A stretch of 41,541 nt of DNA, from assembly GCA_023381995.1 (NCBI GenBank), contig JAMCVD010000065.1:1-41541 (forward strand), written 5' to 3'. Positions 1-41,541 of the stretch are shown here, piece after piece (within the stretch, counting starts at the first letter, position 1; every line of letters starts with the position of its first letter). The notes below the pieces were generated by a model that saw only the letters and a program-made list of their open reading frames with translations, had not been told where the DNA came from and searched no databases. The DNA is from Deltaproteobacteria bacterium (GTDB lineage Bacteria > JAMCPX01). The translations under genes and the position numbers were made by a program.

Positions 1-95
1 TACTTTGGCACTCATACCAAGTGTACCTTCAAATCATATTTCGTGTGCGTTCCGGTATGATATTGTCGCATGCAACCACATTAGCACACTTTTCG

Positions 96-118
96 CTTCG
101 CCTGAAGGCGAGGGTTTT
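96..118 (+). terminator. Possible weak intrinsic terminator
   Basis: A 7-bp stem (CTTCGCC / GGCGAGG, one G-T pair) closes a TGAA loop and is followed by TTTT. It would end a gene lying left of the window. The stem is short, so this is tentative. The rest of 1-180 shows no coding signal. Confidence 0.3.
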
Positions 119-180
119 CAACCATCCAAGAATAGGACAATAAAATCATTTTATTGGTAAGAAAGAAACGCATCATTTAC

Positions 181-207
181 TTCACAATCTATTTTATTTG
201 TTATAAT
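181..207 (+). promoter_or_regulatory. Candidate sigma70 promoter of the flippase gene
   Basis: A perfect TATAAT lies at 202-207. TTCACA at 181-186 is a five-of-six -35 match with a short 15-bp spacer. The -10 ends only 8 bases before the ATG at 216 and no Shine-Dalgarno is visible, so the transcript would be almost leaderless if this is the true promoter. Confidence 0.33.
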
Positions 208-215
208 AAGCAAGC

Positions 216-1751
216 ATGTCTTTATCAAAAATTCTAATAAAAAACGCCCTGAGTAATTATACTGGATTTGTTGTTTCTGCACTTGTGGGTATTTTTATAT
301 CACCTATTGTTGTTCATCATCTTGGCAATATTGGTTATGGATTATGGGCACTTTTCCAGTCATTCTTCGGATATTTCGGCCTGCTTGATCTTGGACTTGG
401 TGTGTCAGTGGTCAAATACATTTCTGAATTCAGGGCAAGGGGTGAGCAGGACAACGTAAATATCTTCGGTTCGACTATCTATTTTACATACATCCTGCTC
501 GGCATTATTGGCATGCTGATCGCATTTGGTCTGGCACCATTTGTTACAAAGATCTTCATAATACCCACAGGCTACAGACACATTGCGTTTTACGGTATGC
601 TTATCAGTGGTTTGAATATTGCCATTATATTCCCTATGAGCCTTCAATTGAATAGCCTTGCTGCACATCAACGCTATGACCTGACCAATGGCATTGCTAT
701 AACAAGGCAGATTATCTATGCAATATCCGTTATACTTTTGCTCAAGCATGGATTCGGTCTGCTTGAGTTGTTTTTGCTCAATTTCGTGTTATCCATATTC
801 ACATTTCTTGTAAGCCATTTCCTTGTTGTTTTTAAATATAAGCTTATTCACTTTCATCTTAAGCTTTACAGATTCAGTATGCTCAAGACAGCATATCGTT
901 ACAGTATATTCGCTTTTTTATTCAATCTTGCAGGACAATTATTAAGTATTGGAAACCTTATTATTAGTACTATGCTGAGTATTGAGTTTGTTACTTATTT
1001 TGCTTTAGCAAATAAACTTGTGGTGATCATTAGCAGTACTGTTGGTTCAATGTTAAATGTAACTACACCTACATTCTCAACATTGTGGGCAATCAATGCC
1101 AAAGAAAAGATTAGGTTTGCCTATTTAGAGATCACAAAGGCGGTTACACTTATCTCTCTGCCTATTTCAATGGTTGTGATAATTTTCAGCGATCCCATCA
1201 TGGAGATATGGGTTGGAAATGGGTATCATCTTGCTGCTTTATCGCTTGTTCTTTTAACGGTTGTGTCATTTATCCATAATATCGCTTACATTACCGATCA
1301 TCTTTTACTAAGCATGGGAAAACCAAAACCTGCTGCAATTTCAATTGCCATTGCAGCAATAGCAAACCTATTATTGGCAATTCTGCTGACAAGATGGATC
1401 GCAAAGGATTATGGTGCAGGCTACGGCGTGCTGGGTATACCCATCGCACTGGGTTTGACCATGAATGCCGTGGACCTATTTTTCCTGCCCTGGTATGTAA
1501 ACAGGATCATTGAACTGCCGCATAGGGAATATATCAAGATCTTCATCAAGCCATTACTCTTTATCATCCCGGCCGCCATCCTTGCCTTGCTGATACGGCA
1601 TTACTTTACACCGCATAAGCTGATTGTGTTTGTGCTCGAGAGTGCGATTATCGGTCTTTTCTATTGGGGACTTTACTACCTGTTCGGACTGACAGACGAT
1701 GAGAAGGCACGGTATGTGGGGTACGTAAGACAGTTTGTGCACAAGAGTTAG
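216..1751 (+). CDS. Wzx-type polysaccharide flippase (MOP/MATE superfamily)
   Basis: A 511-residue, strongly hydrophobic protein with about 12-14 predicted membrane segments throughout. It begins with the typical Wzx N-terminus, where helix 1 is followed by a G-x-G-x-x-x-LW stretch and a GLLDLG motif near residues 55-60. Family members move undecaprenyl-linked O-antigen or capsule repeat units across the inner membrane. The length fits the family. The ATG at 216 has no clear ribosome site. The gene is AT-rich like the glycan operon at 3.4-9.2 kb, although it reads the other way and is separated from it by two toxin-antitoxin modules. Its last 55 codons resemble a gene fragment at 2390-2563, so a paralogue once stood next to it. 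The substrate cannot be told from sequence. Confidence 0.88.
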   Translation: MSLSKILIKNALSNYTGFVVSALVGIFISPIVVHHLGNIGYGLWALFQSFFGYFGLLDLGLGVSVVKYISEFRARGEQDNVNIFGSTIYFTYILLGIIGMLIAFGLAPFVTKIFIIPTGYRHIAFYGMLISGLNIAIIFPMSLQLNSLAAHQRYDLTNGIAITRQIIYAISVILLLKHGFGLLELFLLNFVLSIFTFLVSHFLVVFKYKLIHFHLKLYRFSMLKTAYRYSIFAFLFNLAGQLLSIGNLIISTMLSIEFVTYFALANKLVVIISSTVGSMLNVTTPTFSTLWAINAKEKIRFAYLEITKAVTLISLPISMVVIIFSDPIMEIWVGNGYHLAALSLVLLTVVSFIHNIAYITDHLLLSMGKPKPAAISIAIAAIANLLLAILLTRWIAKDYGAGYGVLGIPIALGLTMNAVDLFFLPWYVNRIIELPHREYIKIFIKPLLFIIPAAILALLIRHYFTPHKLIVFVLESAIIGLFYWGLYYLFGLTDDEKARYVGYVRQFVHKS

Positions 1752-1785
1752 AGAATGATGGCTTCGATCATCTTTGTAGTGAAGT

Positions 1786-2007
1786 TTATCTTGTTGCTTT
1801 TGAGTGCCTTGACACCTGATATTTTGCGATAAGCTGTCTAACAGTAGGTACTAATTGAACGGGAACTTCTATTATACTCTGAGTTCTATCCTTATAGGCT
1901 GTCTCATCTTCGGCTAAAGTTTCCTTCTCAGTTTGTTTTTCATAATGTGTGAGGACTCTCAGTACCTTTTCTTCATCCCATCCTTTGGGAAATTTATTTT
2001 TTTTCAT
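1786..2007 (-). CDS. Small antitoxin-like protein of TA module 1
   Basis: A 73-residue basic/acidic protein with the recognisable start FPKGWDEEKVLRVL, a common family lying beside DUF4258/BrnT-like proteins. Its ATG overlaps the stop of the upstream toxin-like gene by four bases (ATGA), and an AGGAGG lies inside the 3' end of that gene. This implies translational coupling. The C-terminal half (VPVQLVPTVRQLIAKY) looks like a helical DNA-binding or toxin-contact segment. The antitoxin role is inferred from size, order and partner; activity is not shown. Confidence 0.65.
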   Translation of the reverse strand: MKKNKFPKGWDEEKVLRVLTHYEKQTEKETLAEDETAYKDRTQSIIEVPVQLVPTVRQLIAKYQVSRHSKATR

Positions 2008-2285
2008 TTTTTCTTCCGCCTCCTGCGTTTATAAGCCATTAGTGGTTTGCCAATTAATTCAAAAGCTGTTATAACAAAAATACTTTCTGGTTCTGGATCC
2101 GGGACATAAACAACTCTTAGATAACGGCCTCCACGAGTTTGCCCCAGGGCTATTCGTGAACCTTCTTTGCCGGGTCGATCTTCTCCAGGCTTTAACAAAA
2201 CATCTTCCACCTCATTCTCAAATACGTTATGGGTATAAATATGCGGTAAATCTGTTTCTGAATCAATATAGTAACGAATTTTCAT
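2004..2285 (-). CDS. DUF4258/BrnT-like toxin of TA module 1
   Basis: A 93-residue protein with a RelE/BrnT-like layout: an N-terminal IRYYIDSETDLPHIYTHNV strand-helix segment, a central GxTRGGRYLRVVYV beta core, then IFVITAFEL and a lysine/arginine-rich tail. Such proteins are usually annotated as DUF4258 or BrnT-like and act as ribonuclease-type toxins where tested. It is transcribed first, with the antitoxin overlapping its stop. A possible promoter lies just upstream (TATACT -10 a few bases before the ATG), so the message may have a very short leader. Placement in a surface-glycan locus next to a flippase fragment suggests acquisition with mobile DNA. Confidence 0.65.
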   Translation of the reverse strand: MKIRYYIDSETDLPHIYTHNVFENEVEDVLLKPGEDRPGKEGSRIALGQTRGGRYLRVVYVPDPEPESIFVITAFELIGKPLMAYKRRRRKKK

Positions 2286-2389
2286 AAGTATATCATAAAT
2301 AAATTTTTATATCCAAGGAACTACTTTTGACTTTATAAGAAAATTATAATCTCCAGCAACATTAGTCAAGCGAATGGAAGAGAATTTCT

Positions 2390-2563
2390 ATGTTTGCCCT
2401 GGCTATAAAGCACTACTACGGGCCGCACAGGCTGATTGTCTTTGTTCTTGAAAGCGCTGTTATCGGCTTCTTCTACTGGGGACTGTACTACCTGTTCGGA
2501 CTGACAGAAGTGGAGAAGACACGGTATGCGGGGTATTTAAAGCAGTTCGTGGGGAAACAGTGA
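2390..2563 (+). pseudogene. 3' fragment of a second Wzx flippase gene
   Basis: An in-frame stretch of 57 codons ends in TGA at 2561-2563. It reads ALAIKHYYGPHRLIVFVLES and then GFFYWGLYYLFGLTEVEKTRY. This closely matches the C-terminal residues of the flippase at 216-1751 (IRHYFTPHKLIVFVLES, then GLFYWGLYYLFGLTDDEKARY). Many third-base differences show it is a diverged paralogue, not a recent copy. The ATG at 2390 is probably fortuitous, because the fragment lacks the first ~450 residues of the family. It marks a deletion or recombination scar left of TA module 2. Confidence 0.8.
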
Positions 2564-2610
2564 AACAGAAATATCACCTTATAAGGGCACCTTTTTGCAC
2601 CAATCTTATC
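2542..2610 (+). repeat. Left copy of 69-bp direct repeat flanking TA module 2
   Basis: These 69 bases recur at 3232-3300 with two mismatches. The copy covers the last codons and stop of the flippase fragment and the following 47 bases. The second toxin-antitoxin pair lies between the copies, with 690 bp between repeat starts. Confidence 0.9.
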
Positions 2611-2688
2611 ATGCCTTATCAAGTTCTATTCCGGCAATATTGAGAAATCGGATGTCCATCTATTCCCGATCATAACGCCCCGCACCAT

Positions 2689-2716
2689 TTGACTTATCCT
2701 TAGAATAATATACATT
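2689..2716 (+). promoter_or_regulatory. Candidate promoter of TA module 2
   Basis: TTGACT at 2689-2694 and TACATT at 2711-2716 are separated by 16 bp. The -10 ends six bases before the toxin ATG and no Shine-Dalgarno is present, so this too would give a nearly leaderless message. Confidence 0.35.
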
Positions 2717-2722
2717 AATAAA

Positions 2723-2992
2723 ATGAGAATTGTATTTACAGAACATGCCAGATTTGAAGCGGAACGAAGAGGCATAAAAGAAGATACTATAAGAGATTTA
2801 ATAAATCAGCCACAACAAGAGATTCCCATTCAAAAAGGTAGAGTTATTTTTCAAAATAAATATTTTGATACTTCAATAAAAAAGGAGATGCTTTTAAGAG
2901 TTATAGGTAAAAAAGTACATAATAGGTTTATAGTAATTACTGCGTATAAAACTTCACGGATAGAAAAATACTGGGGAAAAGGAGAAAAGTAA
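2723..2992 (+). CDS. DUF4258 toxin-like protein of TA module 2
   Basis: An 89-residue protein with the DUF4258 pattern. It has an N-terminal FTEHARFEAERRGI helix, a central VIFQNKYFDT strand region, then LLRVIGKK and FIVITAYKTSRIEKYW. The last motif is typical of this RelE/HigB-like superfamily. It is followed after one base by a DUF2283 gene, the standard partner. The role as a translation-blocking toxin is inferred from the family and pairing. The module sits between two copies of a 69-bp repeat. Confidence 0.75.
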   Translation: MRIVFTEHARFEAERRGIKEDTIRDLINQPQQEIPIQKGRVIFQNKYFDTSIKKEMLLRVIGKKVHNRFIVITAYKTSRIEKYWGKGEK

Positions 2993-2993
2993 C

Positions 2994-3206
2994 ATGAAGG
3001 TAATATATGACTCCGAAACAGACTCACTGAATCTTATTTTAAGAGAAGAGAGTGTAGCAGAAAGCGATGAATTGAGAGAAGGGCTCATAATAGACTATGA
3101 TAAGAAAGGTAGGATTGTTTCCATTGAGGTTCTTGATGCCTCTGTAAATATCGAAGAACCTAAAAGCCTTATCTATGAATTGAAGGAATTGAAGCAAGCG
3201 GTATAG
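2994..3206 (+). CDS. DUF2283 antitoxin-like protein of TA module 2
   Basis: A 70-residue protein carrying the DUF2283 signature: YDSETDSLNLILRE near the N-terminus, then GLIIDYDKKGRIVSIEVLDAS. It starts one base after the toxin stop, with AAGGAG about ten bases upstream. DUF2283 proteins regularly follow DUF4258 toxins and are taken as the antitoxins. The usual DUF2283 core is complete here, so the pair is probably functional. Confidence 0.78.
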   Translation: MKVIYDSETDSLNLILREESVAESDELREGLIIDYDKKGRIVSIEVLDASVNIEEPKSLIYELKELKQAV

Positions 3207-3231
3207 AAATTATTCATTGCCTGTTCCCATC

Positions 3232-3300
3232 GCAGTTTGTGGGGAAACAGTGAAACAGAAATATCACCTTATAAGGGCACCTTTTTGCATCAATCTTATC
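3232..3300 (+). repeat. Right copy of 69-bp direct repeat flanking TA module 2
   Basis: This matches 2542-2610 at 67 of 69 positions (differences at cagtTtgt and ttgcaT). Here the repeat has no flippase coding sequence in front of it, so it is a detached copy of a flippase 3' end plus its downstream DNA. Nothing else in 3207-3418 reads as a gene. Confidence 0.9.
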
Positions 3301-3321
3301 CTGAATAGACTGGATACAATT

Positions 3322-3339
3322 AAGAATATATATATTCTT
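3322..3339 (+). other. AT-rich perfect palindrome, possible bidirectional terminator
   Basis: AAGAATATATATATTCTT is a perfect 18-bp palindrome followed by TT. It lies between the convergent TA module 2 and the glycan operon. It could be a weak terminator or a protein-binding site. The arms are almost all A/T, so a stable RNA hairpin is doubtful. Confidence 0.3.
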
Positions 3340-3418
3340 TTACGTTGTAATTGACGATGATGATGGAGAGGATTGGGTTATAAAGAATTTTTTATTTTCT
3401 TTGTCTTCTCGGAATTAT

Positions 3419-5182
3419 TTATTGGTTTGAATAATACCAGACATGGACCGGGCATTCACCACTAAAAGTTTTGATAAGCTTAAACTTATCTTCAATTTCC
3501 TTCTGGGTTACTCTATCATTGGAAAATTCACTATGTTTCAGGAAATCTTCAAAGGTTACAATTGCATAAATATTTTTATGTGTAGCTAATAACTTGTTTA
3601 ATTCTTCTACATTGTTGAGTGGTACAATGTTTTTATCATAAAATCTTACTTCATTTTTACCAAGAGAATTTGATACAATAACTACATTGCTTTGATTCCT
3701 TGATACGGTAGTTACAAAGTTTACAGCTCCCTTATAGTTCTGTATTGGCATATAGATATCCGGGAAAGCAGCAATCGACAATGCACTATACACAATCACT
3801 ACTATCAGTCCAAGGGATTTGAAATAAATTTTAGCCGATATATATAGTTCATAGGTGGAAATCGAAAGAGATAAGAGCAATATCGGGATTATAGGACATA
3901 AATATCTTTGGGCACCAACCGGAGCAATCAAGTAAACGAAAACATACGAAACAAAAAACACATTAACAAACGTGAGTACGGTCTTTTTCTTAGTCAGAAC
4001 AGAAGCTATTACAGTACTGAATAAAATGAATATTAATGTCAGAACTCTGAACTTTGAATACGAAATGACAAAAGCTAATGCATCAAGTAAGTTATAAATA
4101 TGCGAGGTAAATGTGGTATAGTGAGGTTCATAAACCGATGTGTTAAAAATAATCATACCGATTACAGGGATATAAGGGATATACAGGATAAAGCCTATCA
4201 ATAGTGTCCATATAAACGAAAGAAAATATAAAGGGACAACAGGATTCGATATTATGGTATCTTCGCTAAGATAATACTGATAGAATACAATACTGATAAG
4301 CGTGAGGCATTGAGCGCTAATAAAAAAGAGGGCATAGAGGTGTGTATAAAGTAACAACACATTGATTATTGACAGCCATATCGCTGTTCTCTTTGTAGGC
4401 TTTATAATGAGTTTTATAAACAAATATAAAGAAATAACACTAAAGAACATCAGGAACGAGTATCCTCTCATCTGAAAAGAATAATAAATATGGATTGGAT
4501 TTATAGTAAGGAAGAAGGAGGATAATATGCCTATAATTTTTTTGCCAGTCAATTTAAGCGATAAGATATAAAACAAAGGGATTGATAGTATTGATACAAG
4601 GAATGAAGGAAATCGTAAGCTCAATTCAGATACCCCGGTAATATCTGTAAATAGTTTTGTAATAATCTGCATTAAGGGGTGGGAGCCCATTGAAGATTTT
4701 GGGAATATACTATATAAAACACCTGATTTCATAAATGTTTCATATACCCCAATTTCATCCTGCCACAGACTTTGTTTTATCGGTAATATACCCAGGATAA
4801 CAGCGATAACCGTAAATATTACTATAATAATCCAATCTTTCTTATCTATACTCACATTATTATAATCTTTGATTGTTGAGGTCGTGGTAACTTCATCAGT
4901 TAAATGAAATATCCATTCCCATGTTTTAATAAAAAAGACCCCTCCGATGCTTAAAAATATAACAAGCACACCTAACTTATGCATGCCCCTATCTATTTTG
5001 TTTATATTGCCGTGCGTTCCGTATGCATGTTTTAATAGCTTACTGATGGTATCAACTGTATAAACATATACTGTGGAAGGATATTTCACATAAATGAACA
5101 GACCTACAATAAAACAGAGAAATAATAATATCTGAAAATGAGAGGAAAAAATAATTTCAACAAGGGTATTTTTCTTATTCAT
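3419..5182 (-). CDS. GT39/PMT-like membrane glycosyltransferase
   Basis: A 587-residue multi-spanning protein. The first luminal loop carries the acidic LWQDE motif (around residue 138), the usual catalytic position of GT-C enzymes such as ArnT and PMT. The following HPLMQ stretch and LSLRFPSFLVSILSIPLFYIL helix are also typical of GT39. Such enzymes transfer a sugar from a polyprenyl-phosphate donor on the periplasmic side of the inner membrane. Two extra N-terminal membrane segments precede the catalytic loop. The gene is last in a five-gene minus-strand operon and overlaps the FkbM gene by eight bases. Donor and acceptor are unknown; modification of O-antigen or lipid A is plausible. Confidence 0.82.
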   Translation of the reverse strand: MNKKNTLVEIIFSSHFQILLFLCFIVGLFIYVKYPSTVYVYTVDTISKLLKHAYGTHGNINKIDRGMHKLGVLVIFLSIGGVFFIKTWEWIFHLTDEVTTTSTIKDYNNVSIDKKDWIIIVIFTVIAVILGILPIKQSLWQDEIGVYETFMKSGVLYSIFPKSSMGSHPLMQIITKLFTDITGVSELSLRFPSFLVSILSIPLFYILSLKLTGKKIIGILSSFFLTINPIHIYYSFQMRGYSFLMFFSVISLYLFIKLIIKPTKRTAIWLSIINVLLLYTHLYALFFISAQCLTLISIVFYQYYLSEDTIISNPVVPLYFLSFIWTLLIGFILYIPYIPVIGMIIFNTSVYEPHYTTFTSHIYNLLDALAFVISYSKFRVLTLIFILFSTVIASVLTKKKTVLTFVNVFFVSYVFVYLIAPVGAQRYLCPIIPILLLSLSISTYELYISAKIYFKSLGLIVVIVYSALSIAAFPDIYMPIQNYKGAVNFVTTVSRNQSNVVIVSNSLGKNEVRFYDKNIVPLNNVEELNKLLATHKNIYAIVTFEDFLKHSEFSNDRVTQKEIEDKFKLIKTFSGECPVHVWYYSNQ

Positions 5183-5942
5183 TGTTTATAAGCTCCTTTT
5201 GGGTGATAATAATATTATAAAAAGAATCAGGATCTTTTTCTCTGAAACCGGTATCATTTAATATATCGTGGGAAAATCTTTTAAGCTTATCTTCTTCAAT
5301 AAGAAATATTTTGAAGTGCAAAGAAAAGATAAAGTTTATCATTTCTTTAATATCGACTCCCGCTTCCTTTAATCCAGCAGGCCATAATTCCGTAAGTACA
5401 ATAATATCCGGGTTAAGTTCTAATGTCTTTGCCATTCCCCTTAAGGCAAAAAATTCGCTTCCCTGTATGTCCATCTTGATAAAATCGACCTTGTATTTCT
5501 GGTTGACATATTCATCTATTGAAACAGCTTCCACTTCGTATGTTGTACCATAGCTTTTAACCGGATAAGTTCTATGAACGACATTTATTCTGTTTGAAGT
5601 ATATAGTTTTAAGGTTTTAGCAGTATCAGACACAGCTTTTTTATTCAGGACGATATTGGGGAAATGTCGGATCTCCTTTTGCAGATAATACATATTAGTC
5701 CTGTCGTGCTCGAAACAATGAACTACACCGTTCCCACCTGCAAGTTTAGATAGTAAAACGGAATAAAATCCAATATTAGCCCCTATATCAAAAACAACTA
5801 CTCCGGGATGGAGCCACTTTTTTAAAAGCGATATCTCATAAGCATCTGTTTTTTTCTTATATACAAAATATAACATCCTGTAAACAGGAACTGCATATTT
5901 ATATAGCAAGTTGGCAAGATAAAATTTATATTTATAGTTCAT
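5175..5942 (-). CDS. FkbM-family SAM-dependent methyltransferase
   Basis: A 255-residue protein with the FkbM fold. Motif I is VVVFDIGANIGFYSVLLSKL (about residues 48-67), then FEHDRTNMYYL, and the family hallmark VDFIKMDIQGSEFFALRGM near residues 150-170. FkbM enzymes O-methylate hydroxyls; in glycan loci they usually methylate a sugar. The N-terminus is basic and hydrophobic, suggesting membrane association. It lies between another methyltransferase and the GT39 gene. The ATG at 5942 is the only plausible start. The sugar position modified cannot be predicted. Confidence 0.85.
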   Translation of the reverse strand: MNYKYKFYLANLLYKYAVPVYRMLYFVYKKKTDAYEISLLKKWLHPGVVVFDIGANIGFYSVLLSKLAGGNGVVHCFEHDRTNMYYLQKEIRHFPNIVLNKKAVSDTAKTLKLYTSNRINVVHRTYPVKSYGTTYEVEAVSIDEYVNQKYKVDFIKMDIQGSEFFALRGMAKTLELNPDIIVLTELWPAGLKEAGVDIKEMINFIFSLHFKIFLIEEDKLKRFSHDILNDTGFREKDPDSFYNIIITQKELINNE

Positions 5943-5954
5943 AAGGTGATTAAC

Positions 5955-6689
5955 CTATGATTTGGTGCCCTTCTGTGCATAAATAATTAATGAGCCAGCT
6001 ATTTCTTTGAAGATCGGAATCTTCTCGATTATTCTTCCTATATCATTAACAATATGAATCAGAGAGCCAGGCGTAGCAGGATGTAAGAAGTCATAAGGGA
6101 ATATCTTAATGTTAATAAATCCTATTTCTTTCAGTGTCTTAGCTAATCTCCATCTGACAATAGCAGTTTCATCAGGAGAATCTCCGAGCCATGCTTTCAC
6201 AAAAGGTATGTTCTTTTGTATTAATATCTGGGGATTCAACATATTGGGCTCTGCAAAAACGATTTTCCCTAATGGCTTTAAAGTGCGAAATATTTCATTC
6301 AGAGCTATTTCCATATCTAAATGATGAAGAACGGAACTACCTAATATGATATCAAATGAGTTATTGTTATACGGCAGCTTATGAGCATCTGCTTGCTCAA
6401 AAATACAGTTATTGATGTTTTTTTGTCTTGCCACTTGTAATAAGGTATCAGATAAGTCAACTGCAATAATTTTAGCACCGCTTACAGCTATATTTTCTGT
6501 AAAAATACCTGTTCCACAGCCGATCTCAAGCACAGAATGGTGTGAATTCACGTGTGTAAGGTCTAAGAAATACCCTGCTCTTCTTTTGACTCGTAGTTTG
6601 CCGGCAGGAGAAGACCAGTTCCAGATGTCTTCTGCATGCTCGCTTATTTTAGCACCGTGCTGTAGTTCTCTCTCTATTCTTGAAACCAA
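5955..6689 (-). CDS. Class I SAM-dependent methyltransferase
   Basis: A 244-residue Rossmann-fold methyltransferase. Motif I is VLEIGCGTGIFTENIA (about 54-69), followed by IIAVDLSDTLL, the acidic loop FEQADAHKLPY, and FDIILGSSVLHHLD. All SAM-binding elements are intact. It starts at TTG (6689) one base after the epimerase stop (6691-6693), with a GAGAG-type ribosome site; no in-frame ATG lies upstream. Within the glycan operon it probably modifies a sugar or lipid-linked intermediate. Ubiquinone-type methyltransferases look similar, so the substrate is open. Confidence 0.78.
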   Translation of the reverse strand: MVSRIERELQHGAKISEHAEDIWNWSSPAGKLRVKRRAGYFLDLTHVNSHHSVLEIGCGTGIFTENIAVSGAKIIAVDLSDTLLQVARQKNINNCIFEQADAHKLPYNNNSFDIILGSSVLHHLDMEIALNEIFRTLKPLGKIVFAEPNMLNPQILIQKNIPFVKAWLGDSPDETAIVRWRLAKTLKEIGFINIKIFPYDFLHPATPGSLIHIVNDIGRIIEKIPIFKEIAGSLIIYAQKGTKS

Positions 6690-6690
6690 T

Positions 6691-7755
6691 TCAACTCTCT
6701 TTTTGAATGTCTCTCTTGGTATTTATAATCTCTTTAATGATTGAGATTACATCGATACTTATAGCCCATTCCGGATAGTGGGATTTTAACTTTTTGAGGT
6801 TACTTATGTAGCAGATATGATCGCCGATTCTATTGTTATCGCTATAGGTATAATCTAAAGTAAGCCCGAATGAATCTTTTAACAGATTTATGCACTCCAA
6901 TATGGAAATACTGTTATTCCTTCCTCCGCCCAGATTGTATACCTCACCCGATCGTGGCTTGTTAATAAAACACTCAAAGGCTCTTACCACATCTTTACTG
7001 TGTATCTGATCCCGCACCTGTTTACCCTTGTATCCAAATATGGTATATTTCTTACCAGTAAGGGCTGCTTTTACGAAGTAAGATAAAAACCCGTGTAATT
7101 CTACCGCACTATGAGCAGGGCCCGTCAGACACCCCCCTCTGAAACATACGGTCGGCATATTGAAGTAACGTCCGTATTCCTGAGTTACCAGATCAGCCGC
7201 GGCTTTTGACGCTCCGAATAAGCTGTGTTTGGTCCTGTCGATCCGCATCGTTTCATCTATCCCATCATAGTATGCGGGATCTTTATAATCATAGCGCGTA
7301 GGTGTCTCTATCAACTCGAGCTCGTTGGGTGTATCTCCATATACTTTATTGGTACTCATGTATATAAAGGGTGATTCAAGGGTGAACCTGCGGCTTGCTT
7401 CCAGAAGGTTAAGCGTACCGACTGCATTTGTGTCGAAATCATCAAAAGGTATCTTTGCAGCCAGATCGTGGGAAGGCTGGGAAGCACAATGGATAGTGAC
7501 GTCTGGTCTATGGGTCTTGTAAATATCCTGAATTTTTGTGCGATCCCTTATATCAACATCAAGATGTGTAAAATCTATACTGCTGTTCAGTAGAGTTTTT
7601 AAATTCCAGGATGTGTCGCCGTCCTTGCCAAAAAAGTATTTCCTTAAATTGTTGTCGATCCCTATTATTTTATGTCCCTGAGCACCAAAATACCGTACAG
7701 CCTCGGAGCCAATAAGCCCGCTGCTGCCGGTTATCAATATCTTTAATGTCTTCAT
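6691..7755 (-). CDS. NAD-dependent sugar epimerase/dehydratase, CDP-paratose 2-epimerase-like
   Basis: A 354-residue extended short-chain dehydrogenase. It has an N-terminal ILITGSSGLIGS dinucleotide loop, the CASQPSHD and MSTNKVYGD substrate segments, and a C-terminal GGGRNNSISILE region. It most resembles proteins annotated as CDP-paratose 2-epimerase (RfbE/Tyv group). The expected Tyr-x3-Lys pair reads FGASK (7210s, minus strand), so tyrosine is replaced by phenylalanine; the codon is TTC. Similar sequences with this substitution may form a subfamily, but this lowers certainty about the reaction. The ATG at 7755 is preferred over an in-frame TTG at 7767. It follows the GT2 fusion gene closely and supplies a nucleotide sugar for the locus. 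Confidence 0.75.
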   Translation of the reverse strand: MKTLKILITGSSGLIGSEAVRYFGAQGHKIIGIDNNLRKYFFGKDGDTSWNLKTLLNSSIDFTHLDVDIRDRTKIQDIYKTHRPDVTIHCASQPSHDLAAKIPFDDFDTNAVGTLNLLEASRRFTLESPFIYMSTNKVYGDTPNELELIETPTRYDYKDPAYYDGIDETMRIDRTKHSLFGASKAAADLVTQEYGRYFNMPTVCFRGGCLTGPAHSAVELHGFLSYFVKAALTGKKYTIFGYKGKQVRDQIHSKDVVRAFECFINKPRSGEVYNLGGGRNNSISILECINLLKDSFGLTLDYTYSDNNRIGDHICYISNLKKLKSHYPEWAISIDVISIIKEIINTKRDIQKES

Positions 7756-7772
7756 ACTATTTATCAAAGGTA

Positions 7773-9200
7773 TTAATAGAATTTTAACTTAAACATAGCA
7801 ATTATACTGATCCTTAGCATAGTCAGTCCATTTTTTAACACATTTTTCATTTTCGTTACACCATAAATCCTTTCATAGTAATGCACCGGCAAATCAACGA
7901 TTTTTAGATTAATCTTTGCTGCTCCCAAAAGCAAATCATAATCCCCCCACCTGTCCACCATGCCCCAACTGCCTATATAATTTTTTAACCGCTCATAATC
8001 CCGCCTCCAAAGGACTTTTGTTCCACAGAGTGTATCTTTAATGGGGGCATCAATTATATACGAAAAAAAGACACTGAAAAATTTGTTGCCTAAATAGTTG
8101 AAGAATTTCATTGCATTTTCATGCATCGGATACACGAGTCTTGAACCATTAATGAATTCACCATGTTCATTTTTTATAGCTTCATAAAAATAAGGCAGCT
8201 CTTCCGGTAGGACAGAAAGATCAGCATCCAGTATCATCAAAATATCACCTTTAGCTGTATTAAAACCTGTCCAGACATTCTTCGATTTACAAATCCCGGG
8301 ACCAAATACCAGCTTTACATCCTTTTGCGGATAGTGTTTCATCATTTCTAAAACCTTTTCAGGCGTTCCATCCGTAGATTTATCATCGGCAAATATAATT
8401 TCAGTGTGCGTGCCTAACGGCGGCATCCTCTTCACTGCATCTTCAATATTACCAACTTCATTCTTACAAGGAATGATGATTGAAACAGAATAATCTTTGT
8501 TATCAGTGAAAACAGGCCGTGCAATATTTATTCTAATAAAAGCCAAATGCTTGAATAATGGAAGTCTTGAAACAAATTTGTTTAATAGATAGGAGAGCAT
8601 CGGGAAATAAAAGGGAAATAATATTATTTGTTTTGTATTTATAAACTCAAAATTGCTTAATTTAAGAAAGTTTTTTATATCGTCTATAGAAAGCCAGTTA
8701 TGTAATTTCTGGGGGACTTTAAGTTTTAATCGCTCAGCCATCCTGACAGCAGGGTTCCATAGATAGTTGTAGTTCACAATTATTATCCGCGTATGCTTGT
8801 AGCTACATTTTCTTATGGAATCGAACAGGGCTTTTATATCGACTATATCTTCAATATTTGTAATCAGGATATAATCGAATTTTTCATCGATCTCTAATGC
8901 TTCAGGGTTCTGGTTTATAAAGGTAAGATGCGGATAGCTTTTTTTAGCCTCTTCAATCTGAAGCGAAGTGTCATCAATACCTACGCCTTTTTTAGGATTT
9001 AAAGCATTCAGTAAATAACCGACACTGCATCTTATATGTAATACTTTTGAATTTTCTTCTATGATAAATTTCAGCGATTTTATCAGTTGATTATAATAAT
9101 ACGGATTGGCCTTTATCCATTTAATTCTTTCCCCAGCAAGAGAATCATTTTTAGTGCTTATATCAAATCTATGCTTTTGTAGGAAGGGATGATCAATCAT
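7773..9200 (-). CDS. Methyltransferase-like / GT2 glycosyltransferase fusion
   Basis: A 475-residue two-domain protein. Residues about 1-210 look like a class I methyltransferase, but motif I reads VLHIRCSVGYLL instead of the usual D/EIGCGTG, so SAM binding is doubtful. Residues about 235-475 are a GT2 glycosyltransferase of the dolichol-phosphate-mannose-synthase type, with SVSIIIPCKNEVGNIED, the FADDKSTDGT nucleotide loop and LDADLS carrying the DxD metal site. No C-terminal membrane pair is present. It is the first gene of the five-gene glycan operon and probably makes a polyprenyl-phosphate sugar that the GT39 enzyme could use. No strong promoter was recognised upstream (9201-9304 on the other side). 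Confidence 0.8.
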   Translation of the reverse strand: MIDHPFLQKHRFDISTKNDSLAGERIKWIKANPYYYNQLIKSLKFIIEENSKVLHIRCSVGYLLNALNPKKGVGIDDTSLQIEEAKKSYPHLTFINQNPEALEIDEKFDYILITNIEDIVDIKALFDSIRKCSYKHTRIIIVNYNYLWNPAVRMAERLKLKVPQKLHNWLSIDDIKNFLKLSNFEFINTKQIILFPFYFPMLSYLLNKFVSRLPLFKHLAFIRINIARPVFTDNKDYSVSIIIPCKNEVGNIEDAVKRMPPLGTHTEIIFADDKSTDGTPEKVLEMMKHYPQKDVKLVFGPGICKSKNVWTGFNTAKGDILMILDADLSVLPEELPYFYEAIKNEHGEFINGSRLVYPMHENAMKFFNYLGNKFFSVFFSYIIDAPIKDTLCGTKVLWRRDYERLKNYIGSWGMVDRWGDYDLLLGAAKINLKIVDLPVHYYERIYGVTKMKNVLKNGLTMLRISIIAMFKLKFY

Positions 9201-9304
9201 AGGACATACAATGTTTAAAAGAGGCTCTGGAACATTTAAACCACCCTTTGGAACGCAATTGGAGTTATGTTCAAAAATTTCGCCACTGCGATATAAAACT
9301 GGCT

Positions 9305-10276
9305 CTAATCCCCGCCCGGATCCTTAATAACAGCCTCCATGTCTCCTACCACCTTTATGCCGTATTGTTTTGCATATTCGACTACGCCGGGATACGGATA
9401 TACTCCCACGATGAACCTTGCGTCGATCTTTTTTCCCTCGGTCTTCTCGTAAAATTCTATTGTTCCATCGAATGCCTCCACCTCCCCCTTTGTGACGGAC
9501 GACTTGACTTCTATCGCTATCGCCCTTCCGTCAGTAATCAGAATGTCTATCTCCACTTCCCTGGGATGGCTGAACACCGTGCCGCTGGCGTCGACCTTTT
9601 TCCATTTCACAACACTATAGCCGGTTTCTTTCAATACTTGATCATAGCCTTCTCTAAACGAGTCCTCGGCCATTATGCCCCAGCGAGAGCCAAGCATATC
9701 CATCTTCCTTGTCAGAGACTTATCGAGGGCCTCAAACCGCTTGTCCAGATCTATTCTCAGTTCTTCAAACTTCTTGTCTATGGCCTCAAACCGCTTGTCT
9801 ATCGCCTCGAACTTTCGGTCAGAGTCCTCCCGCATGGCCTTGAGCTCTCCTTCGATAGCTTCAAACCTCCGTTCTGAGGCCTCGAACTTCCGGTCCATAT
9901 CCCTTTGCATGGCATCGAACTTAGCATCGGAAGCTTCCCGCATGGCCTTGAGCTCTCCTTCGATAGCTTCAAACCTCCGCTCTGAGGCCTCGAACTTCCG
10001 GTCCATATCCCTTTGCATGGCATCGAATTTAGCATCGGAAGCTTCCCGCATGGCCTTGAGTTCACGCAGCAGGGTGGTGAATTCCTGCCTGGTTGCAACA
10101 TCGCTCACAAGCAAGCCCACAAGCGTTGCACGCTTCTGCCTGTCGTCGCCAATCAGCTTTAAAATGCTCTCGGCGAGCCCCTCCACGTCCTTGCCCTTCA
10201 GGGCTGAATAACCACCTTCCGGCTCTTTCGACTCAAGGCGTTTGACCTGCTTTGTCTGTTTTGGCTTGTGCTTCAT
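9305..10276 (-). CDS. DUF3782-type coiled-coil protein with PD-(D/E)XK nuclease-like domain
   Basis: A 323-residue protein. Residues about 60-195 are a long charged coiled coil of heptad-like MREASDAKFDAMQRDMDRKF units. Two nearly identical 36-residue repeats lie there, with shorter RFEAIDK-type repeats after them. Residues about 205-323 form a nuclease-fold domain with EVEIDILITDGRAIAIEVKSS, matching the D...ExK pattern of the PD-(D/E)XK superfamily. Such proteins are common in archaea, cyanobacteria and thermophiles; their role is unknown and they are often mobile. The ATG at 10276 has only a weak ribosome site. It sits alone between the glycan operon and a zone of gene fragments. Confidence 0.72.
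   Translation of the reverse strand: MKHKPKQTKQVKRLESKEPEGGYSALKGKDVEGLAESILKLIGDDRQKRATLVGLLVSDVATRQEFTTLLRELKAMREASDAKFDAMQRDMDRKFEASERRFEAIEGELKAMREASDAKFDAMQRDMDRKFEASERRFEAIEGELKAMREDSDRKFEAIDKRFEAIDKKFEELRIDLDKRFEALDKSLTRKMDMLGSRWGIMAEDSFREGYDQVLKETGYSVVKWKKVDASGTVFSHPREVEIDILITDGRAIAIEVKSSVTKGEVEAFDGTIEFYEKTEGKKIDARFIVGVYPYPGVVEYAKQYGIKVVGDMEAVIKDPGGD
9829..10044 (-). repeat. Two tandem 108-bp repeats inside the coiled-coil gene
   Basis: Copies 9829-9936 and 9937-10044 differ at two positions only, far closer than codon drift would allow, so the duplication is recent. Each unit encodes 36 residues, which keeps both the reading frame and the coiled-coil phase. Confidence 0.9.
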
Positions 10277-10531
10277 GCTTATACTGATACCATAGTTATT
10301 AAAGAAAGCAAATCATTTTTGTTTTGACACCGTGCAGTTATCCATGATAGACAAATGCATTATGACAACCCCTGAAACTGAAACACTCGGCGCCTGCCTT
10401 ACTCTATAATTCTTCACACGATAGTACTATCGGGATTTCGTGACCCGGTTATCACCATGCAGTTGCAGTTTTTCATGGTTGTGGTAATCTACCTACACCG
10501 TCATGATCATAAATGGGAAAGTACAAGACAA
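10277..10531. other. Intergenic stretch with 14-bp palindrome
   Basis: No gene is seen. CGATAGTACTATCG at 10419-10432 is a perfect palindrome, and a TATAAT stands nine bases before it (10405-10410) without a convincing -35. It resembles a repressor site overlapping a start region for the downstream plus-strand glycosyltransferase remnant. Confidence 0.4.
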
Positions 10532-11095
10532 ATGATTTCTATAATTTGCGTATATAATAACAAAGATATTTTAGAAAATTACCTACTCAAGAGCTTGAAA
10601 ACCCAGACTACCAAGTTTGAGCTTATACCTATAGACAACACAAACTACAAATTTAAATCAGCATCTAAAGCACTTAACTTTGGAGGAGAGAAGGCAAATA
10701 ACAAGTATATAATGTTTGTACATCAGGATGTAGAATTGGTCTCTGCTTCATGGTTGCAGGATGTAGAACAATATCTTGATTCAATACAAAATCTCGGGAT
10801 AGCTGGCGTAGCAGGTGTGGCTGAAACCGGCAATACGGACGAGGAAAGAGCGAGAAACGTTATCAGGCACGGCCCGGATTATCATGTATGGGGACCGGGA
10901 AACAGCATCAACACTCCAGAGCCGGTGCAGACCCTGGACGGGGATCATCGGGGTCTGGGCTACACTTTTGACAATTCATTTCAGACGCCATCCTTGCCCT
11001 GGCCGCACAGCCCCGTGGAACAGCACAGCGCCGGGTCGAAGATCGCTATTTTTTTACTCCGCATTGTTACTCCTTTCTCTCAGCCTTCTGTTTAA
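10532..11095 (+). pseudogene. Truncated GT2-like glycosyltransferase
   Basis: From the ATG at 10532 the protein reads MISIICVYNNKDILENYLL, then a GGEKANNKYIMFVHQDVEL segment. This matches GT2-like enzymes whose DxD position is HQDVE. Similarity runs to about NTPEPVQTLD (base ~10940), where family members continue with an ECL/VFDE catalytic region. Here the frame instead runs on through unrelated DNA, including the antisense of arsD/arsR, to a stop at 11095. The gene is therefore truncated by a rearrangement at about 10940-11000. Reading back to a start at 10457 is possible but adds unrelated residues. Confidence 0.7.
10981..11064 (-). pseudogene. arsD: arsD remnant (first ~21 codons)
   Basis: Directly after arsR, with AAAGGAG upstream, an ATG at 11064 opens a frame reading MRSKKIAIFDPALCCSTGLCG. 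This is the conserved ArsD start, including the Cys12-Cys13 and Cys18-equivalent arsenic ligands. Six residues later it stops (TGA at 10981-10983). ArsD normally runs to about 110-120 residues and delivers As(III) to ArsA. The start overlaps the arsR stop by 11 bases, as in an intact ars operon. The remainder of the operon was lost at the breakpoint shared with the glycosyltransferase fragment. Confidence 0.8.
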
Positions 11096-11452
11096 CGTTA
11101 TGGCACTGCAAAATGCCACACCCTTTTTGTTTACCTCTTTCAGTTTCTTGTTATCTTTTTGAAGCAGGGGATCGTCCTGGGGTAACGACGGCAGAAGACG
11201 GATGAAGTCAAGGTTATGTGTGTTCGTCTTGTCCTGCGAAAGCCTGTAGAACGACCAGGTACCTCTTTTCTCTGCCTCGATAAGTCCCGCATTCCTGAGG
11301 ATCCCGAGATGCTTGGATACCGTCGACTGCCCCATGCCCAGTATCTCCATGAGCTGGCACACGCATAGTTCATTCTGTGTGAGAAGGGTCATTATCCTCA
11401 CCCTTGTTCCATCCGACAGTGCTTTCGATGTTCTGATAAAATCTTTCAGCAT
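11054..11452 (-). CDS. arsR: ArsR-family metalloregulator
   Basis: A 132-residue winged-helix repressor. Residues 1-90 carry the ArsR fold, with KALSDGTRVRIMTLL and then the metal-sensing ELCVCQLMEIL helix. The Cys-Val-Cys pair is the arsenite/antimonite site of the classical alpha3 type. The recognition helix GQSTVSKHLGILRNAGLI follows. A longer basic C-terminal tail contains one more cysteine (VAFCSA). The ATG at 11452 has AAAGGA at proper spacing. It represses its own promoter in known cases; a consensus promoter and dyad lie just upstream. The neighbouring arsD is only a stub, so no resistance pump remains in this window. Confidence 0.85.
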   Translation of the reverse strand: MLKDFIRTSKALSDGTRVRIMTLLTQNELCVCQLMEILGMGQSTVSKHLGILRNAGLIEAEKRGTWSFYRLSQDKTNTHNLDFIRLLPSLPQDDPLLQKDNKKLKEVNKKGVAFCSAITLNRRLRERSNNAE

Positions 11453-11473
11453 ATTTTATTCCTTTATCATGAT

Positions 11474-11510
11474 ATGGTGATATAATAACCATGGCACCGA
11501 TGCATGTCAA
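11474..11510 (-). promoter_or_regulatory. arsR promoter with overlapping operator dyad
   Basis: On the minus strand TTGACA (11505-11510), a 17-bp spacer and TATTAT (11482-11487) form a near-consensus sigma70 promoter. An inverted repeat ATGGT-N9-ACCAT (11474-11492) is centred on the -10, where an ArsR dimer would block polymerase. A second perfect palindrome TATCATGATA lies at 11465-11474. Confidence 0.75.
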
Positions 11511-11536
11511 GGAATTGGAAGAGTACTCGTGTCGCT

Positions 11537-12004
11537 TTAGTACTTGTTTTTGGATTTGACCAATCTTCTGATGTCTTTCAAATCGTCTTTCCGATAAAAA
11601 TAATTTTTTAATACCAGTAAATCTTCTTGGGAAACGAAGCAGGCTTTTACGTCCCTGAAGTCCGCGACTACTTTCCTCTTATACATCTCGTCGAAGGAGA
11701 ATCGGCCCTGCCTGTTGAATATGTCAATTCTGTGTGGTTCAACGCCTATAAAATAAATCTCTTTCTCTCCGATGAGCTCGTCTGGCTTGACATCAATACC
11801 CGCAAAATCTTTTATGGCCAAGGCGCACTTTTTACTGTTCTCTTTCGAGTGCCTTATCCATAGGTCTATGTCCTTTGTTCCTCTTGCAACCCGTGTATGA
11901 TACATAACTGCATAAGCGCCTATTATAAGATACTCTACACCGTGTTTGTTCAGTAATTCTATGAAGTCCCTATAATCATCTTCGAATTGCTTTTCTTTTC
12001 CCAT
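11537..12004 (-). CDS. Nucleotidyltransferase-fold protein (DUF6036-like)
   Basis: A 155-residue protein with a minimal nucleotidyltransferase fold. Near residue 30 it has YLIIGAYAVMYHTRVARGTKDIDLWI, where G-A replaces the usual GG/GS and the D-x-D metal pair is present. A third acidic strand, HRIDIF, follows. Family members are annotated as nucleotidyltransferases of unknown substrate, and some belong to toxin-antitoxin-like pairs. The ATG at 12004 is preferred because AGGAAGG stands just upstream; the in-frame TTG at 12019 lacks one. The gene overlaps the small upstream ORF by 29 bases, indicating coupled expression. Confidence 0.72.
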   Translation of the reverse strand: MGKEKQFEDDYRDFIELLNKHGVEYLIIGAYAVMYHTRVARGTKDIDLWIRHSKENSKKCALAIKDFAGIDVKPDELIGEKEIYFIGVEPHRIDIFNRQGRFSFDEMYKRKVVADFRDVKACFVSQEDLLVLKNYFYRKDDLKDIRRLVKSKNKY

Positions 12005-12191
12005 ACACCTTCCTGTCAACTTTCATAGGACCGGGGATATTGAATAAATGCATGACGGTCTTTTTTATATCATACACGCGGTCGAGGACCCCGTTAAAGT
12101 CTTTCTCCGCATTCAAGGACTCTATTTCTTCGTACGTGCCGCTGCCGTAGATTATCCTTCTGCCCTCTTTGATAATACCTGTAATCTTCAT
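11976..12191 (-). CDS. Small uncharacterised protein paired with the nucleotidyltransferase
   Basis: A 71-residue basic protein starting MKITGIIKEGRRIIYGSG, with a good AGGGGG ribosome site before the ATG at 12191. The N-terminus looks like a short beta hairpin and the middle an acidic helix; the tail (RKVYGKRKAIRR) is strongly basic. It is not recognised beyond resembling small partners of DUF6036-type nucleotidyltransferases. The 29-base overlap with the next gene suggests that the two proteins act together. Confidence 0.55.
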   Translation of the reverse strand: MKITGIIKEGRRIIYGSGTYEEIESLNAEKDFNGVLDRVYDIKKTVMHLFNIPGPMKVDRKVYGKRKAIRR

Positions 12192-12395
12192 GCTTCCCCC
12201 TATTGGGATCTGTCATCGCCAGGTTTTAATAGCCTCTGCATTCCATCACCTTATTGAAAGGATACTATTAAATCCCTGTCCGGTCAATAGGAGGAAGGTC
12301 ACAACCGATACTCCTCGCATCCGTACACTATACTCCATCCATGGCATGGGATGTTTTCGAAGAAAAGGCATGTGAGTACGATAAACAGAACAGCG

Positions 12396-13919
12396 CTATT
12401 GAAGGAACAGGATGCAGTCCGGGGCGCCGGACTTGCATGGAATCACCGTTATCGTATGCGTGGACCGCGGTCCGCGCGTATAGCTCAGGACACCGGTCGA
12501 TGGATCAAAGCTTGCTGAACCATCCGTCGTTGTGACGGTAAACCCGTCCGGGAAGTGTAACCTGGGCAAGTACAGCTCGGTTGTCCCATGACCGATGCCG
12601 TCTTCTTTGTATGTATAGGTGAACGTGGTCGTTGAAAAGCTTGCCGGGTCCGTCGTTATTGGATAGCTTATGCTCACGGGCGTGCCCGCGGTCAGCATGG
12701 GGTACGGCCTTGTCAGGATATCCATAATAGGGAAGGCATCGTTCCCGGTCGAACCAAGCAGCATCATCCCGCCGCTTTCACCAAAGGCCTCACCGTACGC
12801 CCAGAACATCCAGTTGCTGAGCTCGCTGTCGAACTCGTTCAGCAGTGCGGTCATGTATGCCGCGCTGTTGTCCTCGTTGTGATCCAGCCCCATCTCCCCT
12901 ATAATGTAGGGGGCCTTCATCACACTGCTTACGTGGGATATGGAAGGTATGGTGGACTGCAGCGAGGATATCTCCGAGTCGTCTATGCTGCTGCCAAAGC
13001 TCAAAGGATAGTAGTGGGGAACAAACACAAGGCCGGCAACGTCCTGCGAGAAGGTGGTACCGCTTATGCCCGTGTTATAGTTATGGAAGACATTTGCCAT
13101 TATTGCGGACGGCTCGAAGGCTATGAGGTGCGAAGCGTCCACGGTCCTTATTGCCTGTGCGACCTTTTCGTAAAAAGGTACCAGTGCCCGGACCTCAAAG
13201 TCCGTGGTAAAGGGACTGTACCTGCCCGGGAAAGGCTCATTCATAATCTCGTATCCGAGGACATTCGCCGTACCGCTGAACCTCCGCGCCACCGCCTGAA
13301 ACACCGCCGTATAATGTTCCTGGAGGCCTACACCGTCCGGAGCGGGCTTATCGTCCCAGAAATTCTGGAAAGACTGCATGACCGCAGGGACGGTATAATT
13401 AAGTCCCCATGTGCTTGTATTGCACTGGCCGACATCGTATCCGCTCAGGTCGCATGCCCATTCAGGCGCCCCGTCGCCGTAGCAAAGGTATTGACTGTAA
13501 AGGTCCTGATGCATATCGAGCAATACCAGCAAGCCATCGTCACCGCATATCTGTACCTCTTGCTGTATCTGATCGAGATAGTCTGTATCGATGCTCCCGG
13601 GCGAGGGCTCGAGCCCGGCCCATATGATGATGAGCCGTACAGCGTCGAAACCAGCCTGCCTGATGTTCGCAAAATAGGCAGTGGTCTGAGAAATGGTGGC
13701 TGCAGGCGGGTTGTCCGGCAGATACGGCGGCACCTTCTGGCTCACATTCACGCCGTGGACGACAATCACCCTGCCCTGCGTGTCCCTGAGCCACGGAGCG
13801 TCAGACCATACAGCGTCGTGCACCACGGCGCTGACGTCCGGTCCTCTGCGGGAGCATCCGGCAGCGAACAATGCAACCATCACAAACACCGAAGACAGAA
13901 GCATTCCCTTCATGGGCAT
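12396..13919 (-). CDS. GH5 endoglycoceramidase-like lipoprotein
   Basis: A 507-residue protein with a lipoprotein signal ending FAAGC (lipidated Cys22), so it is probably membrane-anchored and extracytoplasmic. The barrel shows RLIIIWAGLEPSPG and LLVLLDMHQDLYSQ. The acid/base YEIMNEP (Glu about 228) and the nucleophile in IIGEMGLDHNED (Glu about 342) are both present. This arrangement, with a C-terminal beta-sandwich of about 100 residues, is the plan of bacterial endoglycoceramidases, which release glycan from glycosphingolipids or similar amphiphiles. Other GH5 activities are possible. The ATG at 13919 is chosen over a TTG at 13949; GAGGGGAG lies somewhat far upstream. It is divergent from hbd. 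Gap 12192-12395 shows no gene. Confidence 0.8.
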   Translation of the reverse strand: MPMKGMLLSSVFVMVALFAAGCSRRGPDVSAVVHDAVWSDAPWLRDTQGRVIVVHGVNVSQKVPPYLPDNPPAATISQTTAYFANIRQAGFDAVRLIIIWAGLEPSPGSIDTDYLDQIQQEVQICGDDGLLVLLDMHQDLYSQYLCYGDGAPEWACDLSGYDVGQCNTSTWGLNYTVPAVMQSFQNFWDDKPAPDGVGLQEHYTAVFQAVARRFSGTANVLGYEIMNEPFPGRYSPFTTDFEVRALVPFYEKVAQAIRTVDASHLIAFEPSAIMANVFHNYNTGISGTTFSQDVAGLVFVPHYYPLSFGSSIDDSEISSLQSTIPSISHVSSVMKAPYIIGEMGLDHNEDNSAAYMTALLNEFDSELSNWMFWAYGEAFGESGGMMLLGSTGNDAFPIMDILTRPYPMLTAGTPVSISYPITTDPASFSTTTFTYTYKEDGIGHGTTELYLPRLHFPDGFTVTTTDGSASFDPSTGVLSYTRGPRSTHTITVIPCKSGAPDCILFLQ

Positions 13920-13979
13920 CAGGGTAGTATACTCCCCTCTCTGTGTCAAACAACACGCGCCAGATTTTCACATAATCCC

Positions 13980-14007
13980 TTGCCTGCCGTATGCATTTAT
14001 GTATAGA
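13980..14007 (+). promoter_or_regulatory. Candidate promoter of the hbd gene cluster
   Basis: TTGCCT (13980-13985), a 16-bp spacer and TATAGA (14002-14007) precede the AGGAGG ribosome site of hbd. Both boxes match at four of six positions, so this is only a reasonable guess. Confidence 0.38.
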
Positions 14008-14027
14008 ACATGCCGTAAGGAGGCTGT

Positions 14028-14891
14028 ATGATACAGAGAATTGCAGTACTTGGTGCAGGACAGATGGGAAGCGGTATAGCCCAGGTCGGCGCTGTGTCAG
14101 GCAAGGACGTGATCCTCTATGACATAAAAGACGAATTCCTGAACAGAGGCCTGAAGGCCATACAGTCGAGCCTCGACAGGTTCGTCCAGAAGGGGAAGAT
14201 GACGGACGCGGACAGGACCGCGGCGATACACCGCATCAAGCCGACATCGGAGCTCTCCGAGATAGCCCCTGCAGAATTTTTGATAGAGGCCATACCTGAA
14301 GACCCGGCATTGAAGCTCGACACATTCAGGAAGCTCGACTCACTCGTAAGCAAGGACGTCGTATGTGCCTCCAATACCTCGTCCATCTCCATAACCCGCA
14401 TAGCGGGCGTCACAAAAAGGGCCGACAGGGTCATCGGTATGCACTTCATGAACCCGGTACCCCTGATGAAGCTCGTCGAGATCATAAAAGGCATCGAGAC
14501 ATCGGACGAGGCCCTCGACACGACCCTCGAGCTTGCACGGCAGCTCGGCAAGACAACGGTCGTCTCAAAGGACTCGGCAGGGTTTATAGTGAACAGGATA
14601 CTCGCACCATGGATAAACGAGGCCGTCTATGCGCTGCTCGAAGGCATCGCGGCACCGGTGGACATCGACACAGCGATGAAGCTCGGCACCAATGTGCCGA
14701 TGGGGCCGCTGGAGCTCGCGGACTTCATAGGGCTCGATACGATGCTTGCAATCCTCGAGGTGCTGTATAAGGATATGGGTGACCCCAAATACAGGCCCTG
14801 CCCCCTCCTGCGCAGACACGTCGAGGCAGGCATGCTCGGAAGGAAGACAGGGAGGGGGTTCTATCGATATCTACCGGGGGGGAAGGCATGA
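14028..14891 (+). CDS. hbd: 3-hydroxybutyryl-CoA dehydrogenase
   Basis: A 287-residue enzyme that oxidises (S)-3-hydroxyacyl-CoA to 3-oxoacyl-CoA with NAD(P), or runs the reverse in butyrate formation. It has the N-terminal dinucleotide loop [13 protein letters not shown] (7-19), an aspartate at the end of strand two (YDIKD), and catalytic His139 in GMHFMNP with Glu151. The C-terminal dimer domain contains [17 protein letters not shown] and ends in the usual [11 protein letters not shown]. An AGGAGG lies four bases before the ATG. It is the first gene of a run with enoyl-CoA hydratase and acyl-CoA dehydrogenase, which points to short-chain acyl-CoA oxidation or butyryl-CoA synthesis. Confidence 0.93.
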
Positions 14892-14911
14892 GCTCCGCCA
14901 AAGGAGATTAT

Positions 14912-15694
14912 ATGGAATATAAGACGATAAAACTGGAGCTTGACGGCGCGGTTGCGACCATCGTCCTCAACAGGCCGGAAGTACTCAACGCACTCAACTC
15001 TCAAATGCTCGATGAACTGAGGCAGTGCCTCGACGAACTGAAGCAGCACGCGGAGCTCAAGGCATGTATACTCGTCGGCGCGGGAGGGAAGGCCTTCGTT
15101 GCGGGCGCCGACATAAAAGAGCTGAGCTCCCTCGGGCCGTTCGGAGCATCGGCCTTCTCGGCGAAGGGAGAGGACGTAAAGCAAAAGATGGACGAGCTCG
15201 GTGTCCCATTCATAGCGGCGGTCAATGGCTTTGCCCTCGGCGGAGGATGCGAGCTTGCCATGTCATGCGATATGATCATTGCGAGCGATGACGCAAAGTT
15301 CGGGCAACCGGAAATAAATCTCGGGATCATACCTGGCTTTGGAGGGACACAGAGGCTTGCGAGGCTTGCGGGCAAGGCCATGGCTGCAGAGCTCATCCTT
15401 ACGGGCGACCCGATAACGGCACAGCAGGCAAAGGGAATAGGGCTCGTAACCAGGGTCGTCGAAAAGGACAAGCTGATGGACGAGGCAAGGTCCGTCGCCG
15501 CAAAAATAGCATCCAAGTCCAAGACCGCCATTATGATGGCCAAACGTGCCATAGACTACGGTATAGAGACGGACCTGAGAACGGCACTCGAGATAGAGCG
15601 TGACGCCTTTGCAGTGCTGTTCTCCACGGAGGACCATGCGGAGGGCCTGAAGGCGTTTATGGAGAAGAGAAAGCCCGTCTTCAAGGACAGGTAG
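14912..15694 (+). CDS. Enoyl-CoA hydratase (crotonase)
   Basis: A 260-residue crotonase-fold protein that hydrates trans-2-enoyl-CoA. The oxyanion-hole segments AGADIKEL (65-72) and NGFALGGGCELA are present, with catalytic Glu114 (CELA) and Glu134 (GQPEINLG), followed by the PGFGGTQRL signature. Both glutamates are kept, so hydratase activity is expected. An ATG at 14888 overlaps the hbd stop (ATGA), but the ATG at 14912 has AAGGAG at ideal distance and gives the usual family N-terminus, so it is chosen. It works between acyl-CoA dehydrogenase and hbd in the same cluster. Confidence 0.93.
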   Translation: MEYKTIKLELDGAVATIVLNRPEVLNALNSQMLDELRQCLDELKQHAELKACILVGAGGKAFVAGADIKELSSLGPFGASAFSAKGEDVKQKMDELGVPFIAAVNGFALGGGCELAMSCDMIIASDDAKFGQPEINLGIIPGFGGTQRLARLAGKAMAAELILTGDPITAQQAKGIGLVTRVVEKDKLMDEARSVAAKIASKSKTAIMMAKRAIDYGIETDLRTALEIERDAFAVLFSTEDHAEGLKAFMEKRKPVFKDR

Positions 15695-15713
15695 GGACCG
15701 ACAGGAGAATGGT

Positions 15714-16856
15714 GTGCAGTTTGAACTGACGGACGAACAGAAGATGATACAGCAGACGGCGAGGGACTTCGCAGACGGCGTCATAAAGCCGAGGGCGAAG
15801 GATCTGGACCAGACCGGGGCGTTCCCTTCCGATATCGTGAAGAAGCTTGCGGAACTCGGCTTTATGGGAATCATGGTGCCTCCGGAATACGGGGGCTCCG
15901 GCCTGGACACAATATCGTATGTCCTTGCAATGGAGGAAATATCCTCCGCATGCGCAAGTACAGGCGTGATCATGTCAGTGAACAACTCCCTCGTGTGCGA
16001 CCCTCTCGCGAGGTTCGGCAGCGAAGAGCAGAAAAGGGAGTTCCTTACACCCCTTGCAAAGGGAGAAAAGCTCGGATGCTTCGCCCTCTCCGAGCCGAAC
16101 GCCGGCTCCGACGCCGCCCGGCAGCAGACAACGGCGGCCCAGGACGGAGACAGTTTCGTCATCAACGGTACCAAGAACTTCATAACGAACGGCAGAGAGG
16201 CCGATATCGCGATAGTGTTTGCCATGACCGATAAGGCGAAGGGACACAAGGGCATAAGCACATTCATTATACCAAGGGACACAAAAGGATTTTCCGTAAG
16301 CAGACTTGAGCACAAGCTCGGCATACGAGCGTCTTCGACCGCGCAGTTCGTCCTCGAGGACGTAAGGGTAGACAGGAGGAATATGCTTGCAAACATAGGA
16401 GACGGATTCAAGATCGCCATGTCCACGCTGGACGGCGGCAGGATCGGCATCGCGTCGCAGGCACTCGGGATAGCGAAGGCCGCGATGGAAGAATCGGTAG
16501 AGTTTGCAAAACAGAGGGAGGCGTTCGGACAGATCATACACAACTTCGAGGCAATCCAGTGGATGGTCGCAGACATGGCGACGAGGCTCGACGCCGCGAG
16601 GCTCCTCACCCTGAGGGCCGCATACCTGAAAGACAGGAAGGCAAGGTTCTCGAAAGAGGCAGCAATGGCAAAGCTGTTTGCGGCCGAGGCGGCCATGTGG
16701 ATAACCACGAAGGCGATACAGATACACGGGGGCTACGGGTATACGACAGACTATCCGGTCGAACGTCACTTCAGGGACGCAAAGATAACGGAGATATACG
16801 AGGGCACATCAGAGATCCAGAGGCTGGTCATTGCAACAAACATATTTAAGGAGTAA
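15714..16856 (+). CDS. Short-chain (butyryl-type) acyl-CoA dehydrogenase
   Basis: A 380-residue FAD enzyme of the normal acyl-CoA dehydrogenase length. It shows CFALSEPNAGSD (FAD/substrate contact), GTKNFITNG, and near the C-terminus the QIHGGYGYTTDYPVERHFRD region. The catalytic base is Glu363 in IYEGTSE, the short-chain position. The start is GTG at 15714 with AGGAG six bases upstream; an ATG at 15709 is in another frame and stops at once. It would oxidise butyryl-CoA or a similar acyl-CoA and pass electrons to ETF. No etfAB genes are in this window. Confidence 0.92.
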   Translation: MQFELTDEQKMIQQTARDFADGVIKPRAKDLDQTGAFPSDIVKKLAELGFMGIMVPPEYGGSGLDTISYVLAMEEISSACASTGVIMSVNNSLVCDPLARFGSEEQKREFLTPLAKGEKLGCFALSEPNAGSDAARQQTTAAQDGDSFVINGTKNFITNGREADIAIVFAMTDKAKGHKGISTFIIPRDTKGFSVSRLEHKLGIRASSTAQFVLEDVRVDRRNMLANIGDGFKIAMSTLDGGRIGIASQALGIAKAAMEESVEFAKQREAFGQIIHNFEAIQWMVADMATRLDAARLLTLRAAYLKDRKARFSKEAAMAKLFAAEAAMWITTKAIQIHGGYGYTTDYPVERHFRDAKITEIYEGTSEIQRLVIATNIFKE

Positions 16857-16857
16857 A

Positions 16858-18504
16858 ATGGGTCGCATGAAACAATACATTCTACCGAAGATTGCCGTGG
16901 CGCTGCTGCTCGCGACGGCCGCGGGGTGTGCGGCACCCCGGGAGACGCTAAAACCAACTCCCGCTCAACCAGTCCAGCAGCCGCAGCAGACGACATCATG
17001 CCTGAGCTGCACGTACATGCAGAAAGGGAGGTACGGCGATGTCATCAGGCTCCTATCGACGAGGACCGGACCGCTCGACTACAAAGACGCACTGAACCTC
17101 GGCACGGCGTACCTCATCTCCGGCTATACCAACAATGCCATCTACGTCTTCAAGTCGATGCTGGAGCAGTACCCACGGGACATCGCCGTCATGAACAACC
17201 TGTCGGTCGCTCTCTACACGAACGGGCTCCATGATGTGGGGAGCAGCATCATGCAGAACACAGCCATGCTCTCGGGCAATATCTACCCCATTGCATTCAA
17301 CCTCGCACAGATCGACACGTTCAACGACGAATACAGCAGTGCAGCGGCGTCCCTTGCCGGCATAGCCTCCCAGCCCATTTCGGACATCGGGTGGGGGGTC
17401 CTCTATCTCAAAAAGAAAGAATACGGGAAGGCGGTCTCAAGCCTCAGGAAGGCACTGGTCTCGTTCCCGGACAACCCCGCTGTCTATAGGGGCATCGGCA
17501 TGGCATACGCAGGCATGGGCCAGACGGTCCCTGCAATAAACAACCTCAAAAAGGCAGTGGAGCTGGACAGGTCCCTCATAGGTACCTTCATCCCGCTCTC
17601 GATGCTCCAGAACAGCGAGGGAAACAAAGGCCATGCAAAAAACAGCCTGTACAGGGGCATCGCTCGCGCAGAAAAGATAAAGGCAAACAATCTCTCCCTC
17701 TATGCCCACTACATGATAGAATTCATAAAGGCGATGTACCTGCAGGCCGACTTCGCCGACTCCATCCTGCTTATAAACAAGACGCTCCCCCAGATCCAGC
17801 CCCTGAACGACAAGGGCCTGAACGCCCGGATATACAATATCGCGGGAGACGACTATTACGCACTGAAGGCATTCGACAGGGCGGTACAGGCCTACTCTTA
17901 TGTTTTGGAATACAACCCGGACAACGAGCATGCCTACAAAGGCACCGCAAGCGCCTATCTCGACATGCCTGCCCTGCCAAACCAGCCACAGGAACAAGGC
18001 AAGATCGAGAACCTCCAGAAGGCCGTGGAAAATATAAAGAGGGCAATCTCCATAGACCCGAACGATGCAAGCGCCTTCATCATCGCCGGGAACATATACT
18101 ACGCCTACTCCCAGCATATAAGCGGCGAGCAGAGGACGGAGCAGTTCAACAATGCGATATTATCGTACACGAAGGCCAGCGCCCTATCTCCAGACGACTA
18201 CAGTGTCCAGCTCAAGCTCGGCGCACTCTACTACCTCGCGGACAAAGACAAAATGAGCATCCAGGCCCTCAACAACGCCCTCCGCAACGGGGCAAGCCCG
18301 GCAGAAGCCATGCCGCTGCTCGCCGGGGTGTACTACATATCCGGAAACTATGCAACGGCACTCAGCGAGTACGACCTGATCATAAAACAGTTCCCCTACT
18401 ACTGTCCGGCCTATACGGCGAAGGGCCTGATACTCATGAAAACAGGCAAGAAACAAGAGGCCGAATCAGTGCTCGGACAGTCCGACAGATGTAAGACGCG
18501 ATAA
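16858..18504 (+). CDS. TPR-repeat lipoprotein
   Basis: A 548-residue protein with an N-terminal lipoprotein signal ending ATAAGC (Cys24), then a proline/glutamine-rich linker with a CLSCTY motif. About ten or more tetratricopeptide-like units follow; examples are NPAVYRGIGMAYAGMGQTVPAINNLKKA and NEHAYKGTASAYLDM. It should lie in the periplasm, anchored to a membrane, and act as a protein-interaction scaffold. The ATG at 16858 has AAGGAG that overlaps the acyl-CoA dehydrogenase stop; a longer TTG start at 16831 is unlikely. Co-transcription with the beta-oxidation genes and with murI is probable from spacing, yet no shared function is evident. Confidence 0.82.
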   Translation: MGRMKQYILPKIAVALLLATAAGCAAPRETLKPTPAQPVQQPQQTTSCLSCTYMQKGRYGDVIRLLSTRTGPLDYKDALNLGTAYLISGYTNNAIYVFKSMLEQYPRDIAVMNNLSVALYTNGLHDVGSSIMQNTAMLSGNIYPIAFNLAQIDTFNDEYSSAAASLAGIASQPISDIGWGVLYLKKKEYGKAVSSLRKALVSFPDNPAVYRGIGMAYAGMGQTVPAINNLKKAVELDRSLIGTFIPLSMLQNSEGNKGHAKNSLYRGIARAEKIKANNLSLYAHYMIEFIKAMYLQADFADSILLINKTLPQIQPLNDKGLNARIYNIAGDDYYALKAFDRAVQAYSYVLEYNPDNEHAYKGTASAYLDMPALPNQPQEQGKIENLQKAVENIKRAISIDPNDASAFIIAGNIYYAYSQHISGEQRTEQFNNAILSYTKASALSPDDYSVQLKLGALYYLADKDKMSIQALNNALRNGASPAEAMPLLAGVYYISGNYATALSEYDLIIKQFPYYCPAYTAKGLILMKTGKKQEAESVLGQSDRCKTR

Positions 18505-18557
18505 GCCATCGACGGCAATACGGGGGAACGATTCTTTCGTATCGAAGGGCGTTAACG

Positions 18558-19403
18558 ATGAGGAACAAGGGTATCGGCATATTCGACTCGGGCGTCGGCG
18601 GACTGACCGTCCTCAAAGAGATCAGGAAGCTGTTGCCGGAGGAAGACATATTCTATCTCGGAGATACGGCGCGCGTACCGTACGGGAACAGATCCAGGGA
18701 CACGATCGTCAACTACTCCATCCAGAACACCGGCTTCCTCATAAAACAGGGCATCAAGCTGCTCGTCGTTGCCTGCAACACGTCATCATCGGTCGCTCTG
18801 GAGACACTGAGGCGCACCTTCACAGGGCTCCCGATCATCGGCGTCATAGAGCCGGGCTCCGAGCAGGCGGTCCACATGACGACAAACATGAGGATAGGGG
18901 TCATAGGGACAAGGGCGACCATCACGAGCGACTCATACAGGACGGCCATCAATCTGCTCGATAATGGTGTAAAGGTATTTCAGCAGGCATGCCCCCTGTT
19001 CGTGCCGATCGTCGAAGAAGGCATGCACAGAACGGCACTGGCAGGGGACGTCGCGGAATACTACCTCGCCCCGCTGAAAAGACACGGTATAGACACCATC
19101 ATACTGGGGTGCACACACTACCCGGCCCTCTCGCCTATAATAAAAACAGTCATGGGCAGCCGGGTGACACTGATCAATTCGGGTCAGGCCGTCGCCATAA
19201 AGACGTATGAATATCTATCCGGGCACGACCTGCTCAAAGATGGGGTACAGGGACCGGACGCCCGGGGGCGGTCGCCTGTGCGAGGGCACATGAGATTTTT
19301 CGTAACGGACGATCCCCCGCAATTCAAGAAGATAGGCAGGTTGCTTCTTTCGCGGGAAATTGATAGTAATGTACGTAAAGTGGTATTGGAAGATCATGAA
19401 TAA
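18558..19403 (+). CDS. murI: Glutamate racemase
   Basis: A 281-residue cofactor-independent racemase that makes D-glutamate for peptidoglycan in the cytoplasm. The N-terminal GIFDSGVGGLTVL, the first catalytic cysteine Cys73 in VACNTSS and the second Cys185 in LGCTHYP are all present, as is GDTARVPYG. A short polar insertion (GPDARGRSPVRG) near the C-terminus slightly lengthens the usual protein. AAGGGC is the ribosome site. The 3' end overlaps the next gene by eight bases, so the two are translated together. Confidence 0.95.
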   Translation: MRNKGIGIFDSGVGGLTVLKEIRKLLPEEDIFYLGDTARVPYGNRSRDTIVNYSIQNTGFLIKQGIKLLVVACNTSSSVALETLRRTFTGLPIIGVIEPGSEQAVHMTTNMRIGVIGTRATITSDSYRTAINLLDNGVKVFQQACPLFVPIVEEGMHRTALAGDVAEYYLAPLKRHGIDTIILGCTHYPALSPIIKTVMGSRVTLINSGQAVAIKTYEYLSGHDLLKDGVQGPDARGRSPVRGHMRFFVTDDPPQFKKIGRLLLSREIDSNVRKVVLEDHE

Positions 19404-19935
19404 AAGGCACAACATTACGATCACGCTCATCGGTCTCCTTCTCCTGGTGGCGATCGGCGCATATGTCGTCCACAGACTTTACACACGTCCTGTCCTGCCG
19501 CCAGTAAAACCAGTCTCGGCAGAACGGATCGTCACGCTGTATTTCTATGACCCTGATACGGACACCCTCAAGTCGGAACAGAGGATGGTCGCATCTTCAA
19601 CGGACATCGTCGATACATGCAGGACAATCGTATCTGAGCTCGAACGTGGATCGATGACAGGTCTCTCTCGGCCCATCCCCCCTGACGTAAAAGTGAACAG
19701 GGCCTCGTGGCGAAACAACGGCGTGCTCGTGATCGATCTGTCGGACAATCTCGTCAAAGAGACGCCCGAAGGCTCTTCCGCCGAGATCTCGGCCGTCTAT
19801 GCGATCGTCGACTCGATTGCAAAAAACATCGGTGGCGTCAATGCCGTACAGTTGACCGTCGACGGCAGGTCCCTCGAAACCCTTGAAACGCACATCGAGA
19901 TCGATCAGCCCATCGCTCCTGATTATACAAAATAA
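19396..19935 (+). CDS. GerMN-domain membrane-anchored protein
   Basis: A 179-residue protein with one N-terminal membrane helix (ITITLIGLLLLVAIGAYVV) and a short linker. A GerMN domain follows, from VTLYFYDPDTDTLKSEQR to VQLTVDGRSLETL, including LERG and VLVIDLSDNL. GerMN domains occur in sporulation/germination and cell-envelope proteins; with murI next to it an envelope role is likely. The ATG at 19396 has GGAAG in front and overlaps the murI stop; longer starts (TTG 19360, ATG 19369) are less likely. Confidence 0.78.
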   Translation: MNKRHNITITLIGLLLLVAIGAYVVHRLYTRPVLPPVKPVSAERIVTLYFYDPDTDTLKSEQRMVASSTDIVDTCRTIVSELERGSMTGLSRPIPPDVKVNRASWRNNGVLVIDLSDNLVKETPEGSSAEISAVYAIVDSIAKNIGGVNAVQLTVDGRSLETLETHIEIDQPIAPDYTK

Positions 19936-19952
19936 CGGACGGCCCAGCTCCC

Positions 19953-20784
19953 TTATCGAGCACCCTGTTCCAGGGAAGGCTTGCTGTATATAAGCCCGGT
20001 AAAGAGCTCTACACCTCTGGCAATTTCGAACGCCCTATCGAGGTTGGTGCTGTCATAGCCAGCGGGCAGGAGCCGTACCCAGCTTCTCAGGTTATCATAG
20101 AGATAGTTGACCTTGTCGAACGTCACGCACGGGCTCATGATGTGAATAAAAGAGAACCCCTTGTGCCGTATGCCCTCTTCAAACAATCTCTGCATCTCGT
20201 CGGGTGCGCCGGCGAACCCTCGTGCAACATATCCCGCACCGTATGATAGTGCGAGAAGTACAGGGTTCATTTTGGGATCCGGGTTTCCCATGGGATGTGA
20301 TCTCGTTATCTGGTGCTGCGGGGTCATGGGGCTTGTCTGCCCTTTTGTCAGTCCATAGATGGCATTGTCGAACAGAACGCATGTTATATCAGGATTTCTG
20401 CGTATCGTATGAGGCAGGTGGCCGGCCCCTATGCCGAGCCCGTCTCCATCGCCCACCAATGCAAGGACGGTGAGTTCCGGCCGTGCAAGCTTTGCCCCCG
20501 ATGCTACAGGGAGCGCCCTCCCATGAAGCGTATGCATACCGTATCCCCTCACGAAAAAACGGATACCTGCCCACACACCCTATGCCGGAAACAATGATGA
20601 GGTCCTTCGGCTTTACGCCGAGATTGCCCAACGCGTTGGTCAGCGCGGTCTCTATGCCGAAATAGCCACATCCTGGACACCAGGTCGGAAGCCTTTCGGA
20701 CCTATACTGGAGTACCCCCTTTTCCTTTACTTTCTGTATGTCCTCGTCCGGATAATATACTTCTGGTTTTACATATTGATCCAT
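19953..20784 (-). pseudogene. korB: 2-oxoacid:ferredoxin oxidoreductase beta subunit, frameshifted
   Basis: The first ~77 codons from 20784 read MDQYVKPEVYYPDEDIQ, with WCPGCGYFGIE and SGIGCVGRYPFF. The rest continues in the +1 frame as VRGYGMHTLHGRALPVASG, then the thiamine-diphosphate/Mg site VGDGDGLGIG and the FDN of the motif end. The two parts together give about 276 residues, the normal length. The break is at a run of six T (minus strand; A's at 20554-20559); one T fewer restores the frame exactly. This may be a sequencing error, a real inactivating change, or a slippage site. The subunit binds TPP and, with the alpha-gamma subunit, cleaves a 2-oxoacid such as 2-oxoglutarate. It is last in the operon. 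Confidence 0.85.
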
Positions 20785-20787
20785 AGG

Positions 20788-22644
20788 TTATTCCTTGAGC
20801 AGCCTGTTTATTTCGGCCTCTATCTCGTCATGGGTTATCGGCCTTGTTGCAACCTTGTTGAACCTTAAGAATTTTTGTTGAAAATGTATCGAAAGCCAGT
20901 TTGCAAACTGTCCCTGATAATTCAGTTCCGGCACCAGCACCTTTTCGCAGTCATCCAAAAATGCCTGGATTTCTTTTTCCTTGAGTGGATTTATCACGAT
21001 CAGCTTGAGCATTGCCACACTTTTGCCTTCCTTGAGAACACTATCGACAGCATCTGCAACTGCACCGGCTGTCGAGCCCCACGATATAACGCCAAGCTTT
21101 ACCCTGCCCTTTTGCCCGATCCTCTCCGGCGACGGAACATCATGGTCAAGGGCCGTTTTTATTTTTCTGAACCTTTTTTGCGTCATGACCGTATGAGAAT
21201 ACTCGTCGTAAACGGGTGTACCGTACTCATTCTGCTCAAGTCCGGAAACGACCTGATACCCGTTTTCCTGCCCCGGAAGTGACCGAGGCGATACACCGTC
21301 ATCCGTTATTTTCTGGCGGAGATACAGTTTCATATCTTCCTGTGACGGTAATTTGTTGCTGCCCTTTTTGTAATCCGGAAGGGGGTCGAGCTGAACATTT
21401 CTGACAGACAACGATAAAAACAGATCTATCAGGACTATAACAGGCATCTGGTATTTTTCCGCAAGATAAAATGCCTCTGCCGTCCATTGGTAGCACTCTT
21501 TCACGCTGGTCGGTGCTACGACGATCCTCGGCGTATCTCCGTTTCCTCCGAACAATGCATGGTTCAGATCCGATTGCTCCGTTTTTGTCGGCAGGCCCGT
21601 TGCAGGACCGCCCCGCTGGCTGTCGACGATGACAACAGGGGTCTCCGACATGACATTGTATCCGATAAACTCGGTCATGAGGCAGAAACCGGGTCCAGAG
21701 GTCGCGGTCATTGCCCGTACACCGGCAAATCCTGCGCCCGTTACATGCCCAATCGCAGAGATTTCATCCTCGGTCTGTACAACGGCACCGCCGTGTTTCG
21801 GCAATTCAGCGAACAAGACCTCCATGATCTTCGTTGCAGGGGTAATCGGATAGCCTGCATACAGCTTGCATCCCGCATCAATCGCAGCCTGTGCAACTGC
21901 CTTATTGCCGTCCATCAGCTTGTAGCCTTTCCTGTCCACGGACAACCGTTCAAAGCTGTAGGGATCAAGCTTGACGACATTCTCACGCACATAGTTGTAG
22001 CCTTCTTCGAATGCGGCAACAACGGAATCCACGCTCTTGTCCTTCTTCCCGAGCTTCGCAGTAAGGTTGCCGATAAATTCATTTTTCGGTATGTTGAACA
22101 ATGCGGCGACAGAGCCGAGGACAACGATGTTCCTCGATCGGGACTCATTCGTTGTTTTCTGGCTCAACTGGTAAAGAGGTACGCCGTAGAGATACATGCC
22201 GGGACCAAGATGACCTGCAATACTCACCTGCTCACTGGTAATCTCTTTCCATCCTTCTTCTTCGGTATAGACACCGGGCCCCAGATGGTGTTTATCTGTT
22301 TGCCCCTCGTCCTGCTGTAAAACCTCATAGGTAATATCACGCTGCCGGTTATCGAATATGACCACGCCTTCGTCATTTAAATTTTTCAATTGCTCGATTG
22401 CATACCGGTCATTCAACGATACGAGTATGTCCACCTTGCTGCTGAGGCTGAGCATGATCTCCCTCCCTGCCCTCATGTGTGCTACGGTTTTCCCGAAGCC
22501 CCGTATCTCCGCAGGATAGGCATCGAACGATATAACATGGTACCCGATATCGGAAAGGGTCTTGATCAGTATTTCACCTGCTGCAAGGGACCTGTCTCCC
22601 GAGCTGCCGCATATTTCGATTGTCAGGCTTCTTTTATATGTCAA
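20788..22644 (-). CDS. korA: 2-oxoacid:ferredoxin oxidoreductase, fused gamma-alpha subunit
   Basis: A 618-residue fusion. The N-terminal ~190 residues are the gamma domain (EICGSSGDRSLAAGEIL). From about residue 230 the alpha domain shows GCKLYAGYPITPATKIME, then TEDEISAIGHVTGAGFAGVR and the ATSGPGFCLMTE signature. The architecture matches KorA-type 2-oxoglutarate enzymes, although other 2-oxoacids cannot be excluded. It would form succinyl-CoA or another acyl-CoA, with electrons to ferredoxin. The start is TTG at 22644 with AAAGGA seven bases upstream, overlapping the preceding gene by 11 bases. The beta gene follows after three bases. Confidence 0.87.
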   Translation of the reverse strand: MTYKRSLTIEICGSSGDRSLAAGEILIKTLSDIGYHVISFDAYPAEIRGFGKTVAHMRAGREIMLSLSSKVDILVSLNDRYAIEQLKNLNDEGVVIFDNRQRDITYEVLQQDEGQTDKHHLGPGVYTEEEGWKEITSEQVSIAGHLGPGMYLYGVPLYQLSQKTTNESRSRNIVVLGSVAALFNIPKNEFIGNLTAKLGKKDKSVDSVVAAFEEGYNYVRENVVKLDPYSFERLSVDRKGYKLMDGNKAVAQAAIDAGCKLYAGYPITPATKIMEVLFAELPKHGGAVVQTEDEISAIGHVTGAGFAGVRAMTATSGPGFCLMTEFIGYNVMSETPVVIVDSQRGGPATGLPTKTEQSDLNHALFGGNGDTPRIVVAPTSVKECYQWTAEAFYLAEKYQMPVIVLIDLFLSLSVRNVQLDPLPDYKKGSNKLPSQEDMKLYLRQKITDDGVSPRSLPGQENGYQVVSGLEQNEYGTPVYDEYSHTVMTQKRFRKIKTALDHDVPSPERIGQKGRVKLGVISWGSTAGAVADAVDSVLKEGKSVAMLKLIVINPLKEKEIQAFLDDCEKVLVPELNYQGQFANWLSIHFQQKFLRFNKVATRPITHDEIEAEINRLLKE

Positions 22645-23668
22645 TTGAGAATCCTTTCCACCCGTAGGTAATGAAATCCTCGCCCTCGATCGTTATCTTG
22701 CCGGGCTCGGCAAGGCTCACGGCCCTTTTCTCATCGAGCATGTTCTTCGCGGATATGTTCCCGAGCATCTTTGCGTTGACCTCTCCCGTTGTCTGCCTGT
22801 AGTCCTTTAACTCGGGGTAATACACCGTCGCACACTCCCCTGCAGCCCAGATATCCTGTGCACTGGTATGCATGTATTCGTCTACAAGAATGCCCGTCTG
22901 GACATCGATACCGCTGCCATCGAGGAAATCTATGTTCGGAACCATACCCGAGGTAAGAAATGCAAGGTCTGTCTTTACGATCTTACCGTTTTTGGTCAAA
23001 ACGTTAAGCCTTGTACCGTCTTTTACAATCTCTGTCGTCATATCATCCGCAATGACTTCGATATGCTTCTTTTTCAGACATCCTATAAGCTTATCCTTTA
23101 CTGTTTCATCAAACTCAAGAGGCCAGAAATTATATTCATTCAGCACGAAAGTAACTGATTTTCCAAGCTTTAACATGGCCCCTGCAAGATGGAGTCCTAT
23201 GCAGTCCCCCCCAACCATCGTTACATGCCTGAATGTTCCAAGCTTTTCCCTGAGTTTCATTGCGTCAACGGCATCCGTAAATACGGTAAGCAGGCTTTTA
23301 TACCGTGAGAGGGATTCGGGTAATTTTGGTTTTGCACCTGATGCTATCAGCAATCTATCGTAATACACGCGTTCGTTATGCGAGAGAATAAGCTCGTGTT
23401 TGTCAGGAATAACCTTTGTAACGGTCTGATTCAGTCGTAATCTGATATTGTTATCCTTGTACCATGTATATGGATAAACATACAGAGATGTTATATCTTT
23501 TTTATCCAGCAGAAAAGTTGCGAGAAGACTGTGATCGAAGTAATGTGTCGGTTTAGTGGATATGATGACTATATCAGAACCGGGACTTCCTTTTCTCAGG
23601 GTCTCTGCAGCGCTGTTGCCTGCATGCCCGTCACCTATGATAACATACTTCAAGGATTTTTTCTGCAC
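22634..23668 (-). CDS. FAD-dependent pyridine-nucleotide oxidoreductase
   Basis: A 344-residue flavoprotein of the NADH-oxidase/nitrite-reductase FAD-domain type. The FAD loop is VIIGDGHAGNSAAETL, the NAD(P) loop is VTMVGGDCIGLHLAGAM, and the second FAD contact is DIWAAGECA. No redox disulfide or extra cluster is seen. The likely start is GTG at 23668, two bases after the stop of the GltD-like gene and with an AGAGG site. Wedged between a GltD-like flavoprotein and the Kor subunits, it probably connects ferredoxin or NAD(P)H to the complex, analogous to KorC proteins described with NADP-linked 2-oxoglutarate oxidoreductases. Confidence 0.8.
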   Translation of the reverse strand: MQKKSLKYVIIGDGHAGNSAAETLRKGSPGSDIVIISTKPTHYFDHSLLATFLLDKKDITSLYVYPYTWYKDNNIRLRLNQTVTKVIPDKHELILSHNERVYYDRLLIASGAKPKLPESLSRYKSLLTVFTDAVDAMKLREKLGTFRHVTMVGGDCIGLHLAGAMLKLGKSVTFVLNEYNFWPLEFDETVKDKLIGCLKKKHIEVIADDMTTEIVKDGTRLNVLTKNGKIVKTDLAFLTSGMVPNIDFLDGSGIDVQTGILVDEYMHTSAQDIWAAGECATVYYPELKDYRQTTGEVNAKMLGNISAKNMLDEKRAVSLAEPGKITIEGEDFITYGWKGFSIDI

Positions 23669-23670
23669 GT

Positions 23671-25464
23671 TTACGCCTCTACATCCTGCTCGATGAGTTC
23701 GGCCTTGACGACGTCTATGCACTCGACCGGGCACACCTTTTTGCAATTACCGCACCGTATGCAGTTGTTGTTGTCGATGACGATCGCGCTCACCTCGTTC
23801 CATTTGTCCGTAGCGACCAGCCTTTGCCTGCCGTCCTCCTCCGTTACAACCTCCCTCGTCGTATGGATGCAGTTTGTCGGGCAAACATCCATGCAGTACC
23901 TGCAGTATATGCACCGCGTAACATCGATTTCGAATTTCAGGGAGCACAGGTAGCATCTCTTTGACTCCTCCTTACCAAGAGTCCTGTTTAATCCGAGTTC
24001 AACCTCGATCTGGTCGACACGTTCTTTTACCGGAAGCGTCGGCATTGCCTGCCGCGGTATGAAATCCCACGCCCGTTCCCGCTGCTTTTCCGCGTATTTT
24101 TCAAACCGTACGACCTTTTTCCTCCGGGTTCTGTCCATAAGGTATCTGTCGATCGACCATGCGGCACTGCGTCCGGAAGCTATGGACTCTATAACGGTTG
24201 AGGCACCCCTCCCGAAATCGCCCGCAACGAAGAGCCCTCTGACGTCCGTTGCGGCGTTGGACCTGTCGAACGCCACCATGCCGTTCTTTTCGAGCTTCAC
24301 GGTGCCTTTCACAAAGCCCGTCTCCGGCCTCTGTCCTATGGCGTATATCACGCTCTCGGCGTCGTCAGTAAAATCAGACCCCTTTATGGGGACTGCGAGC
24401 CGATCGCCCCTCTCGCTGTAGCCCCCGAGCCTGTTCCTCCTGAACCTCACGGCCAGGCCGCCCCCGGAACGCTCAACCTGCTCGATGGACACAAGCCCCC
24501 GTATCTCCACATTCTCGGTCTTTACTTCGTTGAGCTCGTCTCTGTTTACCGTAATGTAATCTTCCGTAGTCAATATGTTTATGATCACCCTTTTTGCACC
24601 AAGCCGCAGCGATGTCCTTGCACAGTCCATGGCTGTATACCCGCCCCCCACGACAAGGACCTTGCTGCCGACGAAGACGTCCTTGCCGGAATTGGCGTCC
24701 ATCATGAAGTCAAGGCCCGAGTAAACATGCTCTATGGTTTCTCCATTTATACCAAGCTTGTTCGGACTGTAGGTACCTGCCGTAAGAAGTACCGCATCAT
24801 ACCCCTTCATGAGTTCTTCAAGCTTGATGTCCTTGCCGACACGTACACCCGCATGCAGGTCAACGCCCAGTCTCAGAATATTCGAGATCTCCACATCGAG
24901 TATATTCCTCGGGAGCCTGAACTCCGGTATGCCGTATCTGAGCATGCCGCCGGGACGATCGAACGCCTCGTATATGGTCACCTTATGACCGAATATGGCG
25001 AGATCGTGCGCCGCTCCGAGTCCGGCAGGGCCGGAGCCTACGACCGCCACCTTCTTTCCCGAGGGCCCGAACATGAACTCCTCTATGCGGTGTCCTTCGG
25101 GCTTGAAGTCGCTCGCTACTCTCTTCAGGTGGCATATCGCGACCGGCTCCCCGAAGCCCGGCCATCCGTGCCTGCACGAGAGCTCGCACGGTCTGGAGCA
25201 GATCCTGCCGAGCACCCCGGGGAGTATGTTGACATAGCGGTTGATCTCGTACGACCTACCGTACCTCTCCTGGTAGCCGGCGTATATGTACCCGGGGACG
25301 TTGGTCAGAGCAGGGCATGCCGTCTGGCAGGGGACATTCTCCCTCATCCATGCGAAGTCCATCTTATTGGTCGAGAAAAAGACAGTCCTCTCGACCCGCC
25401 TCGCTGCCGTAAGATGATCGAAAGATTCTTTCTCGGAAAACAGATAGGTCTTTTCTTCCTTCAT
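23671..25464 (-). CDS. GltD-like FAD oxidoreductase with C-terminal 2[4Fe-4S] ferredoxin domain
   Basis: A 597-residue protein in three parts. An N-terminal Fe-S segment has Cys46/Cys50 and Cys89/93/97. A glutamate-synthase-small-subunit-type flavin and NAD(P) domain follows, with VVGSGPAGLGAA at 142-153 and a second loop in VLVVGGGYTAMDCA. The C-terminal bacterial ferredoxin domain has clusters CIYCRYCMDVCPTNC (about 518-532) and CIRCGNCKKVCPVEC (about 568-582). It should exchange electrons between NAD(P)H and ferredoxin. It is the first gene of the Kor operon, so it is probably the diaphorase module of the 2-oxoacid oxidoreductase. The gap to priA (25465-25652) shows no further gene and no clear promoter. 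Confidence 0.88.
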   Translation of the reverse strand: MKEEKTYLFSEKESFDHLTAARRVERTVFFSTNKMDFAWMRENVPCQTACPALTNVPGYIYAGYQERYGRSYEINRYVNILPGVLGRICSRPCELSCRHGWPGFGEPVAICHLKRVASDFKPEGHRIEEFMFGPSGKKVAVVGSGPAGLGAAHDLAIFGHKVTIYEAFDRPGGMLRYGIPEFRLPRNILDVEISNILRLGVDLHAGVRVGKDIKLEELMKGYDAVLLTAGTYSPNKLGINGETIEHVYSGLDFMMDANSGKDVFVGSKVLVVGGGYTAMDCARTSLRLGAKRVIINILTTEDYITVNRDELNEVKTENVEIRGLVSIEQVERSGGGLAVRFRRNRLGGYSERGDRLAVPIKGSDFTDDAESVIYAIGQRPETGFVKGTVKLEKNGMVAFDRSNAATDVRGLFVAGDFGRGASTVIESIASGRSAAWSIDRYLMDRTRRKKVVRFEKYAEKQRERAWDFIPRQAMPTLPVKERVDQIEVELGLNRTLGKEESKRCYLCSLKFEIDVTRCIYCRYCMDVCPTNCIHTTREVVTEEDGRQRLVATDKWNEVSAIVIDNNNCIRCGNCKKVCPVECIDVVKAELIEQDVEA

Positions 25465-25652
25465 ACAAAAGGTTCCTCTCTCCTTTACTATTACGAAGTA
25501 CCACTTCTATCTTTCGTGCTCTGTTACCATACCCACGGTACGGATGTCCAGAAAATTTTTATGCCGTCAAATCGGAATCAAAGATGGAACGGTCTGGGAC
25601 GAAGGCCAGCGTACGCACATATCGCCGACAAAGAATGCACGCATCACGGCAA

Positions 25653-27878
25653 TCACACAAAATACTGGGGGTCGACATCGATGTTTACCCTCACATCGCC
25701 GATCATAGGCCTGATGCGCTTATCGAGCTCGGACACCGCGGCAAGCAGCTTCCCGGTATTCTGCGACCTCAACAGCATGTGATAGACATAAAGGCCTTTC
25801 ATCCTCGATAGGGGCGCAGGGACCGGGCCGGACACCCGCACTACTTCCGGGACGGCGGACATGCCCTTACCGACCCTGTCCATCACATCCCTGAGCCTGT
25901 CTGCGCTCTTATGTCTGAATATAAAAAGGGCCATCCTCGAGAACGGCGGATACAGCAGCTCTCTCCTGTACTCGAGCTCTTCCTTATAGAAAGCATCGAT
26001 ATCATACTCTACGGCGTACTTTATCGCATAGTAGTCCGGGTTGTACGTCTGTAGGTACACCTGTGCGCCGCTCGAGCTCCTGCCTGCCCTGCCAGCGGAC
26101 TGCGTTATAACATCGAAGATGCGCTCCGCACTCCTGAAGTCCGGCACGTTCAGCCCCACGTCGAGCATAGGCAGGCATACGAGTTCGACATTTGGGAAAT
26201 CGAGCCCCTTGGCGACCATCTGTGTCCCGAGCAGGAGCAGCGCATCGCCACTTCCGAACACATCGATCATCCTCTCGTGAGAGCCTTTCTGTACGGTCGT
26301 ATCGCTGTCCATCCTGACAAACCCGATGCCCGAAAAAAGCCTCTTTATCTCCTCCTCGAGCCTCTGGGTGCCGATACCAAGCGGCTTTATGTCTACGGAC
26401 CCGCACTCCGGGCACCTCGGCAAGGGCACGGTCGAATAGCCACAATAATGGCACACGAGCCTCTGCGAAGACTTATGGTAGGTGAGATGTATATCGCACT
26501 CCGGGCACACCGATGCATGCCCGCAATCGGTACAGATCAGGCTCGAGGAATACCCCCTCTTGTTTAACATGATAATGGCCTGCTTGCCGGCAGAGAACGT
26601 CCTCTTCAGGGCATCGACGAGGGGGGCGGTCAGGATTTCGTTCCCGATCCTGTGGGGGTGCTCCCTCCTCAGATCGATAGCATGTATGTCCGGCATGGGC
26701 AGCCGGTGGATCCTGCTGTAGAGTCTGTAGAAGCGGTACTTCCCGGTGAGCGCGTTGTAGTACGACTCGAGGGACGGCGTGGCACTCCCGAGGATGACGA
26801 GGGACTGCTCGAGCTTGCCGCGCATGATGGCGGCGTCCCGCGCATTATACCTGAACCTGTCCTGCTGCTTGTACGTGTGTGCGTGCTCTTCATCGACGAC
26901 GATCACGCCGACGTCCCTGAGGGGTGCGAATACCGCGGACCGCACGCCTATGACAATCCTGATAGCGCCGTAGAGGATGGCCCGCTGCGTATCTGCAAGC
27001 AGCGACGCCCCTATGCCGCTGTGCATAACGCCGACGATATTGCCGAACCTTCCCGTGAACCTCTGCACGAGCTGCGGTGTCAGTGATATCTCCGGGACAA
27101 GGACGATCGCGTTCCTGCCCTGCTCCAATGCCTTTTCGATGACACGCATGTATATCTCCGTCTTGCCGCTCCCGGTCACGCCCATGACCAGGCTCGCTAT
27201 GAATGTCCTTGTACCGAGCCCCTCCTCGAGCCGCGCTATAATGCCTTTTTGTTCCTCGGTAAGGACCAGTTGCTCCCCACTATCGCGATGAGGCAATGCC
27301 GTTTCTTCCCTCTTTACGAACGGGTGACCGGCCCTCGCTGTGCCGGGGGACTTGAACATGGCTTCGATAGCACCCTTTTTCATAAGGCCGTTCACCGTAC
27401 TCATGCCGAACCTGCGCACCACTGTGTCCCTCGACAGCGACTCCCTGTTCTTCAAAGAATTAACCATGTCAGCCTCTTTGTCGCTGAGCCCTTTCAAATC
27501 AATAGGGTGCGACGACAGCCTGTACAATCTATCCGCCTCAAGCCTTATGCCCTTGTGCGGCAGGAATTGCTTAAAGACATCGCCGACGGGATGGAAATAA
27601 TAATCAGACGCCCATTCAAGGAGGCGCATCAGCGGATCCGAAAGGCATGGCTCCCTGTCCATAATCTCTATGACGGCCTTCGTCTCGTACTCCGGCCTTT
27701 TTACGTCCACCCTCTTTATAACGCCGACGAGCCTCCGCGATCCGAACGGCACGAGTACTCTCTGTCCTACAGCAGGGGCCGTGTCCGCACCGCTCCTTGA
27801 AAACGTGTAGGTAAAGCTGTGCTCCAAAGGCACTGGCAGGATTACCTCTATATAAATGTCTTTCTTCGGTGGCCCCAT
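25653..27878 (-). CDS. priA: Primosomal protein N' (replication restart helicase)
   Basis: A 741-residue superfamily 2 helicase that reloads the replisome at stalled forks. The N-terminal 3'-DNA-binding domain (VILPVPLEHSFTYTF, VLVPFGSRRLVGVI) is followed by Walker A GVTGSGKT (233-240), Walker B with DEEH (329-332), and GSATPS. The zinc-binding cysteines lie in CTDCGHASVCPECD and CHYCG...CPECG (449-492). The motif VAKGLDFPNV is also present. All key elements are intact. The frame is open for another 189 codons upstream, but that part is antisense to the acyl-CoA dehydrogenase, so the ATG at 27878 is taken. Confidence 0.93.
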   Translation of the reverse strand: MGPPKKDIYIEVILPVPLEHSFTYTFSRSGADTAPAVGQRVLVPFGSRRLVGVIKRVDVKRPEYETKAVIEIMDREPCLSDPLMRLLEWASDYYFHPVGDVFKQFLPHKGIRLEADRLYRLSSHPIDLKGLSDKEADMVNSLKNRESLSRDTVVRRFGMSTVNGLMKKGAIEAMFKSPGTARAGHPFVKREETALPHRDSGEQLVLTEEQKGIIARLEEGLGTRTFIASLVMGVTGSGKTEIYMRVIEKALEQGRNAIVLVPEISLTPQLVQRFTGRFGNIVGVMHSGIGASLLADTQRAILYGAIRIVIGVRSAVFAPLRDVGVIVVDEEHAHTYKQQDRFRYNARDAAIMRGKLEQSLVILGSATPSLESYYNALTGKYRFYRLYSRIHRLPMPDIHAIDLRREHPHRIGNEILTAPLVDALKRTFSAGKQAIIMLNKRGYSSSLICTDCGHASVCPECDIHLTYHKSSQRLVCHYCGYSTVPLPRCPECGSVDIKPLGIGTQRLEEEIKRLFSGIGFVRMDSDTTVQKGSHERMIDVFGSGDALLLLGTQMVAKGLDFPNVELVCLPMLDVGLNVPDFRSAERIFDVITQSAGRAGRSSSGAQVYLQTYNPDYYAIKYAVEYDIDAFYKEELEYRRELLYPPFSRMALFIFRHKSADRLRDVMDRVGKGMSAVPEVVRVSGPVPAPLSRMKGLYVYHMLLRSQNTGKLLAAVSELDKRIRPMIGDVRVNIDVDPQYFV

Positions 27879-27966
27879 ACATCGTGTCCGCGATTGCACG
27901 TCAGGATAAAGGCAAAAAGCCAAAAATACAATAAAAGGCTCCGGCGTACAGGGTCTCCCGATTTCC

Positions 27967-28015
27967 TTGCATTCCGATGTCCGCATATGGTATGCTCTGA
28001 ATGAATATTCATTCA
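27967..28015 (+). promoter_or_regulatory. Promoter with FadR-type (TetR) operator palindrome
   Basis: A perfect 18-bp palindrome TGAATGAATATTCATTCA lies at 27998-28015, immediately before the ribosome site of the acyl-CoA dehydrogenase. It fits the Bacillus FadR (TetR-family) consensus TGAATGAMTANTCATTCA known for fatty-acid degradation genes. An extended -10 (TGGTATGCT, hexamer 27991-27996) with a weak TTGCAT -35 abuts it, so a bound repressor would block transcription until a long-chain acyl-CoA is present. Confidence 0.7.
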
Positions 28016-28026
28016 AAGGAGAAAAA

Positions 28027-29847
28027 ATGAGTAAAGAAGCTGTATCGAAGCCCGTGGGCGGCGGTTTTCTGCTCGGCGATGGACCGGCTGCCACCATATT
28101 CGTACCCGAACAATTCACGGAAGAGCAACTGAGCTTCTCGGAGACTGCCGTAGACTTTATGGAAAAGGACGTCCTCCCCCTTACCGAAAAGATGGAAGAG
28201 CACGACAAGAAGATAGAGATCAACGTCAAGCTCATGAAGAAGGCCGGGGAGATCGGGCTGCTCATGATAGAGATCCCCGAGGAATTCGGCGGCCTCGGGA
28301 TGGACCTTTCTACTTCGCTGAAGGTGTCCGAGGCGATCGCGAGGTCCGGCTCTTTTGCGGCGACAATACTCGCCCACAGCGGGATAGGCACGCTCCCCAT
28401 CGTATACTTCGGCAACGAGGCACAGAAGAGAAAATACCTTCCCAAGCTTGCGACCGGAGAAATGATTGCGGCGTACGGCCTGACCGAGACGGGCTATGGG
28501 TCCGACGCCCTTGGTGCGAAAACGAAGGCAGTCCTGAGCCCCGATAAAAAGTACTACGTCCTCAACGGAGAAAAACAGTTCATCACGAACTCCGGCTTTG
28601 CCGACCTCTTCATCATCTATGCGAAGGTGGACGGAGAGAAGTTCACGGCCTTCATCGTGGAAAGGAAGTTCGAAGGCCTGTCCACGGCCAAGGAAGAGAA
28701 CAAGATGGGCATCAAAGGCTCATCGACGAGGTCCGTGATACTGAACGACGTGAAGGTACCCGTAGAGAACGTACTCGGAGAGATAGGCAAGGGCCACCAG
28801 TCCGCCCTGGGCGTGCTCGACATAGGCAGACTGAAGCTCGGCATGGCGTCCGTGGGCGGCTCAAAGGAGATAATCAAGTACGCGGTCCAGTATGCAAACC
28901 AGAGGATGCAGTTCGGCCAGCCGATCTCGAGCTTCGGCATGATAAGGAGAAAGTTTGCGGACATGATGACGAAGGTCTATGTGACCGAGAGCATGTCCTA
29001 CAGGACGTCCGGCATGATAGACGACGCCATCCACGCGCTCGACAGGAAGGCGCCGGACTTCAGCAAGAAGGCGGCGAAGATATTCGAGGACTACGACATA
29101 GAGGCGTCCATCATGAAGGTCTACGGCTCCGAGATGCTCGGCTTCGTCGTGGACGAGGCGGTGCAGAGCTACGGGGGCTACGGATACATAGAGGACTACC
29201 CGGTCGCACGGGCATACAGGGACGCCAGGATCAACAGGATCTTCGAGGGGACGAACGAGATCAACCGTCTGCTCATACCCGCTACCATCCTCAAGAGATC
29301 GATGAAGGGAGAGCTCGACTTCATGGGCAGGCTCGACGACATACTTGCGGAGATAAAGGCCGACAGGGTAAACAAAACGCCTGGACAGGGACTGCTCGGC
29401 ACCGAGATGCTCGCAGCGGACATAGCCAAGAAGATCACGGTATACGCCGCCGGTGTATCGGTACAGAAGTACATGTCATCGCTGACGGACAAGGCCTTCA
29501 ACTTCGGCAGGGGCGAATATATATTCGAGCAGCTCGCGAACATGATGATGGAGACGTACGCGATAGACTCCGCCATCCTCAGGACACTAAAGCTGAAAGA
29601 GCTGAAAGGGGAGCCCGCCATATCCATACCAGTACTGATGACCCGAGCGTTCGTGTACGAGACCCTCAACAAGATCGCACTCATTGCACGGCAGGTGCTC
29701 GGCGACGTGGCACAGGACAACGCGGACGAGTTCACTACCTACGAGAAGGCACTGGCGAGGCTGACGTTCACTTACGCTCTGGACCTTTCCGGCATAAAAG
29801 AGAGGATCGCAGCGCACGTCGTAGAGAAAGAGGGATACACCCTGTAG
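28027..29847 (+). CDS. Long acyl-CoA dehydrogenase (VLCAD/FadE type)
   Basis: A 606-residue FAD enzyme, about 200 residues longer than ordinary acyl-CoA dehydrogenases because of a C-terminal helical extension, as in VLCAD/ACAD9. It contains AYGLTETGYGSDA, GEKQFITNSGFADLF, and the C-terminal SYGGYGYIEDYPVARAYRDARI region with catalytic Glu in IFEGTNEINR. The extension suggests longer-chain substrates and membrane association. The ATG at 28027 has AAAGGAG six bases away; the frame extends to 27967 but without such a site. The FadR-like palindrome directly upstream implies acyl-CoA-dependent regulation. Confidence 0.9.
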   Translation: MSKEAVSKPVGGGFLLGDGPAATIFVPEQFTEEQLSFSETAVDFMEKDVLPLTEKMEEHDKKIEINVKLMKKAGEIGLLMIEIPEEFGGLGMDLSTSLKVSEAIARSGSFAATILAHSGIGTLPIVYFGNEAQKRKYLPKLATGEMIAAYGLTETGYGSDALGAKTKAVLSPDKKYYVLNGEKQFITNSGFADLFIIYAKVDGEKFTAFIVERKFEGLSTAKEENKMGIKGSSTRSVILNDVKVPVENVLGEIGKGHQSALGVLDIGRLKLGMASVGGSKEIIKYAVQYANQRMQFGQPISSFGMIRRKFADMMTKVYVTESMSYRTSGMIDDAIHALDRKAPDFSKKAAKIFEDYDIEASIMKVYGSEMLGFVVDEAVQSYGGYGYIEDYPVARAYRDARINRIFEGTNEINRLLIPATILKRSMKGELDFMGRLDDILAEIKADRVNKTPGQGLLGTEMLAADIAKKITVYAAGVSVQKYMSSLTDKAFNFGRGEYIFEQLANMMMETYAIDSAILRTLKLKELKGEPAISIPVLMTRAFVYETLNKIALIARQVLGDVAQDNADEFTTYEKALARLTFTYALDLSGIKERIAAHVVEKEGYTL

Positions 29848-29886
29848 GCCCGGCCAGGGACTTTGCAATAGCGGTCCCTCGATAGC

Positions 29887-29936
29887 TCCCGCCCGTGCCG
29901 GGAGAACGAAAAAGGGCGGGGACAAGCCCCGCCCTT
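29887..29936 (-). terminator. Strong intrinsic terminator
   Basis: AAGGGCGGGG (29912-29921), loop ACAAG and CCCCGCCCTT (29927-29936) form a perfect 10-bp GC-rich stem. Read on the minus strand it is followed by TTTTT, so it ends the propeller gene. A smaller hairpin (CTCCCG/CGGGAG) at about 29887-29905 lies beside it and may serve the acyl-CoA dehydrogenase on the plus strand. Confidence 0.75.
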
Positions 29937-29968
29937 CGATGTTAACCTCTCGCGCCCTGCTTCAGTTC

Positions 29969-31285
29969 CTACCAGTTCCCTCCGCCCTGGAATTGTGGGC
30001 ATGTATTAAGTGGTGAATACTGGCACGGGAAGAACTGCGGGCCCTGCGTTACGCCGACAAGCTCATCTACAATGCCGGTATTACTGTTCACAACCCATAC
30101 GTTGCCCTGGCTGTCTATGGCTATACCATCGGGCACGGAGACGGCAGAGCCGACAGTGATAGTCGTTATGATTTGTCCTGCTGAGTTTAACTCGGTTACC
30201 GAGGGAGTTCCTGAAGTGAATATGTAGCTATCAACGACCCAGATGTTCCCGTTTGCATCTATCGCCACACCTAAAGGATTTGGTCCGGCAGCGTATGAAA
30301 GAGCGCTGGTATACGGCGGTTTTAGCTCTGAAACGATTTTCTGATTCGCACCACTACCCTCATCCCCGATCCATATATTGTTTAGATTGTCTATAGCGAT
30401 ACCCACAGGCTCTATACCGGCAGGACTGGTATTGATTATCGTGTAGGTGGATGGGTCTATCGTATATACACGGGAATTAAGCGTATCTACGACCCATGCG
30501 GCGCCGGTAGCACTCAATGCCATGCCTTTCAGATAATCACTTGTGAAGGGAACGGTTGTCACGAATGTTCCTGCTGTCGTCACCACACTTACTGAGTCAC
30601 CCGATGCGTTGGTACTATTTCCTACCCAGATATTTTCAGGGGTAGAGCCGTCTATCGCAATGCCTCTGGGGTAATTGCCCACGGTTACGGTCATCACAAG
30701 GGCGCCTGCCGGCGTTACCTTGTCTATGGTGGTACCCGGGTTCAGGCCATTTCTATTATTGGTGACCCAGACATTCCCGTTGTGGTCTATTGCTATACCT
30801 GCAGGCCCAGTGTCAACGGTAATAGTGGTTGTATTGGGTGTACCCGATGTGGTTATCTTGCTTATGGTACCCGGAGAACTTCCATTATTGAAATTGGCAA
30901 CCCAGACATTGTCCGATGCGTCTATCGCTATGCCCATGGGATTACTGCCTACGGTGTATGGTAACAGGATCACCTGCGGGGTTGCGGTTGCCTGGTTTGA
31001 ATACACGCTCTCGACCAGCGAAGGCGGACTAATCAGCGGGTCGTTATACACGGCGGTGACGACGAAGTAATATTGAACGCCGTTGGTCAATCCTGTTACC
31101 GTGAAGCTGGTTGCGGCCGGCGATACTACGTATGTGTATGGTCCGCCATACGTGGTTGATGTGTAAACATTGTACCACACTACGGCCGATGAAGGCGCAT
31201 TCCATGTAAGACTTGCTTTTTGATAGCCTGCAATAGCAACCAGGCCTGTCAAGCAGTTTCGTGTTCCATGCTGAATGATCCCCAA
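29969..31285 (-). CDS. FN3/beta-propeller repeat protein, N-terminus apparently missing
   Basis: A 438-residue protein. An FN3-like domain (about 15-105, ASLTWNAPSSAVVWYNVYTST) is followed by about seven blades, each with the NHL/virginiamycin-B-lyase-like pattern GIAIDxxGNVWVxN. The C-terminus has a short cysteine-containing tail. Family members are usually secreted and carry a signal peptide, but here the N-terminus (MGIIQHGTRNCLTGLVAI) enters the FN3 strand directly without one. The gene may therefore be truncated at its 5' end, or the start lies in sequence altered by a change. Function is unknown; surface or periplasmic binding is likely for intact relatives. Confidence 0.7.
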   Translation of the reverse strand: MGIIQHGTRNCLTGLVAIAGYQKASLTWNAPSSAVVWYNVYTSTTYGGPYTYVVSPAATSFTVTGLTNGVQYYFVVTAVYNDPLISPPSLVESVYSNQATATPQVILLPYTVGSNPMGIAIDASDNVWVANFNNGSSPGTISKITTSGTPNTTTITVDTGPAGIAIDHNGNVWVTNNRNGLNPGTTIDKVTPAGALVMTVTVGNYPRGIAIDGSTPENIWVGNSTNASGDSVSVVTTAGTFVTTVPFTSDYLKGMALSATGAAWVVDTLNSRVYTIDPSTYTIINTSPAGIEPVGIAIDNLNNIWIGDEGSGANQKIVSELKPPYTSALSYAAGPNPLGVAIDANGNIWVVDSYIFTSGTPSVTELNSAGQIITTITVGSAVSVPDGIAIDSQGNVWVVNSNTGIVDELVGVTQGPQFFPCQYSPLNTCPQFQGGGNW

Positions 31286-31348
31286 ACCTGCTATTCTGCC
31301 TTTCGATTTTGCTTGATAAGAGAACCAGCAGCGGCTTAGGATCGAGCC

Positions 31349-32641
31349 ATGTCTGATAAATTATTGAGCGAATACGATAGGCCCGTAAAAGAGCACTACT
31401 ATATACTGCTGATGGCATGGGCCGGCTGGGTGTTCGATTTCTACGACCTTACACTCTATACCTTCCTCCTGATCCCCATCGGCAAAGAGCTCCGCCTGTC
31501 GAACATCCACCTCTCGTACATACTCGGCATCTCCCTCGCTGCGACCGCCTTCGGGGGCATAGTCTTCGGCACACTCGCGGACCGCTACGGGAGAAGGAGC
31601 GTCCTGCAGTGGACCATCCTCACGTACAGCATAGGGACCTTCCTGAGCGGACTCGCGCCGGATTTCTATTCCCTCGTGCTATTCAGGGTCGTCACCGGCA
31701 TAGGGGTGGGCGGGGAATGGGCGACAGGGCAGACCTATGTCGGCGAGACCTTCCCTCCGAAGGTAAGGGGCAGGTTCGGTGCATTCATGCAGACGGGCGC
31801 ACCCGTGGGGGTCGCTCTCGCTGCGCTCATCGGCGGGTTCGTCTCGCCCCTGATAGGATGGAGGCTGTCGTTCATGGTCTCGGTCTTGCCTGCCCTGCTG
31901 GTCATCGTGGTAAGGAAGAGACTGCCCGAATCGGACCTGTGGGAAAGGCGCAGCCACCTTATAACGAGCGGTGCGCTGTCAAAGGACGTCGCGAAAGACG
32001 AGTCAGGAAGCAAGTTCATGTCCCTGCTTGCGCCGGAATACAGGGGCACGTTCATGAAGTCCCTACTGCTCGCAATATTCATAATGTCCGCATACTGGTT
32101 TACCTATTCGTGGCTGCCTGGCTATCTCTACGAGCAGAGGCATTTCTCGATGACGAAGTCGGGACTGTGGATGATCATAACCCAGGCAGGTGGGTTCATA
32201 GGCTATGCGACCTTCGGGTTCGTTGCGGACAGGTTCGGCAGGAGGCCCGCATTCACGATCTACTCACTCCTGATGGCGTCGGGCCTCGTGATGGTAACGC
32301 TGATGTGGGGCTTCATTGCGAACTATCCGTATATAATACTCGTCTTTATGTTTATGGTCGGGTTCGGCACCGGGTTCTTTGGAGGGTATGGCCCCATCAT
32401 GTCCGAGCTGTTCCCCACGAAGATCAGGAACACCGCCATGGGGACAGCATTCAACCTTGCAAGGGGGGTACAGTTCCTTACCCCCGTCGTTATCGTCATC
32501 GTATCGGAGCACTACGGACTCGGAGGGGGCATATCCATTGCCTCGCTGTTCGCGGTGCTCGCTGGACTATGGATATGGACCTTCCCGGAGACCAGGGGGA
32601 AAAGGCTGACAGCGCTGGGGGAAGAGACAAGAAGCCATTAG
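31349..32641 (+). CDS. MFS transporter, metabolite:H+ symporter type
   Basis: A 430-residue, 12-helix major facilitator. The first loop motif GTLADRYGRRSVLQW and its repeat GFVADRFGRRPAFTIY are both intact. The N-terminal WAGWVFDFYDLTLYTFLL segment carries an acidic pair typical of the SHS/sialate:H+ and carboxylate symporter branches. GVGGEWATGQTYVGE and a C-terminal GGYGPIMSELFPT match the same group. It probably imports a small organic acid or sugar acid using the proton gradient. The ATG has AGGA upstream. Confidence 0.83.
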   Translation: MSDKLLSEYDRPVKEHYYILLMAWAGWVFDFYDLTLYTFLLIPIGKELRLSNIHLSYILGISLAATAFGGIVFGTLADRYGRRSVLQWTILTYSIGTFLSGLAPDFYSLVLFRVVTGIGVGGEWATGQTYVGETFPPKVRGRFGAFMQTGAPVGVALAALIGGFVSPLIGWRLSFMVSVLPALLVIVVRKRLPESDLWERRSHLITSGALSKDVAKDESGSKFMSLLAPEYRGTFMKSLLLAIFIMSAYWFTYSWLPGYLYEQRHFSMTKSGLWMIITQAGGFIGYATFGFVADRFGRRPAFTIYSLLMASGLVMVTLMWGFIANYPYIILVFMFMVGFGTGFFGGYGPIMSELFPTKIRNTAMGTAFNLARGVQFLTPVVIVIVSEHYGLGGGISIASLFAVLAGLWIWTFPETRGKRLTALGEETRSH

Positions 32642-32708
32642 TTGGGTGCATATGAACGTACAGAGGACCTAAACATCTTTACAAAAAGTCTGTGCATCTT
32701 AGCTGGAT

Positions 32709-32738
32709 CTCCGCCAAGGCGGATCCGCCTTGGCGGAG
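32709..32738. repeat. Perfect 30-bp GC-rich palindrome
   Basis: CTCCGCCAAGGCGGA is followed directly by its reverse complement. There is no T-run after it, so it is not a classic terminator. It may be a repetitive extragenic palindrome-type element or the end of a small mobile repeat. Only one copy was seen in the window. Confidence 0.75.
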
Positions 32739-32805
32739 CAGGTTTAAACGAATGGGCAAACTTCCTTATTACATTTTTCTGGTTAGTGGGTTATGGAGTT
32801 TGGGC

Positions 32806-33558
32806 ATGAGGGGTTTCAGACTCGTACCTGCGCTGCTTATACCATTCTTTGTCTTTGGTACGGCTGCCCAAGCGGCGACCCTCCGGCAGGCAAGGCGTGT
32901 CTTCTACGAATATGACAGGGACATATCCAATCTCCAGAAGGCCATCGACATCTACACACTGGTCATAAAGGAGAACAATGGTCCCGATGTGCTGTCCGAT
33001 GCCTATACCGGAATCTCAATGGCATACCTTACGATGGGCGATTTTGCGGGGCTTACCCATACGAACGCATTGAAGGACTACGAGGCCGGAAGGGATGCGG
33101 CCTTGAAGGCGATCAGGCTGAACCCGGACAACTCCGACGGATGTTTCTGGTATGCCGGAAACATAGGCAGAATAGCGCAGCGAAAGGACTTCATAAAGGC
33201 CTTGCTTATGCTGCCGGAGTTCCTGGAATATCTCAATGAAGCGTATAGATTGAACCCGCACTCGTTGTTCGTCCTGGAGGCGTATGCGGAGCTCTATTAC
33301 CAGCTCCCCGGCGCATTCGGAGGCAGCAATGAGAAATCCATTGGTTATATCAAAAAGGCGTTGAAGATAGACCCTCACTACACGATGCCGCTGACGACGC
33401 TCGCAAAGGTCTATATAAGCGAGGGGAGGTATGGCATGGCGAGAAAGATCCTCAGAGAGGTGCTGGACTTCAGCGGACCGTCATACCGGGCCGGATGGGT
33501 CATGTACGACAAGCCGCTCGCACACAAGCTCATGGACTCCATAAAGGATGAAAAATGA
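32806..33558 (+). CDS. TPR-repeat secreted protein, TatT-like
   Basis: A 250-residue protein with a signal peptide (PALLIPFFVFGTAAQA). Tetratricopeptide-like helices follow, including DAYTGISMAYLTMGDFAG, YEAGRDAALKAIRLNPDNS, YIKKALKIDPHY and PLTTLAKVYISEGRYGMARKIL. The arrangement resembles TatT-type extracytoplasmic TPR proteins associated with TRAP transporters, but no TRAP genes are nearby, so this is a loose call. The ATG at 32806 has GGAG at seven bases; an earlier GTG at 32692 would run through a 30-bp palindrome and is rejected. It is convergent with the hem operon. Confidence 0.68.
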   Translation: MRGFRLVPALLIPFFVFGTAAQAATLRQARRVFYEYDRDISNLQKAIDIYTLVIKENNGPDVLSDAYTGISMAYLTMGDFAGLTHTNALKDYEAGRDAALKAIRLNPDNSDGCFWYAGNIGRIAQRKDFIKALLMLPEFLEYLNEAYRLNPHSLFVLEAYAELYYQLPGAFGGSNEKSIGYIKKALKIDPHYTMPLTTLAKVYISEGRYGMARKILREVLDFSGPSYRAGWVMYDKPLAHKLMDSIKDEK

Positions 33559-33594
33559 ACGGTATATGAAAAGGGAAATGGCGACTCGACTGCA

Positions 33595-35100
33595 TTACTT
33601 GTTGCCGTAGAACAGGCCAATCTCCCTGACCAGCGACTCGACGGTATACGATGGGGCCTGGATACTGACCTCGAGCCCCATCTCGCCGACCGTTTTCGCC
33701 GTTATGGGACCGATGCATGCGATGTCCGCACGTTCGAGTATCTTGAACGCATTCCCTCCAAACATCTCGAAAAAGTTCTTTACCGTCGAGGAACTCGTAA
33801 AGACGGCGAGGTCCACGCCGTCTTTGATGTACGGCAGCATGTCCTGATTTACCTCCGCCCTGATCGTCTTGTAGACGGGTACGACGTTCACCTCTGCACC
33901 CATCTTTCTCAGCCCGTCTATCAGTACCGTCCTTGCCTCCGCTGCCCTCGGTATCAGTATCCTTTCCCCCTGCACCCTGCCTTCGAGCATGTCAACGAGC
34001 CCCTCGGCCCTGAACTCTTCGGGTACCTGGCTTACCCTTATCTTCAGGTCTTCTATCGACTTTGCGGTCCTGGGACCGATCGCCAGTATCCGTGCGGTAC
34101 CCATGGACCGGATGTCCCTGCCGGACGACCAGAGCCTGTCCATGAACCTCTTCACCGCATTTGCACTCGTAAATATGATCGTGTCGTAAGAGCCGAGCTC
34201 GTCCAGGGCCGCATCGAGCGGGGCATAGTCGTCCGGCGCCACGATCTCAATGGTCGGCTGCTCGATGACGAAGGCGCCGAGCATCTCCAGGGACTGTTTC
34301 AAAGGCCCGCTGTCTTTTTCTGCCCTCGTAACAAGCACCCTCCTGCCGAACAGCGGCAGACGCTCGAACCAGTTCAATTTCTTGTGCAGGCCGACCACCC
34401 TGCCGATGATTATGAGTGCCGGGGTGGCGAAAGGCCTATGGTTCTCCTCGATTATGTCCTTCAGCGTGCACACGTACGAGGACTGCACCGGCGTCGTGCC
34501 CCACCGTATGACCCCCACCGTATCATTCATCTCCCTGCCGTTGTCCACAAGCTTCAGGGCTATCTGCTTTATCTGGGCAACGCCCATCAGCACCACAATC
34601 GTATCGATCTTTGCGATGGCGTCCCAGTTATGCTCGTCCATGCCTCCCTCCGTGTGCCTGTGCCCCGTTATGACGACTACGGATGATGAAAGTCCCCGGT
34701 GCGTGAGCGGGATGCCGGCATAGAGAGGGACGGCGTTTATGGATGACACCCCTGAAACGATCTCGAAGTCTATCCCCTCCTCGGCAAGCGCGAGCGCTTC
34801 CTCCCCTCCCCTTCCGAAAAGAAAGGGATCGCCACCCTTGAGCCTCAGCACAGTATGTCCGGCCAGGGCCTTTTCTATCAGTATGCCGTTGATCTCGTCC
34901 TGGGACTTCAGGTGCTCGCCCGCCATTTTGCCTGCGTATATCAACTCGACCGACTGCCTCGCATACCTCAAGACGTCCCTGTCTATAAGGTGGTCGTAAA
35001 CGATCACGTCCGCTGCCTTTATGCGGTTTATCACCTTGAGGGTCAAAAGCTCCGGGTCACCCGGGCCCGCGCCCGCTATGTATACCTTGCCTCTGCTCAT
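33595..35100 (-). CDS. cobA-hemD: Uroporphyrinogen-III methyltransferase / synthase fusion
   Basis: A 501-residue bifunctional enzyme. The N-terminal ~245 residues are the SAM-dependent uroporphyrinogen-III C-methyltransferase with VYIAGAGPGDPELLT, LRLKGGDPFLFGRGGEE and PLTHRGLSSSV. The C-terminal ~250 residues are uroporphyrinogen-III synthase (VLVTRAEKDSGPL, IIFTSANAVKRFMD, AVFTSSSTVKNF). The first part leads to precorrin-2 for siroheme/cobalamin, the second closes the tetrapyrrole ring. The ATG at 35100 overlaps the hemC stop (ATGA); longer reading is antisense. It is the last gene of the tetrapyrrole operon. Confidence 0.94.
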   Translation of the reverse strand: MSRGKVYIAGAGPGDPELLTLKVINRIKAADVIVYDHLIDRDVLRYARQSVELIYAGKMAGEHLKSQDEINGILIEKALAGHTVLRLKGGDPFLFGRGGEEALALAEEGIDFEIVSGVSSINAVPLYAGIPLTHRGLSSSVVVITGHRHTEGGMDEHNWDAIAKIDTIVVLMGVAQIKQIALKLVDNGREMNDTVGVIRWGTTPVQSSYVCTLKDIIEENHRPFATPALIIIGRVVGLHKKLNWFERLPLFGRRVLVTRAEKDSGPLKQSLEMLGAFVIEQPTIEIVAPDDYAPLDAALDELGSYDTIIFTSANAVKRFMDRLWSSGRDIRSMGTARILAIGPRTAKSIEDLKIRVSQVPEEFRAEGLVDMLEGRVQGERILIPRAAEARTVLIDGLRKMGAEVNVVPVYKTIRAEVNQDMLPYIKDGVDLAVFTSSSTVKNFFEMFGGNAFKILERADIACIGPITAKTVGEMGLEVSIQAPSYTVESLVREIGLFYGNK

Positions 35101-36002
35101 GACCGAAGACCCACTATCCCCGACGCCCCGGCCCCCAGCAGCCTCTCTGCGAGTCTTACGCCGGTCTCGTACGCCCCTTTCTTCGGACCTGTCACCCTGT
35201 CCTGATAGAAGGCCCCGCCCTGTGTGTCTGCAACAAACCCTGTAATCTCTACGGTATCGCCGACGAGGACGGCATGGGCCCCCGCCGGTATCTGGCAATC
35301 GGCACCCAGACGCGTGACAAACCCCCTCTCGGCAGCGGCCCTGCAGAATGTGGGCCCGTCGTTCAGCCCCTCGAGAAAGGGCCTCAGCGCCACGTTGTCC
35401 CCGTGCGCCTCCACGGCTATTATGCCCTGGCCAGCGGCGGGTATTATGCCCAGCCTTTCCACACATGCCGGCCTTATACCGAGCCTGTTCATGCCCGCGT
35501 ACGCAATCACGATGGCGTCGTACTGGCCCGCCTCGAGCTTCCGTACCCTCGTATCGATGTTGCCCCTCAGCATCTCGAACCTCAGGCCCGGGCTTATCCT
35601 CTTCAACTGCACTATCCTCCTCAGGCTCGTCGTACCGATCACGGAACCGCTCTTCAAGTCCGACAGCGCAGTCCCCTTACGAAAGACAATGGCGTCCCAC
35701 GGCTCTTCGGCTGGCGGTGTGGCCGCTATGGAGAGCCCGTCCGGTATCTGTGCGGGCATGTCCTTCATACTATGCACGGCCATATCTATGTCTTTCGACA
35801 GCAGGGCACTCTCTATCTCTTTGACAAACAGTCCCTTGCCGCCCATCCGCGTCAGGGACACATCTTGAACGGCGTCTCCGGACGTCTTTATGATGACGAT
35901 CTCGGTCTCAACAGCGCCGGCCATCCTCTCAAGCATGGACTTCACATGGTTCGCCTGCCACAGGGCGAGCTTGCTGCCCCTTGTGCCTATCCGTATCTTC
36001 AT
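35097..36002 (-). CDS. hemC: Hydroxymethylbilane synthase (porphobilinogen deaminase)
   Basis: A 301-residue enzyme that joins four porphobilinogens into hydroxymethylbilane. It starts with the standard IRIGTRGSKLALWQ, has the catalytic aspartate in HSMKDMP (about 81) and the dipyrromethane-cofactor Cys236 in GADCQIPAGAHA. Length and motifs are normal. Its ATG overlaps the hemA stop by four bases (ATGA), and its own stop overlaps cobA-hemD in the same way, so translation is probably coupled across all three genes. Confidence 0.96.
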   Translation of the reverse strand: MKIRIGTRGSKLALWQANHVKSMLERMAGAVETEIVIIKTSGDAVQDVSLTRMGGKGLFVKEIESALLSKDIDMAVHSMKDMPAQIPDGLSIAATPPAEEPWDAIVFRKGTALSDLKSGSVIGTTSLRRIVQLKRISPGLRFEMLRGNIDTRVRKLEAGQYDAIVIAYAGMNRLGIRPACVERLGIIPAAGQGIIAVEAHGDNVALRPFLEGLNDGPTFCRAAAERGFVTRLGADCQIPAGAHAVLVGDTVEITGFVADTQGGAFYQDRVTGPKKGAYETGVRLAERLLGAGASGIVGLRS

Positions 36003-37258
36003 ATCTTAAATATTCTCTTCAGCAAGGTTATGTCCTTCAGGACCTCGCCCCTCGTATGTACGCTCTTTATCTCCGTAATGGGTCCGTGCAGGATCTTGTT
36101 TATTATGCCCTTCGACATGCCGTCGAGCACCTCTATGTCCTTCTTCGTGGGCCCCGCGAGCTTGGAGATCGCCTCCTTCAGCTCCTGCTGCCGTATGGCC
36201 TCGAACTTTTCCCTCAGCGAGACGATCGTGGGCACCAGGGACAGCTCCCCGAGCCAGTTGACGAACCTGCTCACCTCTTCGTCTATAAACCTCTCGGCCT
36301 CGTTGGCGGCCTTTTCCCTCTCCTTCATGTTCTGGCTCGTGACGCCGTTCAGGTCGTCTATATCGAACAGGAATACGCCCTCCAGCGCGGATATCGAGGG
36401 CTCTATGTTCCTCGGTACCGATATGTCTATAAAGAAAAGGGGCCTGTGCTGCCGTGCCCTGATTATCTTCGCTATCCTGTCATTCGTTATCAGGTAGTGA
36501 TCGGCCGACGTGGAACATACGACGATGTCCACGTCCATGAGCTGGTCGTACAATTCGTCGAACTCGACCGCGCTGCCCTTCAATCTTTCCGCAAGCTCCG
36601 ACGCACGCCCGAATGTCCTGCTCAACACGGTGAGCCTCGATGCCCCGGCGTCCTTCAGGTACTTTGCGGCGTCCTCGGCCATCTCCCCTGCACCCATGAG
36701 CAGGACCGCCTTGCCCGTCAGCCTCCCGAAGATCTTCTTTGCGAGCTCCACCGCCACAGAGCTTACGGAGACCGTGTACAGCCCGATAGGAGTGAACGTC
36801 CTTACCTTCTTGGCAACGCTGAAGGCCCTGTGCATGAGCCTGTTCAATATCGGGCCGGTCGTAGAGCTGTACGACGCAATCCTGTAGGCGTCTTTGGCCT
36901 GTCCGAGTATCTGCGCCTCCCCGATGACCATGGAGTCAAGGCTGCTTGCGACCCTGAACGCATGGGTCACGGCGTCCCTGTCCGTATGGACATAAAGGTA
37001 CGGGGAAAGGGACCCCTTCTGGATGCCGCCCGTCCTGCCCATGATCGCCGTTATCGAATCGACGGCCTTCCCCTCGTCCTCGCACACCACATAGAACTCT
37101 ATACGGTTGCACGTCGACAGGACGATGGACTCGGTTATCTCGGCGAGGGACACCGTCTCCTTGAGGACAGAGGGGAGCTCGTTCTCCGTAAAGCCGATTT
37201 TTTCCCTCAGCTCGACCGGCGCCGTCTTATGGTTCAAGCCTACAACAATGAGCTTCAT
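35999..37258 (-). CDS. hemA: Glutamyl-tRNA reductase
   Basis: A 419-residue NADPH enzyme that reduces glutamyl-tRNA to glutamate-1-semialdehyde, the first step of the C5 pathway. The catalytic cysteine is Cys50 in LSTCNRIEFY. VIGEAQILGQAKDAY and the NADPH loop VLLMGAGEMAEDAA are present, along with a C-terminal dimerisation helix. The C5 route excludes an alpha-proteobacterial (ALA synthase) pathway here. It begins three bases after the ccsA stop. Neither hemL nor hemB is in this operon within the window. Confidence 0.96.
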   Translation of the reverse strand: MKLIVVGLNHKTAPVELREKIGFTENELPSVLKETVSLAEITESIVLSTCNRIEFYVVCEDEGKAVDSITAIMGRTGGIQKGSLSPYLYVHTDRDAVTHAFRVASSLDSMVIGEAQILGQAKDAYRIASYSSTTGPILNRLMHRAFSVAKKVRTFTPIGLYTVSVSSVAVELAKKIFGRLTGKAVLLMGAGEMAEDAAKYLKDAGASRLTVLSRTFGRASELAERLKGSAVEFDELYDQLMDVDIVVCSTSADHYLITNDRIAKIIRARQHRPLFFIDISVPRNIEPSISALEGVFLFDIDDLNGVTSQNMKEREKAANEAERFIDEEVSRFVNWLGELSLVPTIVSLREKFEAIRQQELKEAISKLAGPTKKDIEVLDGMSKGIINKILHGPITEIKSVHTRGEVLKDITLLKRIFKI

Positions 37259-37261
37259 GGC

Positions 37262-38065
37262 CTAAAAATTGTGATAACCTTTGAATATAAAGTTGACCCC
37301 GATAAAAGCGAACACGACGAGCATGAAGCAGACGATGGATCCCCATGCAAACTTTCTTCCCCTCCATCCGAGGCTTATACGCCCGTGCAGTATAAAGACA
37401 TAGGCGAGCCATATAATGAGCGACCATGTCTCTTTCGGGTCCCAGTTCCAGTAGCTGCCGAACGCCCTGTTGGCCCACAGGGCACCGGTTATGATACCGA
37501 GCGTCAGGAGCGGTAGGCCTATCGTGAGCGTCTTGTACCCGAGATCGTCGAGGATGAAGAGGGAGGGCAGCCATCTGGTGATCCCGACGACGCGCCTGTG
37601 TTTCAGCGATGTCTCCTGAAATACGTACATGATCGAAGAAATAAACGATAGGGCAAAGAGACCGTAGGAAGTTATGGACAGTACAACGTGTACCGGGAAT
37701 ATATCGGTATTGAATATCGGGCTTAGTCCTCTCGCGGTGCCTTTCAGCATAAAGGACACGGCGATCAGGACCAGTATGAGGGGCGTGGAGAAGCCTATTA
37801 TCGGCGCGGTCCCCTTAAATATCGTCGATACGAGTATGGCCCCGACAGCAAGGGCCCATGCAAACATAAACACGGCGTACTTGAGGGAAAAAGCGGGGAA
37901 TATGTCCGCGTGCCGGTACAGCATGAATATGATCCCCGTATGCACGATGCCTGCAAGGACAAGGGCCGCACGTGCCGCCATCTCGAGCTTTCTGTCCCGG
38001 TAAAAGGCATACCCGATGCTCATTGTCATAGCACCTATATAAAGTATGATTGTCAGTACCAGCAT
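37262..38065 (-). CDS. CcsA/HemX-family cytochrome c assembly membrane protein
   Basis: A 267-residue, eight-helix membrane protein of the CcsA/CcmC/HemX superfamily. The heme-handling WWD-type motif appears as WANRAFGSYWNWDPKETWSLIIW around residues 195-217, with conserved histidines in the flanking loops (PVHVVLSITSYG, ILHGRISLGW). It exports or presents heme for c-type cytochrome maturation, or, as HemX, affects HemA levels. Its position just before hemA supports the HemX-like label. AAGGGA precedes the ATG. Confidence 0.85.
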   Translation of the reverse strand: MLVLTIILYIGAMTMSIGYAFYRDRKLEMAARAALVLAGIVHTGIIFMLYRHADIFPAFSLKYAVFMFAWALAVGAILVSTIFKGTAPIIGFSTPLILVLIAVSFMLKGTARGLSPIFNTDIFPVHVVLSITSYGLFALSFISSIMYVFQETSLKHRRVVGITRWLPSLFILDDLGYKTLTIGLPLLTLGIITGALWANRAFGSYWNWDPKETWSLIIWLAYVFILHGRISLGWRGRKFAWGSIVCFMLVVFAFIGVNFIFKGYHNF

Positions 38066-38140
38066 TCTATCCCTTCAACTCCACAGAATACGTCTCTCAC
38101 CACCGGGCATTGGGACCATACCAGCATCGACGGGACGACA

Positions 38141-38800
38141 CTATACCCGCCTATCGCGTACGCACGATGTAACAAAGCTGTCCGTGTACCGCTTTATGGA
38201 CTTTACATCGTTCTCGTGTATGTTCCTCGACAACCTTCCGAGAGAAAGCCTCCTCATCTCGCGCTCGATGTCCACGTCCACGCCGCCCTTCTTTATCCTC
38301 AGCAACCTGCTCCTGACCTTTATAAGGATATCCATGAGCTTCATATATTCTGGATTCATCATCTCATCAATCCTTTCCTTTATAAGGACAGCGGCGTAAG
38401 GAGCAGAGCCGTCCGTTGAAATGGCTATCGTGACCTTATTTCTCCTGATTACCGCGGGCATTATAAAATCACAGTACTCGGGCGCATCGACGACATTCAC
38501 GAGCGCATGCCCCGATCTCGTATCATGGAATATCTGCCTGTTGAGGGAGCTGTTGTCCGTGGCAGCACACACAAGATATACCCCATCGAGGTCCGATGGT
38601 CTGTATGTCCTCTCTCTCAACTCGATCCTGCCCTGCTGTCTGAGCCTCCGCAGAGCGCCTGTCACAGACGGTGCGATCACCATTACCCTTGCCCCGGACC
38701 TTACCAGATGCACGGCCTTCCTGTATGCAACGCTCCCGCCCCCGATGACCAGACATTTTTTCTCTTTTATGTTCAAAAAAATCGGATAATATTTGTTCAA
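38141..38800 (-). CDS. Siroheme synthase N-domain (precorrin-2 dehydrogenase / ferrochelatase)
   Basis: A 219-residue protein of the CysG N-terminal / Met8 type that oxidises precorrin-2 to sirohydrochlorin with NAD, and in some members inserts iron. The N-terminal NAD loop is CLVIGGGSVAYRKA, then VCAATDNSSLN, VNVVDAPEYCDFIMPAVIRR and AISTDGSAPYAAVLIKERID follow. The start is TTG at 38800, overlapping the TGA of the upstream gene (TTGA), which gives the family N-terminus YYPIFLNIKEKK. It works with the CobA half of the fusion encoded at the end of the same operon. Confidence 0.9.
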   Translation of the reverse strand: MNKYYPIFLNIKEKKCLVIGGGSVAYRKAVHLVRSGARVMVIAPSVTGALRRLRQQGRIELRERTYRPSDLDGVYLVCAATDNSSLNRQIFHDTRSGHALVNVVDAPEYCDFIMPAVIRRNKVTIAISTDGSAPYAAVLIKERIDEMMNPEYMKLMDILIKVRSRLLRIKKGGVDVDIEREMRRLSLGRLSRNIHENDVKSIKRYTDSFVTSCVRDRRV

Positions 38801-39384
38801 AAGCTGATCCCGAATCCCATACTGACGAATATGCCATCCATAGTGAGGATGCCGGTATTGTCTGTCGCCATCGGCAGATACTGATAGCCCATATCCGTAT
38901 TCAACAGGAAGCTTGGGAGCCGCGACCCAAACAATATATTGCCGCCGAACCCGGTCCTGAGGCCAAGGGCGTATATGTTACTGCTCGTTTGATAGTCCTC
39001 GTACATCAGGGACGAATTAACCATGGTGAGGTTGAAGAGAGAAAAGACATACGGCTCTACGTGATAGGAGTTGAGCAATTTGATCATTATGCCCGTATCG
39101 ATCGACGGCAGGACAGTGAGCCTATCGTACGCAATGCCATCGGGCGTATTGACAGGCACCGTCTTGCTGCTCGACTGCTGCGCTGTCCTGCCCCGTATGT
39201 CCATGCACAGCCATTTATGGTACAAATTGAAATTATAGCCTATCTGGATCGTGGTGGACGGATTTGAAAGGACAGTCAGCGGCTGCGAGAAGTTAAGATT
39301 GTCCGACGACACTATGACCTCGTCGGCACTCGCACCGGCGGCCAGCAGCAAGCACAACAGCACTGTAGATACTACTTTACCCAT
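38797..39384 (-). CDS. Small probable outer-membrane beta-barrel protein
   Basis: A 195-residue protein with a clear signal peptide (TVLLCLLLAAGASADE). Alternating polar/aromatic strands follow, such as IQIGYNFNLYHKWLCMDI and IYALGLRTGFGGNILFG, ending in GFGISF with the terminal phenylalanine typical of outer-membrane barrels. No specific family was recognised. The ATG at 39384 is chosen over a TTG at 39393. It is the first gene of the tetrapyrrole operon and its stop overlaps the siroheme gene, so it may be co-regulated with heme or siroheme synthesis. Confidence 0.65.
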   Translation of the reverse strand: MGKVVSTVLLCLLLAAGASADEVIVSSDNLNFSQPLTVLSNPSTTIQIGYNFNLYHKWLCMDIRGRTAQQSSSKTVPVNTPDGIAYDRLTVLPSIDTGIMIKLLNSYHVEPYVFSLFNLTMVNSSLMYEDYQTSSNIYALGLRTGFGGNILFGSRLPSFLLNTDMGYQYLPMATDNTGILTMDGIFVSMGFGISF

Positions 39385-39411
39385 ACTAACCAAACATCTT
39401 CTTTTTCGGAG

Positions 39412-39440
39412 ATTATATCAAAAGTCCAAACCATACACAA
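39412..39440 (-). promoter_or_regulatory. Promoter of the tetrapyrrole operon
   Basis: On the minus strand TTGTGT (39435-39440), a 17-bp spacer and a perfect TATAAT (39412-39417) lie about 28 bases before the first gene. The -10 is consensus, the -35 matches three of six. Confidence 0.5.
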
Positions 39441-39447
39441 GCACAAA

Positions 39448-40178
39448 TTAACACCCAAATCCCGATTGTTTAACAGGCATGCTGAATACAACATTTGCCG
39501 AGCCCGTCAATATATTGTTTTGGGTATTATCCGATGTATATGTCGTTGATGTAAATGTATAGGTCGTTATGGCATCTGCGATCCGTACAAGGTAGAGCAG
39601 ACTTGTCTGGGTGATACCGTTCATAGAGATTACCCAACTCACGATATCGTTTGTCATGGATGTTGAAACTATCGGTGATGCAGGCGTGCTGCTGTAGCTC
39701 AGCCCTATCGCAGTCTGTATATAGGCTGGTGCATGTGCGCTGCCATTGACCATGAGATTCCCGCTCATACCAAAACTCGTTATGGCGATGCCTACCGGCA
39801 CTATGCCCGAAGGTATCATGTACTCGACAACAGGGGTAAGATATGTAACGATGCCTTCCAGCAGTGCCTCATAGTTGTTGTCGTTGCTTTGTGACTCTGC
39901 AGATTCTCCGAGAGAGAATGCTACCACGGTCGTATGACCGAGGTTGTACGGATTAAGCACGAGCGACTGCAAACCGATCTGAAACTGAGGAAGAAAATTG
40001 AAGCAATAGATGCCTCAATGTCAAATGTCAAGTGCTGACCCCCTAAGCCTTCTGTGTTCATATCATTCATTGCAAGCTTTATCTCTTTGCCTATTCCCTT
40101 CCCTGTATCTGCTGCGATTACTCTCCCTTTTATAATTGCCTGCTCATTCCGAGGGGGTGGATTTGCTTGATAAACAAG
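39448..40178 (-). pseudogene. Decayed gene with internal frameshift and lost 5' end
   Basis: From just after a TAG at 40179-40181 the minus strand reads VYQANPPPRNEQAIIKGRVI, then GKEIKLAMNDMNTEGLGGQH and LTFDIEASI, without an initiating ATG. Around 39985-40015 the sensible frame changes by one base and continues FLPQFQIGLQSLVLNPYNLGHT to a stop at 39448. The product resembles a serine/threonine-rich secreted or surface protein but no family is recognised. The frameshift and the missing start point to a gene remnant, or to a sequencing error plus an unrecognised upstream start. The rest of 40179-40288 shows no gene. Confidence 0.55.
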
Positions 40179-40288
40179 CTAAAACGTGGTTAATCAGGCA
40201 TAAGAGGGGAGTGTGTGGAACGAAAATTTATTTTTGAGGGCTTAAATGGAGGATTCCAAATGACTTATAAAAATTTAAAGGGAATTGT

Positions 40289-40993
40289 ATGAAGAAGCTC
40301 AAAGATACCGTCTATCTGCTGGAGTCCGGCAGGTTTGTCAATATGTATGCGATAGTCCATGGCAAGAGTGCCGTGATTATCGATACCGGTACGCCTGGCA
40401 AGGCAAACAATATCCTGGATGAGCTATCGGCAATACGGGTGAAGCCCTGTGACATCGAGGCAGTGATCATAACCCATGCACACCCGGATCATGCTGGATC
40501 GAGTGCGGCACTCCTGGCAAGAATCTATGCGAAGCTCCATGTCCACAAAGGCGATCTCGGCGTCTTACTGGGCAAAGAACCCTATCCAAAGCCGCGGTAT
40601 GCATTTGAAAAGCTGTCCGTATTCGTCACCACGCACGTATGGAAATATACGCCCCCTGCCGAAGCCTTAGCTGTGGACGAAGGCTTTATCGTACCGAAGT
40701 TTCCGGGCCTGAAAATTGTCCACACACCAGGTCATACCCCGGGCTCGCTCTCGGTGCTCGATACGGAGAGCGGTACGCTTTTCTGCGGTGATGCTCTCAA
40801 TAACAGGGCGGATAAGCTGACCGGACCACTTAAATATTTTACCGGCGACATGGATCAGGCATGGCGCTCCATAGAAAAAATATCTGAACTGCCTTTCAAT
40901 GCCCTCTGCCCGGGACACGGGAATTGGATCCCCGATGGTGCACAGAAGAAAGTAAAAGGCCTGCTTAACGGCAGACGGCAAAAACCGGACTAA
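40289..40993 (+). CDS. MBL-fold metallo-hydrolase
   Basis: A 234-residue metallo-beta-lactamase-fold protein. The metal site is complete: THAHPDHAG (His63, His65, Asp67, His68), HTPGHTPGS, CGDALN and CPGHG. The layout is that of the glyoxalase-II-like/quorum-lactonase-like broad group, so it probably hydrolyses a thioester or lactone, but the substrate cannot be told. AAAGGG stands before the ATG. It is divergent from the decayed gene to its left. Confidence 0.85.
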   Translation: MKKLKDTVYLLESGRFVNMYAIVHGKSAVIIDTGTPGKANNILDELSAIRVKPCDIEAVIITHAHPDHAGSSAALLARIYAKLHVHKGDLGVLLGKEPYPKPRYAFEKLSVFVTTHVWKYTPPAEALAVDEGFIVPKFPGLKIVHTPGHTPGSLSVLDTESGTLFCGDALNNRADKLTGPLKYFTGDMDQAWRSIEKISELPFNALCPGHGNWIPDGAQKKVKGLLNGRRQKPD

Positions 40994-41078
40994 CCCGGAA
41001 AAAGCAAGAAGGTCCTACGTTCATCCCATCCGTGCATGAGAAGAAAGATGTGCCGGTCTGTACCTGTACGGAAAGGTT

Positions 41079-41474
41079 TTATGCGATCTGGTCGCCTGCG
41101 CCGGGGATGCCAAGGTTGAAAATCTTCTCAATCTTGATCGATACGACGGCCTTCGGCGCCGGTCTCCCCATTTTCTGTGCCATACCGACGGCATCTTCAT
41201 ACAGCTTGCCCGATGTCACTACCTCGGGTGTGCCGAGAAAGCGGAAGCCTTTGAGTTTTTCCCTGTCAACGACGGCTATTGCCACCTTCGAGCCTTTACT
41301 CACATTGTTCCATGTCTGCTTTGCAGTTGCCTCATTGTAAGCGATATGCTCGTCATCGATGACCCGTGTGCTTCTCTTTGGTCCGATATTCGGGGTTCCA
41401 TCGGCGTTTACCGTCGCAATAAAACACTGTTGAGCTGCGATGAGATCCCGCATTTCCTGTGTCAGTTTAGCCAT
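41079..41474 (-). CDS. Pyridoxamine 5'-phosphate oxidase-family FMN-binding protein
   Basis: A 131-residue protein with the split-barrel flavin-binding fold: CFIATVNADGTPNIGPKRST, then a central VAIAVVDREKLKGFRFLGTPEVV strand set. It belongs to a small FMN-binding group often found in anaerobes, with unknown substrate; true pyridoxamine-phosphate oxidase activity is unlikely at this length. The ATG at 41474 follows GGAGGGAGGA, which decides against an upstream ATG at 41537. The gene is complete within the window. Confidence 0.8.
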   Translation of the reverse strand: MAKLTQEMRDLIAAQQCFIATVNADGTPNIGPKRSTRVIDDEHIAYNEATAKQTWNNVSKGSKVAIAVVDREKLKGFRFLGTPEVVTSGKLYEDAVGMAQKMGRPAPKAVVSIKIEKIFNLGIPGAGDQIA

Positions 41475-41541
41475 GCTATTCCTCCCTCCATGATTTAAAA
41501 TATAGATACTCATACCTGCTTCACCCGAAAAATGCAATTAC

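What the first reader, a model, noticed from the sequence alone, without database searches (positions are those of the whole stretch)
10981..11510. Orphan arsR with a consensus promoter and only 21 arsD codons
The ArsR sensor (CVC motif), promoter and dyad are intact, but the operon it should control is cut off after the first cysteine motif of ArsD. The encoded 27-residue peptide keeps three cysteines (CC and C) and still has a good ribosome site, so a small metal-binding peptide might still be made.
Basis: partly seen in the sequence, partly recalled or inferred. Interest (0 to 1): 0.5.

Follow-up and report, generated by a model that had tools for sequence, protein, structure and literature searches.

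The report
Broken arsenic operon beside a repeat
A working-looking arsenic sensor gene with its own switch has lost the resistance genes it used to control, most likely because the genome was rearranged at that point; the leftover 27-residue peptide is probably just debris, so the finding is real but ordinary.

Summary
On the minus strand an intact 132-aa ArsR (11452-11054, CVC motif) has a near-consensus promoter and an operator. It overlaps the start of arsD, which keeps 21 homologous codons and stops after 27 (11064-10981).

The glycosyltransferase gene on the other side (10532-10940) is also cut, at about codon 136 of 291. The two breaks are separated by 60 bases that match neither gene and hold one terminal repeat of a REP-associated tyrosine transposase (RAYT) element.

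The same assembly has a second arsR-arsD-(Fe-S protein)-arsA-arsA cluster with a matching operator, so the sensor has a possible target in trans. The operator recurs before arsR, arsC-acr3 and other genes in the family. One operator position that is G at 17 of 17 other strong sites is A in the window.

Best reading: a relict of a second ars operon, cut by a rearrangement at a RAYT repeat on the edge of a variable polysaccharide cluster. ArsR probably still works; the peptide is probably a by-product. No second genome with this junction was found, so an assembly join cannot be excluded and peptide conservation could not be tested. Interest is low.

The parts
11505..11510 (-). -35 box TTGACA of the arsR promoter
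   Evidence: pattern scan, 11 of 12 with the -10 box and a 17-base spacer; TTGACA is shared by seven of the eight other arsR upstream regions aligned
11482..11487 (-). -10 box TATTAT of the arsR promoter
   Evidence: pattern scan
11465..11482 (-). ArsR-type operator TATCACCATATCATGATA, starting at the last base of the -10 box; position 13 is A where 17 of 17 other strong sites have G
   Evidence: pattern search in nine genomes; 16 of the 17 tabulated
11054..11452 (-). arsR, intact, 132 aa, ELCVCQL metal-site motif
11070..11074 (-). ribosome site AGGAG of arsD, inside the end of arsR
   Evidence: read directly; the region is conserved before intact arsD genes
10981..11064 (-). arsD stump: 21 homologous codons, 27 codons to the stop, three cysteines
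10941..11000 (.). 60-bp filler that matches neither the glycosyltransferase nor arsD; it encodes the last six residues and the stop of the stump
   Evidence: alignments to two intact glycosyltransferase genes and five intact arsD genes
10951..10973 (+). terminal repeat of a REP-associated tyrosine transposase element, GGGTCTGGGCTACACTTTTGACA
   Evidence: six sites in the own assembly within three mismatches, this one included, control 0; inverted pair around a RAYT gene on C51
10532..10940 (+). 5' part of a family-2 glycosyltransferase gene, cut at about codon 136 of 291
   Evidence: Pfam Glyco_tranf_2_5; intact homologues in G001 and G004

Best explanation
This is a relict of a second arsRDA-type operon. 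A rearrangement removed everything after codon 21 of arsD and joined the stump, through a 60-bp stretch carrying one RAYT terminal repeat, to a likewise truncated glycosyltransferase gene. ArsR probably still represses its own promoter and lets go on binding arsenite. Having the same kind of operator, it may also act on the second ars cluster of the genome in trans. The 27-residue peptide is probably translated at some level but is a by-product without a selected function. Shown by sequence: both truncations, the repeat, the shared operator and the second cluster. Inferred: the rearrangement and its mechanism, ArsR function, cross-regulation and the lack of peptide function.
For: Both genes stop matching intact homologues at the junction. 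The filler holds a 23-base repeat that also flanks, inverted, a RAYT gene in the same assembly. The only other ArsD match in the assembly is complete and on another contig, so no loose arsD remainder was found. The genus is heavily rearranged: three neighbouring window blocks lie about 100 kb apart on one G001 contig. ArsR is intact, with dN/dS 0.11-0.21 against six homologues, and its operator recurs across the family. G001 has an independent arsD stump after its own arsR, so loss of arsD is not unique.
Against: No second genome with the same junction was found, so a join made by the assembler is not excluded. The junction sits at a repeat and at a jump in G+C from 0.378 to 0.535. The dN/dS values reflect the history of the family, not use after the cut. 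The window operator has A at a position that is G elsewhere, which may weaken it. The lost 3' half of the glycosyltransferase was not found in the assembly, so the reciprocal product of a rearrangement is not seen.
Confidence: 0.65

Rival explanations
1. Assembly or binning artefact: two separate stretches of this genome, or of co-occurring strains, were joined at the junction, and the real operon continues elsewhere.
For: The assembly is a draft of 134 contigs, 84% complete. The junction is at a repeated sequence, G+C changes across it, and no independent copy of the junction was found.
Against: The shared repeat is only about 23 bases, the 60-bp filler is not a plain overlap of the two genes, no loose arsD remainder exists in the assembly, and other window blocks are also shuffled relative to G001 away from any such repeat.
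Confidence: 0.2
2. The truncated frame is a real small arsenic-binding peptide, kept by selection as a buffer or as a minimal carrier of arsenite.
For: It keeps the three cysteines that are reported as essential for ArsD chaperone function (PMC4562236, passages), an inherited ribosome site and translational overlap with arsR.
Against: The kept part is what any cut at this point would leave. Its end is junction sequence, it lacks the rest of the ArsD domain (profile 1-22 of 97), no homologue with the same end was found, and a different stump of 41 codons stands in G001.
Confidence: 0.05
3. Promoter capture: the ArsR-controlled promoter reads through the junction into the minus-strand genes further on (nuclease-like 10276-9305, then the polysaccharide genes 9200-3419), making them arsenite-inducible.
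For: These genes are on the same strand as arsR and the pattern scan found no minus-strand terminator between 11700 and 9100.
Against: About 700 bp of untranslated RNA, partly antisense to the glycosyltransferase, lies between and invites Rho termination (general knowledge). The scan is weak: its terminator counts are near those of shuffles. There are no expression data.
Confidence: 0.06

Closest known systems
arsRDA-type operons (plasmid R773 arsRDABC, recalled; in this family arsR-arsD-Fe-S-like-arsA-arsC-acr3)
   Same: ArsR with CVC, sigma-70-type promoter with the operator at the start region, arsR-arsD overlap, ArsD cysteine motif
   Different: Nothing of the operon after codon 21 of arsD remains at this locus
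ArsD metallochaperone (PF06953; NF033727)
   Same: First 21 residues, CC and C
   Different: The rest of the domain is missing; the last six residues are junction sequence
REP-associated tyrosine transposase (RAYT) elements (PMC2817692, abstract and passages)
   Same: Transposase gene on C51 flanked by two inverted repeats, plus scattered single repeats such as the window's
   Different: Only six sites within three mismatches in the own assembly, and a tight REP palindrome was not shown
Several ArsR proteins acting beyond their own operon (PMC7965956, abstract)
   Same: More than one ArsR in one genome, with a shared kind of operator
   Different: Cross-regulation is not tested here

Membership tests
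ArsR (metalloregulator ArsR/SmtB) | winged-helix domain of the family | tested here: met
   Pfam HTH_5 E 3e-19; NCBIfam NF033788 94.4 bits, cut-off 55; solved ArsR/SmtB structures match by sequence, best 2kko E 3e-10
ArsR (metalloregulator ArsR/SmtB) | arsenite-site CVC motif (recalled as typical of the R773 type) | tested here: met
   ELCVCQL read in the translation and present in the homologues aligned
ArsR (metalloregulator ArsR/SmtB) | arsenite-released binding to its operator | not testable with these tools
   only the recurrence of the operator sequence was shown
ArsD metallochaperone | full-length ArsD domain | tested here: not met
   profile positions 1-22 of 97 and 2-23 of 123
ArsD metallochaperone | three N-terminal cysteines | tested here: met
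   CCSTGLC in the stump
arsRDA-type operon | arsA and an exporter gene downstream | tested here: not met
   junction into a glycosyltransferase fragment; C51 has arsA; no Acr3 or ArsB match in the own assembly
RAYT/REP element | RAYT gene between two inverted repeats | tested here: met
   C51 copy: NF047646 82.8 bits, cut-off 80, inverted arms of 24 nt, 92% complementary; at the window there is a single end only
RAYT/REP element | GTAG head and compact palindrome in the repeat | tested here: inconclusive
   GTAG is read on the minus strand, but the fold of 10900-11070 is no better than shuffles, z -0.14

The most novel reading that the evidence does not exclude
A rearrangement has put nuclease-like and polysaccharide genes under an arsenite-released ArsR promoter, with the 27-residue cysteine peptide as a coupled leader product that binds arsenite.
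Probability: 0.03. Interest if true: 0.55.

Novelty: new member of a known kind. Interest (0 to 1): 0.17.

Why it matters
It shows how an arsenic operon can be dismantled while its sensor and switch are left whole. The side result may be more useful: one 18-bp ArsR-type operator that recurs before arsR, arsC-acr3 and other genes in the family defines a candidate arsenic regulon in a group known here only from draft assemblies; three of them carry metagenome-bin titles.

Tried and rejected
Looked for an exporter that would complete the system: no Acr3-family match and no ArsB match in the own assembly. Six of the nine genomes (G001, G003, G004, G005, G006, G008) have Acr3-like matches, none over NCBIfam's cut-off. 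With 84% completeness the absence proves little.

Looked for the lost 3' half of the glycosyltransferase in the own assembly with the G001 protein: nothing. The tool itself warns that such an empty answer shows little.

Looked for known RNA families in 9000-13000: none. One half of the junction as an exact pattern in viral contigs: none. Similar DNA in plasmids: none. ArsR relatives in viral contigs: none. A paper search for orphan arsR gave no paper holding that phrase among the six listed of 44; I make no claim about what is in print.

Considered that the weak operator-like sites at G000:C10 and C131 (two mismatches) belong to the regulon. Rejected, because the backward control pattern also hits at this level, once each in G002 and G004.

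Considered selection on the peptide: not measurable, because no second copy of the junction was found. dN/dS was computed for arsR only. The arsR gene changes its nearest relative along its length, but no formal recombination test was run.

Full report
Observation. On the minus strand arsR runs from 11452 to 11054 (132 aa, ELCVCQL) and is a clear ArsR/SmtB regulator. The promoter TTGACA-17-TATTAT (11 of 12) spans 11510-11482. The operator TATCACCATATCATGATA lies at 11482-11465, starting at the last base of the -10 box. arsD starts at 11064, overlapping the arsR end by 11 bases, with AGGAG five bases upstream. The frame stops after 27 codons, MRSKKIAIFDPALCCSTGLCGQGKDGV. It matches ArsD profile positions 1-22 of 97 and 2-23 of 123. 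Alignment with five intact arsD genes shows homology ending at about 11001.

The other side of the junction. The plus-strand gene starting at 10532 is a family-2 glycosyltransferase. Intact homologues are in G001 (same genus, L047) and G004 (same family, L050). Homology to both stops at about 10940, about 136 codons into a protein of about 291 residues counted from the matching methionine of G001. Two unrelated genes are thus broken at one place, with 60 bp between the breaks that match neither.

The filler. It contains GGGTCTGGGCTACACTTTTGACA (10951-10973). Within three mismatches the own assembly has six such sites, this one included, and none for the backward control. Two of the six stand inverted at the ends of a gene on contig C51 that NCBIfam names REP-associated tyrosine transposase, 82.8 bits against a cut-off of 80. 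G001 has 21 sites within two mismatches; G002, G003 and G006 have one to three; G004, G005, G007 and G008 have none. Tyrosine transposase genes flanked by two inverted REPs are a known kind of element (PMC2817692, abstract and passages). Against a full match to that kind, the window stretch does not fold better than shuffles. I infer that the rearrangement happened at such an end, or was followed by its insertion. The data do not show which.

The other ars genes. The own assembly has one other ArsD match, complete, on C51, in the order arsR, arsD, Fe-S-biosynthesis-like protein, arsA, arsA. Its arsR region is 81% identical in DNA to the window. No Acr3 and no ArsB match was found in the own assembly, which is 84% complete. 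Of 60 genomes searched with the junction region, eight match: the own one, G001, G003, G004, G005, G006 and G008 with the arsR part, and G033 with a short stretch of the glycosyltransferase only; the family members G002 and G007 do not match. Next to arsR, arsD is full length in G003, G004, G005 and G006. In G008 it is open to the contig end, 54 residues. In G001 the arsD next to arsR is itself a stump with a stop after 41 codons, while a second, full-length arsD lies further on. These operons have other neighbours than the window locus, so they do not show the same locus undisturbed.

The operator as a regulon mark. In nine genomes the pattern gave 17 sites other than the window's with at most one mismatch in at least one orientation. 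All 17 have G at position 13 (16 tabulated, the 17th read), whereas the window has A; the pattern allowed either base. Rows with two mismatches in both orientations were left out of this count, since the control pattern also hits at that level. Such sites stand before arsR genes and before an arsC-acr3 pair in G004, among other genes. ArsR proteins acting well beyond their own operon have been reported in Agrobacterium (PMC7965956, abstract). It is thus plausible, but untested, that the window ArsR acts on C51 in trans.

State of arsR. Pairwise dN/dS between the window gene and six homologues is 0.11-0.21, and 0.09-0.23 among the homologues themselves. This is the history of the gene family and not proof of present use. 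Along the gene the nearest relative changes: G008 in nucleotides 1-66, the own C51 copy through most of 34-198, G006 in 199-330, and G008 at 92-95% in 298-396. Exchange between copies is likely, but no formal test was run.

Real rearrangement or assembly join? For a real event: the genus is heavily rearranged. Window blocks 12434-19938, 19972-25465 and 25651-29849 lie at 53-61, 161-166 and 237-241 kb of one G001 contig, with the glycosyltransferase at 207 kb. The 60-bp filler is not a plain overlap, and no loose arsD remainder was found in the assembly. For a join: the junction is at a repeat, G+C changes from 0.378 to 0.535, the other half of the glycosyltransferase was not found, and no independent copy of the junction was found. 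I put the join at about 0.2.

The peptide. It retains the three cysteines reported as essential for ArsD chaperone function (PMC4562236, passages, citing Lin et al. 2007, which I did not see), but these are simply what remains of arsD. Its last six residues come from the junction sequence and there is nothing to compare it with. I consider it a by-product.

Verdict.

Noticed in passing
L049 (G001:C30) about 8096-6080: A second, independent arsD stump: the arsR frame runs on to 138 aa over the arsD start, the arsD frame stops after 41 codons, and a full-length arsD stands further downstream before arsA.
   Followed up: partly
L010 (G000:C51) 8158-9974: ArsA is encoded by two consecutive frames (316 and 278 aa), whereas G001, G003, G004 and G005 have one frame of 600-626 aa.
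   Followed up: no
window 9305-10276 (-): The DUF3782/PDDEXK protein has an internal, nearly identical repeat of 36 residues that the G001 homologue lacks.
   Followed up: no
L012 (G000:C129) 2399-2866 (-): A serine recombinase frame keeps only the last part of its resolvase domain (profile 61-145 of 145), and a RAYT-type repeat lies near its start: possibly another gene cut at such a repeat.
   Followed up: no
window 11537-12191 (-): A nucleotidyltransferase gene with a small overlapping partner. A pair 59-63% identical stands beside the DUF3782 gene in G001, on the other side of it.
   Followed up: no
L083-L088, L053 (G003, G004, G005, G006, G008): The ArsR-type operator also precedes genes without an obvious arsenic role, for example a 207-aa FHGHKCPFMPIGYRMG protein in several genomes.
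   Followed up: no
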